DNA from: Oceanipulchritudo coccoides
GTDB taxonomy: Bacteria > Verrucomicrobiota > Verrucomicrobiia > Opitutales > Oceanipulchritudinaceae
DNA length: 64,000 nt
NCBI RefSeq assembly: GCF_010500615.1
Contig: NZ_JAAGNX010000003.1
Coordinates: 248,001 to 312,000 of the forward strand
Reading direction: 5' to 3'
Below the pieces are notes generated by a model. The model did not search any database and was not told the DNA's origin. It saw nothing but the letters and a program-made list of their open reading frames with translations. Below, one piece after another: positions 1 through 64,000 of this stretch. A program made the position numbers and the translations under genes. Positions within the stretch are counted from its first letter, which is position 1. Every line of letters begins with the position of its first letter.

Positions 1-3000
1 CTGTACGGGGAACCGGGCTACGGATCCGATGGGAGTAAATGGCCGAAAGGTTGGTATGGCGTTCGCCGTTTTTTCAAGTGGCTTGAGGAGAATACCTACA
101 AGATGCATGTGCGCGTCTTTCTCTCGCGATACCGTTCCTATGTAAAGTGTCCCGACTGCGAGGGGACGCGCCTGCAACCCGAATCGCTTTGCTGGAAATG
201 GAAAGGTTTCACACTTCCCGACCTCTATGAAGTTCCGGTCAGCGAGTTGGTCTCCCAGATGGGGAAGTCCACTTCCTTACCCGATGAACCGCAGGCCGAC
301 CTTGCCCGCCAGGCCATCCAGACGCGTCTTTCCTACCTTGAAGCGGTAGGCCTTGGATACCTGACCCTGAACCGTTCATCCCGTTCCCTTTCCGGCGGCG
401 AAACGCAACGTGTCAATCTCACGTCCTGCCTCGGGACCTCCCTTGTCGATACACTTTTCATTCTCGATGAGCCGTCGATCGGTCTGCATTGCCGAGACAT
501 CGACCGCTTGATCAAGATTCTCAGGAAGCTGACGGACATGGGCAACACGGTGGTCGTGGTTGAGCATGATGAAGGAATCATGCAGGCGGCTGATACAATT
601 ATTGAAGTTGGCCCGGCACCGGGCAAAAACGGAGGTGAGATTGTCTATGCGGGCCGCCCCAATGGCCTTAAACGACTCCGAAAGTCCCCCACCGGACAGT
701 TCCTTTCGGGCAGGCGCTTGATCAAACCACCAAAGGAGCGACGCCCGGTCACCAAGGACACACCCTTCGTGCGCATGCGGGGTGTGCAGAAACATAATTT
801 AAACGGGCTTAATGTGGACATTCCGCTACGGCGTTTTGTCGTCCTGAGTGGGGTCAGCGGTTCGGGCAAATCGACCCTGCTGCACAACGGGCTCTATCAA
901 GGCCTGCTCTCCAGGAGTGGAAAGGCCTGCGAGGATCCAGCCCGGATTGAGGAGTTGTCGAGCGAGCTTGGCTTCGGGGAAATTCTATTGGTCGATCAAT
1001 CTCCGGCCAGCAAGACACCTCGATCCAATCCCGCTCTCTTTGTCGGGGCATGGGATGGCATCCGGCAGGTGTATGCCCGCACAGAGGATAGCCGGCGGGC
1101 CGGTCTCACGCCATCTGCCTTTTCCTTCAACAGCGGGGACGGACGCTGTCCGCACTGCCAGGGTCTTGGCTTTGAACGGGTGGAAATGCAGTTCATGGCG
1201 GATGTCTACGTCCCCTGTCCGGTCTGTGAAGGGAAACAGTTTCGCGATGAGATTCTCGCCCTTCAATGGAACGGGCGCTCAATTGCAGATATCCTCGCCC
1301 TGACAATAGACGAGGCGATTGAGGTCTTTGAGGAGCATAAGCCAATTGTCCGCAAACTCCGCGCACTTGAGGAAGTGGGCCTCGGCTATCTTCCCCTTGG
1401 ACAGCCCTTGAACACGCTCTCCGGTGGCGAATCACAGCGCCTCAAACTGGTTCGTTACATGGGTTCGTTGAGCAATGAAAAAAATCCCGCCCTGCTCCTT
1501 CTTGACGAACCGACAACCGGGCTTCACAAGGCTGATATCGAGCGCCTCCTCGGCGTCCTCCAACAGCTGGTCGATAACGGCCATTCGCTGGTGGTCATCG
1601 AGCACCATCCGGACGTCATTCGCGCCGCGGACTGGTTGCTGGAGCTGGGCCCCGAGGCAGGTTCTGCCGGAGGAAAACTGGTTTTTGCCGGAACCCCTGA
1701 CTCAATCGGAAAAAACGCCACCGCAACCGCCCCCTATGTTCTGGAGGATAGCCCGTCCAAAACAGCTTACACGACACCCAAAAGGAAAAGGGCCTCTGGC
1801 AAGTCCCGGGCAACCTCCACCCTTCAACTGACCGGGGCCCGCGAGCATAATTTAAAGAACATATCCGTGAGTATCCCCCGGGGTGCGATGAGCGTCGTGA
1901 CCGGGGTCAGTGGCTCGGGCAAATCCACGCTTGCCTTCGATATTATATTTGCCGAGGGACAGCGACGCTTCATGGAGTCCATGTCTTCCTGGGCGCGCCA
2001 ATACGTGGAGCAGCTTCCCAAACCCGACATTGATCACCTCAGTGGCATTTCCCCGACCGTGGCCATCGAACAGCGGGTCACCAGAGGTACGCGCAAGTCC
2101 ACAGTCGCTACCATCACCGAGGTTGCCCAATACTTGCGCCTGCTTTACGCCCGCATCGGGATACAGCACAGTCCAACGACCGGCGAACCGCTTGTCGCAC
2201 TTCCGGCAAAGGCTCTTGTGGCGCACCTGGAGCGCCAACTGAAGGGGCTTGCCAAACGGCGCGGTGTTCAACAGGCACATCTGCTTTCACCGCTCATCCG
2301 AGGAAGAAAGGGCCATCATGAACCGCTGGCCAACTGGGCCCGCGACCGTGGGTATTCTCGCCTCAGGATTGACGGTAAATGGGTCCCGCTCGACGAATTC
2401 AAGAAACTCGACCGCTACCGGGAGCACAATGTCGATCTGGTCACAGGAAGCATTACTTTCAAGAATAGTCGTATTGATAAAATAACGACAAAGCAGGATA
2501 AGCCGATTTCGCTTCCTGAGCTTGTCAGCCTCGCCATCGATCTTGGCAAGGGGAGTTGTTACCTCGCTACGGAAAAGGCTCCGGAGCCGGTCTGGTTCTC
2601 GACCCGGCGCTCTGATCCGGTCACCGGAGAAGCCTTTCCAGACCTTGACCCGAAAGACTTTTCATGGAACGCACAGCGCGGATGGTGCCCGACCTGTCGC
2701 GGTCACGGCGCCCTCTATTCATGGATGGAGGAAGATGAGCGCTTTGATGAAATCGAACATTCGTTCGATGATGGTGAATCGTGTCAGGATTGCCAGGGAG
2801 AGCGCCTCAACCCTGTCAGCCGCTCGGTTTACCTGAAGACTGTCACCGGAAATCGCTACAACCTTCCGCAGCTTCTAAAGCTGAACCCCGGCACCCTTTT
2901 GGGGGAAATGGACAGTCTCGAGCTTGATTCCCGGGCACGCGCAATTCTTGCGGAAATCCTTCCCGAAATCCGGGAGCGCCTCAACTTCATGGAAGAGGTG

Positions 3001-4482
3001 GGGCTCCAATACCTGAGCCTCGACCGGCCAACGAACACTCTTTCAGGAGGCGAAGCCCAGCGGATCCGCCTCGCGGCGCAGCTTGGGTCAAATCTTGCCG
3101 GGGCTCTCTACGTGCTGGATGAACCATCAATCGGCCTGCATGAACGCGATAACCAGCGCCTTCTGGATTCACTCGAAGGCCTGAAGGCCAAAGGCAATAC
3201 GCTGCTCGTTGTCGAACACGACGCCCACACCATGAGGCAGGCTGATCACATTATTGATCTGGGCCCCGGAGCGGGAAAAAACGGGGGCCATATCCTGGCC
3301 GAGGGTTCCTTGAATAAATTGTTGAAAAACCGCAAAAGCCTCACTGGTCAATATCTCCGGAAAGGGATTCCTCATCCTTTGCGGGGACAGTGGCGCGATT
3401 TGCCGGAGAGTTTCAACCCGCGTCGCCGTTCCTCTCCTGACGATTGGTTGGTCTTGCGAAAGGCCTCCCTGCGCAATCTCAAGGGCGATGATGTTTTCAT
3501 TCCAAAGCAACGGCTTACCATGGTCTGCGGAATCTCCGGAGCCGGCAAGTCCACCCTGGTCAGGGATTTGCTCATGCCGAATGCCCAAAGGGCCATCCGG
3601 GAGGAAAACAAAAAGCTGTCCGGATCTATTAGTCGTGACGGTTTCACTACACTGATTGGAGCGCATACATTCCGTCAGGTTATCGAAGTTGACCAGTCGC
3701 CGATTGGCAAGACGCCCCGCTCGACACCAGCCACTTATATCGGGGCCTTTGACCGTATTCGGGAATTCTTTGCCGCGACCCCGGAAGCAAGAATGCACGG
3801 ATACCAGAAGGGCACCTTCTCCTTCAATACGAAGGGTGGACGGTGCGAAACCTGCAAGGGTGCGGGCAGAATCAAACTGGAAATGAACTTCATGCCGGAT
3901 ACCTACGTCCCCTGCGAGGATTGCAACAGTCGGCGCTATGGGAATGAACTGGAGGAAATCCGGTGGAAGGATGCTTCCATTGCCGATGTCCTTGAGATGA
4001 CCTTTGAGGAAGCGGCCCGGTTTTTCGAGTTTGATTCCCAATTGGGCGCGATCCTGAAACTGATGGTCGAGACAGGCTTGGGATACCTGACCCTCGGGCA
4101 AAGTTCCCCCACTCTATCCGGCGGGGAAGCTCAGCGCCTTAAACTGGTCAGCGAGCTGGCACGCGGACTGCCTACCTTCCAGGAGCGCAAGTCAGCCATC
4201 TTTCAGCCCAATCTCTATATCCTTGAGGAACCGACGATCGGGCTCCATCTGCATGACTGTGAGCGCTTGATCCACTTGCTGCATCGTCTTGTCGATCAAG
4301 GACATACCGTCATAGTGATCGAACATCATCTCGATCTGATTGCCGAGGCGGATTATCTGCTCGAAATCGGTCCTGATGGCGGTGATGCCGGTGGTCAAAT
4401 CCTCTATCAGGGACCTGTCGAGGGCTTGAAAAGGATTATCAATTCACCAACAAGGCCGTTTTTACAGGAAATTATAGGATAA
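1..4482 (+). CDS. uvrA: UvrA excinuclease ABC subunit A, tandem-fused double form (5' end outside window)
   Basis: This is the DNA-damage recognition ATPase of nucleotide excision repair. The frame is open from base 1, so the true start lies upstream. What remains encodes almost two complete UvrA units in one chain. Walker A motifs (GVSGSGKST or GISGAGKST) sit near codons 284, 635 and 1177, and ABC signatures LSGGE-T/S/A-QR near codons 130, 474, 1014 and 1373. Four Cys-x2-Cys zinc-module pairs are visible. The third unit keeps the UvrA segment after Walker A with [14 protein letters not shown]. An ordinary UvrA is about 950 residues; this piece alone is 1493 codons. Double-length UvrA is known in Chlamydiae, which fits a PVC-superphylum host. 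The last Walker B reads LYILEEP where UvrA normally has LYILDEP. UvrA identity is certain; whether both halves are active is not known. Confidence 0.96.
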
Positions 4483-4575
4483 TTTTTCTTGATTTAAACA
4501 AAAGCGGGGCTAAAAAATCGATTTATTGTATTTTAGGCCTATTGCATTTGTAAAATCTTAAGAAACCCTGTAATC

Positions 4576-4821
4576 ATGAGCACGTCCCTGTTTGTCGGAA
4601 ACATCCCTTACGGCGCCATGGAGCGTGAGATCCAGGAACACTTCTCCAAGTGTGGGCAGGTGGATAACGTCCGATTCGTCATGGACTTCAAGCGCGGACG
4701 CTTCCGCGGATTCGGATTTGTCACGATGCCGGAAGACGATGCAAAGGCCGCAGTGGAGCTGCTCAACCAATCGGAATTCCAGGAACGCCAATTGATTGTC
4801 AGTATCGCCCGGGCGTCCTAA
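4576..4821 (+). CDS. small RRM-type RNA-binding protein
   Basis: An 81-residue protein made of a single RNA recognition motif. RNP2 is visible as LFVGNI (residues 5-10) and RNP1 as RGRFRGFGFVTM (about 41-52), with the aromatic residues that stack on RNA bases. Single-RRM proteins of 80-100 residues occur in cyanobacteria, Verrucomicrobia and other bacteria and are usually linked to cold response or RNA chaperoning; which applies here is not shown. It lies 93 bp downstream of uvrA in an AT-rich spacer and probably has its own promoter. No Shine-Dalgarno sequence precedes the ATG. Its stop codon overlaps the stop of the convergent gene on the other strand by 4 bp. Confidence 0.93.
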   Translation: MSTSLFVGNIPYGAMEREIQEHFSKCGQVDNVRFVMDFKRGRFRGFGFVTMPEDDAKAAVELLNQSEFQERQLIVSIARAS

Positions 4822-7800
4822 CTGCCTGCCGGGATAACCCGATCCCTTCCCAGAGTTCCCTGGAGGGATTTCAGGTAAGCCTTCCCGCTCGCTTCCTTGA
4901 GGTGCGCAGAGACCAGACCCTGTAGCTCATGGAGGGAGTTCAGCGGCTGATCGTAGGATTTGAGGTAATCAAGCATGCGGTTCCAGTGAGCCACATCCAC
5001 ATCCTGCTTATTCTGGAGCCGTTCCTGGTACCAATCGCTGGAAAGAATCACCTCCGGCTTGAATAGATCACGCACCTCCGGATCCTTGAGGGTTTTGCCG
5101 TTATAGTTGCCGTCCTTCATAATATAAAGGAGGGCCTTCATTGGTGGGCAGGCCAACTCAATGCTACCATCACGGAAATAATTTCCGGCAACGACCTGGT
5201 GGGTTGTCATCATGTTGTCCAAGCCATCAGCAAAAACATCCAGATCCTGCAATTCCGGTTTCAGCATGGCCTCCGTGAAGAGCACTTCGGGACTGGTGAA
5301 TATGCGGCCAAGGAAGTAGTTCACAAATGCCTGGTTGATACGATACCCGAGGAGCCCCGTTGGAAGCGACTTATCCTTCACAAGGAATTCCGGGACAGGC
5401 TCAAGGAAGCCGTGTTCGATCAGCCACTCCGGCTGGCGCTCAAAGCGCCTCATACGGCACCAGATTTCAGGCACAAGGAGGCTGATGTCATGGTCGACCC
5501 GGAAGTTTGGACCGACATAACCGGCTGCAGTCACAAATGGATCAAGCCCCGTCAGGGCAGTCGCCACCAGCGCATTGTTCAAGTCGGTGATCGGGAGCAA
5601 GGCATTGAATGGTGCCTTGGTCAGTGCGCCTTCTGAGCCTGCGCCCGTTGTCGACGGACTCTTGCCAGTCATGCTGGAGGTAAACTCCATGAAGGCTTCC
5701 GGCAACGGAAGATAATGGATTGGGTTGAAAACCGCGAGTGAGCGGATCGGGCCCTCCGGGGGATTATTGCGGCGGCCTGTGAGCAGACCGCTGACCGGAT
5801 AAAGCACGGCATCCTCTGGTTTCAATTTACGCTTAAAACGTGCTCCCATTTCCGCTACATAACTTACTTGCGGTTGGGCGAGGGATGTCCGGTTCTGCAA
5901 ATACCGGGGATTCTTTGTCGGCTTGCCATCGACTATCCGTGGATTCGATGAGGAAACCACAAAGTCAGGATTTGACTCAGGTTTTGTGACAAAATCACGG
6001 AGAAGATTTTTCATTGGATCCGTGAAGTAATCAAACCGGACCGCATCCTCCATCATCTCCAATGCCTCAGGGCGTGAAAGCGGTTGGTAGTTGGAGAAGA
6101 AGACGTTTGCCCCGGACATGTCCTCCTCGGTCTTCTTGTCATAACCGCGAATCACTGCGTCATCGGGACGCTGGAACAGGCGGTATTCACAATTCCGAAC
6201 AATTTTGGCACTGGTTCCACCCTGGCTTTTGCCCGGCTCACCGGGTATGCGCTCCCATGGCAGGACAACTGAGGCGCTGATGTCGTCCTCAGTCTGGATC
6301 TTGGTCGCCGGGAAAAAGTCCTTTCGCAGTGAAAAGACACGCCATGATCCGTTGTCATCATAACCCACCCGGAGATAGCTCGTGATGACCTTGCCATCCT
6401 TGTACTTCAATTCATGCCCGGAAATGCCATTGATGATGTCGACCGTGAAGCGTTCGCGCCAATTCTCTCCCCAGTCGGGTTTGTAGAATCGCTTCAAGAG
6501 CAGGACCAGCTCCTTGATGTGCGTGGGGATGGATCGGATAAAGGTATTGTGTTCGGTTGTATACTCCGGGCCAGGCGTCAGCAACTTGATCACGGATCCG
6601 AGCGAACGGGCCGGGCCGAGGATGGGCCGTGTGTTTTCACGATTGAGCGACGCGTCCTTGAATCGGCCTCCATAGTTTCCGTTGAGGATGCGTTCAACGG
6701 CATCAAAATCCTTTTTCAGGTTCCCTACATAAAATGGCGCGTGAATAATGGCATCCGCGATGGACTTGGAAATTTCCGATTTACCACCCCCGGACACGGT
6801 ACAGGGCTTGTGGCAATTGGTCGCTTCGGGCACCGTCCCGATGAGGCGCCAACGGCGGCCTTCGGCTGGCTTGACGAGCTGCACTTTGTATCCGTTCGGG
6901 AAGATGTAGGTTTTATCGGCGAGCAGCTTGATAGATTTTGGGCTGCCGTCCTTTTCCCATGAGATAGTCTGCTCAGCCAGTGAGAACCGGGCAGTTTCCG
7001 GTATGTAGAAGACTTTTGGATACAGACAATCGATGGCGTGCCCCTCCGGTTGCATCTCCATGCGATCCCCGTAATCCTTGAAGATTGATGCGAAAGATCT
7101 CACTTCCTCATCAATATTGGGGGAGAGCTCAAATTCTTCACCAAGGTCATAGGAGGAAAAAGCAAGCGTTCCGCCAGCATGTTCCTCCTCACAGTTGCCA
7201 AAGAGGTTTGCTGCATAACCGATCTGGGTTTTAACCTCCTTCTTGCAGTAACCAAAGTAGTTGTCAGCGATCAATGTCACGACAACTCCTGCATCGGTCC
7301 GTGCAGTGATCTTGAAGGCACCGCCGTCATTGTAGCGTTCATCCTCCGATTCCCAGCACATGCCGTCCCGTTTTTGCCGCTCGGTGGCCTCAGCGACATG
7401 TGGAAGACCCAATTCCTTCTTGGTCAACTCCTTGATGTGGGGTGCCAGGATTACGCACCCTGAGTGTCCGGACCAGCTTTCCACATCCAGACCCGCATCA
7501 TTTTCCGGAAGATAGGGATCCCCCGCGTTGCCAAAAATGGATTCCACAAAGTCGAGATTACAGGTCATGCTACCCGGCGCAAAAAACCGGATTTCCATGG
7601 ACTTGTTTTCAGAGGAGCCCGGAACTGCCGGGCAAATAACGGGCCGCAAGAGCAGGGAGACCCAGACATGAGCCTTCTTTTCCTGAGTGGAGGTGAAAGG
7701 CAGGAGCATCAAGTCCTCCGGAGGTCTCAAGGCTGCTTGGAGCAGGCGGGCAAAGGTTAATTTCGGCACTGCTTTCTTGTCGTCCGGAATCGGCAATCCG

Positions 7801-8276
7801 CCCTCAGCAACGTGAAAAACGCCTTTTGTTGTGCGACGATCGTTGACCGGATTGTGGAGGACGCCATTGGCGACCCGATAGGATTCGATAATGTCAGAAT
7901 GGAAACTGTCCTGGTCCGGTGGCAGGGAAAGCGCACGGGCAATGCCGTGCTTGATCAAATTGAAGGTCTTTCCCGGAAGCCGGACTGCGCGGTCCGCCTC
8001 CGGCAACTCGGCAAGATAGGATTCGAGGAAGGACTCGATGCGCATATCTGCCGGGGGCCTCAGCCCGTCTTTGAGCAACGCGTTCCGTGCGCGAAAGTTT
8101 GAAACGAGGTTTTCGCTGATGGAAAGGGTTGGAAAATCCTCCATATCCCCAAAAATCGGCTCCCCAAGGGCGGCCAGGTACAGATTGATGCGTTCAATCA
8201 AATCGTCGCTAGGACGGGAATCCGCCTTGGTTTTAACATCAAACCCAATGGCTTTTACAAGATTAGTATCTGTCAT
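4818..8276 (-). CDS. large conserved protein with P-loop-like motif; possible PPi-type PEP carboxykinase
   Basis: A 1152-residue soluble protein with no signal peptide or membrane segment. The ATG at 8276 (MTDTNLVKA) is preferred; further upstream the frame only offers a poor hydrophobic extension. A P-loop-like stretch, TVSGGGKSEISKS, lies at about residues 493-505, and a Gly/Ser/Thr-rich block, MTGKSPSTTGAGSEGALTK, at about 869-887. The size (about 130 kDa), the single glycine-rich kinase-type loop and the lack of other known domains fit the diphosphate-dependent PEP carboxykinases described in Entamoeba and Propionibacterium, which are about twice the length of ATP/GTP enzymes. That assignment is from memory and unproven. 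If right, it interconverts PEP plus phosphate plus CO2 with oxaloacetate plus PPi. It is divergent from the secreted CAP gene and convergent with the RRM gene. Confidence 0.85.
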   Translation of the reverse strand: MTDTNLVKAIGFDVKTKADSRPSDDLIERINLYLAALGEPIFGDMEDFPTLSISENLVSNFRARNALLKDGLRPPADMRIESFLESYLAELPEADRAVRLPGKTFNLIKHGIARALSLPPDQDSFHSDIIESYRVANGVLHNPVNDRRTTKGVFHVAEGGLPIPDDKKAVPKLTFARLLQAALRPPEDLMLLPFTSTQEKKAHVWVSLLLRPVICPAVPGSSENKSMEIRFFAPGSMTCNLDFVESIFGNAGDPYLPENDAGLDVESWSGHSGCVILAPHIKELTKKELGLPHVAEATERQKRDGMCWESEDERYNDGGAFKITARTDAGVVVTLIADNYFGYCKKEVKTQIGYAANLFGNCEEEHAGGTLAFSSYDLGEEFELSPNIDEEVRSFASIFKDYGDRMEMQPEGHAIDCLYPKVFYIPETARFSLAEQTISWEKDGSPKSIKLLADKTYIFPNGYKVQLVKPAEGRRWRLIGTVPEATNCHKPCTVSGGGKSEISKSIADAIIHAPFYVGNLKKDFDAVERILNGNYGGRFKDASLNRENTRPILGPARSLGSVIKLLTPGPEYTTEHNTFIRSIPTHIKELVLLLKRFYKPDWGENWRERFTVDIINGISGHELKYKDGKVITSYLRVGYDDNGSWRVFSLRKDFFPATKIQTEDDISASVVLPWERIPGEPGKSQGGTSAKIVRNCEYRLFQRPDDAVIRGYDKKTEEDMSGANVFFSNYQPLSRPEALEMMEDAVRFDYFTDPMKNLLRDFVTKPESNPDFVVSSSNPRIVDGKPTKNPRYLQNRTSLAQPQVSYVAEMGARFKRKLKPEDAVLYPVSGLLTGRRNNPPEGPIRSLAVFNPIHYLPLPEAFMEFTSSMTGKSPSTTGAGSEGALTKAPFNALLPITDLNNALVATALTGLDPFVTAAGYVGPNFRVDHDISLLVPEIWCRMRRFERQPEWLIEHGFLEPVPEFLVKDKSLPTGLLGYRINQAFVNYFLGRIFTSPEVLFTEAMLKPELQDLDVFADGLDNMMTTHQVVAGNYFRDGSIELACPPMKALLYIMKDGNYNGKTLKDPEVRDLFKPEVILSSDWYQERLQNKQDVDVAHWNRMLDYLKSYDQPLNSLHELQGLVSAHLKEASGKAYLKSLQGTLGRDRVIPAGS

Positions 8277-8374
8277 ATCAAAAATAAGTAAATTACAGAG
8301 AGGAGGGATCAGCACAATTGATGCCGAGTTAGAGACCAAATTGTGTGTTAGATGCAGGTCAAGTCTCTCTCGTC

Positions 8375-10381
8375 ATGAATTTCAAGAATCTACCTATCAT
8401 CTGTCTTCTCATACCCATTGCCACCGGGCAGTTGTCGGGGTCGCCAGTCGATCCCGACAACCGGTGGCAAATGCGGGATTATTTTAATGCGGTCTACCAG
8501 TACGGATCCAACTTTGAAATGGAGTGGACGGGCAACTATGGTAGCGGCAGGGCCGGTTCCCTCTCTGCGGACTGGCAGGAAGCGACTTTGAACCGGATCA
8601 ACTTTTACCGGGAAATGGCGGGAGTGCCGTCGGATGTTGTTTTTGATCCGGTCCTGAGTGAAAAAAGCCAGAAATCCGCGTTCATGATGAGCGCGAACAA
8701 CAATTACAGCCACACACCGCCCAGCAATTGGCTCTACTGGTCCCAGGATGCATATGATGCTGCCTACAATGGCAATCTTGCCCTTGGGTCGACCGGGATC
8801 GACTCGATCCGTGGTTACATGAGCGATTATGGCTCCAATAACAAGGCCGTGGGGCACCGCAGGTGGATTCTCTACCCGAATACCTCAGTGATGGGAAGCG
8901 GGGATGTTCCAGGAACTGACCCGTCGACACGACCCGCCTCAAATGTCCTCTGGGTCATCCCCCAGACCTTTGGTGAGCGACCTGAGACCCGGGATGAGTT
9001 TGTTGCCTGGCCACCAAGAGGATATGTCCCGTCAGAGCTGGTTTACTCCCGCTGGTCCTTTTCCCATCCGGATGCGGATTTTTCCAATGCGACCGTTTCA
9101 ATGGTCTCCAACGGTCAATCTGTCCCCGTGAGAATTGATTCACGGCAAAACGGATACGGGGATAACACGATTGTCTGGATTCCCAATGGCATGTCCACTT
9201 CAGGATTTGTCACTTGGCCTACCCCCGCCTCCGACCAACCAGTTGAAGTGACAGTCAACTCGGTCCGGATAAATGGTGTGACTCGCTCATTCACATACAC
9301 GGTCACAATTTTTGACCCGGACAATGCAGGGTCCGGGGAATTCCATTCAACCGGATATCCCGTGGGTCCGGTCCTTGTCGATTACCCCAGTGAATTTGCA
9401 GTCAGTTCACGCCCATTTGCCGAGGGGGTCCAAGGGAGAGTTATTGAGGCGGAGCCTTACACGACAGTCCTGGATGCTGAGGATGGATTCCAGCCGTTTG
9501 AGGCCGACACATCCGGTGGATATTCCATCGTCCAGAATGGACGGCGCGCAAATGGACATTCGGCCTACCAACTGGCTAATCCGGATGCCACGACGCAGAC
9601 CCTTACCCATCCCGACACCTTCATCGTCAAGGACGGGCAACCCAGGCTTTACTTCAATAGTTCACTCGCATGGGCCACCAGCGACCAAGTGGCCCGTGTC
9701 GAGATCAATGCTGGCTCAAGTGAAAACTGGCAGGAGATCTGGCGCCTGACTGGCCTGGTCCAGTCCAACAACGACTTTACAAGCGAAACCCTCGACCTCT
9801 CTGAGTGGAGCGGGAAAACCGTGCGCATTCGCTTCCGCTACTCTCTGGAAGGAACGTCCTATTACGCTGGCTCCAGTTCCAATTCAGGATGGGTTATTGA
9901 TGATATTTCCCTCAGCGGAGTTGACCGGGTTGCTGAGATCGACGAGCTGCCTGCCCAGATGGGAACAAACTCCCTGCACATCACATTTGATTCCAATGAG
10001 CCAGCCTTCCTGCAGACCCGTGATTTCGCGTTTGGCGGATTTCCGCTCGACTGGGGTCCAATTGTTGAAGTTGAGCCTGTTACTTACAGCGGTATCGAAA
10101 ATAGCAATACAGGAAACTGGGAATGGGATCCAGTATTTGGATACAATCAACAGCTTGATTTGGATTGGACATACGCAAGCGCCCTGGGCTGGATAAACAC
10201 GGACAACTTCCCATGGGTCTGCACCACTTCAGGTTGGTTCCGGTATATGCATGGCTCAGTCGATAAAGGACTCTGGCTCTATAGTCCAGAATGGGGATTC
10301 GTGTATACTGACTCAGGAATGAGCGAGCGTTTTCGCTACGCTCCATTCACGTCCGAGTCCTCATCCTCCTTCGGAAACTAA
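8375..10381 (+). CDS. secreted CAP/SCP-domain protein with beta-sandwich and Trp-rich C-terminus
   Basis: A 668-residue exported protein. The ATG at 8375 gives a signal peptide (MNFKNLPIICLLIPIATG), so it is chosen over a GTG 30 bases upstream. A CAP (SCP/PR-1) domain follows at about 50-200, with NRINFYREMAGVP, a SYSHTPPS-like segment (NNYSHTPPS) and GHRRWIL near its end. A middle part around 350-520 looks like a MAM/LamG-type beta-sandwich ending in SGWVIDDISLSGV. The last 70 residues repeat aromatic motifs (GWINTDNFPW, GLWLYSPEWGF), a pattern also seen at the end of the island metalloprotease at 32070. Function of bacterial CAP proteins is mostly unknown; no enzyme activity can be read from the sequence. 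It is divergent from the large protein at 4818, with about 100 bp between starts. Confidence 0.88.
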   Translation: MNFKNLPIICLLIPIATGQLSGSPVDPDNRWQMRDYFNAVYQYGSNFEMEWTGNYGSGRAGSLSADWQEATLNRINFYREMAGVPSDVVFDPVLSEKSQKSAFMMSANNNYSHTPPSNWLYWSQDAYDAAYNGNLALGSTGIDSIRGYMSDYGSNNKAVGHRRWILYPNTSVMGSGDVPGTDPSTRPASNVLWVIPQTFGERPETRDEFVAWPPRGYVPSELVYSRWSFSHPDADFSNATVSMVSNGQSVPVRIDSRQNGYGDNTIVWIPNGMSTSGFVTWPTPASDQPVEVTVNSVRINGVTRSFTYTVTIFDPDNAGSGEFHSTGYPVGPVLVDYPSEFAVSSRPFAEGVQGRVIEAEPYTTVLDAEDGFQPFEADTSGGYSIVQNGRRANGHSAYQLANPDATTQTLTHPDTFIVKDGQPRLYFNSSLAWATSDQVARVEINAGSSENWQEIWRLTGLVQSNNDFTSETLDLSEWSGKTVRIRFRYSLEGTSYYAGSSSNSGWVIDDISLSGVDRVAEIDELPAQMGTNSLHITFDSNEPAFLQTRDFAFGGFPLDWGPIVEVEPVTYSGIENSNTGNWEWDPVFGYNQQLDLDWTYASALGWINTDNFPWVCTTSGWFRYMHGSVDKGLWLYSPEWGFVYTDSGMSERFRYAPFTSESSSSFGN

Positions 10382-10461
10382 AAGAAGTCCGGAAAAGCGG
10401 CACCGCTTGATGCCCAAAATTGGGCTGGCCCTCACGAGAGGGATTGCCTATACCTTCAAAC

Positions 10462-11673
10462 ATGCCTCAATTGAAGGAGTTGTTTGATCGCTTGGATGGC
10501 CTTATTCAGGCGGATGCCAAATCCATACAGGACGTGCGCCGCTATTTGCACGCGCATCCCGAACCAAGTGGAGAGGAAACACGCACCACGGCATTTATCG
10601 CCGACCAGGTGGAATCACTCGGCCTTAATTTCCGCATCGGTCCGGATGGCCGCGGCCTGATTGTTGATTTTCCCGGCCCGAACTGTAAGCGCTATGTTGC
10701 CCTGAGGGCGGATATTGATGCCCTTCGGCTGCAAGATGAGAAGACGGTTTCCTACCGTTCCCGTGAGAACAACTTGATGCACGCGTGCGGTCATGATGCG
10801 CACACGGCAATGGCCCTTGGCGCTATCAAGGCGCTCTCAAAAGTGCCCGATGCCCTGCCGGAAGGCATTGGCTGGCGGTGCTTGTTCCAACCGGCAGAGG
10901 AATCCGCAACAGGCGCAAAGGATATGATCAGCTGGAATGCCCTTGACCGCGTTGAAGCCATTGTGGCCCTTCATGTCGATCCGGCCCTTCATGCTGGCCA
11001 GATTGGCTACCGGGAAGGCTCCCTCACGGCTTGTTGTGAGGAGTTCGAGATTCTTGTCGAAGGCCTTGGAGGGCATGGGGCCCGCCCGCATACGACCTTT
11101 GATCCGATCGCTGCGGCTACCCAGATTGTCCAGACTGTCTATTCAGTCCTGCCAAGAAGCGTTGATTCCCGCGACCCGTTGGTTGTTTCCTTCGGCGTGA
11201 TTCAGGGAGGGATCAACCCCAATGTCATTCCAGAGTCTGCCCAGCTCAGGGGAACCATCCGGAGCACCGATTCGGAACATTCCCGTGTAGCCAAACAGCG
11301 AATACGTGAAGTGATTGATGGAGTCGCCCAGATCTGCCAGGTACGCACCAGCTTTTCAATCGCCTACTCGCTTCCGCCTGTAAAGAACGACCCGGTTTTG
11401 ACGGGTTTGTGCAAGTCGGCGGTTCATGATCTGGTCGGGGATGAAGGAATGGTCTATGTTGATAAGCCCAGCATGGGCGGTGAGGATTTTGCCTGGTACT
11501 TGAATGAGTGTGCCGGGTGCATGCTCAGGCTCGGAGTTGGAACTCCCCTCAAACCTGTTCGCCACCTGCATTCCTCCTGTTTTGATGTCAACGAATCCGC
11601 CCTGCCAATCGGGGCCAAGGCCCTCACCAGAAGTGTCGTTCAAATAGCCCGCCATCTGGAAAATGCCGACTAA
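10462..11673 (+). CDS. M20-family metal-dependent amidohydrolase
   Basis: A 403-residue cytoplasmic amidohydrolase of the M20D group (hippurate, IAA-amino acid or N-acyl-amino acid hydrolases). The ATG at 10462 (MPQLKELFDR) is chosen because conserved sequence begins there. Motifs seen: RRYLHAHPEPSGEE (26-39), LRADIDAL (81-88), the metal-binding HACGHDAHT (107-115), LFQPAEE with the catalytic and metal-binding glutamates (141-147), the dimerization-domain GHGARPHTTFDPI and the late MGGEDFAWYL. All expected metal ligands are present, so it should be active. The substrate cannot be told from sequence. It is followed 30 bp later by the GCS2-type ligase, and the two may be cotranscribed. Confidence 0.93.
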   Translation: MPQLKELFDRLDGLIQADAKSIQDVRRYLHAHPEPSGEETRTTAFIADQVESLGLNFRIGPDGRGLIVDFPGPNCKRYVALRADIDALRLQDEKTVSYRSRENNLMHACGHDAHTAMALGAIKALSKVPDALPEGIGWRCLFQPAEESATGAKDMISWNALDRVEAIVALHVDPALHAGQIGYREGSLTACCEEFEILVEGLGGHGARPHTTFDPIAAATQIVQTVYSVLPRSVDSRDPLVVSFGVIQGGINPNVIPESAQLRGTIRSTDSEHSRVAKQRIREVIDGVAQICQVRTSFSIAYSLPPVKNDPVLTGLCKSAVHDLVGDEGMVYVDKPSMGGEDFAWYLNECAGCMLRLGVGTPLKPVRHLHSSCFDVNESALPIGAKALTRSVVQIARHLENAD

Positions 11674-11703
11674 CCCGCACCTGCATTAACCCCCTTCTAA
11701 AGT

Positions 11704-12852
11704 ATGCCTTACTCCAACTTCACCCCACCCTTCACCGACGACCTTCACCCGCTCGTTTTCAAGTCCAACAAGGAGCCAACCATCGGCGTTGAACTTGAGC
11801 TCCAACTGGTCGACTCCGAGAGCTATCAATTGAAGAGCGCCATCCTTGACCTGCTGAAGCATGTCGGGGAGGACCAGACTTGGCTCAAGCCGGAGCTGAT
11901 GCAAAGCTATGTCGAGATCAATACGGATGTTTGCCGGAATATTTCTGAAGCGCGGGCTGACTTGAGCGGCAAGCTGGAGAAACTTTATGCGGCTGCCATG
12001 GCCAACGACGCGCGTATCCTCTGGGCTGGCTCCCATCCCTTCTCCGCCTGGATAGATCAGGAAATCACCCCCAGCGAACGCTACAGGAATCTGGTGGACC
12101 TGATGCAGGACACAGCGCGGCGGATTGTCACCTTCGGCATGCATGTGCATGTGGGTGTCGATTCCGGCGACAAGGCTGTCATGGTGGTCGATCGCTTGAT
12201 GCGCTACATGTCGACAATGCTGGCCCTTTCCGTCAACAGCCCGTTCTGGGTCGGGCGGCAGACCGGGTTGCATTCACAACGGATCAAGATCATGGAGCAG
12301 CTTCCCGCGGCGGGGACGCCTCCCATCCTGAGAAACTACAGCGAATATTGCTGGGTAGTGAACCAGTCGATACAAAGCGGCTTTATCAACAGCATCCAGG
12401 AAATCTGGTGGGATGTGCGGCCCCACCCGCGTTTCGGAACAGTCGAAGTCAGGATTTTTGATATTCCGCAAAACCTTGAGGACGCCCTGGCGCTGACAGC
12501 CATGACGCAGTGCCTTGTTGCTGCGCTTAGCGATCAGATTGACAGCGGCGTCTACCAGCATGACATACATCCGATCGTTGTCCGCCAGAACAAGTGGAAA
12601 GCCACCCGTTACGGCATGCGGGCCGAGTTGATCGATCCGGTCACCCACAAGACAATTCCCGTCAGGGAAATGATCTTTTTCCTCTACGAGAAACTGAAGC
12701 CGTACGCGGAGAAGCTCAACTGCATGCAGGAGCTGAACCATATTATCACCATGGTTGACAATGCTTCCGGTGCAGAGCGACAGATGGAACTTTTCGAAAA
12801 GCACTCAGGTGATCTGAGGGCCGTCGTCGAAGAACTTGCCGTGCCGCGCTGA
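11704..12852 (+). CDS. carboxylate-amine ligase, GCS2/YbdK family
   Basis: A 382-residue member of the GCS2 (YbdK-type glutamate-cysteine ligase 2) family, which joins the gamma-carboxyl of glutamate to cysteine or another amine with ATP. The N-terminal TIGVELELQLVD (residues 26-37) is the typical ATP/Mg-binding start; the family histidine strand appears as FGMHVHVGVD, and WDVRPHPRFGTVEVRIFD near 240-257 is also characteristic. Length agrees with the family (about 370-400). Weak gamma-glutamylcysteine synthesis has been reported for YbdK, but the physiological product is uncertain. No gshB is visible in the window. It lies 30 bp after the amidohydrolase on the same strand. Confidence 0.92.
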   Translation: MPYSNFTPPFTDDLHPLVFKSNKEPTIGVELELQLVDSESYQLKSAILDLLKHVGEDQTWLKPELMQSYVEINTDVCRNISEARADLSGKLEKLYAAAMANDARILWAGSHPFSAWIDQEITPSERYRNLVDLMQDTARRIVTFGMHVHVGVDSGDKAVMVVDRLMRYMSTMLALSVNSPFWVGRQTGLHSQRIKIMEQLPAAGTPPILRNYSEYCWVVNQSIQSGFINSIQEIWWDVRPHPRFGTVEVRIFDIPQNLEDALALTAMTQCLVAALSDQIDSGVYQHDIHPIVVRQNKWKATRYGMRAELIDPVTHKTIPVREMIFFLYEKLKPYAEKLNCMQELNHIITMVDNASGAERQMELFEKHSGDLRAVVEELAVPR

Positions 12853-12946
12853 AAAGCGTGTTCCCTAACGGCAGTTAGATGAGAATTTAATTGCCAATCC
12901 TGGCAGGGAACAGTAGCGGATTATCTGCAATTGAAGACGGGTTCGC

Positions 12947-13429
12947 ATGAAGACTAAAAAGGAAAAAGGCATCAGCCGCATTGATTCAGGATCAACTCAC
13001 GGATGGTTTGTTCGGGCCTACCGTAATGGACGCACCTATTCGCGCCTTTTCAGTGATCAGAAATCGGGAAGCAAGGAGGAAGCGTATCGGCTCGCCTTGG
13101 AGTTTCGGGACAAGCTATATGAAAAGATTGGGGAAATCCCCAAGAAGCCGCGCTCACGACGGGTCGTCCTGCGGGACAGCCGCAATTCAACCGGCGTCCT
13201 CGGGGTCTGCCGGACCTCGAAGAAAAGTCCGAACGGAACCGTGAACGACTGCTACTCGGTTTCCTGGCGACCGGAACCCGGAAAGCAGAAATGTACCTCC
13301 TTCTCGATACGCAAGTACGGGGAGAAAAAGGCCTTTCAGCTGGCCGTGGCGCACCGGAAGAAGATGCTCAAGGACATTTACGGCCCAGCAGTTTTAAACC
13401 GCATGAAGGAATCGCAACCGGACCTGTAG
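12947..13429 (+). CDS. AP2/ERF-like DNA-binding protein with two repeats
   Basis: A 160-residue, strongly basic protein built from two related units. The first (about residues 8-70) reads ISRIDSGSTHGWFVRAYRNG, followed by TYSRLFSD and a helix EEAYRLALEFRDKLY. The second (about 80-150) reads STGVLGVCRTSK, SVSWRP, a strand ending in TSFSIRKYG and the helix KKAFQLAVAHRKKM. A three-stranded sheet followed by one helix of the form A-x-x-LA-x-x-x-R is the AP2 domain plan, known from plants, apicomplexans, homing endonucleases and many Verrucomicrobia/Planctomycetes proteins. No nuclease motif accompanies it, so a DNA-binding or regulatory role is more likely than homing. It is convergent with the ROK kinase, 9 bp apart. 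Confidence 0.85.
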   Translation: MKTKKEKGISRIDSGSTHGWFVRAYRNGRTYSRLFSDQKSGSKEEAYRLALEFRDKLYEKIGEIPKKPRSRRVVLRDSRNSTGVLGVCRTSKKSPNGTVNDCYSVSWRPEPGKQKCTSFSIRKYGEKKAFQLAVAHRKKMLKDIYGPAVLNRMKESQPDL

Positions 13430-13438
13430 GAAGGGAAT

Positions 13439-14191
13439 TTATTTACCGGCTGCGGCGGCTGCGGCGGCTGCGGCACCGATTATACCGGCCAGATTGCCCG
13501 ACTGGGCAAATGTCCAGGGCGTCTTCAAGTCGAGATACTCGACAAATTTTTCCTGCTTCTTGACACCCCCGCCACCGAGGATGAGGCAGTCTGGCTGCAG
13601 GAGAAACTCAAGCATCTGGAGATAACCGTTCAACCGCTTGCCCCACTTTTTCCATGAAAGATCCTGTGTCTTGCGGGCCTGCTCGGAGACCTGGCTTTCG
13701 GCGTTCTTGCCCCGGTACTCGATATGTCCCAACTCGAGATTGGGAACCAGCACTCCGTCGCTGAAGAGGACGGTCCCCACTCCGGTTCCAACGGTGACCA
13801 AGAGGACGGTTCCGGAGTCAGCGTAAGGTTTTCCCGCACCGTATTGCATTTCCGAGAAACCCGCCGCATCAGCGTCATTCAATACCCGGACCGGCCCGTC
13901 AACGACCTTTTGAAATTCCTCGGCCAGGTTTATCCCGATCAAACTATCGTGTAAATTGGTGGCAGTATGGATAACCTGCCGGTGAATAACCCCGGGAAAA
14001 CCAATTCCCAGAGGACCCCGGTTCCATTGAAGATCATCGATGATCTGCTGGATAATCGGAATGATCACTTTGGCTTCGGAATGATCCGGTGTGGGAATGC
14101 GTAAGCGCTCAGTGACGAGCTCGCCTTTATCGGTATCGACGATTGCTCCCTTGATCCCACTCCCGCCGATATCTATGCCAAGTGACAACAT
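13439..14191 (-). CDS. ppgK: ROK-family kinase, probable polyphosphate glucokinase
   Basis: A 250-residue sugar kinase. The ATG at 14191 is chosen because the phosphate-binding motif LGIDIGGSGIKGAIVD starts at residue 4; upstream in-frame ATGs would add 7-14 residues. The ROK layout is clear: first phosphate loop, catalytic segment VRVLNDADAAGF near 105-116 with the base aspartate, and second phosphate loop VTVGTGVGTVLFSDG near 132-146. The GGSGIKG form and the short length fit polyphosphate/ATP-glucokinases such as mycobacterial PpgK better than NagC-type ROK proteins. It would make glucose-6-phosphate from glucose using polyphosphate and/or ATP. The protein ends in nine alanines plus GK, encoded by three copies of a 9-bp GCCGCAGCC unit at about 13448-13474. 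The ROK zinc-site CxCGxxGC is absent, as in PpgK. Confidence 0.88.
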   Translation of the reverse strand: MLSLGIDIGGSGIKGAIVDTDKGELVTERLRIPTPDHSEAKVIIPIIQQIIDDLQWNRGPLGIGFPGVIHRQVIHTATNLHDSLIGINLAEEFQKVVDGPVRVLNDADAAGFSEMQYGAGKPYADSGTVLLVTVGTGVGTVLFSDGVLVPNLELGHIEYRGKNAESQVSEQARKTQDLSWKKWGKRLNGYLQMLEFLLQPDCLILGGGGVKKQEKFVEYLDLKTPWTFAQSGNLAGIIGAAAAAAAAAGK

Positions 14192-14263
14192 TTGAAACCA
14201 GAGTGAGAACATTTTAATCGATTCCAACATCATTTTGCCCTGAAATGCAAAAGAGCACTCAGC

Positions 14264-14911
14264 ATGGAATTCATCTTAACAATTGCGGCGATCCATCTGG
14301 TCGCCTGCCTCAGTCCCGGGCCTGACATATTTCTGGTCGTTCTCAACAGCATGCGACACGGCTGGCGGACGGGTGTCGCCACGACCTTTGGCATTCTCTG
14401 CGGGGTCAGCCTGCACATCAGCCTTGGGCTGACCGGCGTCTCATACCTCATAACCCGGGGAGAGGTGTTCGAAAGGGTCCTCTCGCTGGCAGGAGGCAGC
14501 TGGCTGATTTATCTTGGGCTGAAGGGGTTCATGAGCTGTCGGAGATTGGCTGCGGAAGCCAGAGAACCGGACCAGGTCCCGAGCAGTCCCGATGCCCTGC
14601 CCTTTCATGATGCCTGGACACAGGGATTTTTCGTCAATGTGCTCAACCCGAAGGCAATGCTCTTTTTCCTGAGTCTTTTCTCTGTCATGCTGGGTCCCGA
14701 TCTGCCCCTTGAGATTAGAATCGCCAGCGGTGGAGTGATGGTGTGTGTCCAAGCTGTCGCGTTCTCCCTGGTGGCCTTTTTGGTCGACCGGCCCCGTTTC
14801 AAGTCCAGTTGGAACCGCTTACAGCTTTGCTTGGAACTCGGCATTTCCGTGATTCTCCTCGTTTTGGGACTTTGGATATGGATTACCTCAATTATTTCGT
14901 TGCTGAATTAG
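14264..14911 (+). CDS. LysE/RhtB-family amino-acid exporter
   Basis: A 215-residue inner-membrane protein of the LysE superfamily. The N-terminus carries the hallmark pair LVACLSPGPDIFLVVLNSM, followed by RHGWRTGVATTFGILCGV and WLIYLGLKGF, as in RhtB. Five to six hydrophobic helices can be drawn, two of them at the N-terminus, then FFVNVLNPKAMLFFLSLF (about residues 125-142), the conserved NPKA motif, and two at the C-terminus. Family members export amino acids or homoserine lactones using the proton gradient; the substrate here cannot be assigned. It is divergent from the ROK kinase with about 70 bp between starts. Confidence 0.93.
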   Translation: MEFILTIAAIHLVACLSPGPDIFLVVLNSMRHGWRTGVATTFGILCGVSLHISLGLTGVSYLITRGEVFERVLSLAGGSWLIYLGLKGFMSCRRLAAEAREPDQVPSSPDALPFHDAWTQGFFVNVLNPKAMLFFLSLFSVMLGPDLPLEIRIASGGVMVCVQAVAFSLVAFLVDRPRFKSSWNRLQLCLELGISVILLVLGLWIWITSIISLLN

Positions 14912-15017
14912 CGGAGCTTCCGAGCGGGCAGGCAGTGAAGTTGGATATTGTCTGGCCAAGCAGAAAAAAGCCCTTAGCATTTTACAAAGGTTCAATCCTC
15001 ACCGAATCAAAAAGCAT

Positions 15018-16007
15018 ATGACAGACGCAGAATCATGTATTATTATCGGAGCCGGCATATCCGGCTTGCTGGCCGCCCAGCATCTCATGCGTTATGACGT
15101 TGAGGTCACCATCCTCGAAAAAAGCCGGGGCTGCGGCGGACGCATGGCCGTCAAGAAAATGGGCGAATCAGTTTTTGATTCCGGGGCACAGTTCATGACG
15201 ACCCGGGATATGATCTTTCGCGAGCGCGTTGAGTCATGGCTCGACAAAGGGGAAGTGCTTCCGTGGTATCAAGGGCCCCTCAAGAATATGCGCTATGTCG
15301 GATCAAAGGGGATGACCACGGTGCCTGAGCGCATCGGGGCGTCCCTGAACGTGATGCTTTCCGAGCGGGTGACGAAGGTCAGTTTCAAGAAGAAAAAGTG
15401 GACAGTTACGACCAATCCTCACGGGACAAAGGAAAACAAAAAATATACCGCGAACTGGCTGATCATGACAGCCCCCGTGCCACAAAATTTGGAGTTGCTC
15501 GACGCTTCCGGTATCGAACTGGATTATGACGATGAGATGGAGCTCAAGAAGATCAGCTATCTTCGTTGCCTGACCGTGATGGCCCAGCTCAATGGACCTT
15601 CCGGGATTCCTAATCCGGGTGCCATGGATCTCAATCACGATGTGTTGCGTTGGCTTGGTGACAATTCCGCCAAGGGAATTTCTCCGGTGGAAGGTACCAT
15701 CACCCTGCACAGCTCGCCTAAATTTGCCGATACCTACTGGGACCGGCCAGAGGAAGAACGCATTCAAGCCATGCTGGCGGCGGCCAAGCCCTTCATCAAG
15801 GCAGACGTCGTTGAAGCCATTTCACATCGATGGGGATTCAGTGATCCCGTCCGGATTTACCGGGAAAAGCATCCCTTCCGGAAACCGTATTTTATCGACG
15901 ACGAGATGCAATTGGGCATGGCCGGGGATGGATTTAATGGTCCGCGCATTGAAGCCGCAGGGCTGAGCGGGATGGATCTGGCAGCCGCTATCCTCAGCCC
16001 GGTTTAG
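15018..16007 (+). CDS. FAD-dependent oxidoreductase, renalase-like
   Basis: A 329-residue flavoprotein. A Rossmann FAD-binding motif, IIIGAGISGLLAAQHL, is at residues 8-23, followed by the acidic end of strand two in VTILEKSRGCGGRM (30-43) and the second FAD-contact motif DSGAQFMTTRD (55-65). The C-terminal LGMAGDGFNGPRIEAAGLSGMDLA is the usual FAD-pyrophosphate segment. Length and motif spacing match the renalase/NAD(P)H-anomer oxidase group rather than larger amine oxidases. It precedes the heme cluster by 68 bp on the same strand; a role in tetrapyrrole chemistry is possible but not supported by anything specific. The start is the ATG that follows a run of A residues; no Shine-Dalgarno is present. 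Confidence 0.9.
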   Translation: MTDAESCIIIGAGISGLLAAQHLMRYDVEVTILEKSRGCGGRMAVKKMGESVFDSGAQFMTTRDMIFRERVESWLDKGEVLPWYQGPLKNMRYVGSKGMTTVPERIGASLNVMLSERVTKVSFKKKKWTVTTNPHGTKENKKYTANWLIMTAPVPQNLELLDASGIELDYDDEMELKKISYLRCLTVMAQLNGPSGIPNPGAMDLNHDVLRWLGDNSAKGISPVEGTITLHSSPKFADTYWDRPEEERIQAMLAAAKPFIKADVVEAISHRWGFSDPVRIYREKHPFRKPYFIDDEMQLGMAGDGFNGPRIEAAGLSGMDLAAAILSPV

Positions 16008-16074
16008 GAAAGAGATTGCCCGAGAGGCGCTAGATGGGTTGACGAAGGGCCGTAGCTGGGAAACTGTATCCATT

Positions 16075-17088
16075 ATGTCAAAGGCAGTTCTATTGGTTAA
16101 CCTGGGATCACCGGATTCCACTTCCGTTTCGGATGTAAAGCGTTATCTCGATGAGTTTCTCACGGATGAACGGGTCATCGATAAGGCATTTGTCCGGAAG
16201 GTCATCGTCCCGCTGATTATTTTGAATACGCGGCCCAAGAAGTCTGCGGAGGCCTATGCCAGCGTATGGACCGATGAAGGCTCCCCGCTGATTGTCACCA
16301 GTGAGCATCAGGCGGAAAAACTGGGCCAGTCTGTTGCCCCCAAGGTCTACTTGGCGATGCGCTACGGCAATCCGTCTATTGCGAACGTGATCAGCCAAAT
16401 CCTCAAGGACGGTGTGACTTCGCTTTATGTGATCCCGCTATATCCGCAATACGCGATGTCGAGCTACGAGACAGTGGTCGTCAAAGTGATGGAGGAGATC
16501 AACCAGCAGAAGCCGGATCTGGATGTCAGCTTTCTCCAGCCTTTCTACAATGACCCGGATTATCTGGATATTCTTGCCGAAAGCATCGGGGAAAACCTCC
16601 CTGAAGGCACCGACAAGCTGGTCTTCAGTTTTCATGGAATCCCCGAGCGGCACTTGCGCGTCTCGGATCCCTCCCACGCTCACTGCCTGTGTGTGAAGGA
16701 CTGCTGCACGCGTGCCAACCCGGCCCATGCCACTTGCTACAAGCACCAGTGCCTGATGACCGTGAAGGGCGTTGTCGAGCGACTCAAGCTCCCGGAGGAC
16801 AAGTATTTCGTATCATTCCAAAGCCGGCTTGGTCGCGATCCATGGCTCACGCCGTATACGGACGCGACCCTTGCCCGGTTCGGGCGCGAGGGCGTCAAGA
16901 AAGTCCGGGTAGTTTGCCCGGCCTTTGTCACCGACTGCCTTGAAACGCTGGAGGAAATTGCTGAGGAAGCGAAGGAGATTTTCGAGGATGCCGGCGGAGA
17001 GGATTTCGCGGTGATTCCCTGCCTGAACGAGGATGACCGCTGGATACAATACCTTGCCAAACAGGTTGAGGGCTGGCTTAACTCCTAA
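16075..17088 (+). CDS. hemH: ferrochelatase with Cys-rich insert (candidate [2Fe-2S] type)
   Basis: Ferrochelatase inserts Fe(II) into protoporphyrin IX (or coproporphyrin III) as the metallation step of heme synthesis. The 337-residue protein starts with the usual VLLVNLGSPDS and has the catalytic histidine in FSFHGIPERH (residues 184-193, H187) and the late acidic helix DCLETLEEI. The ATG at 16075 is chosen because LLVNLGSP lies 5 residues in. After the catalytic His an unusual Cys-rich stretch, residues 204-226, holds C204, C206, C210, C211, C221 and C226. A four-cysteine internal segment at this place marks a described class of [2Fe-2S] ferrochelatases, so a cluster is likely. The gene heads a tight run: 18 bp to the HemX-like gene, then 2 bp to hemA. 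Confidence 0.96.
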   Translation: MSKAVLLVNLGSPDSTSVSDVKRYLDEFLTDERVIDKAFVRKVIVPLIILNTRPKKSAEAYASVWTDEGSPLIVTSEHQAEKLGQSVAPKVYLAMRYGNPSIANVISQILKDGVTSLYVIPLYPQYAMSSYETVVVKVMEEINQQKPDLDVSFLQPFYNDPDYLDILAESIGENLPEGTDKLVFSFHGIPERHLRVSDPSHAHCLCVKDCCTRANPAHATCYKHQCLMTVKGVVERLKLPEDKYFVSFQSRLGRDPWLTPYTDATLARFGREGVKKVRVVCPAFVTDCLETLEEIAEEAKEIFEDAGGEDFAVIPCLNEDDRWIQYLAKQVEGWLNS

Positions 17089-17106
17089 GCTTCCAACTCC
17101 AAATCG

Positions 17107-17979
17107 ATGAGAAACATTGAACACTGGTTGCTTTTGATCGGGACACTCGCGTATGTGGGTGCCTTGGTCCTGACTCTGGTACGTGTCCTCAATCGCCGGG
17201 AGCCCCTCCACGGGACTAATCTGCTCCTGATTCTGGGCGGATGGCTTTTCCAGACTTCGGGAATGTGGATCCTTGGACTGGACGCCGGGAGCTGTCCGAT
17301 CCGAAACCCATACGAGGTCCTGCAATTCATCAGCTGGTCGATTATTGTGGTCTATCTTTTCACGGGACAGGTATTCCGCTTGTCCCTTTTTGGGACGGGT
17401 TCCGCATCACTCGCTGCCATTATAGGATTTGTGGCCTTTTTCCTGCCGGATGCCGCACACGTCGGGGCCCATACGCCTCTTGGAGGTGACCCGCGAATCG
17501 AGGCCCACGCCGCCCTTGCCTTGTTTTCCTACGGGATCTTCGGTTTGCTGGCGGTTCTCTCCGCCCTTTACCTGCTTCAGCATTTCAGCCTGAAAACAAA
17601 GAAGTTTTCCGGGATCTTCCGTTTTCTTCCATCCATCATGGATATGGATGTGGTCCTTATGCGGCTCCTGATCATGGCCTGTGTGGTCTTCACGATCTCG
17701 GTTGCCATTGGCGCCCTTTACTGGGTCGGCCACATGGACCTGGTGAGCGTGCCCAAACTCATTACCACCCTCGCCCTGTGGTTTCTTTACTGGCTCGTCC
17801 TTATCCTGCGAGCCGCCAACAAGCTCTTTGGAACGCGGCTGGCCTGGACCTGCATTATCCTGCTCCTGGCCGCCCTTTTAACGCTCTGGCCGGTTGAGGC
17901 CAGTCGGTACCATGGCACTCCGCCCGCCTTGGACCAACTGGAACATCCGGACACCAGCGAAATTCCCCCAGCTCCCTGA
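17107..17979 (+). CDS. HemX/CcsA-like cytochrome c assembly membrane protein
   Basis: A 290-residue polytopic membrane protein with about eight hydrophobic helices. It belongs to the CcsA/CcmC/HemX heme-handling superfamily: PIRNPYEVLQFISWSI near 65-80 sits where the family WWD-like region starts, and conserved histidines occur in EAHAALALFSYG (about 137-148) and in YWVGHMD (about 208-214). The tryptophan-rich heme-binding loop of true CcsA is weak, so HemX (which affects the level of glutamyl-tRNA reductase in Bacillus) is as likely as a cytochrome c synthetase component. Its place immediately before hemA, with a 2-bp gap, favours the HemX-type role. The short C-terminal tail is Pro-rich and cytosolic or periplasmic. 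Confidence 0.85.
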   Translation: MRNIEHWLLLIGTLAYVGALVLTLVRVLNRREPLHGTNLLLILGGWLFQTSGMWILGLDAGSCPIRNPYEVLQFISWSIIVVYLFTGQVFRLSLFGTGSASLAAIIGFVAFFLPDAAHVGAHTPLGGDPRIEAHAALALFSYGIFGLLAVLSALYLLQHFSLKTKKFSGIFRFLPSIMDMDVVLMRLLIMACVVFTISVAIGALYWVGHMDLVSVPKLITTLALWFLYWLVLILRAANKLFGTRLAWTCIILLLAALLTLWPVEASRYHGTPPALDQLEHPDTSEIPPAP

Positions 17980-17981
17980 CC

Positions 17982-19013
17982 ATGTCGACTGATTCCCCCC
18001 GTCTTTTCACGATTGGCTGTAATCATCACCGTACTCCCCTCGAAATTCGCGAGCGGATGGCGTTGACGGCTGAGGGCGTGCGCTGTCTGCAGGATCGTCT
18101 CAAGAGCAATCCCGCAGTCAAGGAAGCGGCCATCCTCAACACCTGTAACCGGATCGAGATCTATGCGGTCTATGAAAATGGTGATTGGAGACAGGATGTA
18201 GCAAAACTGCTCCATGGAGTGGAGAATTTCCCGGTGGAGGAATTCATCAAGCATTCCTATTCCCACGAGAACCTTGAAGCGGTCAAGCATGCCTACCGTG
18301 TTGCCTCCGGACTGGATTCGCAGATGGTCGGGGAGACCCAGATTCTCGGGCAAATGAAGGATACTTATGCCGAGGCGATCGAGAGCAAGACGGTCGGGCC
18401 GGTCCTGCACAGGTTCTTTCAAAAATGTTTCCAGGCAGCCAAATGGGCACGCACCGAGACGAAAATCGGGGCGGGACAAGTGAGCTTGGGCAATGTCGCC
18501 GTGGAGCTCGCGGTCCGGATTTTCGGCAGGCTGACAGTGAGCCGGACGCTGGTCATCGGATCGGGCGAAGCCGGACGAGATGTTGCCAAGGCCTTCCGCA
18601 GCCGTGGAGTGGCCTGCATGTCAATTGCCAGCCGTACACACGAACGCGCCGAAGCATTGGCGAAGGATGTGGATGGCCTCCTCATTCCTTTCAGCACGTG
18701 GGAAGAAAGCCTTCCCTACGTCGATATTGGAATTTTCGCTACTGCGGCACCCCACTCCCTGCTCAATCGGGAGATGATCGAGCAGCACTTGGGCAAGCGT
18801 CCCCGAAAACCGCTTTTCCTGATCGACTTGGCTGTTCCGCGGGACATCGAGACCGAGGTTGCCGGAATCCCCAATGTCTACCTCTACAACCTTGAGGACC
18901 TCGCCAACATCGCCAACGAAAACCTGAAAAGCCGTCAGCAGGAAATGGCCAATTGCGTCATCGAGCTGGAGAAAAAAGCCCACTACCTGTGGGAACGCCT
19001 GAGGCTAGGTTAA
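17982..19013 (+). CDS. hemA: glutamyl-tRNA reductase, short form
   Basis: GluTR reduces glutamyl-tRNA(Glu) to glutamate-1-semialdehyde with NADPH, the first committed step of C5 heme synthesis. The 343-residue protein shows IGCNHHRTPLEIRERM (11-26), the nucleophile in ILNTCNRIEIYAV (C55), the signature SQMVGETQILGQMKDTY and a Rossmann segment VIGSGEAGRDVAKAF. The sequence stops soon after the NADPH domain and a helix, QQEMANCVIELEKKAHYLWE, and so lacks most of the C-terminal dimerization domain found in GluTRs of about 410-450 residues. Shortened GluTRs also occur in Chlamydiae (recalled, not checked). Context with hemH and the HemX-like gene supports cotranscription. It is convergent with the adenosyltransferase 18 bp downstream. 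Confidence 0.96.
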   Translation: MSTDSPRLFTIGCNHHRTPLEIRERMALTAEGVRCLQDRLKSNPAVKEAAILNTCNRIEIYAVYENGDWRQDVAKLLHGVENFPVEEFIKHSYSHENLEAVKHAYRVASGLDSQMVGETQILGQMKDTYAEAIESKTVGPVLHRFFQKCFQAAKWARTETKIGAGQVSLGNVAVELAVRIFGRLTVSRTLVIGSGEAGRDVAKAFRSRGVACMSIASRTHERAEALAKDVDGLLIPFSTWEESLPYVDIGIFATAAPHSLLNREMIEQHLGKRPRKPLFLIDLAVPRDIETEVAGIPNVYLYNLEDLANIANENLKSRQQEMANCVIELEKKAHYLWERLRLG

Positions 19014-19031
19014 CTTCTCATCAAAGTAGAT

Positions 19032-19562
19032 CTATTTCTCGATCCCCTCGCGAGCCGGCACGCCCTGCGTGTAGTAATGCTTCACCTCGCGCATTTCCGT
19101 CACCAGATCGGCCCGCTCGATCACCTCAGGGGCCGCCCTCCGACCGGTAAAAATCAATTCAGTCTCCTTTGGCCGGCCATCAATTAATTCCAGTGCCGCC
19201 TCCAGGCTGATCAGCTCAAACCAGATTGCCATGTTGATCTCGTCCAGGATGACGATCCGGTATGACCCGGACATAAGTGCCTCCCGGGCCTTTTCCAATC
19301 CCTCCGCCGCCAGGGCACGCTGGGCCTCGGTGATCTTCCCCTTGTATACCCAACCCGGATCCCCGTACTGCTCGTGGGTAATTGATCCAAGCTTCGGGAT
19401 CGCATGCAACTCACCATAATCCTGACCCTTCATGAACTGCCCGATATACACCGGTAAGCCACGCCCGCTCGCACGCAAGGCCAAGCCCAACGACGCCGTT
19501 GTCTTGCCCTTTCCCTCGCCGGTATAGACCTGAAAATATCCGTCCTTTGCTTCTTCGCTCAC
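19032..19562 (-). CDS. cobO: cob(I)alamin adenosyltransferase, CobA/CobO/BtuR type
   Basis: This enzyme transfers the adenosyl group of ATP to the cobalt of corrinoids, giving adenosylcobalamin or its precursors. The 176-residue protein has the family P-loop VYTGEGKGKTTASLGLALRA (12-31), the corrin/ATP contact region QFMKGQDYGEL and the Walker B-like IVILDEINMAIWFELI near 103-118. The end, FTGRRAAPEVIERADLVTEM, followed by KHYYTQGVPAREGIEK, is typical of BtuR/CobA. The start is a GTG at 19562 overlapping an AAGGGG that may act as Shine-Dalgarno. No other cobalamin gene is visible, so it may serve corrinoid salvage. It is divergent from tRNA-Ser with about 95 bp between. Confidence 0.96.
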   Translation of the reverse strand: MSEEAKDGYFQVYTGEGKGKTTASLGLALRASGRGLPVYIGQFMKGQDYGELHAIPKLGSITHEQYGDPGWVYKGKITEAQRALAAEGLEKAREALMSGSYRIVILDEINMAIWFELISLEAALELIDGRPKETELIFTGRRAAPEVIERADLVTEMREVKHYYTQGVPAREGIEK

Positions 19563-19657
19563 CCCTTAAGAATGGCCCCTTTCGGATAAATCCGTCAAAT
19601 GGTAAAAAAGAGTTGATTTCATGACCCTTCCATGGCCACATATCCCCTTCCCCAAAC

Positions 19658-19750
19658 GGAGAGATGGCTGAGTGGCCGAAAGCGCCCGCCTGCTAAGTGG
19701 GTATACGGCGTAAAACCGTATCGAGGGTTCGAATCCCTCTCTCTCCGCCA
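19658..19750 (+). tRNA. tRNA-Ser (anticodon GCU)
   Basis: A class II tRNA of 93 nt with encoded CCA. The acceptor stem GGAGAGA (19658-19664) pairs with TCTCTCC (19740-19746), followed by G and CCA. The anticodon stem CCCGC/GTGGG (19685-19689 and 19697-19701) encloses the loop CTGCTAA, with anticodon GCT at 19692-19694, reading AGC/AGU. A long variable arm with TACGG/CCGTA follows, as expected for serine tRNAs, and the T arm is GAGGG-TTCGAAT-CCCTC. The last 23 bases recur at 47054-47076, so this tRNA is the integration target of the island that follows. Confidence 0.97.
19728..19750 (+). repeat. attL core: 3' end of tRNA-Ser
   Basis: The T-loop to CCA part of tRNA-Ser, starting TTCGAATCCC and ending TCTCCGCCA, is repeated exactly (23/23) and in direct orientation at 47054-47076. 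The flanking bases differ on both sides (G before and GTATT after here; T before and TTCGG after in the other copy). This is the classic footprint of tyrosine-recombinase integration into a tRNA 3' end. Confidence 0.92.
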
Positions 19751-19848
19751 GTATTCATGCTGGCTAGAGCCCGGCCACCCCAAATTACTGTCTCGTTCCT
19801 GTCGTTTTGTGTTGCATAAGTGAACTAATGTATACCATTATGTAAGGA

Positions 19849-21123
19849 GTGGCAACGAATACAAATTCAGTTGAATTCCCTCCGAAATCCGGAATCAAGA
19901 TCCGGCCGATCGACAACGCCAGTGCCGGCAAGAAATTCGGGATCAGTTATCAGGTAACCGTGCCAGCAAAAGTCACTGGCAAGCGCCGGATTCGGAAGCA
20001 GTTCCCCTCATACAAGAAGGCCGAGGCTTGGGCCAAGAAGCAACACAGGGGGATTCAAACGGACGGCCACGCCTTCTTTAAACTCTCTGGAACTGAGCGT
20101 CAGGAGGTCGGTGTCATGGTTCCTAAATTAAGGGACAAGGGAATCAGTGTCACGGAGGCCATTCAGTTCGCTCTGGACCGCCTCAGACCGTCCGGCGGGG
20201 AACGCACCCTGTCTGAAGTAATAACCGAGTTGCAGTCATACAAGCTCAAGCGGCATGAGGCGGGGGATCTGGCTTATCATTCCCTCAGGGACTTCAACAC
20301 CCGCACAGGTGTGATCAAATCCGCCTTGGGCGATTATTCGATCCACGAGATTGATTCCGCACAGGTCAAGGCGTGGCTTGCAGGGATCAAAGGCTCAGAC
20401 CGTACGCGCAAGAATTATCTACGGATAATCAGTGAGCTTTTCCGCTACTCCACGCAAAAGAAGTACATACTACTGAATCCAATCGATGATCTCAGCGACC
20501 ACGACCGCAAAGAGCTCCACGGGCGATTGATGAACAACGGTGATGTTGGGATTCTCACCGTCAACCAGGCAGAGGACCTGCTACACTTCACTCGGGATCG
20601 ATGGCCCGAATTTCTGGGGATTATTGTCCTTGGGCTTTTCGCTGGGATCCGGACTGAGGAATTGCAGAAACTCACATGGGACAAGGTCAACCTCAAAGAT
20701 GGCTACATCACCATCGATGCGACAATCAGCAAGAAGCGCCGTATCCGCCACACTACCCTGCCCGACAATGCCAGGGAATGGATTCTAACCATCAGTGATC
20801 GAAAGGGAAATATCTCACCCTGTTCAGGCAAGGCGTTCGACAATGTGTTCGTCAAACTTCGCAGGGAGGCCGGTTACGCAGACAAGAAGAAACACTCAAC
20901 CTGGCCGCGCAACGCAATGCGGCACTCTTTCGGGACTTACCATTACGCCCTTCACGGCGACGCCACCAAGACCGCAAAGGAGCTTGGTCACAAGGAGGGG
21001 GACCAGGTGCTGTTCGATCACTACCGAGCCCTGGCAACGAAGGCACAGGGAGAAGCCTTCTTCGGCATCAAGCCGGGGCAACGGAAACAACAGGCCTTAA
21101 AATTTAAGGAGAAGAAAGCATGA
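19849..21123 (+). CDS. int: tyrosine recombinase (island integrase)
   Basis: A 424-residue site-specific recombinase that would integrate and excise the island at tRNA-Ser. An N-terminal arm-binding region precedes a SAM-like core-binding domain (about 120-220) and the catalytic domain (about 235-395). Catalytic residues seen: Arg in FAGIRTEEL (R268), Arg in RNAMRHSF (R358), His in ELGHKEGDQ (H381) and the nucleophile Tyr in DHYRAL (Y392). The box II position usually filled by His (HxxR) is Asn355 here, as in some other integrases of this type. Start: an in-frame stop lies just upstream, so translation begins at the GTG at 19849, which overlaps an AAGGAG; that spacing is too short, so a slightly later start is possible. 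Its end overlaps the next gene by 4 bp. Confidence 0.94.
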   Translation: MATNTNSVEFPPKSGIKIRPIDNASAGKKFGISYQVTVPAKVTGKRRIRKQFPSYKKAEAWAKKQHRGIQTDGHAFFKLSGTERQEVGVMVPKLRDKGISVTEAIQFALDRLRPSGGERTLSEVITELQSYKLKRHEAGDLAYHSLRDFNTRTGVIKSALGDYSIHEIDSAQVKAWLAGIKGSDRTRKNYLRIISELFRYSTQKKYILLNPIDDLSDHDRKELHGRLMNNGDVGILTVNQAEDLLHFTRDRWPEFLGIIVLGLFAGIRTEELQKLTWDKVNLKDGYITIDATISKKRRIRHTTLPDNAREWILTISDRKGNISPCSGKAFDNVFVKLRREAGYADKKKHSTWPRNAMRHSFGTYHYALHGDATKTAKELGHKEGDQVLFDHYRALATKAQGEAFFGIKPGQRKQQALKFKEKKA

Positions 21124-21869
21124 GTGAGGATAAAACCCAATCTGACTACAAGGCTGTTCAAGAATCTATTAGAGACATTTCTTTCAATCTCCAGTGGGGT
21201 TCTAGGATAAAGGAAAGAACCCTAGCTGCGGAGCAACTTTGGAAGATCGCATTTTCCGTAGTGACGCAACTTGACGAAGCAAAAAATAACCCAAAAGCCG
21301 CGAAGGCAGTTGAAAAAGTATTTAGGCAGAAAATGCTGTGGCCAGTACTTCTGACCGGCGACAAAAGGTTAGACGCTGAAAGGCTGGCAAGGATTCGCAC
21401 AAAAAAGAAGGGTCCGGACCATGATGAACTTTATCAACTTGTTGGCTCAGTAATAGCCAAATTCGAGCTCCTTCGTCAGGGTGAAGCGGTTCTTCCTCGG
21501 GAAAGCCCTGCGCTCCTAAGCAAGATCCAGTCCATGCCACCTTTAAGTGCCAAAACAAAAGCGAAGTGGAAAAGTCTTATCGTGGAGAAAATTACTCTGA
21601 TGGGATTGAAGAGTGATGCCCACAAACCAATCCGCATGGCTGTCGATCAAAGAGCTATAAGTAAGTTGGCGGCAAAGAAGAAAGCGCGACAAAAGAAGCT
21701 AAATGATTACATCGCTGCCAATCCATGCCCAGGATTCTATGAAGAGGACAGAATTAAGACTTGGAAAAAGGAGATTGCCCAAATGGAAGTACCTACTGAT
21801 TCCCATCGTCGTGCTGCACTTGGAGATCTAATTGGAGAGAAATTAGAGCACTTCATTAAAAAGGTCTGA
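21120..21869 (+). CDS. hypothetical protein, integrase operon
   Basis: A 249-residue charged, mostly helical protein that I do not recognise. No signal peptide or membrane helix is present. Basic stretches (RIRTKKKGPDHDEL near 91-104, and SKLAAKKKARQKKLNDY near 182-198) suggest nucleic-acid contact, but there is no known motif. The ATG overlaps the integrase stop (ATGA), and AAGGAG lies 8 bases before the start, one of the few good Shine-Dalgarno sequences in the window. Translational coupling to the integrase suggests a role in integration, replication or its control. Confidence 0.75.
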   Translation: MSEDKTQSDYKAVQESIRDISFNLQWGSRIKERTLAAEQLWKIAFSVVTQLDEAKNNPKAAKAVEKVFRQKMLWPVLLTGDKRLDAERLARIRTKKKGPDHDELYQLVGSVIAKFELLRQGEAVLPRESPALLSKIQSMPPLSAKTKAKWKSLIVEKITLMGLKSDAHKPIRMAVDQRAISKLAAKKKARQKKLNDYIAANPCPGFYEEDRIKTWKKEIAQMEVPTDSHRRAALGDLIGEKLEHFIKKV

Positions 21870-21938
21870 GAATTCTGCCTCGAATAAACAGACCCTCCGA
21901 AATTGGTAGGGGCTGCACCATTATGCATGCTGGGGGGC

Positions 21939-22133
21939 ATGAATGAAAACAGTAGTATCAAGTGCACGCCCTTCGGGCTTTCAGTAAAACAAGCTGCTCT
22001 ACAGATTAATCTGTCCGAGAGAACGGTTCGGAAGTTGATCGAACAAGGTGAGTTGCGGGCTGTCAGGATCGGAAGGCGTGTGATTTTGCGCCCGAAGGAC
22101 CTGGAGGATTTCATGGAGAACAACCTCGTTTAG
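21939..22133 (+). CDS. excisionase/AlpA-like helix-turn-helix protein
   Basis: A 64-residue DNA-binding protein of the MerR-like excisionase type (HTH_17). The motif is PFGLSVKQAALQINLSERTV followed by RKLIEQGELRAVRIGRRV, then a strand and a final helix RPKDLEDFMENN. This is the usual winged-helix layout of Xis/AlpA proteins that direct excision. The ATG at 21939 is preferred: it follows a GGGGGG run and gives the standard family length, while upstream starts add unrelated residues. It is 6 bp before the primase-like gene and probably cotranscribed with it. Confidence 0.88.
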   Translation: MNENSSIKCTPFGLSVKQAALQINLSERTVRKLIEQGELRAVRIGRRVILRPKDLEDFMENNLV

Positions 22134-22139
22134 GGTAGA

Positions 22140-23438
22140 ATGGCTCTGACCGAGGAGTGTAAGTCCTTCAAGGAAAGGCACGGCCTTCTTGAAGTGGCAG
22201 ATCGTCTTGGCGTTTCCCTCAAGCGAGAAGGTCGCTCTTACAGAATACGCAAAGACAACTCTGTTATATTTTTTCAAAAGGGAAATCAATGGAGATGGGA
22301 GGATAAGGCTCGGCCAGATGTCGGAGGAGACCAGATCGACTTTATTCAATGGCATGAAGCCCTTGACGATACCACAGCCGCACTCCGGAGAGGTCATGAA
22401 CTTTTCGGTGAACCTTTCACCTACAACCCGCAATGCAAAGCGAAAAAGAAGCTCAAACCCTTCTCACGAGAGGATTGGTGTAGGCGAATTGCCCAATCCC
22501 GTAAATTACCTCGGCCGGACCTGTTAGAAAAGTTCCCCCTTCTTCAAGTGCCTCAGTTCAAACACAACCCGGACCCAAATTATTGGGGAATAGGTCCTCC
22601 GGATTCAGGAGCGGAACAATACAGGCGGGTTGATGGAAAGCTCTTTAAGGACGGCCCAAAGGCGAAGCGACTAGTGGGGGTCAAGAATCGGCCTATTGGA
22701 ATTAGCAACATCAACCCCGCCTCGGAGAGGATTCACCTTGTAGAGGGAGAGGGAGATGCATTGGCAGTATGGACCCTGCTTGATGATCGTTTCAATTTGG
22801 ACCTCAGCATTCAGAGCATAGTTGTATTTTGTGGTGCTGATGTTCGCCTGCGCCCAAAAGAGGTTGAAAAGCTGATAGAATTGCCGATCACGATCTGGGC
22901 GCAGGACGATCTTCCAGGTCTTGAACTGGCCGTTGACAGCTACCAGAAGCTGGTGGACGCAGGGTGCGATGTAGTTGTTATGCTTCCATCTACGGTTGGA
23001 GCCGATTGGGGGGATTACTATATTAAGAGACGATTCCTTCCCTTGGAGTACGACAAGAAATGGGTGGATGTATTTGGCTGGGATAATTTGATCAGGTGGG
23101 CGAGAATCCGCAACGAGCACAAGGAAATCCAGGAAGAGGAAGCAAAGCTCAAACATCGAGCGAACGGGAGGAAGGGAGGAAGACCCAGTGGTCCTAAAAG
23201 GTTGATCGTCGAGTCATTATTTCGCAGGGCCCCGACTCTCCAAGCTGGCGAACTTTGTAGAAGGGTTGGCATGGAGCCTAACGCATCCAACAAGCGGAAT
23301 GTGCAAAGGTGGATTAAGGCTCTCAGTGGTGCGACAAAACCCACTATTGAAAAGGGCGAAATAAAGGGGTGCGACAAAACCCCTACCAAACCCTCCGAAG
23401 AGGCTCACAGACTGTCATTAGAGGCTGTTGGGTACTGA
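22140..23438 (+). CDS. primase-like Toprim protein with C-terminal HTH
   Basis: A 432-residue protein resembling phage and satellite primases. The N-terminus (FKERHGLLEVADRLGVSLKR, then SYRI and WRWEDKARPDVGGDQIDFIQW) follows the DnaG CHC2 zinc-domain plan but lacks its cysteines. A Toprim domain follows: IHLVEGEGDALAVW with the catalytic Glu (about 199-212), a central VVFCGAD strand, WAQDDLPGLELA for the first acidic pair (about 253-264) and GADWGDYYIKRR (about 288-299). A Gly/Lys-rich linker leads to a winged-helix segment (about 350-410). No helicase is fused or nearby. It probably primes island replication, or is a remnant of such a module. Confidence 0.82.
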   Translation: MALTEECKSFKERHGLLEVADRLGVSLKREGRSYRIRKDNSVIFFQKGNQWRWEDKARPDVGGDQIDFIQWHEALDDTTAALRRGHELFGEPFTYNPQCKAKKKLKPFSREDWCRRIAQSRKLPRPDLLEKFPLLQVPQFKHNPDPNYWGIGPPDSGAEQYRRVDGKLFKDGPKAKRLVGVKNRPIGISNINPASERIHLVEGEGDALAVWTLLDDRFNLDLSIQSIVVFCGADVRLRPKEVEKLIELPITIWAQDDLPGLELAVDSYQKLVDAGCDVVVMLPSTVGADWGDYYIKRRFLPLEYDKKWVDVFGWDNLIRWARIRNEHKEIQEEEAKLKHRANGRKGGRPSGPKRLIVESLFRRAPTLQAGELCRRVGMEPNASNKRNVQRWIKALSGATKPTIEKGEIKGCDKTPTKPSEEAHRLSLEAVGY

Positions 23439-23601
23439 ATCCCTCATCCTATGGGGGAAGAGTAAAAGAAAAAGCCTGCGGATAATGAAGAGTAGGAGGT
23501 TAAAGGCAGAAAGGGTATCCCGCACTCCGAGTTGAATGAAGTAATACCTCCTTCCATCACGAACCGTTTTCAACTCCTCGCCGCCTCACACCCAATCCAC
23601 A

Positions 23602-24096
23602 TCAATTACTGAGCAACTTTTCCTTCTGTATCTGGAATTCTTCTTCGGTTAAGATGCCCTTCTCTTTAAGTTCGTTGAGCCTGATTAGTTCTTCGTAAAG
23701 GTCGGCTTTCTTAACAGCGGGTTGATCGGTCTTGATATTTATATCGTGGCTGATGTCTAACTTCTCGTCAGACTCTCGCAGATTCGGACGGCCCAATTCC
23801 GGATCACCTGGTTTTAATGCCCGAAACACCAAATCAGCTGATGGAGCGTTTCTGCCCATACGGCCAGGTTCTGCATTGAATGAAACCGGCATCATGACCA
23901 ACCCTTTAGATTCACAATACTCACTGGCTTTCTGGAAGACATTCTCTCTTACAGATGCCGTGCTGAAGCCAGCTCCACTTGAGGTTACCATATATGTGTC
24001 TTCGCCAACCGAAATAACCTCAGAAGTATTACAACCCCCGAGAAACCCACAGATGATAATCACCGATAACAGAATTATTGATTTAATATTTTTCAT
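23602..24096 (-). CDS. lipoprotein with C-terminal SHOCT domain
   Basis: A 164-residue exported lipoprotein. The ATG at 24096 opens a signal peptide, MKNIKSIILLSVIIICGFLGGC, whose lipobox FLGGC places the lipidated Cys at residue 22. A small globular part follows (TYMVTSSGAGFSTASVRENV, with KASEYCESKG after it), a pattern seen in short lipoproteins of Gram-negative bacteria. The last 30 residues, DLYEELIRLNELKEKGILTE followed by EEFQIQKEKLL, are a SHOCT oligomerization domain. It is the last gene of the restriction operon, 17 bp after hsdR, though a link to restriction is unproven. Confidence 0.85.
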   Translation of the reverse strand: MKNIKSIILLSVIIICGFLGGCNTSEVISVGEDTYMVTSSGAGFSTASVRENVFQKASEYCESKGLVMMPVSFNAEPGRMGRNAPSADLVFRALKPGDPELGRPNLRESDEKLDISHDINIKTDQPAVKKADLYEELIRLNELKEKGILTEEEFQIQKEKLLSN

Positions 24097-24113
24097 AAAA
24101 TCTTCGCAACGCC

Positions 24114-27100
24114 TCACACCCAATCCGCGCACAGCAGTTCCGCCTGCATCAGTACCGTCTTTACCGCCTCTTCCTGGAGATCTGGCGGGTAGCCGTGCTT
24201 CTTCAGAATTCGTTTCACCATGACCTTGATTTTGGCCCTGGCACTCTCCCGTAAGGTCCAGTCGATGGTCACACTCTTGCGGACCTTGGTGACCAGTTCG
24301 GCGGCGATGACCTTGAGTTCGTCATTGCCCATGGCCTTGACGGCGCTCTCGTTGTTGGCGAGGGCATCGTAGAAGGCGATTTCGTCCTCATTCAGACCCA
24401 GGTCTTCCCCGCGCTGGGTGGCCTGGTTGAGTTCCTTGGCCAGTTTGATCAATTCTTCAATGACCTCCATCGTGGAGATGGCTCGGTTGTGGTAGGAATT
24501 GAGGGTACGCTTGAGCATTTCGCTGAATGCCTGGCTCTGGACCAGATTCCGTTTTGAGCGAATCTTGATCTCGTCCTTGAGGAGCTTGGCCAACAGCTCT
24601 GCCGCGACATTCTTGTGCTTGAGTCCCTTGACCTCTGCCAGGAACTGTTCTGAGAGGATGGAGATGTCGGGTTTCTTCAATCCTGCCGCGGTAAAGACAT
24701 CGATAATCCCCTCATCGGCCGTGATAGCCGAGGAGACCAATTGCCGGATGGCCGCATCCATTTCATCAGGAGATTTCTGGGCGGCGGTTGTCTTGGCAAA
24801 CTGTGCCTTGATGGCCTGGAAAAAAGCGATGTCGTCCCGGAGTTCGATTGCCTCATCAGTGGCAGCACACAGGGCGAAGGCCCTGGATAGATCGGTGACC
24901 GTGCGGACAAAGCGCGACTTCCCGTCCTCCTGCTGCAGAATATGTTCCTGTGCGGCCGGCAGAAGGCCGATCTTCTCCGCAGGGGTACCAGATACCCACT
25001 TGCCCCAATCAAAGCCATGAAGAAGCCCACAGCCGATTTCATGCCTCTCCTGCATAACGGCAATGGCCTCTGCCGTGTCATGGCTTGGGGTTCCCCTGCC
25101 CCCGCTCTCCGTATAAGTGGCCAGGGCGTGCTTGAGTTGGTCGGCCAGTCCCAGATAATCCACGACCAATCCACCAGGCTTATCCCTGAATACGCGGTTC
25201 ACCCGGGCGATTGCCTGCATGAGCCCATGACCCCGCATGGGCTTATCAATATACATCGTGTGCAGACACGGGGCATCGAAGCCCGTCAGCCACATATCCC
25301 GGACAATCACGATACGGAAGGGATCCTTGGAATCCTTGAAGCGTGTCGCCAGCTCCCTGCGTCTTGGCTTGTTGCGGATGTGCTGCTGCCAATCGGGTCC
25401 ATCGCTGGCACTGCCCGTCATGACAATTTTCACAACAGCCTGTTTCTTCTTCTCCGCCTCGACATCGTCGTTGGGTTCGCTGGCCCAGTGCGGACGAATC
25501 TTTATAATGGCGTTGTAGAGATCCACGCAAATGCGACGGCTCATGCAGACGACCATCGCCTTGCCCTCCATGGCTTCTTGCCTCCGCTCGTAATGCTTCA
25601 CCAGATCCTCGGCAACAAGGGCAACCCGCTTAGGGTCTCCCACCATCACCTCGACCGCTGCCCACTTGGTTTTCAGCTTCTGGCGATCGCTCTCCTCTTC
25701 ACCCTCGGTCAGCTCCTCAAATTCCTCATCCACATGCGGGAGAAGGTTCTCATTGAGCGACAGCTTGGCGATGCGGCTCTCATAATAGATCGGCACAGTG
25801 GCCCCGTCTTCGACAGCACGCTGGATGTCGTATATTGAGATGTAATCCCCAAAGATGGCACGGGTATTGGCATCAGTCTTCTCAATCGGTGTGCCTGTGA
25901 ACCCGATAAAGGATGCATTGGGCAAGGCGTCCCGCAGGTTGCGGGCAAAGCCGTCAATCAGGTCGTATTGGCTGCGGTGTGCCTCATCAGCAATGACCAC
26001 GATGTTACTGCGGTCCGAGAGCAGCGGCATGCGCTCCCCTTTCCCATCCGGCATGAATTTCTGGATTGTCGTGAAGACCACTCCCCCGCTGGCTACTTTG
26101 AGAAGACTCCGCATGTTATCCACAGAATCAGCCTGCTGGGGCATCTGGCGCAGCAATTCATAGCACCGCTGGAACTGACCGAATAATTGGTCATCCAGAT
26201 CATTCCGGTCCGTCAGCACAACAAGGGTCGGATTCTGCATGGCTGGATGACGCACAATCCGAGCAGCATAAAACAACATGGAGAAGCTCTTGCCACTTCC
26301 CTGGGTATGCCAGACCACCCCTGCCCGGCGGTCACCTGGCTTCCCGTTCTTCTGCCGTCCAACCCAGAACTTGCCTTCCTGTTCCTGAAGTTCTTGCTCT
26401 GAAGCCAACCCGCTTGCCCGGACCGTCTCATCGACCGCCCCATTCACCGCATGGAACTGATGGTATCCGGCAATGATCTTGCTCAGGCGGTCGCTGTCGG
26501 TGTCGTCCTCAAAGACAATGAAATGCTCCAGCAGATCGAGGAGGCGTTCCTTCTGGAAGACCCCCTGAATCAGGACTTCCAATTCCAGGGCCGTATGCGG
26601 AGCATCCCCTTCCCCATCGATAGTTCGCCAGACCTTGAACCATTCCTCGCTGGCCGTCAGCGATCCGATCCGAGCCATCGGGCCATCCGAGACAATAAGC
26701 AGCTCGTTGTAATGAAATAGCGACCCGATTTCCTTCTTGTAGGTCTGTAGTTGTTTGAAAGCACTCCAGATGGTCGCGTTCTCATCAGCCGCGTTCTTCA
26801 GCTCAATAACGCCGATCGGCAGGCCGTTGACGAAGACAACTATGTCCGGCTTCCGGTTGTGCTGCCCCTCAATTACCGTGAACTGGTTGACCGCATAAAA
26901 ATCATTGGAGACCGTATCCACAAAGTCCACCAGGCGGACATGATCCCCCGCAATCGATCCATCAGGCCGACGATACTCCACGGGTACACCATCCCGCAGC
27001 ATCGCATGAAAGGCGCGGTTGGTTTGAACCAATGAGGGCGTAGCAATTCGTAGAACTTTCCGGATCGCCTCCTCTTGGGCATCGCCAGGAATACTGGGAT

Positions 27101-27272
27101 TCAACCGATGCACCGCCGCCCGCAGTCGTCCTTCAAGAACTACATCTCCAAAACTATTACGCTCCGCAGCAGCCTCCCCAGGCGCAATGTGCGGACCATG
27201 CCCAATCTGATACCCGAGTTCCTCGAACCAGGTCAGGGCAGCGTCTTCGATTATGGATTCGTTGAGGGGCAT
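24114..27272 (-). CDS. hsdR: type I restriction enzyme, HsdR subunit
   Basis: The motor and nuclease subunit of a type I R-M complex. 1052 residues from the ATG at 27272 ([20 protein letters not shown]), where family conservation starts. The N-terminal PD-(D/E)XK nuclease has D143 and E157-x-K159 in [18 protein letters not shown]. The SF2 translocase follows with Walker A TQGSGKS (323-329), [17 protein letters not shown] at 429-432, [11 protein letters not shown] and a motif VI region around [20 protein letters not shown]. The C-terminal helical part would dock to HsdM/HsdS. All key residues are intact, so it should be active. Its start overlaps the stop of the membrane-protein gene by one base (TAATG), which suggests coupled translation. 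Confidence 0.97.
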
Positions 27273-27691
27273 TATATATTCAAAATCCCTTTCATCAGAC
27301 AAATTGTTCCTATTCCATAAAGGACGACTGTACCAAGATCGAATACAATGACTGGCCAGGTGAGATTAGAATATTGTTCGCTGTATTTGAATCGTTTCTT
27401 CCCAACAAAAGTTTCATCAATCTCACCAAGGTACTGATAACCCATTGCCACCTTGTATAGAAAAACCTCGAGGAACTGAAGGATCACACCACCAAAGAAA
27501 AAACCAAAAACGAGCAGTGCTTGCCCTGATTCGTTAACGGAATTGGCAAAGTCGGCGTTTGTAGCAAATAAGAAAGGGACCCCAATTCCAAATGCAATTA
27601 ACCAATTCCTCAATACTGTTGAATGGCGAGAATACGCCTCATAGTATCCCGTGTCTCTCTGTTTTTTGAGATTTTCAGTTGTAGGATTCAT
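27272..27691 (-). CDS. small membrane protein inside the R-M operon
   Basis: A 139-residue protein with three hydrophobic helices at about 29-44 ([15 protein letters not shown]), 57-78 ([20 protein letters not shown]) and 110-132 ([20 protein letters not shown]), plus a charged N-terminus and a charged loop between helices two and three. No family is recognised. It sits between the nuclease gene (11-bp gap) and hsdR (one-base stop/start overlap), so it is almost certainly translated with the restriction genes. The layout recalls small membrane effectors in defence operons, but nothing in the sequence proves such a role. Confidence 0.78.
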
Positions 27692-27702
27692 CTGTATAAA
27701 AT

Positions 27703-28629
27703 TTAAGACCCCACCAATTTAAAAGACACCTGATACCGATAAAATTTCACATTTGGCACGACTGACAATGCCCAGCGAACTCGCTTGTCGTCTTCTAGGG
27801 CAATGATTACGCCCTCTACCGTTTGACCGTTCTCCGCCAACTCCTCTTTCACATACCCCATGTAGCGGGCAATCTGCCCGACCACCCTGTCGCTGGCCCT
27901 GCCCTTCTTAAGTTCGATAACCAGGAGTCTTTTACCGTCTTTGCTGACAGCGAGAATGTCGATTGGGCCAGTGTCCGTGGGATACTGTTGGCCTATTATA
28001 TCCCCGTTGTCCTGAAAAATGTCATACTCATGAGACAGCTCCGTTGAGGACCAGTTAGTCACAAGGAAATCCTCAAGATGTTTTTCCAATGCAAATGCCG
28101 AGGGATCCTCAACCGTAGAATCTTCACCTCCGGGTTCCGGTGTTATAATTCCAGCCATTAGCTTATCAATTTCCATGCTATGACGGGTTAGATTACTAAC
28201 GGTCAAAGCAGACCCGCAGGAGCCTTTCAATGCGTCAGACATATCACTACGGTCGATTGATTTATTCAACCACTGCACAGCCCGACGATGTGGCAGAATT
28301 TCATTTTCCTTATACTCGTAAGGGCCAGAAACCTGCCCAAGATGATATTGTCCTGATCCATCAGGACAGAGCAGGATGTCTCCTAATTGCATTCCTTTCG
28401 CCACAGTCCACAGGGCCCCACAGGCAAGCCCTGCTGCAATCTTTGTTTTCTCAGGCCGTGCCTCCAAGAACACCGGAATGAACTTTTTATTAAATTCTCT
28501 CCACTCATCAGGCAACTGGCCCGTCAGGTCTTGGTGAATCTCAAAGTTAACGCCTACAAAGCCGCCAGCAAGGCATTCAGCAGCATAGATGCTCTTCGCT
28601 CCCAACATTAATCTATGGTAATTTTTCAT
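27703..28629 (-). CDS. EVE/PUA-like plus NucS-like PD-(D/E)XK nuclease
   Basis: A 308-residue protein from the ATG at 28629, which overlaps the preceding stop (TAATG). Residues 82-120 (LGDILLCPDGSGQYHLGQVS, then GPYEY and an HRRAVQW strand) have the layout of the EVE/PUA-like N-terminal domains found in Mrr-type restriction proteins, which read modified bases. The C-terminal 180-300 resembles NucS/DUF91 nucleases: D224 in TGPIDILAVS, E239 and K241 in LLVIELKKG, then a Q-x-x-x-Y pattern in VVGQIARYMGYV, together a complete PD-(D/E)XK site. The combination suggests a type IV (modification-dependent) endonuclease. It lies inside a type I R-M operon between hsdS and hsdR. The nuclease call is firm; the EVE call is tentative. 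Confidence 0.85.
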   Translation of the reverse strand: MKNYHRLMLGAKSIYAAECLAGGFVGVNFEIHQDLTGQLPDEWREFNKKFIPVFLEARPEKTKIAAGLACGALWTVAKGMQLGDILLCPDGSGQYHLGQVSGPYEYKENEILPHRRAVQWLNKSIDRSDMSDALKGSCGSALTVSNLTRHSMEIDKLMAGIITPEPGGEDSTVEDPSAFALEKHLEDFLVTNWSSTELSHEYDIFQDNGDIIGQQYPTDTGPIDILAVSKDGKRLLVIELKKGRASDRVVGQIARYMGYVKEELAENGQTVEGVIIALEDDKRVRWALSVVPNVKFYRYQVSFKLVGS

Positions 28630-28958
28630 TATAAGTTTCTTTCGCTCCTCCAATATCGCCCACTCGAATAAATCGGCCCATTGGGATGATTCCCATGGTA
28701 AAACGGCGGTTCGGGACATGCCAAAAACTTCTGCGCCTCAGGATCTTCGCTGAACCGGGAAAATCCGTTCATGAGCAATTCCCTCTCCGCCTCGGCTACC
28801 GTTGAAAAGGACAATTTATCAAAGACCCCGCTAGTGTCTCCAATGAAGTAGACGGTCACACCGGCATCCTCTTGCTCAATCAGGGCCCAGTTCTGTTGAA
28901 GCATTTCAATAACCTTGAACCAGTAGTCCCGGCTTTGGATTTTAATATCTTCCATCAT
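28629..28958 (-). CDS. small hypothetical protein of the R-M operon
   Basis: A 109-residue soluble, acidic protein ([20 protein letters not shown]). It starts with an amphipathic helix, has a strand-rich middle (AGVTVYFIGDTSGVFDKLSF) and ends in a Pro/Gly/Tyr-rich segment (PFYHGNHPNGPIYSSGRYW). I do not recognise the family. The start overlaps the hsdS stop (ATGATG across TGA) and its stop overlaps the nuclease start (TAATG), so it is locked into the operon. A role as partner or inhibitor of the neighbouring nuclease is possible but only inferred from position. Confidence 0.75.
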   Translation of the reverse strand: MMEDIKIQSRDYWFKVIEMLQQNWALIEQEDAGVTVYFIGDTSGVFDKLSFSTVAEAERELLMNGFSRFSEDPEAQKFLACPEPPFYHGNHPNGPIYSSGRYWRSERNL

Positions 28959-30247
28959 GAGGCCATCTCCTCGGCTTCGGTCACGGATAGTTCCCCACTA
29001 AGTAGTTTGGGGAGAAGGGTGTCTCGGAGGTTGGCGAGGGTGCGGGACTCCATAAGATTTGATTTAATTCTGTTCAAAAAATTTCCTGCTGCGGAGCCGA
29101 AAACATTGGTAATTTCTGCAGGCATAACCGTTGCATTCAATGTATCGAAAGTTTGCCGAGTGATTGTATCAAAGACAGTCCCATGAGTTCTTTGTTGAAG
29201 ATCCCCAATAGCTTCTTTGATGAGGAAGTAGATAAAGATATTATCGAATCCAGAAACTCCACGAATCCCATAGCATGATTGATTCATTGCCATGGGCACA
29301 CCCACTAAGGCTAACTTACCAACAGTTCCGCGGGCACTAATAATCGTTGTATTCTCGGGAAGAATCTTTGCGGCACTGTTGTCAATTCCAAGTTGAGAAA
29401 CATTTTTTTCAGTATTAATTACCCATACATCAGTCTCCTGGGGAGAATCTTTAACGGAATACCAAGGAATGTTACCATTCCAATATTCGTCTACTGATGT
29501 CTTGGGTGTTCCACCACTGAGAATCTCTATAATTTCAAACAAAGGAGCAACCTCCCACCCCTCAGGGATCGGTCCCAGCTCCGACTCGACAAACTTACTG
29601 GGGAAGAGCTTAGCGGTCTCGGCATCCATTCCGGCGGGCTGGCGGCCATCCATCTTGACACGGACAGGATCAAAATCGACAAACCAACTCTTGAACAGGG
29701 CCCGGGCCATGGCCTCCAGCGTCTCGTTCATCTTGCGGTTCAGCTCTATCTTGTCGTCAAGCGTGCCGAGGATGTGGGCGATGGCTTTTTGTTCGGGGAG
29801 AGGGGGGAGATAAATTTCTAATGATGAAACTTGATCAAATGTGATTTGTGGAAATGTGCCAGAGCGAGATTCCGCAAGATGTTGGAGCCAATTTGTGGTG
29901 TGCGTGCTCGTCAGAAACTGATAAAGATACCTCGGGAAAACTTTCTCCTTATTTGCCCTTATTACCATTAATTTCGTAGAAACCACATAATCGTTCGCTT
30001 CAAAATCTATGTATGCCCACCTTCCGTTTGCTGGCCTGATTTCACTAAAAAGAATGTCATCCAAACGGATAGATTTTTTGGCCTGCCCCGGCCAATCCTT
30101 GACGGAGGAATAATTGCGGTGCAGAAGACCTCCATTATGAATATCCGAAGTGTTTAAAAATATTAGCTCCTCCTTATTGAAACTGTGAGTTTCAGAAATG
30201 GAAGATGCTACTTGTCCAACTTCAACAATTGGGACTTCAGTCGCCAT
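28955..30247 (-). CDS. hsdS: type I restriction enzyme, HsdS specificity subunit
   Basis: The DNA-recognition subunit, 430 residues. Two variable target-recognition domains (about 1-150 and 225-375) are each followed by a conserved helical spacer. The central spacer reads [20 protein letters not shown], then the family motif [20 protein letters not shown]; the second TRD opens with [10 protein letters not shown] and LSGGTPKT; the C-terminal repeat ends with [16 protein letters not shown]. Both half-site domains look intact, so the site should be bipartite; its sequence cannot be deduced. The start lies 11 bp inside the 3' end of hsdM. Confidence 0.96.
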
Positions 30248-31868
30248 ATCGAAGTCCTCTTAAATTTCTAAGAATTTCCTTCTCCAACCTCGCCGACTCC
30301 TCAAACTGCGCCTCAAGTTCCGTCACCAGCCGCGGCATCTTCTCCTCGAAGGGCTCGCCATCATCCTCGACATCCTCAGCCCCAACATAGCGACCTGGCG
30401 TCAGGACATAGCCGTGCTTCTCAATCTCCTCAGTAGAAGCCGATTTGCAGAATCCGGGAATGTCCTCGTAAGGGGCTGACAAACTCAATTGGATACCCTT
30501 CTTCTCAGCGATCTCCAGAGTTTTTTCTATATCCCATCGCCACAAATGGTATGTGTCGGAAATCTTGGCAATGTCCTCCTCAGTCAATTCCCGGTGCACA
30601 CGATCGACGAGTGTTCCCATCTTGCGTGCATCAATGAACAGGGTCTCACGATGCCGGGACCGGATAGCCTCACCACCTTTTGACTCCCGGGCCGACTTGT
30701 TACGGGTCAGGAACCAGAGACAGACTGGAATAGCCGTGGAGTAAAACAACTGCCCTGGCAGGGCTACCATGCAATCGACCAAATCCGCCTCAATCATCGC
30801 CTTACGAATCTCACCCTCCCCCGACTGGTTGGATGACATGCTGCCATTGGCGAGGACAAATCCCGCTGTCCCGTTCGGGGCCAGGTGATGAAGAAAATGC
30901 TGCACCCAGGCAAAGTTGGCGTTGCCCTTGGGCGGGATACCAAACTGCCAGCGGACATCGTCCTCATTGCGATGCCAGTCCGAATCGTTGAAGGGGGGAT
31001 TAGCCAGGACAAAGTCAGCCTTCAAGTCCTTGTGAAGGTCACGACGAAAGGTATCGGCATGCTCAGGACCGAAGTCCGCCTCGATTCCCCGAATAGCGAG
31101 GTTCATGACCGCCAGGCGCCGGGTTGTGGAATTGCTCTCCTGTCCATAGACGGAGATGTCCCCGATCCGGCCCCCGTGCTCCAGGACAAACTTCTCCGAC
31201 TGGACAAACATCCCGCCCGAGCCGCAGCAGGGGTCATAGACGCGTCCATGATACGGGGCCAGCATCTCGACCAGCAAGCGCACCACATAGGAAGGCGTAT
31301 AGAACTGCCCTCCCCGCTTGCCCTCGGCACTGGCAAATTGGGACAGGAAATACTCGTAGACCCGTCCCAGGACATCCTTGGAACGGTTCTCCTTGTCGCC
31401 CAGGCCAATTGTGCTGACAAGGTCAATCAGCTCACCCAGACGGTGCTTATCCAGAGCAGGACGGGCATAGTCCTTGGGCAATACTCCCTTCAACCGTGGA
31501 TTGTCCCGCTCAATGGCCACCATGGCATCATCGACAATCTTCCCGATCGTCGGTTGCTTGGCATTGGCCTGGAGATTGGCCCAACGGGCCTCCTTGGGGA
31601 CCCAGAACACATTCTCGGCCTTATATTCGTCCGCATCCTCCGGGTCGGCTCCCTCAAAGTCCCCCTCTCCCGCCGCCAGCTTGGCGTGCATCTCCTCAAA
31701 GCTGTCGGAGATATACTTCAGGAAAATCAGCCCCAGCACCACATGCTTGTATTCCGCCGCATCCATGTTGCTGCGCAGCTTGTCGGCAGCCAGCCAGAGC
31801 TTGGCCTCAAATCCGATGTTGGCGGTGGAATTGGCGTTCTTTTTGGCAGTCTTCTTCTTCGGGGGCAT
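30237..31868 (-). CDS. hsdM: type I DNA adenine methyltransferase, HsdM subunit
   Basis: The modification subunit, an N6-adenine methyltransferase that also forms part of the restriction complex. 543 residues from the ATG at 31868 ([10 protein letters not shown], a Lys-rich tail). The N-terminal helical domain includes [20 protein letters not shown] and [18 protein letters not shown] binding is seen in [11 protein letters not shown] (211-221) and catalysis in ANPPFND (289-295, NPPF class gamma). The C-terminal helices contact HsdS. It is the first gene of the operon. The ATG lies inside a repeated 75-bp element whose second copy is at 36416-36490; there is no Shine-Dalgarno sequence. Confidence 0.97.
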
Positions 31869-31932
31869 AGGCAATGTCGCTTTCAGGAATCGATATGGCG
31901 GCCCCCACCCGATTCTGCAAACGAAAAGTAGG
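31857..31932 (-). repeat. copy A of a ~75-bp element carrying the hsdM start
   Basis: The block around the hsdM initiation codon. Bases 31857-31887 match 36416-36446 at 30 of 31 positions, and 31917-31932 match 36476-36490 but for one extra G; the 29 bases between are looser. Read leftwards it ends with CTGAAAGCGACATTGCC, TATG and the first four hsdM codons (MPPK). It is probably a promoter/translation-initiation region, since each copy sits directly upstream of a minus-strand gene. Confidence 0.8.
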
Positions 31933-32069
31933 GTTTTTTACTTTTCCTTGCCTTTTAAATTTCCAGTAGATACTCAGGGGCCTGTGTCCCGTTTAGTTTT
32001 AATTCCGCAGATCGCTGTAGCGAGGAGGTTTCTTTGTAAGCATTCCTTCACACGATCATTTATACTTTT

Positions 32070-33500
32070 ATGAACTTCAGATTGCCACCTCCACAATACA
32101 GACCCCTTAAACTGATTCTTCCGTTTCTCTTGTTATTCAATGGTAATGTTGAAGCTCATCATACCGGAGAATTATATGTGGAACGAGGGCCATTCAGGAT
32201 CATTGCTGATTACTCAATGGATAGTAGTGGTTTTTTCACAACTGAAAGACGCACCACCGTTCAAGCCGTATTTCATTATTTCGAGCACTATTTGCATACA
32301 AGTTTTCACGGTCTGGGTCCATACGGGAATAATACCTGGTCCTGGAGACTTTACCACCCCAGCACCGGTGAGCTGATTACCATGCAAAATCCCACCGCCT
32401 ACAATGACACTATCTTCATTTACCTTGGAGCACGAGAACTGGGAGGATACCGCTTGGCCCAAGGCGGTCACGTGTCAGCGGGCGCTTACGGATCCAGTGA
32501 GTTTTTATCCCTTATTAATGAGCGGAATTCGACAGAGCTCTTTATTCCTTGGGCGGGAACAATCAGTCTCAACAGTACCTTGAACTGGCATGCACCTCCG
32601 CATCCCTATGATCCGCAATCCTTCAGTGCAAAGCATGACCTCTTTTCAACCATTTCCCATGAGTTATGCCATGTTCTTGGCATTGGAAGTAAACAATGCA
32701 GATCATGGAATAACGACACCAATAACCTCAATTTTACGGGTGCAGCTACCATGGATTGCTATGGAGGACCCATTCCCTTGGATAGCAGTGGAAGCCATTG
32801 GGATGTCAGTGTGAAGAGCACTGTTTGGTCATGGTATGAAATGAGCCAACAAACACTTGTTTCCACATCAACGCAGGCTGGCAAACGGCTATATATGACT
32901 GACCTCGACTGGATGGCACTCCGTGATTTGGGCCACGAAGTATGGAAATTCCCTCAAAACCTTCTTTGGTATCCAAAATCAGGTCCGCTCCCTGATTTAT
33001 TAGGTGACCTGAGGATCCGGGACAATATATTGCGCCTTGAATTCCTGACCAAGAGTGCTCCATCTGATTTATGGGCTCAGAACATGGGAAGAACATTAAC
33101 CCAGGCATTTTACCGTCCGATTGCAGAGGTAAACGAGATACAGCCTGGATATTATAAGGTTAGTTACCGGGTCAACAATGGAGATTATAGAATACACCTC
33201 TATTCTGATAGTAACACTTTGCTGCGGGCTCGTGATGGCAAAGGCGATCAGCCACATGTCTTTTCCGGCGACTGGCAAGCATCCCAGTCTTTCGCGTGGC
33301 ATCAGAGAGCAGGATATTACTTCATAGGCAATTGGCCGTGGGTTTACCTTCCCAACTCGTCTATATGGGCCTACGCGGTTGTATCAGAAGAAAATACTTA
33401 TCTGTACGACCCTGAGTCCAGGGAATGGAATTACACTAACTCCTCTCTAGCGCCATGGATGTATTCATTAGCCACGCATAAGTGGAAGTTGTTGAACTGA
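32070..33500 (+). CDS. secreted zinc metalloprotease-like protein (metzincin type)
   Basis: A 476-residue exported protein with signal peptide (LKLILPFLLLFNGNVEA ends near residue 29). The zinc-binding motif is SHELCHVLGIGS (about 195-206): HExxH plus Gly, with Ser where metzincins usually place the third His. A later GSHWD (about 241-245) may supply the third ligand, as in related HEIGHxLG proteins with a GSHW motif. LYMTDLDWMALRDLGHEVW then plays the part of the Met-turn region. The C-terminal 60 residues are rich in Trp/Tyr (YYFIGNWPWVYLP, EWNY, WMYSLATHKW) and resemble the tail of the chromosomal CAP protein. Many N-glycan-like NxT/S sites are incidental. It is the first gene of the segment between the two 75-bp repeats, convergent with the propeller gene (4-bp gap). 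Confidence 0.8.
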   Translation: MNFRLPPPQYRPLKLILPFLLLFNGNVEAHHTGELYVERGPFRIIADYSMDSSGFFTTERRTTVQAVFHYFEHYLHTSFHGLGPYGNNTWSWRLYHPSTGELITMQNPTAYNDTIFIYLGARELGGYRLAQGGHVSAGAYGSSEFLSLINERNSTELFIPWAGTISLNSTLNWHAPPHPYDPQSFSAKHDLFSTISHELCHVLGIGSKQCRSWNNDTNNLNFTGAATMDCYGGPIPLDSSGSHWDVSVKSTVWSWYEMSQQTLVSTSTQAGKRLYMTDLDWMALRDLGHEVWKFPQNLLWYPKSGPLPDLLGDLRIRDNILRLEFLTKSAPSDLWAQNMGRTLTQAFYRPIAEVNEIQPGYYKVSYRVNNGDYRIHLYSDSNTLLRARDGKGDQPHVFSGDWQASQSFAWHQRAGYYFIGNWPWVYLPNSSIWAYAVVSEENTYLYDPESREWNYTNSSLAPWMYSLATHKWKLLN

Positions 33501-33503
33501 ATT

Positions 33504-34646
33504 CTACTCTGCGTCAGGCTTAACCCTGAAGAACTTCTTGTTCTGGTCCCTGGTTGTGAAGAAACCTGCCCATTCTTTGCCGTCTCCAGCTATTGGATCC
33601 AGAATGTCCGTCCAGCTTTCCAAATCCTCAGAAATCTGAAGCTGATATTCCTCACCAGGATCCGTCTCAGGGATCCAGAGCTCTATTGCAGTCCCAACAT
33701 TTAGGTTATCATCCGGGATATAAACCAGGATTTCACCCGAAATCCCCATGGCGATCAATTTTCCATTTAAATATTCGATCCCCGTTAAGCGAACGCTAAC
33801 GGGTGACCCCTCAGATGACCATGAAACCCCATCCTTACTGGAAAGGATACTTCCGTCATAGCTGGTTATCCAGATTCTCCCGAAAGCGTATGCTACTGCA
33901 TCATGACTCGCGGAAAAACCAGTAGTTTGGGGATACCATGTTCCGTCCCCGCTTCCAGATAGTACGTTACTGTTTGGACTGCCAACAACTGCCCATAGGC
34001 CATTGCCATAGCCGACGCCATGGAATCCCACATTTGCGATATGTCCGTCCGACTCATCAGTCCAGACTATGGCGTTGAGGCTTGTAATTATGGTTGTCTC
34101 ACTTCCAACGGCGACCCAAAGACCAGCGCCGTAAGCAACATCATATAAATCGTTGGTTACTGGCGAAACCTCGATGTTCCATGTTAGACCATCGGCCGAC
34201 GAAAAGATCCCACCATCCCAAGCCACTGCAACAAATTGGTCCTCTGCGTAGGTGACACCTTGAATATCGACTTTAGTGAATGCCGTCTGTGTTGCCCAAG
34301 TTGTACCGTTAGAACTTGTAATAACCGTCCCATTTAGCCCTACAGCCACAAAACGTCCATTGCCAAAGGAAATATCCAATAGGTCATAACCAAGATTGTG
34401 AAAATCCCAATTTATCGAATCGTTGCTTACAAGGACTCCACTTGATCCGCGGGTTGTAAGAACATAGAAGCCATTTCCATAGGCCCCTCCACCAATTTGG
34501 TGGTTTTGAGCAGTTGATATTGAGATCCATTGCCCGGCATAGGTAATGTTAGCAACTCCGAAAAGAGCTAAGGCAAAAGCAATCATCGAAAGAGTGCGGA
34601 AACTTAATTTTAAGGGATAACAAATCGTGAAGAAAAAGAAACTCAT
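33504..34646 (-). CDS. secreted beta-propeller (BNR/sialidase-like) protein
   Basis: A 380-residue exported protein. The hydrophobic N-terminus (MIAFALALFGVANITYAGQW from Met21) is a signal peptide; translation may start at 34646 or at that internal Met. Six to seven repeats of the type YGNGxWVAVG-x-x-G-x-I-x-SS-x-DG-x-x-W (for example FGNGRFVAVGLNGTVITSSN, then YGAGLWVAVGSETTIITSLN) form a beta-propeller like those of BNR/photosynthesis-stability-factor relatives. The sialidase Arg triad is not apparent, so binding is likelier than glycosidase activity. The C-terminus (YQLQISEDLESWTDI ... KKFFRVKP) is the short tail shared by five proteins in this window. Confidence 0.83.
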   Translation of the reverse strand: MSFFFFTICYPLKLSFRTLSMIAFALALFGVANITYAGQWISISTAQNHQIGGGAYGNGFYVLTTRGSSGVLVSNDSINWDFHNLGYDLLDISFGNGRFVAVGLNGTVITSSNGTTWATQTAFTKVDIQGVTYAEDQFVAVAWDGGIFSSADGLTWNIEVSPVTNDLYDVAYGAGLWVAVGSETTIITSLNAIVWTDESDGHIANVGFHGVGYGNGLWAVVGSPNSNVLSGSGDGTWYPQTTGFSASHDAVAYAFGRIWITSYDGSILSSKDGVSWSSEGSPVSVRLTGIEYLNGKLIAMGISGEILVYIPDDNLNVGTAIELWIPETDPGEEYQLQISEDLESWTDILDPIAGDGKEWAGFFTTRDQNKKFFRVKPDAE

Positions 34647-34823
34647 AGCAAATACCTGATAATGGCTGATACCAAATTGAGCAATTAGAAAATCAGGTCT
34701 CTCCTGGTGAACGAATTGAAAACTCCCTGTTGATTATTATCAAAGGCATAAAATGGTATGTAGTGCTCACAGATCATAAAATTGGGGTTGAATCTGGGGA
34801 GGAGCCGCATCTGGCGAGGTTGG

Positions 34824-35102
34824 CTAGTTGTCGCGAATGGCCCTCTGTCGGGCCCTCCGTTTGCGAATCTGCTTGAACTGTTTATGTCCACGACGCATAT
34901 GCTCTTCCTTGGGTAATTGGAAAAATTTGCAGTGGCTAATCATCCGGACCCGCCACAATTTATATTCGCGGTTTTTATCCTCTGTGGTCCTTTCAATGTT
35001 AAGGGTGGAACCCACCCCATTAAGCAGTCCCTGCAGCTCTATAGCATCAACTTTGCGTTCCTCCCACATTTCAGTTAACCATTGCTCCATTTCGTCTTCC
35101 AT
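34824..35102 (-). CDS. small basic hypothetical protein
   Basis: A 92-residue protein from the ATG at 35102 (MEDEMEQWLTEMWEERKVDA). The first half is acidic and helical; the second ends in a strongly basic tail (RRGHKQFKQIRKRRARQRAI). An earlier TTG start would add 23 residues. No family is recognised. The opposite strand also has an open frame of similar size, but that product is Ser/Leu/Arg-rich with no plausible fold, so the minus strand is preferred. Orientation matches the genes on either side. Confidence 0.45.
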   Translation of the reverse strand: MEDEMEQWLTEMWEERKVDAIELQGLLNGVGSTLNIERTTEDKNREYKLWRVRMISHCKFFQLPKEEHMRRGHKQFKQIRKRRARQRAIRDN

Positions 35103-35207
35103 AAGAACATCGTATATGTCGCATTCAAAAGGTGCAAAAATATTTAGTGGGGGAGCCGGCGCGCGTGGCAAATGAGCGAAGGAGACATCGCTTACTCAAA
35201 TACAGTT

Positions 35208-36401
35208 TTATTTGAACCAGGAAAAGGACGCTGGTTCCGGGGACTTCAAATATTTGTTGAAGAAATCATCGGCTCTGGATTTTACAGCTTTCATGTCTTC
35301 AGAACTCAGCATCTGTTTGTAATGATCCAGCCATTCCTCAAATTCTTTGGAAATTTTAGAGCTTTTATCAGCAGAAAGATAACTGCATTTAGCAAAGAGG
35401 AGCCACTTATAAGACTCAACAAGACTGACCGGTTCCTCCGTTGCATAAATTTTACAGAGGTAGTACTGTGCCTCAGGAACATTCTGTTTAGCGGCCTTTA
35501 GAAACCAACTTTTAGCCTGCTTTCGATCTACAGGAACACCGACCCCGTTATAATTCATCAGGGCCACGGCTAACTGGGACTTCCCATAGCCCAGCTCTGC
35601 CGCTCTATGGTGCCAATAGTATGCTTTTTTCTCATCTTTTAGCACACCCTCCCCCTTGGCATAAAATTCACCCAATGCATTCTGTGAGTACATGTGATCA
35701 TTTTGGGCTGCCTTTTCAATCCACGATAATCCACGGCCAAGATCTTTGGATACAACCTCTCCACGAAAATACATCATGCCCAATGAAGACCGGGATTGTA
35801 CATTCCCGTTCTCTGCGGCCAGCTTAAGCCAATAAACAGACTTTTTGTAGTCGTTTAGACCATACCAATTAGAGTGGTACATAAACAAGTCGGCTTGAGC
35901 CTTCGCACTACCTTTCTTGGCCCGCTCAACTATCTTACCAAAATTGACTAGGGAAAGAGGCAACGGGTCGCTGAAATAATTTTCCCCACCCATATAATTC
36001 CTTATATAGATTTTGTAGATCTCAGATTCTATTGACGATATGGGTATATACGGAAAAGAGCCATCCTCCTTGCATAGATTCGCTAAATTCTCTTCCAACG
36101 TTTCAGAGATGCACATCAGCGGCCTTCCAAAACTATATTGCAGGTGCTTTAATGTATTCAGAAGAATATAGTCTGAAAAATAAACCTGATTGGGCGCATT
36201 ATCACGCCCTTCCGTTGAATCGTTATTCAAAACGACAATAAGCAATTCCGGATCATACCGATCACACAACGCTCCCATCTCCGGTAGTGAGCTCACCTGG
36301 AGTAATTCTACACGGCAGGGTCTTTCTCTGGAATAAGCCCGTCGGATCATACTCCACCATTTCACCGGTTCTAACCCATCGCCGCAAAGAAGCACTTTCA
36401 T
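35208..36401 (-). CDS. Sel1-repeat protein with receiver-like N-terminal domain
   Basis: A 397-residue soluble protein. Residues 1-125 (MKVLLCGDG ... PELLIVVLNND ... LMCISETLEENL) have the alternating strand/helix order of a CheY-like receiver but lack a clear phospho-acceptor site. Residues about 155-330 hold at least four Sel1-like repeats (GLNDYKKSVYWLKLAAENGN, VSKDLGRGLSWIEKAAQNDH, LKDEKKAYYWHHRAAELGYG, VPVDRKQAKSWFLKAAKQNV). Sel1 proteins act as protein-interaction scaffolds; the partner here is unknown. The start codon overlaps the stop of a 9-codon leader reading frame (ATGA), so the gene is probably translated by coupling from the hsdM-like start just upstream. Confidence 0.85.
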   Translation of the reverse strand: MKVLLCGDGLEPVKWWSMIRRAYSRERPCRVELLQVSSLPEMGALCDRYDPELLIVVLNNDSTEGRDNAPNQVYFSDYILLNTLKHLQYSFGRPLMCISETLEENLANLCKEDGSFPYIPISSIESEIYKIYIRNYMGGENYFSDPLPLSLVNFGKIVERAKKGSAKAQADLFMYHSNWYGLNDYKKSVYWLKLAAENGNVQSRSSLGMMYFRGEVVSKDLGRGLSWIEKAAQNDHMYSQNALGEFYAKGEGVLKDEKKAYYWHHRAAELGYGKSQLAVALMNYNGVGVPVDRKQAKSWFLKAAKQNVPEAQYYLCKIYATEEPVSLVESYKWLLFAKCSYLSADKSSKISKEFEEWLDHYKQMLSSEDMKAVKSRADDFFNKYLKSPEPASFSWFK

Positions 36402-36427
36402 TTAAATCTTTCCTGCTTCGGTGGCAT
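36398..36427 (-). CDS. nine-residue leader frame derived from the hsdM start
   Basis: Within copy B of the 75-bp element, an ATG in the same position as the hsdM start opens the frame MPPKQERFK and stop. Its first four codons match those of hsdM (one silent change), and its TGA overlaps the ATG of the Sel1 gene. It looks like a fossil hsdM start that now acts as a translational leader. Translation is inferred from the arrangement only. Confidence 0.5.
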   Translation of the reverse strand: MPPKQERFK

Positions 36428-36490
36428 AGGCAATGTCGCTTTCAGGGGCCGGTATGGCCAACAGATTTTAAATCGGCAAACGAAAATAGG
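36416..36490 (-). repeat. copy B of the ~75-bp hsdM-start element
   Basis: Same orientation as the copy at 31857-31932, and placed directly upstream of the Sel1-repeat gene. The conserved ends are 36416-36446 and 36476-36490; the middle is diverged. The two copies bracket about 4.5 kb carrying four genes. Confidence 0.8.
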
Positions 36491-36517
36491 TCCTGATAAG
36501 GCATGTTCTGAGAATCC

Positions 36518-39121
36518 CTATTCCTCGGGTCCGGCCCGATAAAACTGCTTGTCCCCGGTGCGGGACTGATAGAACCGCGATATGGAGGACCCGTTTCCAG
36601 GGATTCCGGCCTCGAGGACAGTCCATGTATTCAAGTCCGTTGATTTCTCTATTTGGTATGTGACGCCCAGCACGGCGTTAAAGGTGAACTCAACCGCTGG
36701 GTAAATTTCCGCGAAGGCACCCGGGACACTGGTGTCTGAAGTTGGATCAAATCCAGACTCAACCTCAAACTTGTCCAGAAATCCGTCTCCGTCGCTGTCC
36801 TGAGAATTTGGGTTTGAGGCATAAACAACTACTTCCGTGTAGTCATCCAATCCATCTTCATCTGTATCGATTAACAATGGGTCGGAACCATGAATATTCA
36901 CTTCATCTCCATCGGACAACCCATCTTGGTCACTATCCCACCCGAGGGGATCGGTTGAATGGGTATTCAACTCCTCAGCATCCTCAAGCCCATCTCCATC
37001 CGTATCAGATTCATTCGGATTTAACCCAACAAACTCGAAGATGTAACCGTCTGCTACGAACTCGGAATTTGAGTCAGCCCAACTGGCAGTATCTGAAAGG
37101 ATGACAACATTGCTTTCAAACATCCCGCCGTCAGGTTGACCGCTATACCATCTATTGTAATTGAGTGCAGTCCCATCTCCCCAGATCCAGGAGCCCTCGG
37201 TAACAGAGTCGGTCAAGCTGATCCAGAAATTGCCACTCACTACCTGACGAAGCTGCAACACGAAATCCGTATATTCACTACCGTCTAGGAAAGAAGCGAC
37301 ACGCCCACCGCGGATATTGGCATCCGCCTCAGCCTGGGAGTAAGTTAAAGCTCCTTCAATGACATAGAAAAGGCTGTCATTGTAACTGACTTCAAAGTCA
37401 TCCGCTAAGCTGTCTCCATCGGTATCAGCAAGAGCTGGATTTGTTCGGTACAGGTTCAATTCGTCGAAATTGCTTAGATTATCCCCGTCCAGATCCTCAA
37501 GGTTGTCATTTGTACCATTCTCATCGCTATCCTCTAAAAGAGGATTTGTCAGGGTCTGGTTGATCTCCTGACCATCTGTAAGAAAGTCCCCATCTGTATC
37601 GGCTAGGGTTGGATCGGTTAAATGAGTACTTAGCTCATCGAGGTTTGTGAGCCCATCCCCATCAAAATCTTCCAGTCCATCCAGGGTGCCGTCATCATCA
37701 GAATCCTGAAGGGTTGGATCGGTAAGGAGCAGATTTACCTCGTCGCCGTCACCAATCTGGTCTCCGTCGGTGTCTTTCAGGCGAGGATCTGTTCCGTATG
37801 TATTCACTTCAACACCGGTTGTCAGCCCATCCCCATCAAAGTCCTCATCGGAATCCGCTGTGCCGTTGTTATCGGAATCCGCGAGCAGGGGATTCGTCAA
37901 TGACTTGGTCTGTTCGTCGCCGTCCGCGAGCCCATCGTCATCGGTATCTGCATCATTGGGGTCAGTCCCCAAGGCAATTTCAACGCCATCATCCAACCCG
38001 TCATCATCAGAATCACTCAGGGTTGGATCGGTCAATACGGCGGACTCAATAATATACGCCTCACGGGTAACCGTCAGGCCCGTATCAAACCATTCTCCAA
38101 TGGAGGCACCGAATCCCCCACTCACCTCGGCAACATCGGAGTTGTTAAAATCATCCGGCTGCCCAAGCGCCCAAAGTTCAAAGGTAAAAGGCTCCCCAGT
38201 GACCCATGTCCAATTGCCTTCAGTGTCTATATCGTTGGCCCCGATCCAAGCGCCTGAGATACTGTCCAAAGCACCGGCTCCGATTGATTCCATGGCAATG
38301 TCCCACTCTCCCTGACTCGTAAATGTCGCAAGGTGCCCATCATTTGCCTCTGCATCCACCTTGGCCTGACCCCATGTGAAGGACCCGACAATTAGGTTGA
38401 ATCTATTTAAACCCAATTCTGTTCGGTCATCGATCCCATCGCCGTCCGAATCGGCAAGGAGTGGATTGGTCTCATAGAGGAAAAGCTCATCAAAATCATT
38501 CAAGCCATCTCCGTCCGTATCAGGATCATTCGGGTCGGTGCCATAATTCGTTTCCTCCTCATCGTCCAGCCCGTCACCGTCGGTGTCGGGAATCGGTGGG
38601 AAGCCATTGAAGATTAACTGAACCGTTTCGGCTCCGCCAATGCCCAGTAGAATCTGAAGGTCAACATGGCCAATATACCGATTATCAAAGGTGCTTAGGA
38701 ATGGGGCGGACTCCATTACACAAATTTGATTCCCAAGACCCAGAGCTGCTGGAGTTACTGCATCTGTGAATAGAATAACAACTTTCTCACCCACATTTAT
38801 ATTAATTAGGGCGCCTAGTTCAAGATTCGGAGTCATGTAACTTATTCCGGCTGAAGCTCCATCCACCAACGGATTCCAACTGACGGATTGCAATTGCACC
38901 AATCCAGGATCATCAGGAAATGGACCCAACGGATCAGTGAACTCAAACAATGTGCCTGAGGGAACTATCCCGTAAAACCCATTAATCGGGCCACCATAGT
39001 CTCCATTGGATCCATCTGCCTGAATGATCCGCCCATACTCAAAATATACAGCGAAGCTTTGAGCGCCCAGGAGAGATGGAAGGAAGAGAATCAGAAATGA
39101 TACGAGCTTTTGTGTTTTCAT
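36518..39121 (-). CDS. secreted protein with two C-type lectin-like domains and TSP3 repeats
   Basis: An 867-residue exported protein from the ATG at 39121 (signal peptide MKTQKLVSFLILFLPSLLGA). After a PEP-CTERM-like beta domain (about 21-175) come Ca-binding thrombospondin type-3 repeats of the form D-x-DGDGLDD-x-E-E. Two C-type lectin-like domains follow, at about 241-359 (FTWGQAKVDAEANDGHLATF ... GAWIGANDIDTEGNWTW) and about 583-705 (LTYSQAEADANIRGGRVASF ... FWISLTDSVTEGSWIWGDG). TSP3 blocks separate and follow them. The end (YQIEKSTDLNTWTVL ... KQFYRAGPEE) is the tail shared with other secreted proteins here. It probably binds Ca and perhaps carbohydrate at the surface. It is a complete gene inside the island. 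Confidence 0.88.
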   Translation of the reverse strand: MKTQKLVSFLILFLPSLLGAQSFAVYFEYGRIIQADGSNGDYGGPINGFYGIVPSGTLFEFTDPLGPFPDDPGLVQLQSVSWNPLVDGASAGISYMTPNLELGALININVGEKVVILFTDAVTPAALGLGNQICVMESAPFLSTFDNRYIGHVDLQILLGIGGAETVQLIFNGFPPIPDTDGDGLDDEEETNYGTDPNDPDTDGDGLNDFDELFLYETNPLLADSDGDGIDDRTELGLNRFNLIVGSFTWGQAKVDAEANDGHLATFTSQGEWDIAMESIGAGALDSISGAWIGANDIDTEGNWTWVTGEPFTFELWALGQPDDFNNSDVAEVSGGFGASIGEWFDTGLTVTREAYIIESAVLTDPTLSDSDDDGLDDGVEIALGTDPNDADTDDDGLADGDEQTKSLTNPLLADSDNNGTADSDEDFDGDGLTTGVEVNTYGTDPRLKDTDGDQIGDGDEVNLLLTDPTLQDSDDDGTLDGLEDFDGDGLTNLDELSTHLTDPTLADTDGDFLTDGQEINQTLTNPLLEDSDENGTNDNLEDLDGDNLSNFDELNLYRTNPALADTDGDSLADDFEVSYNDSLFYVIEGALTYSQAEADANIRGGRVASFLDGSEYTDFVLQLRQVVSGNFWISLTDSVTEGSWIWGDGTALNYNRWYSGQPDGGMFESNVVILSDTASWADSNSEFVADGYIFEFVGLNPNESDTDGDGLEDAEELNTHSTDPLGWDSDQDGLSDGDEVNIHGSDPLLIDTDEDGLDDYTEVVVYASNPNSQDSDGDGFLDKFEVESGFDPTSDTSVPGAFAEIYPAVEFTFNAVLGVTYQIEKSTDLNTWTVLEAGIPGNGSSISRFYQSRTGDKQFYRAGPEE

Positions 39122-39390
39122 TGGAGATGACGAAGTGCGGTTCAACGGAATAATTGACCCGCAACCAAACATCAAGCAAATCTGTAAAAACTATTGAGCA
39201 GTTCCACGGCAATTGGCCCCTAGAAAGCCCCTAAATCGATGTCGGCTTCCAGCCATAGCATGGCAGGCAGATGGCGCCCTACCTTTGGAAATTTCTGGCC
39301 AGCCCAAGGCAGCGGGAATATACCGATTTTAGCACCGGGCCTGCCCCAATGGTTGTCCGACCCTTCACGCTATACTCCATCACAAGAATC

Positions 39391-40446
39391 ATGAGCTTCG
39401 TACCCTGGCATAACTCAGCTTCGCAAATAAGCTCAGAAGCCCTCGAGTATCCCGCCAACCCGGACGGGAACTCCTCCATGCGTGCGTTTCTGGACGAGCA
39501 GGCATTCTTCGGCATTCGAGAGTCCTATCGCCGGATGATTTATTGCTTCTCAAGCGGTGTCGTAGCCGCAAACACCGACCCACCCCTTGCTGCCCAGATT
39601 CTCCAATCGCTGAGGCCAGACCCTGCTTGCCTATTTACATATCTGGATTCGCTAGAGGAAGCCTACAGGGATGCCCAAGAGAGTTGGAAAGTTGACCCTA
39701 TTGAAACCACGCGCGCATGGCATGCAGCCCATGCGCAAGTGCTGAGAGGGCTAAACGAACTGTTCGATACTCGCAGCTCAAATGCCAATCCCGAATCATG
39801 GTATACTTTGGCCTTCTGCGCTGGCGTCCTAGCTCGTCAGCGAGGCACAGGCGGAGCCCGGTATGTCCTACAAAAATTGGCGAGGCTGCGGATACGGGTG
39901 GAATGGTATTTGTTTTCATTTGTTATTTTCCACGCACAAGAACGGGAATGGTTTAACTGGGAAACGCCCCTCCAGCGGTTTATCGGAGGCTGCTACACCG
40001 AGATTCCAACCTTACAGGCAATCATGCCCGCCCTGTTCGAGCAGATTACCACCAATATCCCAGAAGGCGTGAAACATGATCCGAACGAGAGTTTATTCAA
40101 AGGGGCCTTTTTTGCCGGGGTGGAAGCCGCTAGATCCGAGCCAGAAATTCTGGAGAATATCATACAAGAGTTGGCGAATGCCCCGGCTGAAGATACCTCT
40201 GCTGACCGGATCTGGCTGATCAAGAAGCACGCAGTCGCCACCTGCGATCCTAAGAAAGCGTATTCCCAGCTCTGGCCAGATGCCCTTGTGTCCATTTCCG
40301 AACGATTCCCGGAAATTGTGCCCGATCCTGAGAGCCCCGCCCGAGCGATGCAGCTATGGGCGACCCTTCAAGCCATAATGGATGCAGGATACTGGGCTGG
40401 GCTCTACGTGGGTCGTCCGGAGGCGTTTGAAACTTCAAAATCCTAA
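39391..40446 (+). CDS. unrecognised protein, first gene of a two-gene unit
   Basis: A 351-residue soluble, largely helical protein from the ATG at 39391 (MSFVPWHNSASQISSEALEY); longer upstream frames lack a good start. Paired segments such as FGIRESYRRMIYCFSSGVVA, WYTLAFCAGVLARQRGTGGA and LFKGAFFAGVEAARSEPEIL suggest a repeated helical unit with an AFxAGV-A-R/A motif. No known catalytic motif is seen. Its stop is 2 bp before the next gene, so the two form an operon. Nothing in the sequence identifies the process; a defence role is only suggested by its place in an island next to a restriction system. Confidence 0.75.
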   Translation: MSFVPWHNSASQISSEALEYPANPDGNSSMRAFLDEQAFFGIRESYRRMIYCFSSGVVAANTDPPLAAQILQSLRPDPACLFTYLDSLEEAYRDAQESWKVDPIETTRAWHAAHAQVLRGLNELFDTRSSNANPESWYTLAFCAGVLARQRGTGGARYVLQKLARLRIRVEWYLFSFVIFHAQEREWFNWETPLQRFIGGCYTEIPTLQAIMPALFEQITTNIPEGVKHDPNESLFKGAFFAGVEAARSEPEILENIIQELANAPAEDTSADRIWLIKKHAVATCDPKKAYSQLWPDALVSISERFPEIVPDPESPARAMQLWATLQAIMDAGYWAGLYVGRPEAFETSKS

Positions 40447-40448
40447 CC

Positions 40449-41696
40449 ATGAGCGAACCAACCGTAACTTACGCCAACGAATCCAGAATCACCGATCTTT
40501 TGCTGAGGGCAGAACGCCGATGGCTGTACATGGCCCCCGCCCTCAGTGAGGAAATTGCCAAAGCCATTGAGCATTTATGGCAAACTCTGGGATCAGACTC
40601 AGGCTCTGTCATCCTTGACGTTGATCCTGAGGTCTATCGGCTAGGTTATGGAACGCCTGGTGGATTGAAATTGCTGGAGAAAGCATCCCAACAATACGGG
40701 GCCTCCATCTGCAGACATCAGGAAGGCGTGCGCATCGGATTGGTTATCAGCGACGATAATACTCTCATCTTCACGCCGACTCCGCTCCTTATCGAGGCGG
40801 GCTCCAGTATTCCGGAACACCCAAATGCTATTGAATTGTCTGCTCTGCCAAATGACATTGCGCGCGATGTCGGCCTCGGGCCCGAAGGTGCCTGTGAGCA
40901 GACAGTCGGCCTTGATCATGTGGATCAGGAGACCATGTCGAAGACCCAATCAGATTTGGATAAAAACCCTCCAGTAAAATTTGACATTGCTCGGACAGTC
41001 AGGGTTTTCAATTCCCAACTTGAATTCGTGAACCTGGAAATAAAGGGATGCTTGCTCTCCAAGAGCACGGCAAAAATTCCTTCCGCGTTAATGGGACTTG
41101 CCGCCTCAGATGAGATGATTGCAAAGCTGACTGCTTCTTATAAATTGGTTGAGAAAAAGGATCTTATTGAAGAAAACGGAAAGTCCTTCGAGGATCGGAT
41201 TCGGCAAAAACGGAAAGTCTTGGATAAAAATTATCTACGCAATATTACGGGTTTTGGAAAAGTAATTCGACGAGACTTAAAGGAGGACTTCTTGAGAGAG
41301 GTAGCGGAACTGAAGAAGGAAATTGAGGTTTATAGAAACCGCATTAGGGATAAAATATCAGGCTACATCGAAAACAATGCGCATGACCTCACGCAAACTT
41401 TCTTCGATCCGGTTAAATCGAATATTCCAAAGGAATGGAGAGGTTCGCTCGGGAGAAATCCTAACGACAAGGATTTAAAGAGATTTCTGAAAGACCAGTT
41501 CGCTAACAGTTTTGGCAAACCAGAAAAATACACCGAGGAAATGTCCGTGAATTTACTTTTCAAAGGAGTCACTTACGAGACCCTTTCTGATGAGAATTTC
41601 ATAAAAATTGCCCAAGCCCATTTCCCCCAACTCCACCTTATGGAGGAATTTGATGCTGCCAGGGAAGTGCCTGAGCGGGAAGAATTTTTCAAGTAG
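40449..41696 (+). CDS. unrecognised protein with possible degenerate PLD-like N-terminus
   Basis: A 415-residue soluble protein, second of the pair with the gene at 39391. The first 130 residues (ITDLLLRAERRWLYMAPALS ... GVRIGLVISDDNTLIFTP) follow the order of a phospholipase D-like half-domain, with a basic/hydrophobic strand where HKD proteins carry H-x-K-x4-D, but the catalytic residues are missing. Residues about 200-330 are rich in Lys/Glu and helical (KKDLIEENGKSFEDRIRQKR, then RDLKEDFLREVAELKKEIEV), a likely coiled coil. The last part (KFLKDQF-like, LLFKGVTYETL, AQAHFPQL) is unassigned. The PLD relation is a guess from strand order. Confidence 0.75.
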   Translation: MSEPTVTYANESRITDLLLRAERRWLYMAPALSEEIAKAIEHLWQTLGSDSGSVILDVDPEVYRLGYGTPGGLKLLEKASQQYGASICRHQEGVRIGLVISDDNTLIFTPTPLLIEAGSSIPEHPNAIELSALPNDIARDVGLGPEGACEQTVGLDHVDQETMSKTQSDLDKNPPVKFDIARTVRVFNSQLEFVNLEIKGCLLSKSTAKIPSALMGLAASDEMIAKLTASYKLVEKKDLIEENGKSFEDRIRQKRKVLDKNYLRNITGFGKVIRRDLKEDFLREVAELKKEIEVYRNRIRDKISGYIENNAHDLTQTFFDPVKSNIPKEWRGSLGRNPNDKDLKRFLKDQFANSFGKPEKYTEEMSVNLLFKGVTYETLSDENFIKIAQAHFPQLHLMEEFDAAREVPEREEFFK

Positions 41697-41753
41697 AGCC
41701 GCTTTCCTTTTAGGCTAGAAAAGTCTTCAAAACCCATTAATATCCGCGACATT

Positions 41754-42158
41754 GTGAACTCAAGAACTAGCAGCAGGGACGCCTCAAACTCTTTATATGC
41801 CTATATTTTCCTGCTTATTCTGGGAGCTGTAGTCTTTCATGCATGCACCGCTGATCGTAAAGGACCGCTTAAGTCCGTCAATCTCACGAGTTGGTACTAT
41901 CTATCCGCGGACCAGGTTCTGTGGGAGCTAACGATTGACGGCCAAGGCGTCTATACCCTCAAACGGTCTGATTCATTTATCCCTCCCAAAATAATAGGCC
42001 AGGGAAGAGCCACATTTGACAGAAAGAAAGGGGTCGTCAATTTCTGGGATGGAAGTCGAAATATCGAAGGCAAGATCGGGACTATTGATGTATTTAACCG
42101 GCAAACCTTCCACTCTCTGGAGGTGTTTGGGCATACATTTACCGACAGACTTCCTTAG
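41754..42158 (+). CDS. small putative lipoprotein
   Basis: A 134-residue protein with a GTG start. An N-terminal hydrophobic helix (LYAYIFLLILGAVVFHAC, about 14-31) ends in a lipobox-like VFHAC, so export and lipidation at Cys31 are likely. The rest is strand-rich (WELTIDGQGVYTLKRSD, GQGRATFDRKKGVVNFWDG) and resembles small lipocalin-like or META-type lipoproteins without a clear match. It lies in the AT-rich stretch between the gene pair and the coiled-coil membrane protein. Confidence 0.6.
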   Translation: MNSRTSSRDASNSLYAYIFLLILGAVVFHACTADRKGPLKSVNLTSWYYLSADQVLWELTIDGQGVYTLKRSDSFIPPKIIGQGRATFDRKKGVVNFWDGSRNIEGKIGTIDVFNRQTFHSLEVFGHTFTDRLP

Positions 42159-42351
42159 CCGCTATGACATGCTCACACGCAACAAGAAGTTGGGGCTCGA
42201 GGACTCTCGTATTGGAAATCAATTAGTTAATGCGAGCAGATCACTGAACAAATCCTCAAGAACTTTTTCTGGCAATTTCAGCAATTGACTGATCTTTTAA
42301 CTACCTACTACCAATCTAGGATTCGTTCCCTCAAAAAAACTAAAATGAGAC

Positions 42352-42936
42352 ATGCTCCAATTCCTTAAAGAAACAGGAGAGTATTTATACTCGCATAGTC
42401 TTGTTACCTTCACAATAGGACTCGCTTTCCTAATCACTTCATTAATCCTAATCATAGGAAAATGGATTTGGATTAACGACGCCGCTATCAAGGCTAAAAA
42501 GAAGGCCCTCAGAGAAATCGAAGAGAGGTCCTTATTTAAAGCAAGGCAGCTTATTGTTTACGGCGACAGAATGCGTTCAACAAAAGTCTTGCATGAAAAG
42601 ATGCAGAAAGAAATTAGAGAGTATACTTACAACCTCGACCAACAGACAACAAGGCTCTACGGAAAAATCCAAGAATTAATCAAACTTAGATCGCAGAACC
42701 TAATCGATGCTGATAAATTTTGTTTTATCCTTTCCGAGTATATAAAAATCAATATGGATGTGGTTAGTCTTGAAGACGCTCTTAAACAGATTAAATCCCT
42801 ACAAGAAGACAATTTTATTGATGCTGCTGGATATAACCAAATTTCAGATATTATTGTTAAAAAATACTACTCTACTGAAATCGGGATAAAGGGACGAGTT
42901 ATGTCCCTGATCAATAAAGGCAAAAAAAAGATATAA
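42352..42936 (+). CDS. membrane-anchored coiled-coil protein
   Basis: A 194-residue protein with one N-terminal transmembrane helix (LVTFTIGLAFLITSLILIIG, about 17-36) and a long, charged helical cytosolic part (about 45-140) with heptad-like spacing (KKALREIEERSLFKARQLIV, then EKMQKEIREYTYNLDQQTTR). The base composition is clearly more AT-rich than the chromosomal genes. No family is recognised. About 190 bp without a gene precede it. Confidence 0.7.
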   Translation: MLQFLKETGEYLYSHSLVTFTIGLAFLITSLILIIGKWIWINDAAIKAKKKALREIEERSLFKARQLIVYGDRMRSTKVLHEKMQKEIREYTYNLDQQTTRLYGKIQELIKLRSQNLIDADKFCFILSEYIKINMDVVSLEDALKQIKSLQEDNFIDAAGYNQISDIIVKKYYSTEIGIKGRVMSLINKGKKKI

Positions 42937-43000
42937 TTTATGGACTTGAGATAAATATGACCTGCTCCGATTTCCTGTGTCATCTCCTTTACCCTTTTCC

Positions 43001-45319
43001 CTAGGGCGCCTCCGGGAACACTGGCTGACGAGGGACATAATCAAGCCGGTAGAATTGTGCCGGACCCTCCCCCGCCAATGGGCGGTCCATGAGCATGAGG
43101 CAATTCTCCTCAAAGAAGATCGGGGAACCAAGAGCACTCCAGTTGGTCAGGTCGGTGGAAACTTTGAGCTGATAGGTGATGCGGTGCTGTCCGTGGAAAG
43201 CAAGGAGGTCGAAGCCGCCATTGCGTTCTAGATCAAGAACCAGAGTGGAATAGGCATCGAAGGGATTTGTATCGGCCTCCCATTCCTGGAAATTGAGAAG
43301 GTTGTCACCGTCTGGATTTGCCCCCGGAAGAAGTTCCTCCGGCAGGGCTCCGTAGAGTGCTCCATAGCCGTTTATCCAAATTTCGTAAGATGGATAGAAG
43401 ACGGCGTTCTCGAGGAGGTTAATTGTTCTCAGGAAGGTCGATGTGTTCCCTGCCGGGTCCTGCACATGGAATTCCGCCTGGTAGGATCCAGGAGTGAACC
43501 AATCGATGTTTGTCGTGACCAACTCTATACTGTGGCTCAAGTCGCCAAACTCGGGCTCTGAAGCCTGAAGATCGATAAACAGGTCAATAGTTGACGGCGG
43601 GTCTGTATAGGTAAGTGTACCGGTTCCCGTAATTGAGGGAGTGCCGGAATAGACGACGCTGACAGTCCGCTCGACCGTGGTGACATTACCCGAAAGGTCG
43701 CTGACGATATATTGCAGAATGTAATCTGCCGGCACTTCCGGATTGACCGATCCGAGGACAAGCACTTCCGAGGTCAAATCGCCCTCCAAGTTATCGGATG
43801 CGGAAAAACCCGGCTCCACAAATGGGACCTGATGCAATGGCCAGTCGATTTGTGTTCCTCCGATCAGGGTGATTTCCGGTCCGATGGTATCGGTAGGATT
43901 CTCCAGTGAGAAAATGCTGAAGCGCCGATAGATAGGGGCGCCCCACTCTCCTGCGGCGTTTTGAAAGCGGATTCCCACACTGTGAGAGCCAGGTCGGAGG
44001 GTGGTTGTCCCAAGGCTGAAGTCTGGAAAAGTGGAGGCGTTTCCAGAGAAGTCAGTATTGATCGCGAGAGGTATGCCGGTTCCTCCCGGTCCTTCGTGGT
44101 CAAGGAAGTATTCAGCAGCGACAATTTTCCGCTCTGCGCTGCCAATATTGCCGGGGGTCAGAAGGTAACTTGTCAGGTTGACAGAGGTATCAATCCAGTT
44201 GTCCGGATGCAGCCCAGGCACAATGGCTGACAGGGTGAGCTGAGTGTTACCGGTCCTCTCTGCGGTCACCAGGAGGCCGAGGACGGGATCCTGATTGATA
44301 GCCAGCAGTAACCTGTCAAAAAAGGACTTTGGCGTCTCGAAAGGGCGTGGAGCAATCGTCAGCTCTTGGTTCCCGACGAATACTGTAAAGCTTTGGTCGC
44401 AAGAGTAGGAATTGCCGACCTCGATAACATGTACCTGATTCACAGGTATCTCTCTGTCCGGCTGGCCCGTTTCACTGTCCTCAATCGCCTGAATTGGTGC
44501 GTAGGGAAATAGATTATACCGGCGCATCATGGGACGGCTCCAGCGCCCAGTCTCGTCCTGGACGCGCAAGTAGACCGTGTGAGTACCCTGAGAGAGATCT
44601 GCGGGAATTGTCGCTGACGCAATCGTCACCGCGACACCATCAGTTTCGGTTAAGGCAATGGGCGTTCCGGCTCCGCGGCCGGGATCGCTATCCACAAAAT
44701 ACTCTGCCGCAACCATCGGCGGGGCAATTGGATCTCCCACCGTACCCGCATGCGTGAAGGCTCCATCATATATGGTGAAGCGTCTGAGTGCCGGTGTACT
44801 CCATCGACCAAGGCTATCCTGTACCCGGACACCAACCTCGTAGGTTCCGTCAACAAGGTTTGCATCAATGACAATATCCTCAAGATCGGCGGCTGGACCA
44901 TTTGTGGAAGCAATTGTCATAGGAATGCCAGCACCAGGTCCAGGATCGCCTCCGATGAAATATTCGGCTGCGACAACATTTGTCACTGTCGCCTCTCCAT
45001 TGCCCGGATAGGTGTAGTCACCCGGGTAGACAGTAAACCTGCGAATCAACGGTGTGCTCCAGCGTCCCAGGGAATCCATTACACGGATGTTTACATCATG
45101 CGTCCCCGCCGGGAGGGCAACCGGGACACTGATCGAACTGATCCCGCTGGAAAGCGGTCCAGTCCCTTCCAAAGTCAGCGGCGTGCCATTCCCCTCCCCT
45201 GGATCAGCGCCGATAAAATACTCCGCCTGGGTAATTACGGATTGGGCAAAGGTTAACGGTCCGATAACCACACAAAGCAGCAAAGTGAACCAATTTAACT
45301 GCCTGTTCGCAGGATTCAT
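43001..45319 (-). CDS. secreted repeat protein with AEYFxxxDPG repeats and Ig-like domain
   Basis: A 772-residue exported protein from the ATG at 45319; a GTG at 45346 overlapping the upstream stop is an alternative. After the signal peptide (FTLLLCVVIGPLTFAQ) come four copies of a unit that begins AEYF-I/V/L-x-x-DPG-x-G-x-G-x-P and ends in V-R-V-Q-D-S/E-LGRWS-x-P-x-x-RRF (about 25-520). A DUF5011/Cry22-type Ig-like domain follows (GPEITLIGGTQIDWPLHQVP ... ADYILQYIVSDLSGNVTTVE). The tail (YQLKVSTDLTNWSAL ... QFYRLDY) is the one shared by several secreted proteins here. A surface or matrix role is likely. It forms an operon with the beta-helix gene upstream. Confidence 0.85.
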   Translation of the reverse strand: MNPANRQLNWFTLLLCVVIGPLTFAQSVITQAEYFIGADPGEGNGTPLTLEGTGPLSSGISSISVPVALPAGTHDVNIRVMDSLGRWSTPLIRRFTVYPGDYTYPGNGEATVTNVVAAEYFIGGDPGPGAGIPMTIASTNGPAADLEDIVIDANLVDGTYEVGVRVQDSLGRWSTPALRRFTIYDGAFTHAGTVGDPIAPPMVAAEYFVDSDPGRGAGTPIALTETDGVAVTIASATIPADLSQGTHTVYLRVQDETGRWSRPMMRRYNLFPYAPIQAIEDSETGQPDREIPVNQVHVIEVGNSYSCDQSFTVFVGNQELTIAPRPFETPKSFFDRLLLAINQDPVLGLLVTAERTGNTQLTLSAIVPGLHPDNWIDTSVNLTSYLLTPGNIGSAERKIVAAEYFLDHEGPGGTGIPLAINTDFSGNASTFPDFSLGTTTLRPGSHSVGIRFQNAAGEWGAPIYRRFSIFSLENPTDTIGPEITLIGGTQIDWPLHQVPFVEPGFSASDNLEGDLTSEVLVLGSVNPEVPADYILQYIVSDLSGNVTTVERTVSVVYSGTPSITGTGTLTYTDPPSTIDLFIDLQASEPEFGDLSHSIELVTTNIDWFTPGSYQAEFHVQDPAGNTSTFLRTINLLENAVFYPSYEIWINGYGALYGALPEELLPGANPDGDNLLNFQEWEADTNPFDAYSTLVLDLERNGGFDLLAFHGQHRITYQLKVSTDLTNWSALGSPIFFEENCLMLMDRPLAGEGPAQFYRLDYVPRQPVFPEAP

Positions 45320-45342
45320 AATGCCCAGTTTCCGGGTAAGCT

Positions 45343-46521
45343 TCACGGTTGGCTCACGGCTTGTCCGTTGCTGAGCAGGACTTCCGTATCGACACCTTCA
45401 AGCAACACCTCCGGACCAAGATCAAAGCTGATTACAACAGGATTCTCCGTTGTCCAGCCATCAGGATCAAACCAAGCCCCACCTGTCGGTCCAATCGTAT
45501 TGCGACTACCATCCCGATTCGCATACAGGGGATTATCCGTCCCGGCATTGATACAGGGAGAGTCAGGCTGGAGGGTGCGTGGGTCGTTGTCTATAAAAAG
45601 GGGGTCGCCGGCAAGTGGGTTCTCTTGAATTACGCCGCCTGCGACTTGCGTGGAGACTTGCCAATAAAGGTTATTTGAGGCGCTGATGCCAAAGGGTTCG
45701 TAAACTCCAAAAACGAAATTATGGAAAATATTGTTTGATATATTGATGCTGGTGGAAGCTGGCGAGTATATGCCTGTAGCACGGGCGGAAGGGTATGCAT
45801 TTTGTATGTAGTTATTTGAAACCGTTGAAGTACCTGTGCTTTGAACCAAGATTGCAGGCTTGTTATAATCGGAGGTATTAAAATAAATCCGTAAAATATT
45901 ATTAATAATCGAGTATTCATTGTCGCTTCCCGATAGACTAATAGCAGGGTATGAGGCGCGATCAATCGTACAGCCGACTATGATCGCTCTGGTCCCAGTA
46001 CCAGAGAAATACAAACGGTCTGCTTCAGAATATCCCAGCCATGCTTTCTGCGCCGCCCAATTTACTGCAGATCCAACCACAATCCGGAAGGCTGTGGTCT
46101 TTTGTGCAGCACTACTGGCGGTGAAAGAACCCAATATCTCAGCTGAACTAACGGCCAATTCCCCTCCCGTCTGACTAATACTCTGGTGAGTTCCTCCTTG
46201 TATACTGACAGACGATGTGCCACTCACAGATATACCTGTTCCATCAGTGTCAATGTTTTGAATCAGGACTCCCTGCCCATCGGTCACAGAAACAAGTCCA
46301 GCAATCGTCACGATCTCCCCTGACACGGGGACGACGGTCAGGGCCTTATCAATGTTTACAGTTTGCTGATAAGTCCCCCCAAAGATGGCAATCGTATCGC
46401 CTGGGGCGGCAATGTCTACTTTGGCTTGGATTGAGGTTCCGGGGAGTACGGCATGGGTCGCGGCGCTCGCGCAGACGGAGGCAAGCGACCATGAGAGGAG
46501 AACGAGGAGTATTCGTTTCAT
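45343..46521 (-). CDS. secreted right-handed beta-helix protein
   Basis: A 392-residue exported protein with signal peptide MKRILLVLLSWSLASVCASA. The body has the opening typical of parallel beta-helix proteins (VLPGTSIQAKVDIAAPGDTI, then GGTYQQTVNIDKALTVVP) followed by coils with N-ladders (SIINNILRIYF, TVSNNYIQNAYPSARATGIY, INISNNIFHNFVFGVYE). The end has the familiar DPLFIDNDPRTLQPDSPCIN-AG motif found in polysaccharide-lyase-like right-handed beta-helices of Bacteroidetes and Verrucomicrobia. No lyase active site can be assigned. It is transcribed towards the AEYF-repeat gene, whose start is next to its stop. Confidence 0.85.
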   Translation of the reverse strand: MKRILLVLLSWSLASVCASAATHAVLPGTSIQAKVDIAAPGDTIAIFGGTYQQTVNIDKALTVVPVSGEIVTIAGLVSVTDGQGVLIQNIDTDGTGISVSGTSSVSIQGGTHQSISQTGGELAVSSAEILGSFTASSAAQKTTAFRIVVGSAVNWAAQKAWLGYSEADRLYFSGTGTRAIIVGCTIDRASYPAISLSGSDNEYSIINNILRIYFNTSDYNKPAILVQSTGTSTVSNNYIQNAYPSARATGIYSPASTSINISNNIFHNFVFGVYEPFGISASNNLYWQVSTQVAGGVIQENPLAGDPLFIDNDPRTLQPDSPCINAGTDNPLYANRDGSRNTIGPTGGAWFDPDGWTTENPVVISFDLGPEVLLEGVDTEVLLSNGQAVSQP

Positions 46522-47053
46522 AAGAGCTATGAGTTGAGAGATAGAGAGAAGAACGACAGCCGGGATGCTTTTTACAAATCGACTAGAGATTTTCTAAAAG
46601 CCTGATCCACTACTGTAAAGGTGAAACCGGAGAATCTTCGATAATGCAGAATCCAAAAGCTTCCCCCTTTTGGAAACTGATCACCCCCATGCCCTAGCCT
46701 AATGTTATCAAGGGTGAGAACCCTTTTTGAACCCTGAGACCACCCCCCTAAGCGCCCACAACTGTTTGCGCCCTGCCACGCCACCCAAGACCCCTACCTC
46801 CCAAAAACCAAAAAATCCATTTCCGCGGATTATGCCCCAGAAAAGGCTATGGGGGCTCGCGCGCGCGCGGGGGAATTCGCTGCGGCCAGCAGGACGCCCA
46901 GGGAGGGACCCCAATTGATCAAGGAGGCAGAGGAATCCTATTGCCAAATTCCTGTCAGAATAGATTCCACTCCATACAACTGCTTACTTTTCCATTCCAG
47001 ATAAACAGCGGCACACATGTCCTAAACCGTTGTTTATAAGTGCTTTAAGTGAT
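46522..47053. other. gene-poor right end of the island
   Basis: About 530 bp between the beta-helix gene and attR. I see no convincing reading frame. It contains C-rich stretches (46690-46760), a short GCGCGCGCG alternating run near 46859 and no clear tRNA or terminator. It may be a decayed end of the element. Confidence 0.6.
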
Positions 47054-47076
47054 TTCGAATCCCTCTCTCTCCGCCA
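47054..47076 (+). repeat. attR core: displaced 3' end of tRNA-Ser
   Basis: An exact copy of 19728-19750, the tRNA-Ser T-loop to CCA segment, without the rest of the tRNA. It marks the right edge of the island. The 8-bp unit GGGTCTAC is repeated twice just outside (about 47083-47098). Confidence 0.92.
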
Positions 47077-47144
47077 TTCGGCGGGTCTACGGGTCTACAA
47101 CAAAAAGTGGGGAGTGCGTATTATTTTGATGTTTCATGCTGTGT

Positions 47145-47163
47145 AACAGGCCTCTGGCCTGTT
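47145..47163. terminator. perfect hairpin next to attR
   Basis: AACAGGCC (47145-47152), loop TCT, GGCCTGTT (47156-47163): an 8-bp perfect stem with a 3-nt loop, followed by TGGATTT. It has the stem of a terminator but only a weak T run. In the uninterrupted chromosome it would have lain about 70 bp behind tRNA-Ser, so it may be that transcript's terminator. Confidence 0.4.
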
Positions 47164-47198
47164 TGGATTTCCTCACTTTCGGGTGGAATCCCCCGTTG

Positions 47199-47558
47199 AT
47201 GGACTTGGGTAATCGATCCCTTCTACATCAAGTAGACCCATTCGGAATCGGTGAGGTACAACCATTTGCCAAGGGCGCCCGCACCGACCTTCAGGACCTG
47301 GCCGCTTCCCTTGGGGTCAGTTACTCCAAGTTCCGTGCCCTCTTCAAGTCACAAACCGGATACTCCCCGCGGGAGTTTGAAATCAGGATCAAGCTGAACC
47401 GAGCCAGTGAAATGCTTCAATCGGGCATGAACAGTGTCTCGGATACATCGGAGGAGCTCGGCTACTCCTCAGTTTATTACTTCTCCCGCGCCTTTAAGCA
47501 GCAGTTTGGCAAATCACCCCGGGAATGGGCCAGGTCAAGCCACCGAAAAGCCCCTTAA
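47199..47558 (+). CDS. AraC-type DNA-binding domain protein (no sensor domain)
   Basis: A 119-residue protein from the ATG at 47199 (MDLGNRSLLHQVDPF); an earlier start at 47136 would include the hairpin and adds unrelated residues. It consists only of the two helix-turn-helix units of AraC/XylS proteins: DLAASLGVSYSKFRALFKSQ, then TGYSPREFEIRIKLNRASEM, and SEELGYSSVYYFSRAFKQQF followed by GKSPREW. A full AraC regulator is 250-300 residues with an N-terminal ligand domain, so this is a stand-alone DNA-binding domain or a truncated remnant. It begins about 120 bp right of attR. Confidence 0.8.
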   Translation: MDLGNRSLLHQVDPFGIGEVQPFAKGARTDLQDLAASLGVSYSKFRALFKSQTGYSPREFEIRIKLNRASEMLQSGMNSVSDTSEELGYSSVYYFSRAFKQQFGKSPREWARSSHRKAP

Positions 47559-47736
47559 CTGTCAGATTTGCGGCTACTCCCCAAGCGACATCCACGACAA
47601 TCTTGCTGCCCTCCTGACGGAGATTCCCAGCGAATGCTTCCTCGATTCATTTGAGGGGGAATCGGTGGGCGATCGGACCCAAATTAGTGAGTCTCATTTT
47701 TGATGAGGTGAATTCGGCCAAAAAGGCGAATCACGC

Positions 47737-47976
47737 CTAGTGGGGAAACGGTGCGCCGGAGTTTTTCATCTGATACAACGCTTTTTGCTGACGCAAGCGG
47801 GCTATGGGAAGGGCACGTCTCAATAACTCCGCTTCCCGGTCATTGAGCGGGTGCCTCGGATCGCTGAGCAGGCTTGAACAATTCGAGCAAAAATGGGAAT
47901 GCACTGCCGGGGCTCGATGGCAACGGGCACATGTGATTTGGTCAACTGATTGGAAGGCTGTAGCTTGATAGGCCAT
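47737..47976 (-). CDS. small zinc-ribbon protein
   Basis: A 79-residue protein with one likely zinc ribbon: two Cys-x2-Cys knuckles in ITCARCHRAPAVHSHFCSNC (about 14-33). The rest is helical and charged (NDREAELLRRALPIARLRQQ). No known family; the start could also be a few residues upstream. It is convergent with the AraC-type gene and divergent from the secreted protein at 48246, with about 270 bp between in which I see no other gene. Confidence 0.55.
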   Translation of the reverse strand: MAYQATAFQSVDQITCARCHRAPAVHSHFCSNCSSLLSDPRHPLNDREAELLRRALPIARLRQQKALYQMKNSGAPFPH

Positions 47977-48245
47977 AGCAGAGAGTTCGAGAACTCAGAA
48001 TAATTCCCCTCAGCGTTCATGCAAGGAATTTCCTTATGTTATGCATAATTACACCCTAATTTTTGCAAAACAATGGGGATAGTGCGCAGGCGGCTACCCG
48101 CAAGGCCACAGCTTGAGATAAATTGCCCCATGTTGATGAAATTTCTAATAAATAGTGTAAGATACCCTAATAATCCTGCTCAACGCTTTGTCTAAAGGAC
48201 TTCACAACCCACAACACTCCGCAAACCACAAATCCAGTCACCAAT

Positions 48246-49544
48246 ATGAAGAAGTTATTCCTCCTGTCCCTGGCAGCACTTGCCACTACCCAACTAGCCC
48301 AGGCCCAAGTCATCAGCGAAATCGATTTGGACAACAGTAAGGTCGAAATTGTGAACAATACCGCCTCGACCGTTGATCTCACCGGCTATTTCTGGTGCAA
48401 TCGGGTCAACGGCAGCCCATTTTATCCAGCGGTCAGCGCAGCAGAAATCGACGCCGCCAACAGCACCGCCACCAGCCTGGTGATGGCTTCGGGCGAAATC
48501 CTGGTCTTCCAGCTGACCTCAGCCTTTCTCCCTGCTTCCGGGGGCGAGCTGGGGCTGTACAACACCAATTCCTTTGGTTCCCGTGCAGCACTTGTTGACT
48601 ATGTCAACTACGGCACCAGCACAGGCGTTCGCGATACGGTTGCCGTCCAATCCCCTGCCATCTGGGAATCCAATGCGGCCGTCGACCTGAGCGGAGCGGC
48701 TCCGGGAGAGACTATCCAACTGCTTGGAGGCACCGCTGGAGACAGCGTCAATGATTACATCGTCGCCGCTGGCACGATCGGGGCAGCCCAGTCCGCTAAA
48801 CTGGTTATCAGCGAGATCGACTTGGACAACAGTAAGGTGGAAATTGTCAATGTCGGTATTGGTCTGGCAGATCTGACTGGGTATTTCTGGTGCAACCGCG
48901 TCAATGGCAGCCCGTTTTATCCTGCTGTCAGCGCGAGCGACATTGACGGTGCAAACAGTGACGGAACAGATCTGATAATAGGATATCAGGAAGTACTGGT
49001 CTTTGACCTGACCTCCGCCTTTCTTCCTGCTTCCGGGGGTGAGCTGGGGCTGTACAGCACCAATACCTTCAGTACCCGCTCAGCGCTTATTGACTATGTC
49101 AACTACGGCACGAGCACAGGCGTTCGCGATACGGTTGCCGTCCAATCCCCTGCCATCTGGGAATCCAATGCTGCCGTCGACCTGACGGGTGCAGGCCCTG
49201 GAGACAGCATCCAGCTCCGCTTCGGAGAACCCGGGGACAGCGTTAGTCACTACGAGGTGAAGACGGCGTCGATTGGAATTGCCCAATCGATCTTCGAGGT
49301 ACCTCCCCCACCCGGCATGGTATCCATCACTGACTTCGGCTTCATCGACAGCACAACGGTCTTTATCGAGTTTACATACGACGGCAGTCAAACAGTCGTG
49401 CCGGTGGAATCTTCGGTCCTCGGGGGCTTTACTGCCGTTTCCGACCGGACGACCGTATTGGAACCTTCAGGAAACCGTTTTGAATTCAGTGTGCCTGCGG
49501 GCAATCGCTTCTTCTTCCGTCTGGAAGAAATTAGCGGACCTTGA
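48246..49544 (+). CDS. secreted protein with duplicated lamin-tail-like domain
   Basis: A 432-residue exported protein with signal peptide MKKLFLLSLAALATTQLAQA. The mature part consists of two nearly identical 165-residue units (residues 22-186 and 187-350), each starting VISEIDLDNSKVEIVN and containing DLTGYFWCNRVNGSPFYPAV, SAFLPASGGELGLY and DYVNYGTSTGVRDTVAVQSP. The fold order resembles the lamin-tail domain (LTD) often found in secreted bacterial proteins. A third segment carries a variant of the shared tail (VPVESSVLGGFTAVSDR ... NRFFFRLEE). Function unknown. It is followed after 30 bp by the haloperoxidase-like gene. Confidence 0.85.
   Translation: MKKLFLLSLAALATTQLAQAQVISEIDLDNSKVEIVNNTASTVDLTGYFWCNRVNGSPFYPAVSAAEIDAANSTATSLVMASGEILVFQLTSAFLPASGGELGLYNTNSFGSRAALVDYVNYGTSTGVRDTVAVQSPAIWESNAAVDLSGAAPGETIQLLGGTAGDSVNDYIVAAGTIGAAQSAKLVISEIDLDNSKVEIVNVGIGLADLTGYFWCNRVNGSPFYPAVSASDIDGANSDGTDLIIGYQEVLVFDLTSAFLPASGGELGLYSTNTFSTRSALIDYVNYGTSTGVRDTVAVQSPAIWESNAAVDLTGAGPGDSIQLRFGEPGDSVSHYEVKTASIGIAQSIFEVPPPPGMVSITDFGFIDSTTVFIEFTYDGSQTVVPVESSVLGGFTAVSDRTTVLEPSGNRFEFSVPAGNRFFFRLEEISGP
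48309..49298 (+). repeat. 495-bp tandem duplication within the LTD-like protein
   Basis: Units at 48309-48803 and 48804-49298. The stretch encoding VNYGTSTGVRDTVAVQSPAI is almost base-identical in both, while other parts have drifted, which points to a fairly recent duplication or gene conversion. Confidence 0.85.
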
Positions 49545-49574
49545 CCCGCTTGAGAACTTGGTGATCCTCGGGTC

Positions 49575-52500
49575 ATGGGAGTCCTTTATCTCAGGAATAT
49601 TGCAGGGATTCTCAGTTGTGCCCTGTCCGTTGTCCCCGTACTCGGTATGGACATCGATGGCGACGGGCTACCGGATGATTTTGAGCTCCGCTACACGGAT
49701 CCCACCTCTGCCACCGCCCTCAATCCTGGGGATGATCTCGAACTCGGGGGTGCCGGGGACGGATTGACGAACCTTGAGGAATACCTGGCCGGGACTAATC
49801 CCCTGAATGAGGATACCGATAATGACACCCTATTCGATGGTGAAGAAATTGCCGGGACGGATTTTGTTCCTCCAACCAATCCCCTGAAATCGGATACCGA
49901 CGGCGACGGACTCAGCGACGGCGTCGAGACGAATACCGGGATTTTCATCTCCATCCGGAATACTGGAACTTCCCCCATTCGCGCCGATACCGACTTTGAC
50001 GGATTTACGGATAAGGAAGAAGCGGATGCCGGAACGGATCCGAGCCGCGACACCTCGGCTCCAAGTTTCCTTTTACGCTACTGGAAACTTGACGGGGACT
50101 TGACGGATGAACTCACATCAGACTCAGGCACCGCATCTGCATTTCCTCAATACACGACCGACAGACATGGCATTCCTGATGGAGCACTCGCCTTCGATGG
50201 AACGAGCTACGTTGAATGGTCCGATGGCAGCGCCCTCAATGCCCTGCAAATTGGAACCATTTCAATGTGGGTCAAGTGGATTGGAACTCAGGACGGTAAT
50301 CAGGCCGGCAGTTACGGAGCAGTGATAGCCAGACATGGGGACACTACCGGATCCCAGCAAATCCTCTCCCTTGACCGCGCTGATCCGGACAACGCCGTGG
50401 TCATCTGGAAACCTTATGGTGGAGCTGAAGGGGATATTCGACTCACCGGTACAACCCCTGTCGGGGACGGTGTCTGGCGACACATCGTGGTAACTTACCG
50501 TAACCGACGGCACTCTCTCTATATTGATGGCGTGCTGGAAGATACGACCATTTTTGCCGAGGGCACTTTCCTTGACGAGCCCGGCGGGGAAATGCCGATG
50601 ACCATTGGTGCATGGACCAGTAGCGAAAATTCCAATACTTCTGCTGTTATCGATGACGTAAGAATTTACCGCGGTAACCTCACGGCAGACCGCGTGCTGG
50701 CCCTCAAGCTGGATTCGGATGAAGATGGCATACCGGATTCCTTTGAATTGATGCATACTGACGGGACGTCGACCACTTTACTTAATCCCGATGAGGACTT
50801 GGAGGGGGACGGCCTGACCAACCTCGAGGAATTCGAGAACAGAACCGATCCCAATAAAGAGGACAGTGATGCTGATGGGTTTCTCGACGGTGAAGAAGTG
50901 GCCTTTGCCTCGGACCCTGCTTCCCCCAATGACATTCCAGTCCGTTCCATCGCCCGTGTTTGGAACGAGGAAAACCTCCAGGCAATCCGGCTCGCCTTCC
51001 CGGACCCCGCTGTCCACGCATGGAACTTATTCCATGTTTCTGTCGCCATGTGGGACGCATGGGCGGCCTATGACCCGGTCGCTGTCGGATACTTGTTCCG
51101 GGAGGATGCAACCACTTCGGATTTGGCGGAGGGCCAAAGGAAGGCGATCACCTATGCCGCTTACAGGATTCTCAGTCGAAAATACAATGCCTACCCTCAT
51201 CCGCTCACGCCATTGGAAAGCGCTGAAGCCAGTCAGGCCTCCTTTGACAAGGTGATGCGTCAACTCGGCTACGATCCGAATATCACAACCACTTTGGGAA
51301 GCAGCCCCGAAGCAATCGGGAATCGCATTGCCGAAGCCATCATTGCATGGGGGGCCTCAGATGGGTCCAATGAACTTCAGGGGTTTAGCGATAACACCTA
51401 TGACCCTGTCAATCCTCCCCTTGAACTCCGACTGCCGGGAACCACCATGAACGACCCCAATCGTTGGCAACCGCTCGAGTTTGTCCTGCAGTTTTCCCAA
51501 AATGGACAAGTCCTTGAATCCACCGTCCAAGGATTCCTCGGCTCTCACTGGGGAGATGTCCGGCCATTCGGTTTAATGCGGGAATTTACCGACGAGGTCT
51601 ACTTGGATCCAGGCAGGCCCCCGCAACTCGGCGATCCTGACTCGGACGATGCATTTAAAACTGGTAACCTCGAAGTCATTCGCTTCAGCAGCTATCTGGA
51701 TCCAGAAGATGGCGTATTGATTGACGCTTCGCCCGGTGCAATGGGCAACAATTCATTAGGGGCCAATGATGGGGAAGGACACGCGGTGAATCCGGTCACC
51801 AACGCCCCCTACCCGCCCAACTGGGTCAGGCGGGCTGACTTCGGCCGAGTCATCGCCGAATACTGGGCGGATGGACCCGATTCGGAAACCCCGCCCGGCC
51901 ATTGGAATGACATTGCGAATTCTGTCATTGACCATCCCGACTTCGAGCGCCGCTTCGGGGGGGCAGGACCGGAACTCGAGCCTCTCGAATGGGATGTCAA
52001 AATGTATTTCCTGATCAATGCCGCCCTGCACGATGCCGCCGTGGCTGCATGGGACTGCAAACGTGCATATGATTTTGTCCGTCCCATCTCTTCGATTCGC
52101 TACATGGGTGGACTCGGCCAATCAACCGATCCCAGCCGCTCTTCATTCCATCCGGACGGTCTTCCCCTCGTCGAAGGATTGGTCGAGGAGATTACCCTTG
52201 AGAGCTCATCACCGGGACAACGGCACAGCCACCTTTCAGACCACGTCGGGGAGATTGCCATTTACAGCTGGGGCGGTGAGCCCTTGTTCCCCGAGTCCCA
52301 ATTTACCGGAACAGAATGGATTCGCGCAGTCGATTGGTTACCCTATCAGCGCGACACGTTTGTCACACCTGCCTTTGCCGGATTTGTCTCCGGTCACAGC
52401 ACCTTCAGCCGCGCCGCCGCGGAGATCCTTACCCAGTTGACCGGTAGCGCCTTCTTCCCCGGCGGAATGGCCACCCACACGGAGGAACCAGGCAGCCTGG

Positions 52501-52916
52501 ACTTTGAATACGGGCCTTCTGATACCGTTGTCCTCCAATGGGCCACCTATTATGACGCTGCCGATCAAGCAGGTATTTCACGGCTCTACGGAGGCATCCA
52601 CGTTCCAGCGGACGACGGCCCTGGCAGAATAATGGGAGCCTTGTGCGGCTTGGGCGCATGGGACTTGGGCATTCCCTACTTCGACGGGAGCATCTTGAAT
52701 TATCTCAATGACATGAGCATCTCCGTGACCCCTCAAGAGGATCTCAAATTGGAATGGGATCAAATCCGCGGTTTGTATTATGAAGTGCAGAAGAGTACGG
52801 ACCTCATTCACTTCTTCCCCATTGGAGCCCGGGAACAGGCAACAGGTGACCGGAAAACCATGATTGTTCCATGGGACCGGAATAACGCTTATTACCGCGT
52901 TGTTCAAATGCCGTAA
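49575..52916 (+). CDS. secreted vanadium haloperoxidase-like (PAP2 superfamily) multidomain protein
   Basis: A 1113-residue exported protein. The N-terminal hydrophobic stretch (IAGILSCALSVVPVLG) is a signal peptide. TSP3 Ca-binding repeats (25-160) precede a LamG/concanavalin-like domain (about 165-375), more TSP3 (375-455) and a large haloperoxidase-like domain (about 460-1060). Vanadate-pocket motifs are complete: KRAYDFVRP (about 828-836), SGHSTFS (about 937-943) and RLYGGIHVPADDGPGR (about 1002-1017). They match the K-x6-RP, SGH and R-x5-H signatures of vanadium-dependent haloperoxidases and PAP2 phosphatases. Activity could be halide oxidation or phosphate-ester hydrolysis. The end (YYEVQKSTDLIHFFPIG ... 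NAYYRVVQMP) carries the shared tail. Confidence 0.9.
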   Translation: MGVLYLRNIAGILSCALSVVPVLGMDIDGDGLPDDFELRYTDPTSATALNPGDDLELGGAGDGLTNLEEYLAGTNPLNEDTDNDTLFDGEEIAGTDFVPPTNPLKSDTDGDGLSDGVETNTGIFISIRNTGTSPIRADTDFDGFTDKEEADAGTDPSRDTSAPSFLLRYWKLDGDLTDELTSDSGTASAFPQYTTDRHGIPDGALAFDGTSYVEWSDGSALNALQIGTISMWVKWIGTQDGNQAGSYGAVIARHGDTTGSQQILSLDRADPDNAVVIWKPYGGAEGDIRLTGTTPVGDGVWRHIVVTYRNRRHSLYIDGVLEDTTIFAEGTFLDEPGGEMPMTIGAWTSSENSNTSAVIDDVRIYRGNLTADRVLALKLDSDEDGIPDSFELMHTDGTSTTLLNPDEDLEGDGLTNLEEFENRTDPNKEDSDADGFLDGEEVAFASDPASPNDIPVRSIARVWNEENLQAIRLAFPDPAVHAWNLFHVSVAMWDAWAAYDPVAVGYLFREDATTSDLAEGQRKAITYAAYRILSRKYNAYPHPLTPLESAEASQASFDKVMRQLGYDPNITTTLGSSPEAIGNRIAEAIIAWGASDGSNELQGFSDNTYDPVNPPLELRLPGTTMNDPNRWQPLEFVLQFSQNGQVLESTVQGFLGSHWGDVRPFGLMREFTDEVYLDPGRPPQLGDPDSDDAFKTGNLEVIRFSSYLDPEDGVLIDASPGAMGNNSLGANDGEGHAVNPVTNAPYPPNWVRRADFGRVIAEYWADGPDSETPPGHWNDIANSVIDHPDFERRFGGAGPELEPLEWDVKMYFLINAALHDAAVAAWDCKRAYDFVRPISSIRYMGGLGQSTDPSRSSFHPDGLPLVEGLVEEITLESSSPGQRHSHLSDHVGEIAIYSWGGEPLFPESQFTGTEWIRAVDWLPYQRDTFVTPAFAGFVSGHSTFSRAAAEILTQLTGSAFFPGGMATHTEEPGSLDFEYGPSDTVVLQWATYYDAADQAGISRLYGGIHVPADDGPGRIMGALCGLGAWDLGIPYFDGSILNYLNDMSISVTPQEDLKLEWDQIRGLYYEVQKSTDLIHFFPIGAREQATGDRKTMIVPWDRNNAYYRVVQMP

Positions 52917-52956
52917 AGAAACTGCGGCTGATTCTCCCCCTCGAATTCAAACGGGA

Positions 52957-55900
52957 TCAATAAACAGACAGGGTCGCGTCCGGCCCGTCCTCGAGTAGCT
53001 CATTATGGAGCCGTATGAGCACGCCCTGATCCATATGAATCAGTCGCGAATCAATCTCGTGGGCTGAGGAAAGGTGACGTGCCCCAAATCCCTCAATCGT
53101 CCGCAAACATGTGTGGAACAGAGCATCATTGGAAGTGTCCACCGGTTCTTGAGGAACAGGGTTGTCTGAGGATTGGCCAGCAGAGGCCTTCGCGCTGTCG
53201 GAATTACTCAAAGTTGAAAAGAAGACCTGCCTGACCGGCCACGCGTCAAGGACCAGCGATGTATCCCCCAGGTGATTCGGGGCAATCAAGCCGCGGCCTG
53301 AAGCTGTGTGATCAACAGGGTTGCCAAGGGAAACCGGCTTGTCGATGGATTCAACAATTTCCACTTCCGGTTCACTCATTGAAACATCCTCCACAATTTC
53401 CGGGAGAACCAGGACAGGAACAAGAATGATCGGATCCGGATCCACACCATCTTCAGGAGCAAGGGCCGGATCATCCGTCTGGAAGACCACTTCGTCAAAG
53501 TCAGTTGTTCCGCTGAAACCGATTAATCCGTAGTCTCCGTCGGTTACCAAAGCATTGAAGGCATGGCTAAGGAGAAGGTTCCCGTTCAGGCTGACACTGA
53601 CCGTATTCCCCTTGAGAATAGCATCCAGTTCCTGGAGAGATCCAAGATCGAGTGTATCATACGTGTAGACCGCATCCACAACAACGCCCTTGCGTGTGAT
53701 GTGCCCAATCCTGATTTCGTCGGTCTCACTGGAAATCGTGATGAACTTGTAGTTGTCGGCATCGTAGTAATCGAAGACAAAACCGGATTCACCGGAGGTT
53801 TGCAGGATTGCTTGCAGACGGATCAGGGAAGCCGGGGCAACCTCGATACCAATCAGGCTGATCGCTGGATCATCCACCACGGTTCCTCGATACAGGCTGT
53901 TGCCGGCAGACCATGCACCGTCGACCGGGGTCAGGAAAAGGTTGTTGAGATCCGAATCAAAATTGTCTTCCAGGACAAAGGTTGTTTCCGGGGCTATGCG
54001 CTGGACAACCACATTATCAATTGCTGCGCGGGAGTTCTGTCCACCAAGTCCGATCATGCCGTCATTGAGGCCCTGCAGGATACCGTATTCATCATAGACG
54101 GCCTCAAACTCGTGCGTCAGTACGCTGCTGCCATCGACGACGAGAGTCACGGTCGTCCCGTTCACTGCCAGGAGGACGTTGTAAGGTGTATTGGACTTAA
54201 GGGAGCCAAGGTGCGGGCTCTGCACATCGACTGTCCATCCGTCCGCCGTGTACTGGCCGATCTCGAGCTTGTTAGTCGAGACATTGATACCGGCAAACTT
54301 GAAATCGGTGGAACTCTGGTAGTCAAAGACCAGGTACGCGTTGCTCTTGAAGCCGCCATTCGGCTTGACCGGATTCAGCGTCGCCATGACTTCATAATAA
54401 ATCGGGATATACGAATCGACATAGAACACGCTCAAGGCATCCCCACCAATACTTGCCGGCTCGACGTAATAGCTGCCGTTTTGAGTAGTCCAACTACCGC
54501 TGTCGATGTAGAATCCTTCCGGCTTACCGTTGTTGAAGCCGACTGCCCGGAGCACATCGCGTTTACCGCCGGCAATATTTCCGGGTTGTGGATCATCGGG
54601 AGCTCCCGTTTGATCCTGCCAGCCAAAGTCCTGCTGACGAACCATTCCAAGTTCACCTTCCGGTTCACCATTACGGGATACTTCCGTGCCTGAATCACTT
54701 GAACGCGTCGGATCGGCGCCATCACTTTCAGAGAGATCGTACAGGTATTCGGCAAGTTGTGGCTGTAGAGTCCGGCTAATCGTTGCTGCACCAAACGGTG
54801 CGAATGGGACGAGGAAGCTGTTGAATTCCCCTACCCAATCGATGAGTCGGTCTCCACCTGTGTTGGCAATCAGTACATCACGCCCTGCTCCACCGTAAGC
54901 AATATCCTGGTAGCTGGCGTAAGTGTCTGGGATATCATTGGCAAGCGGATCCGCACCGGTAGCAGTGCTATCGTGATCATCATCCGCATTGATCAAATCG
55001 TTCCCATAACCGCCGTAGAGGTGATCCTGTCCGGTTCCACCGACAAGCCAGTCATTGCCAAGGTCACCGAAGATCCGGTCATTGCCATCGGTGTATACCG
55101 TATCGATTGAGCCATCCGCTGTAAGGCCGAACGGAGCACCCGTGTCTGCCGCATCAAAGTTCGTGAAGTACTCACCGCTTGAGAGGATGATCTTCCTGAG
55201 CGGATTGTATTCATCGTAGGCTCCGAATTCCTCTACCCGAAGTGCTTCATATGCCAGCGCATTTCCGGGATTGTATGGAACCGTATAGTCAGAACGAACA
55301 TCGGTGGATGAGCCGCCAGGTCCGTAAACCGCGAACCAGGCCTCGGGTAGTGCTTCTGCCCCGGACACCAGATCATCGCCCGAACCGCCATGGAGGAAAT
55401 CATTCCCAAGCCCACCGTAAATGATATCGTCTGCATGGAGCGGATCATACAATGGCGTAAAGGCATCAAATCCAAAGTTGAATGGCGTGAGGTTAACGGT
55501 CTTCTTCAACTCGTTCTCCACATTGATGAGGGCCTGCTGAATCTTTCCGGGTGTTGTGATAACCAGGTTCAGATCCTTCGCATCAATTCCGGAGATGCCG
55601 TAAAGGGGTTCCCCAAGCTCAGTGTTACGGCTGGTATAAATCCGGCCATCATCACCGAGGACGCCATCATCGCCTGTGCCGCCTGAGATCCAGTCATGGC
55701 CCCAGCCACCAATCAAATCATCATCGGCCGCTTCGCCAAAGAGAATGTCATTACCGACCATTCCGTAAATCTGGTCATCCCCGGATTCGCCATGGATTTC
55801 ATCCGTGGCACCATTATCATTCCAGGCTGCGGAGAAAGCCCCTTCGCCCAACCAATCCGGGCCACCTCGGGTGTAGTCAACCAGCTGGACCGCACGCACA

Positions 55901-58900
55901 ATCAGCCGATTTGTAGAGTCGTAAAGCGTTGCCGAACCAGCATTCAGGGCCTGGTTGTCGTAATTGAAACTGAGGAATGTTGTCGTTCCATTGACTGCGA
56001 CCAATCGGTAAATGTTGGCGTTGTCCCCGACAATTGTGTCGGCATCACGTGCGTGCATGTAGTCACCGTGGGAATTCCGTGCCAAATCGCTTGATTCTCC
56101 GGCCCCGCCAAATATCAGGTCTGACCCATCGGGACGAAGCGACTCATCAGCTCCCAGCCCAAAGCGTGTGGAGCTTCCGCCAACAATGTCGTCCTGACCA
56201 AGGTTACCAAAAATGACATCATTACCACCGTTGCCCTCGATGTAGTCATCGCCGTCTGTGAGGGATTCAACGGATGGGGTTACCTGAAGGACACCGCTGC
56301 TGTCGCGGTAAGCCGATACATCTTCGGTCAGACCAATCGAGCCATCGCCCTGAATCACATCATCACCAAGTTGGCCAAAGATCATATCACTCTGTGGCCC
56401 GCCAGCGATGTAGTCGTTGCCGTAGAGGGCGACAGGAGTCGTGTCTGAATGGTCAAGGAACATGATGGCAAAGTCTGACCAGACAGCGCCTCCGGCAGGA
56501 TCAAGCTGCGGAATCCCATCAACCTGAACCAAACCGGCGAGATCATAGATCGTACCATCCAACAATTCCTGGAATCGCAGACTGGTCATGTTCCCCAATC
56601 GCAAGGCGCGATCAATCACGGCGTTGTCACCAAAGATGATGTCGTCCTCTGATCCGCCATCGATCCTGTCGGAACCAACGGAACCCATGAGGATGTCGTC
56701 ATCCGCATCTCCATAGAGGACATCGTCATTTCCAATCAGAAGCTCTGTCTCGGTTGATCCGGCATGGACTGTATCAATCCGACCAAAGAGGCTGCCTGAG
56801 CGAACTCCAAGTAGGACAAACCCAAGGTCGCCCAAGAGCAGATCATTGCCCAGACCGCCATGCGCTTCATCAAGCCCGACGCCACCAATCAGGACATCAT
56901 GACCGGAGTCACCTTCAAGACGGTCATTATCCCCGACTGTGTAGTAAGTGGAAACAATACTCAACGGATCATCTGAAGACAGTTCGATCCGTCCGTGATC
57001 GCCGAAGACGACATCGTCATCTGGCAGTGATTCACTGAATCCCTGAAGAACGGTGAACAATCCGTCGAGGTTAACGGTATCAAATGGATTTGTTGTGACT
57101 GCCAGTTCCGCACTGAAGACAGCTGGGAAGGGTAGCGTGCTATTCCCTCCGTGGAGATAATCGGCACCAGTTCCACCAAGGATCAGGTCGTTACCGGATC
57201 CACCATAGACAAGGTCACCCGCGCCCTGATCCGGATTGGTTGACTCGACCCTGATCACATCAGCGGATGAGAAAATGCGGCGAACTCCCTCGCCTTGTGT
57301 GATCACACCATGATCACCGAGGATAACATCCAAGCCATCATCGCCACGGATAAAGTCGGAAGAAGCCTCTGCCCCGAGGATGATTTCAAGCGCTTCCAGA
57401 TCATAATCCGGATCTGCCGGATCTGTCGTCCTGAGGATGGTCAGGAGCGTGTCCAGATGCACATTGAATTGAGAATCCCCATAAATGTGATCATCACCGG
57501 ACCAACCGAATATCCAATCAGATCCCGTACCACCAGCAATCTGGTCACCAGAAGTGCTACCGATGAGAATGTCATTCCCCGGGCCACCAAATATTGTCAG
57601 GACGGCATTGGATTCCTGTCCATTTATGGTGTCATTTCCGGGATTGTTAAAGGCCAGCGCATTTCCGCTCAGAACGCCGGAAACTCCGCTGTAGCGACCA
57701 CCGGGAAGTAATCCGTTTTCAGAGGTGTCTCCATAAAGGATCAACGGGCCCTTAACGGTTAGATTGCCACCTTCCTCAATAACCGTCATCGAATCATCAG
57801 CTCCACCACCGTGGACGACCGTGATTGTATCGTGAGCGGTGGCATTGATGAGGAGGTCTTCCTCAGCCTTTCCAAAAAGGATTTCCACGATTTCCAGATC
57901 ACCGTAATTGATTCCGCCACCAAAGGTCACGAGATCAGGAATGCCCGGGGTTCCTTGATCCAAGGTCAGATCATCACTCATTCCAAAGCCCTCAAGCGCG
58001 TAGCCGACATTTTCCACATCGCTCCGGTAAGTCAGCAGACCACTCGCAGGCGTCTGGCTCCCGTCGTTATAAATATTGAGAACATCCACACTTGCGGAAT
58101 CATCAACTTCGCCAACGGGACCGGATGGATCGCCCGATTCAGGAACCGGATCGGTTTCTGTCGGCAGGGTGACAGCGGGCTGCAGTGAACGATCACTCAA
58201 GGGAGAAATATCGCCATTAATGATAAGCGGGCCGCGCAGATGATCAAGCGTGTGCACCTGATAAGCGAATGGGCGCGTGTCCGTGCTGCCGGTGAAACCA
58301 GCGTTGCCCTGGACTTCAATTTCTATTCCGGCGCTCCAGGTTGCGGCCGTGAAGGTCACTTCGATCGAATCAAGGAATGGGTCTGCTGTTCCAGCCAGGC
58401 GAACGAGCGTCCTCTCGTCTGTTTGAATCGAGAGCGTCACATCATCTGCTGGCTCGTTTGCCAGGAATAAAGCATAGGTGTCCGTGGAGGCGCCGACAAA
58501 GACCTTCGTCTGTCCGTTTGATTCACGGACGATGAGACCCGGTGTTTCATTGTCGTAAACTTCTGCCTCAATCACGACATCGTCCAAGCCGGAATAAACA
58601 GGGCCATCCGTGCTGATCACGTGGACGATCTTGCTCAACTCGGTATTTTCAAATTCGCCATCATCAGCTGCCGAAACGATCACCGTCTGTGGGAGAAACC
58701 AGTTGGTTTCAGTGAATGTCAGGCTCGATATGCTGAGATTAACATCGCTATCGGGTAGGATTGTTACCAGGACGATTTCCCCGGCAGCAGGAGAAGCATT
58801 CAAGGCAATCGTGTAGAGATCCGTAAAGCCCCCTTCCAGAACGTTGGTCATGAAATCGACGGCCAGTGTACCCGGATCCAGTTGGTCAATGACGAGCGTC

Positions 58901-61900
58901 GGCAGATCATTGTCGATCACGGTCACCTCAACATCCCGCAGGGCATAATTTTCGTAAGCAACGGCTCCAGGTCCGCTGTTGATACTATGGCTGATCATGA
59001 CGAGCCGTTCGCCCTCTTCAGCGACGTCATCAATTGCCCGGACATGAATCCCAACCAAATCACCGAACGAGCCGGAATCAACTGTCAGGACGACAGCCTT
59101 TGACCATGTGACTCCATCCAGGGAAACTTCAATGCTGTCACCTCCGGCTGACTGATCCTTGGCACTGCTGACACCCGCTGAAATCGTCAGATAGACCGCA
59201 TCAAATCCGGCGGGCATACTGCCGGTCAACATGATGAAGTAACTATCCAGTAATCCGCCTTCGCCAACTCGGGTGAAGCTGTCCGGTTCTGTGATATCCA
59301 CCAATTGGCCGGAACCCGGATCAATCACAAGAACCTCAAGGCCCGGCATCCCGATATCGCTGTAATCAAAGTCTGCGCCGTCCGAGTTATGGCCGATAAT
59401 GCTGTACTGGCCGAAAAGATCATTGGTGAAGATTTCCCCCGTGACATCCCCAAGAACTTCGATCGTATCACTGCCCACTCCACCCGTTACGGTGGTGACC
59501 ACGCCTTCACCCGTGCTACGGACAAAGATATTGTCATCTCCTTCGAGTGTATCGACTTCAACCTTTTCAATTCCGGTGAAGCGGACGCTTAGGCCTGCTC
59601 CAAAAATACCATCCTTGGTCACAACAAAATTATCCGGGAACACAGTTCCAATGATGACAAGCGTATCCAGGCCATCTCCGCCCTCAATGCTGACCGGGGC
59701 ATTCATCGTGTAGGCGATCAAGTCCTCATCCGCGCCTCCATCGACCTCGGTTTCGGCCTGCTCATCCACAGTTTCAAATGGTAACCTTACAAAGGCCCGA
59801 ACAATAAACTCATCATTACCGGCCTCACCGTCGAGGCGCAGCGTGGCCAAATTGTGATACGTGGAGAAGGTGTCGTTGCCGTCCCCTCCAAAGGCTGTCG
59901 TCGGGTGGGTGATGCCATTACTGATGTACCCCACCCCAGCAAGTCCTTCACCTGAAGCCAAGGCCAGCAAGCGGGCATCTTCAATTGCCTGCGCGGCAGT
60001 CGCATCCAATTCGTCAGTCGTCGGGTCAAAAATCACATTTCCATCAGCGTCCTTGATGACACCGGTGAAGACCGCTGTGGTTGCAAATTGATCATCCGGT
60101 TCAATTCCCACCAGTGACGGATCAAATTCGCCACCACGGTCATCCCGCGGGGTATTGAATACTTGCCCAATCTGGATGAAGTCATTGCCGGGACCACCAT
60201 CGAGGGTCGTGATCGAGCTGTTGTCGTCGACATACAATTTATCGTTGCCGTCCAGGGCACTAACAATGAGACGGGCGTTGATCTCTTCGTTGTAGTTGAC
60301 CCGTTCAACAAGATCGCCGGAGCTCACTCCGCCACTTCCATCAAAGTCGTTGATCAAGGCCACAAACTCCTTGCGCAGGAGGAATAGATCATCGGCAAGG
60401 GATCCTTCAATTTCCAGCACGTCCACACCGTCGTCTGGTGCCCCCTGGTCATGGACGTTGATCAAGGCCTCTCCTTCATTGGCGAGGAAGATGCGGTAGG
60501 TGTCAGATCCGCCATTTCCGTGCAGGTTGAGGATGGCATCAATGCCATTCAAATAAGTCCGTACATAGGCTCCTCCAACGGACATGACGTTGACCTGTAT
60601 CAAGTCATTCCCTTCTTCAGCATGCACGGTGGTCAGGCCAGCGATTGTATTGATGTGGACACGATCATCGACATCACCAACGACTTCTGATCCATCTCCG
60701 CCATGGACATTCGTCGTTCCGGCATGCGTGCTGACAATGTACAGCTCATCGGCACCGGTCCCCATCCAGAAATTCAAGTACTCAAAGCCCGTGTAGGTAA
60801 TGCCCGCCGGAGCCATCTGGAATCCAGTGAGCGTCGTTGAAGTCAGGATACCACTGTCATCATCCGTTTCCCCGGATTCATCTATGTTCAGAATATCGCT
60901 CCCGCTAGTGGGCTCGTTGCCTTCGATCACGAGTGCAGCTTGGATGCCATCAAGGACACCGCCAACATTGGATGGATTGTCCGTAGGCGTGGAATTGCTT
61001 CCCACGTTTACGACGTCACTGCCAACCCCGGTATCGATAGTCACCGTGCCATCCATTGTCCGCACCGCGACTAGATCATTGCCGCCTTGGCCGTAGATCG
61101 TGGTTGCGCTTCCAGCACTGGTGTATCCGACCGTCACCTTGTCAGCATCCGCCTCACCGTTGACGATCAAAACGCCGTTGGCATCGTTGATGTGGAGGGT
61201 GTCTGCACCCGCTGCAGCGGAGACAGTTGTCTCACCGGCATGTGTGCTGTTGATGGTGAAAGTGTTGGCGCCTGAAGCGAGCCAGATATTCAGGGTCTCA
61301 AGTGTGGTGTAATCGATTCCCTCTTCCAACTCAAGACCACGGATGGTCGTGCCGGTCAAGGTGCCTGACTTGTTCGTGGTGGCCGGATTCGAGTCATCGA
61401 CATTGAGGACGTCATTGGTCCCTACTCCACCATCGACAGTGAGCAGTCCGTTGATGGCGTCAATGTTACCGGTCGGATTTGTCGGCACTCCGGGCACGCT
61501 CGGGGCCACACTGCCCACGTTGACGGTATCATCCCCAGCATCTCCAAAGACCTCAACCTCCCCGTTCATGGCCCGGATGTTGAAGATGTCGTTGCCGTTG
61601 TCCCCATGAAGGGTCGAAACGCTGCCGGTTCCAGTCCCGTTGACGTTGATTGTATCGCCATCGTCCTCACCGTTCACAAAGAGCAGGTCGGTCACATTGT
61701 TGATGTGAACGGTATCGCTGCCAGCTCCCGTGTTCAGGATGGTTTCTTCCTGATAGGGACTTGTCGCGGATCCATGCGTGCTATTGATCGTGAAAGTGTC
61801 GCCACCGCTTCCCAGCGAGATGATCAGGTGCTCGATGCCCGAATAGGTGATGCCCACCGCCATGCCAAGGCCGGTTATTGTAGTGCTGGTCAAGGTTCCG

Positions 61901-64000
61901 GTATTGCCCACGGTGTCCCCGGTGCCATCGACTGTCAGGAGATCACTGCCACTGGCAGGATCATTACCTTCGATGATCAAGGCCGCGCTGATATCGTTTA
62001 CCGTGCCACCGCTGGCGGGTGCCAGGCTTCCGACATTGATCGTATCGGATCCGGTCCCGCTGTCGACCGTGGTGGTCCCGCTGATGGTCCGGACATTAAT
62101 GGTGTCGCTACCACCGTTGGCATTCAGGTTTGTCGCGCTAAAGTGTGTACTTTCAATAATAAAGGTGTCACCGCCTGACCCGAGGTTGATGTTCAGTGTC
62201 GCAATCGTGCCATAGGTAATATTGCCACCCATTCCCAAACCCGTGATAAGGGTGCTGGTCAGGGTGCCGGTGTTGGCTGCCGTGTCGCCCGTATCATCGA
62301 CGTTGAGGGTGTCGGTCCCGCCGTTGCCATTGACAATCAGGCTGGCATCAATCCCGTTGACATTGCCGCCGGTGGCCGGGGCCTGGCTGCCAACATTGAA
62401 TGTATCAGATCCGTCGTTACCATTTGCGGTGACTGGGCCAGACATCGCCCGGACATTGAAGGTGTCGTTGCCGCCGTCCCCGTTGAGAGTGGAATCACTG
62501 CCCGCACTGGTTCCGTTGACATTGAAAGTGTCGGCATCGGCCTCACCGTTGACGACCAAAACGCCATTGACATCGTTGATGTGGAGGGTGTCTGCACCCG
62601 CTGCAGTGGAAACAGTTGTCTCACCGGCATGTGTGCTGTTGATGGTAAAGGTGTTGGCGCCTGAGGCGAGCCAGATATTCAGGGTCTCAAGTGTGGTGTA
62701 ATCAATGCCTTCTTCCAGTCCCAGACCCCGGATGGTGGTGCCCGTCAAGGTACCTGATTTGTTGGTTGTTGCCGGATTTGAGTCATCGACATTGAGGATG
62801 TCATTAATTCCTGCTCCACCGTCGACGGCAAGCAGTCCGTTGATGGCGTCAATGTTACCGGTCGGATTTGTCGGCACTCCGGGCAGGCTTGGGGCCACGC
62901 TGCCCACATTGACGGTGTCATTCCCGGCATCTCCAAAGACCTCAACTTCGCCGTTCATGGCCCGGATGTTGAAGATGTCGTTGCCGTTGTTTCCGTGGAG
63001 GGTCGATACGCTGCCCGTTCCAGTCCCGTTTATATTCAATGTATCAACGTCATCCTGACCATTCACCATTAGCAGGTCGGTGACATTGTTGATATGAACG
63101 GTATCGCTACCGGCTCCCGTATTCAGGATGGTTTCTTCCTGGTAGGGACTTGTCGCGGATCCATGCGTGCTATTGATCGTGAAAGTGTCGCCACCGCTGC
63201 CAAGGGAAATGATCAGGTGCTCGATGCCCGTGTAGGTGATGCCCACCGCCATGCCAAGGCCGGTTACTGTTGTACTCGTCAGGATGCCGGTATTGCCCAC
63301 GGTGTCCCCAGTGTCATCGATGGTCAGGGTGTCACTGCCGCTCGCGGGATTGTTGCCTTCAATAATCAGTGCCGCACTGATGTCGTTGACCGTGCCAGCC
63401 TCATTACCCACGTTGATCGTGTCGGATCCGTTCCCGCTGTCGACTGTGGTGGTCCCGCTAATGGTCCGGACATTGATAATATCGTTGCCACTGTTGGAGT
63501 TCAGGTTCGTGGCACTGGCATGCGTGCTTTCGACCGTAAATGTGTCACCACCTGACCCAAGGTTTATGTTCAAGGTCGCAATGCTGTCATAGGCGATGCT
63601 ACCACCCATTCCCAAGCCGGTGATTTGAGTGCCGGTCAGGACACCAGTGTTGGCGGTCGTATCACCCGTATCATCCACGTTGAGCGTGTCGGAGCCGCCA
63701 TCTCCATTGACGATCAGGCCGGCGTCAATCCCGTTGACATTTCCACCCGTGGCCGGAGCCAGGCTGCCAACATTGATTGTGTCATTGTCATTACCGGCAT
63801 TGACCGTGGTTTCCGCATTGATCGTGCGTACGTTGATCGTATCGGAACCGCCGTAGGTCCAGATCGTCGTCTCTGTACCGCTGGTGACATTTCCAATCGT
63901 CACCGTGTCATCATCATCGCCACCATGGACCATGACCGCGCCGGCATTGATCGTGCCCAAAAGTTGGATAACGGCACCATTTGAGTCGAGGTCATCGTTA
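52957..64000 (-). CDS. giant RTX-like Ca-binding repeat protein (N-terminus outside window)
   Basis: At least 3680 codons of one minus-strand gene whose start lies beyond the right edge. From the N-terminal side: supermodules of NxxxxLNVDDxGDT, ITGLGMGGxI and GSGGDTFxIxSTHxxxT type repeats (about 60.7-64 kb), Calx-beta-like segments (about 58.5-59.2 kb; VLEGGFTDLYTIALNASP), then a long block of RTX nonapeptides (GGxGxDxLxGG; about 54.8-57.7 kb) with the IANTGGDRLIDWVGEFNSFL motif. Two LamG-like domains follow (about 53.4-54.5 kb) and a Ser/Pro-rich C-terminus. Such proteins are Ca-folded, exported and surface or matrix linked. No secretion genes are seen here. It is convergent with the haloperoxidase-like gene (40 bp apart). 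Confidence 0.93.
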   Translation of the reverse strand, partial: NDDLDSNGAVIQLLGTINAGAVMVHGGDDDDTVTIGNVTSGTETTIWTYGGSDTINVRTINAETTVNAGNDNDTINVGSLAPATGGNVNGIDAGLIVNGDGGSDTLNVDDTGDTTANTGVLTGTQITGLGMGGSIAYDSIATLNINLGSGGDTFTVESTHASATNLNSNSGNDIINVRTISGTTTVDSGNGSDTINVGNEAGTVNDISAALIIEGNNPASGSDTLTIDDTGDTVGNTGILTSTTVTGLGMAVGITYTGIEHLIISLGSGGDTFTINSTHGSATSPYQEETILNTGAGSDTVHINNVTDLLMVNGQDDVDTLNINGTGTGSVSTLHGNNGNDIFNIRAMNGEVEVFGDAGNDTVNVGSVAPSLPGVPTNPTGNIDAINGLLAVDGGAGINDILNVDDSNPATTNKSGTLTGTTIRGLGLEEGIDYTTLETLNIWLASGANTFTINSTHAGETTVSTAAGADTLHINDVNGVLVVNGEADADTFNVNGTSAGSDSTLNGDGGNDTFNVRAMSGPVTANGNDGSDTFNVGSQAPATGGNVNGIDASLIVNGNGGTDTLNVDDTGDTAANTGTLTSTLITGLGMGGNITYGTIATLNINLGSGGDTFIIESTHFSATNLNANGGSDTINVRTISGTTTVDSGTGSDTINVGSLAPASGGTVNDISAALIIEGNDPASGSDLLTVDGTGDTVGNTGTLTSTTITGLGMAVGITYSGIEHLIISLGSGGDTFTINSTHGSATSPYQEETILNTGAGSDTVHINNVTDLLFVNGEDDGDTINVNGTGTGSVSTLHGDNGNDIFNIRAMNGEVEVFGDAGDDTVNVGSVAPSVPGVPTNPTGNIDAINGLLTVDGGVGTNDVLNVDDSNPATTNKSGTLTGTTIRGLELEEGIDYTTLETLNIWLASGANTFTINSTHAGETTVSAAAGADTLHINDANGVLIVNGEADADKVTVGYTSAGSATTIYGQGGNDLVAVRTMDGTVTIDTGVGSDVVNVGSNSTPTDNPSNVGGVLDGIQAALVIEGNEPTSGSDILNIDESGETDDDSGILTSTTLTGFQMAPAGITYTGFEYLNFWMGTGADELYIVSTHAGTTNVHGGDGSEVVGDVDDRVHINTIAGLTTVHAEEGNDLIQVNVMSVGGAYVRTYLNGIDAILNLHGNGGSDTYRIFLANEGEALINVHDQGAPDDGVDVLEIEGSLADDLFLLRKEFVALINDFDGSGGVSSGDLVERVNYNEEINARLIVSALDGNDKLYVDDNSSITTLDGGPGNDFIQIGQVFNTPRDDRGGEFDPSLVGIEPDDQFATTAVFTGVIKDADGNVIFDPTTDELDATAAQAIEDARLLALASGEGLAGVGYISNGITHPTTAFGGDGNDTFSTYHNLATLRLDGEAGNDEFIVRAFVRLPFETVDEQAETEVDGGADEDLIAYTMNAPVSIEGGDGLDTLVIIGTVFPDNFVVTKDGIFGAGLSVRFTGIEKVEVDTLEGDDNIFVRSTGEGVVTTVTGGVGSDTIEVLGDVTGEIFTNDLFGQYSIIGHNSDGADFDYSDIGMPGLEVLVIDPGSGQLVDITEPDSFTRVGEGGLLDSYFIMLTGSMPAGFDAVYLTISAGVSSAKDQSAGGDSIEVSLDGVTWSKAVVLTVDSGSFGDLVGIHVRAIDDVAEEGERLVMISHSINSGPGAVAYENYALRDVEVTVIDNDLPTLVIDQLDPGTLAVDFMTNVLEGGFTDLYTIALNASPAAGEIVLVTILPDSDVNLSISSLTFTETNWFLPQTVIVSAADDGEFENTELSKIVHVISTDGPVYSGLDDVVIEAEVYDNETPGLIVRESNGQTKVFVGASTDTYALFLANEPADDVTLSIQTDERTLVRLAGTADPFLDSIEVTFTAATWSAGIEIEVQGNAGFTGSTDTRPFAYQVHTLDHLRGPLIINGDISPLSDRSLQPAVTLPTETDPVPESGDPSGPVGEVDDSASVDVLNIYNDGSQTPASGLLTYRSDVENVGYALEGFGMSDDLTLDQGTPGIPDLVTFGGGINYGDLEIVEILFGKAEEDLLINATAHDTITVVHGGGADDSMTVIEEGGNLTVKGPLILYGDTSENGLLPGGRYSGVSGVLSGNALAFNNPGNDTINGQESNAVLTIFGGPGNDILIGSTSGDQIAGGTGSDWIFGWSGDDHIYGDSQFNVHLDTLLTILRTTDPADPDYDLEALEIILGAEASSDFIRGDDGLDVILGDHGVITQGEGVRRIFSSADVIRVESTNPDQGAGDLVYGGSGNDLILGGTGADYLHGGNSTLPFPAVFSAELAVTTNPFDTVNLDGLFTVLQGFSESLPDDDVVFGDHGRIELSSDDPLSIVSTYYTVGDNDRLEGDSGHDVLIGGVGLDEAHGGLGNDLLLGDLGFVLLGVRSGSLFGRIDTVHAGSTETELLIGNDDVLYGDADDDILMGSVGSDRIDGGSEDDIIFGDNAVIDRALRLGNMTSLRFQELLDGTIYDLAGLVQVDGIPQLDPAGGAVWSDFAIMFLDHSDTTPVALYGNDYIAGGPQSDMIFGQLGDDVIQGDGSIGLTEDVSAYRDSSGVLQVTPSVESLTDGDDYIEGNGGNDVIFGNLGQDDIVGGSSTRFGLGADESLRPDGSDLIFGGAGESSDLARNSHGDYMHARDADTIVGDNANIYRLVAVNGTTTFLSFNYDNQALNAGSATLYDSTNRLIVRAVQLVDYTRGGPDWLGEGAFSAAWNDNGATDEIHGESGDDQIYGMVGNDILFGEAADDDLIGGWGHDWISGGTGDDGVLGDDGRIYTSRNTELGEPLYGISGIDAKDLNLVITTPGKIQQALINVENELKKTVNLTPFNFGFDAFTPLYDPLHADDIIYGGLGNDFLHGGSGDDLVSGAEALPEAWFAVYGPGGSSTDVRSDYTVPYNPGNALAYEALRVEEFGAYDEYNPLRKIILSSGEYFTNFDAADTGAPFGLTADGSIDTVYTDGNDRIFGDLGNDWLVGGTGQDHLYGGYGNDLINADDDHDSTATGADPLANDIPDTYASYQDIAYGGAGRDVLIANTGGDRLIDWVGEFNSFLVPFAPFGAATISRTLQPQLAEYLYDLSESDGADPTRSSDSGTEVSRNGEPEGELGMVRQQDFGWQDQTGAPDDPQPGNIAGGKRDVLRAVGFNNGKPEGFYIDSGSWTTQNGSYYVEPASIGGDALSVFYVDSYIPIYYEVMATLNPVKPNGGFKSNAYLVFDYQSSTDFKFAGINVSTNKLEIGQYTADGWTVDVQSPHLGSLKSNTPYNVLLAVNGTTVTLVVDGSSVLTHEFEAVYDEYGILQGLNDGMIGLGGQNSRAAIDNVVVQRIAPETTFVLEDNFDSDLNNLFLTPVDGAWSAGNSLYRGTVVDDPAISLIGIEVAPASLIRLQAILQTSGESGFVFDYYDADNYKFITISSETDEIRIGHITRKGVVVDAVYTYDTLDLGSLQELDAILKGNTVSVSLNGNLLLSHAFNALVTDGDYGLIGFSGTTDFDEVVFQTDDPALAPEDGVDPDPIILVPVLVLPEIVEDVSMSEPEVEIVESIDKPVSLGNPVDHTASGRGLIAPNHLGDTSLVLDAWPVRQVFFSTLSNSDSAKASAGQSSDNPVPQEPVDTSNDALFHTCLRTIEGFGARHLSSAHEIDSRLIHMDQGVLIRLHNELLEDGPDATLSVY
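61141..63918 (-). repeat. 1389-bp tandem supermodule in the RTX-like gene
   Basis: Matched landmarks are exactly 1389 bp (463 codons) apart: the GGTTTCTTCC block at 61741 and 63130, and CTCACCGGCA at 61231 and 62620. Two full copies are seen, with mostly scattered base changes; the exact ends of the unit are arbitrary and more copies may lie beyond the window. Confidence 0.88.

What the first reader, a model, noticed from the sequence alone, without database searches (positions are those of the whole stretch)
39391..41696. Unrecognised two-gene unit inside a defence-carrying island
A 351-residue helical protein with AFxAGV repeats and a 415-residue protein with a possible degenerate PLD-like domain are 2 bp apart. 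Neither matches a family I know. Position near a restriction operon makes an anti-phage role worth testing.
Basis: inference. Interest (0 to 1): 0.55.

Follow-up and report, generated by a model that had tools for sequence, protein, structure and literature searches.

The report
Dead-PLD protein shared by defence systems
One of the two genes belongs to an undescribed bacterial protein family, built on an inactivated phospholipase-D-type fold, whose members are found beside several unrelated phage-defence systems; its neighbour is almost an orphan.

Summary
Both genes are real and lie where stated: P1 39391-40446 (351 aa) and P2 40449-41696 (415 aa), 2 bp apart. Neither reaches a trustworthy match in Pfam, NCBIfam, PADLOC or PHROGs. 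They lie in a 27.3-kb element integrated at tRNA-Ser, flanked by a 23-bp repeat, with an integrase and a complete type I RM operon.

P2 is the interesting half. It has 53 related loci across several phyla. Its N-terminus is a confident pseudo-PLD fold: the HxKx4D motif is degenerate, with His replaced by Arg in 48 of 48, no Lys in 48, and Asp kept in 48 of 48. Relatives lie in or beside BREX, HMA-type, SNF2-helicase/MTase, type I RM and TmtA/NERD-helicase loci. On one plasmid P2 sits inside the BREX operon between pglX and pglZ. Independent BREX/type I markers occur in 18 of 53 P2 loci and 0 of 36 control stretches. An 82%-identical P2 occurs in a BrxL locus and in a TmtA locus, so P2 changes partners.

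P1 is nearly an orphan. It was absent from all 53 P2 loci, so the pair is not a recurring unit.

Best reading: P2 is a portable non-catalytic accessory subunit of DNA-targeting defence systems. Its biochemical role is inferred.

The parts
39391..40446 (+). P1, 351-aa predicted all-helical protein with four AFxAGV-type repeats; nearly an orphan
   Evidence: (model poor, pLDDT 39.5)
40449..41696 (+). P2, 415-aa pseudo-PLD protein, founder of a family with 53 related loci
40449..40952 (+). P2 residues 1-168: PLD-type fold
40731..40754 (+). degenerate HxKx4D motif of P2 (R95 ... D102)
40971..41663 (+). P2 residues about 175-405: alpha+beta domain with a 50-residue helix (275-324); invariant P327, K372
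   Evidence: weak fold resemblance to DUF3150, not confirmed by profiles
19658..19750 (+). tRNA-Ser (gct); its 3' end 19728-19750 is the left attachment repeat
47054..47076 (+). right attachment repeat, 23 of 23 bases
19849..21123 (+). tyrosine integrase of the element
   Evidence: phrog_1, 4.5e-29
24114..31874 (-). type I restriction-modification operon (HsdM, HsdS, PDC-S02 nuclease-like gene, small gene, HsdR)

Best explanation
P2 is a portable, non-catalytic accessory subunit of DNA-targeting defence systems (BREX, HMA and other SNF2-helicase/methyltransferase systems, type I RM and others). Shown: the N-terminal PLD-type fold with the catalytic His and Lys lost and the Asp kept, the association with these systems, and the change of partner system between near-identical copies. 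Inferred: the pseudo-PLD domain keeps a phosphate/nucleic-acid binding or anchoring surface instead of a cutting site; the long-helix C-terminal domain docks on the partner machine; so P2 recruits or licenses the partner on foreign DNA, or keeps it in check. In this window it is translated behind P1, a helical-repeat protein that I take to be a locus-specific partner, and it travels with a type I RM system in an integrated element.
For: PLD fold: model with mean pLDDT 90.9; VIA-align Z 10.8 to Nuc (1byr), 10.9 to TrmBL2, 10.2 to the pseudo-PLD FAM83B, 9.6 to the restriction enzyme SauUSI, all on residues 1-173. Dead site: R 48 of 48 at the His place, no Lys in 48, D 48 of 48. Context: 18 of 53 P2 loci against 0 of 36 control stretches hold a BREX or type I marker; with five further queries, own locus excluded, 25 of 53 against 1 of 36. 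An Acinetobacter towneri plasmid has brxA-brxB-brxC-pglX-P2-pglZ-brxL, P2 overlapping both neighbours. PADLOC names neighbours as HmaA, HmaB, TmtA, NERD-helicase, BrxL, type I MTase/specificity/REase, IIG enzymes and DrmMI. Partner change: the P2s of L030 (TmtA, NERD-helicase) and L033 (BrxL, weak PglZ) are 82% identical over 411 residues. On a 50-row tree context labels need 21 changes, shuffled mean 23.3.
Against: On the tree, 24 of 50 rows had no recognised defence label, and some copies seem to stand alone. In the window itself P2 is 7.5 kb from the RM operon and not in it. Controls came from one class and partly from few genomes, while the P2 loci span several phyla. Profile comparison finds no relation between the C-terminal domain and the partner helicases or one TmtA protein. 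No experiment.
Confidence: 0.55

Rival explanations
1. P2 is a guard: it monitors a restriction/BREX-type machine and, when a phage DNA mimic or anti-restriction protein blocks it, triggers a second line of defence (P1 in this window).
For: Its partners are largely modification-dependent systems, of which BREX is known to be blocked by phage Ocr and to be accompanied by Ocr-sensing PARIS-type modules (PMC12839542, part 1 of section 35 read). P2 moves between such systems.
Against: No toxin or effector recurs beside P2: the immediate upstream genes differ from locus to locus, and P1 is absent elsewhere.
Confidence: 0.2
2. P1 and P2 are a self-contained two-gene defence system.
For: 2-bp gap, same strand, inside a defence island.
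Against: P1 is absent from all 53 P2 loci and from the plasmids collection. Its one relative lies at a contig end, and no P2 was found in that genome.
Confidence: 0.12
3. P2 is a general cargo or regulatory protein of mobile islands (for example TrmB-like ligand sensing), near defence genes only because both ride in islands.
For: Best structural matches include TrmB/TrmBL2. On the tree 24 of 50 rows have no defence label.
Against: P2 lies inside the BREX operon and overlaps pglX and pglZ; several copies overlap or abut defence genes.
Confidence: 0.15

Closest known systems
PLD superfamily nucleases of restriction systems (SauUSI, NgoAVII R protein; DrmC of DISARM)
   Same: PLD-type fold (Z 9.6 and 8.3 for the first two); found with restriction and DISARM-like systems
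   Different: They cut through an HKD site (recalled; DrmC called a PLD endonuclease in PMC12458937, passages). P2 has lost His and Lys in 48 of 48 and has no DrmC match in PADLOC
Pseudo-PLD anchors: FAM83 DUF1669
   Same: PLD fold without PLD activity, described as anchors for CK1 isoforms (PMC6008594, search listing and start of abstract); Z 10.2
   Different: Vertebrate proteins; no sequence relation was tested
Auxiliary genes of BREX and BREX-related systems
   Same: An extra gene inside or beside core BREX loci
   Different: The 2026 BREX survey lists auxiliary nucleases and places HKD domains in BrxL or in the helicase. The parts I read name no stand-alone degenerate-HKD protein (PMC12839542, part 1 of section 35 and passages; supplements not read)
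DUF3150 (PF11348)
   Same: Possible fold resemblance of the C-terminal domain: Foldseek rank 3, E 0.076, prob 0.82
   Different: Not among the 25 Pfam families shown for 48 members; profile-profile probability 6.3% or less; plasmid copies lie in gene sets with AAA ATPase and VWA genes

Membership tests
PLD (HKD) superfamily, fold | PLD-type alpha/beta fold | tested here: met
   pLDDT mostly above 90 over residues 1-168, Z up to 10.9
PLD (HKD) superfamily, enzymes | HxKx4D catalytic motif | tested here: not met
   Arg for His in 48 of 48, Lys in 0 of 48, Asp in 48 of 48
BREX system (window locus) | BrxC/PglX/PglZ core genes beside the gene | tested here: not met
   the island proteins scanned match type I RM and PDC-S02; no BREX core gene among them
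BREX system (plasmid relative L082) | gene lies inside a complete type 1 BREX operon | tested here: met
   between pglX and pglZ, overlapping both
DISARM DrmC | match to DrmC profiles | tested here: not met
   no DrmC among PADLOC matches of P2 up to E 10 (only PtuB, 0.02)
DUF3150 | match to PF11348 or to a DUF3150 profile | tested here: inconclusive
   weak fold match; no profile support
Defence system with anti-phage activity | protects against phage | not testable with these tools
   needs experiment

The most novel reading that the evidence does not exclude
P2 defines an undescribed, freely exchangeable defence subunit: one pseudo-PLD protein that plugs into at least four mechanistically unrelated DNA-targeting immune machines (BREX, HMA/SNF2-MTase, type I RM, TmtA/NERD-helicase) and does the same job in each, such as a shared sensor of invading DNA or a shared safeguard against anti-restriction proteins.
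Probability: 0.3. Interest if true: 0.75.

Novelty: new variant of a known kind. Interest (0 to 1): 0.52.

Why it matters
Most defence genes are tied to one system type. A protein that swaps between unrelated machines, one 82%-identical pair being split between a BrxL locus and a TmtA locus, points to a step or a threat that these machines share. It is easy to test: the A. towneri BREX operon contains it as a separate gene. It also offers a family (alignment of 48 sequences, confident fold) that Pfam, NCBIfam and PADLOC-DB 2.0.0 did not name for the members scanned.

Tried and rejected
P1 homologues: 1 partial relative in 372 genomes of the order; none convincing in 286 of the class (best E 0.0066) or 387 of the phylum; none in viral contigs, plasmids or PDB sequences (best E 0.054). 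The P1 fold prediction failed (pLDDT 39.5), so I use only its all-helical trend.

P2 in phages: none with the window protein or with L064's, 50,697 records; none in viral contigs. In plasmids 2 of 72,556 records, the same two with three queries.

Idea that the P2 C-terminal domain matches the C-terminal domain of RapA/SNF2 helicases (from secondary-structure order and a passage in PMC12839542): hhalign of the family against 8 neighbouring helicases gave a probability of 0.6%. Dropped. The DUF3150 idea came from the BFVD fold search; profiles gave 0.3% and 6.25%. Left open. PDB matches of the whole model fall mainly on residues 1-168, so the C-terminal domain's fold is barely tested.

Empty site: a gene right of the element was sought in 19 genomes and found only in the own genome; no comparison possible.

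Papers: nothing found for DUF3150. Searches for an inactive-PLD or embedded BREX gene showed no paper on this family in the listings; two further searches, for TmtA and for SecB, were not followed. Only the passages and the section named in the report were read. Subscription journals and supplements were not covered.

Dropped rows: A3 has 48 of 54 (window plus 53 loci). L036 was left out because its called frame runs into other genes, L065 and L076 because they are broken, L078-L080 because only fragments match. The tree has these 48 plus two plasmid copies; labels were given by hand. For the PADLOC tally 100 of 111 neighbour proteins were given (11 dropped to meet the residue limit, one of them a P2 fragment). 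Of 40 control stretches asked for, 4 did not exist.

Full report
Observation. The two ORFs are present as described. P1 is 39391-40446, P2 is 40449-41696. Both have better codon scores in frame 0 than in frames 1 and 2 of the same strand (the opposite strand's frame 0 scores nearly as high, so this is weak support). P1 carries four AFxAGV-type sites about 94 residues apart, with clear similarity only between the first and third block.

Setting. The pair lies inside an integrated element. The last 23 bases of tRNA-Ser (19658-19750) recur exactly at 47054-47076, the only such match of 14 bases or more in the window. Just right of the tRNA stands a tyrosine integrase. The element holds a complete type I RM operon with HsdM, HsdS and HsdR, plus a gene that matches the PADLOC candidate PDC-S02 at 2.5e-151 and NucS-type nuclease profiles. 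Loci of the same class as the window's genome coincide in contig length with Verrucomicrobia records, so the window is most likely from a Verrucomicrobiota genome (inference).

P2 family. No library names P2. It has relatives in 5 other genomes of 286 in the class, one of them broken, and in 53 loci of the species-level genome collection: Verrucomicrobiota, Planctomycetota, Pseudomonadota, Thermodesulfobacteriota, Chloroflexota, Bacillota and Hydrogenedentota. The nearest is 52-53% identical (L028). In an alignment of 48, D57, G66, G68, R95, D102, E116, P327 and K372 are invariant.

Fold. The AlphaFold2 model has mean pLDDT 90.9 but pTM 0.64, as for two domains of uncertain relative placement. 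Residues 1-168 take the PLD fold: Z 10.9 TrmBL2, 10.8 TrmB and Nuc, 10.5 NucT, 10.2 FAM83B, 9.6 SauUSI. The plain Foldseek search gave no match below E 0.001 (best 0.0086, a PLD-family phosphatidylserine synthase) (collected). At the place of HxKx4D, P2 relatives have R in 48 of 48, then at the Lys place G (23), A (21), C (2), S (1), N (1), and D in 48 of 48. The catalytic His is therefore absent throughout, and cutting by the usual PLD chemistry is very unlikely (established knowledge of the PLD mechanism).

Context. By tblastn with nine proteins not taken from the P2 loci (window HsdR/S/M; BrxA, B, C, PglX, PglZ, BrxL from L082), 18 of 53 P2 loci hold a marker against 0 of 36 control stretches of similar total length (787 and 702 kb; Fisher p 2.5e-5). 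Adding five proteins out of P2 loci, each barred from its own locus, gives 25 of 53 against 1 of 36. The controls come from the window's class, several from one genome, so the p-value is only a guide. PADLOC on 100 neighbours gave DrmD/HmaA/BrxH-type helicases, DrmA, DpdE and type I enzymes among the 25 commonest families; many of these are overlapping helicase models. Single neighbours: L028 HmaA and HmaB (1.6e-94, 3e-125); L030 TmtA (E 0) and NERD-helicase; L033 BrxL (7.3e-133) with weak PglZ (3.6e-6); L050 a IIG enzyme and a DrmC-like protein (5.3e-7); L060 DrmMI; L072 type I MTase with specificity domains. On an A. towneri plasmid the P2 relative (annotated 'hypothetical protein') lies between pglX (ends 15001) and pglZ (starts 16254), itself 15001-16257, in a brxA-brxB-brxC-pglX-P2-pglZ-brxL run (brxA and brxB are annotated there as DUF1819 and DUF1788). 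The second plasmid copy, in Caballeronia, lies near transposase genes and a McrC-family gene. Of 49 loci with an upstream neighbour called, the window counted among them, 24 have it on the same strand within 60 bp.

Exchange between systems. On a tree of 50 sequences the context labels change 21 times (shuffled mean 23.3, as low in 15 of 200); each of four BREX copies is separate, while type I copies cluster somewhat (8 changes, shuffled 10.9, as low in 11 of 500). It is a quick tree, and several rows have long branches. The sharpest case does not need the tree: the P2s of L030 and L033 are 82% identical over 411 residues beside different systems. L034 (SNF2 helicase and large MTase) and L035 (BREX) P2s are sisters, 50% identical. 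The window's P2 is sister to that of L028, beside HMA-type genes (support 99).

P1. One partial relative (36% identity, cut by a contig end) in 1 of 372 genomes of the order besides its own. None in the P2 loci. I read P1 as a locus-specific partner or an unrelated island gene; the 2-bp gap favours co-translation but proves nothing.

Verdict. P2 is best explained as a portable pseudo-PLD accessory subunit. How it acts (DNA docking, licensing, guarding) is inference. The parts I read of a broad 2026 BREX survey (PMC12839542: part 1 of section 35 and passages) and of the YprA-helicase preprint (PMC12458937: passages) do not mention it, nor did the passages found in PMC10952713, PMC7530245 and PMC9122589.

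Noticed in passing
window 19728-47076: 27.3-kb integrated element between 23-bp repeats of the tRNA-Ser 3' end, lower in G+C than its flanks over much of its length.
   Followed up: yes
window 27703-28719 (-): Gene inside the type I RM operon matching the candidate defence family PDC-S02 (2.5e-151) and NucS/PDDEXK nuclease profiles.
   Followed up: partly
window 35208-36401 (-): Sel1-repeat protein (Pfam 9.5e-29) that also matches phrog_8741 (9.7e-38); a relative lies beside the P2 relative of L049.
   Followed up: no
window 36518-39175 (-): 885-aa likely secreted protein with many DxDxDG calcium-type repeats inside the element, next to the pair (read from the translation).
   Followed up: no
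L146-L150: DUF3150 genes on large plasmids, most of them in gene sets with an AAA/MoxR ATPase and a VWA protein; no paper in the held library names DUF3150.
   Followed up: partly
L028 9477-9983: SecB-like protein (Pfam SecB 3.4e-4, below cut-off) directly upstream of the P2 relative in an HMA-type locus.
   Followed up: no
L015 (G249): A broken P2 copy among fragments of helicase and methyltransferase genes, which looks like a decaying defence island.
   Followed up: no
L082 21069-24614: A CBASS-type cyclase operon directly after the BREX operon that contains P2 on an A. towneri plasmid.
   Followed up: no
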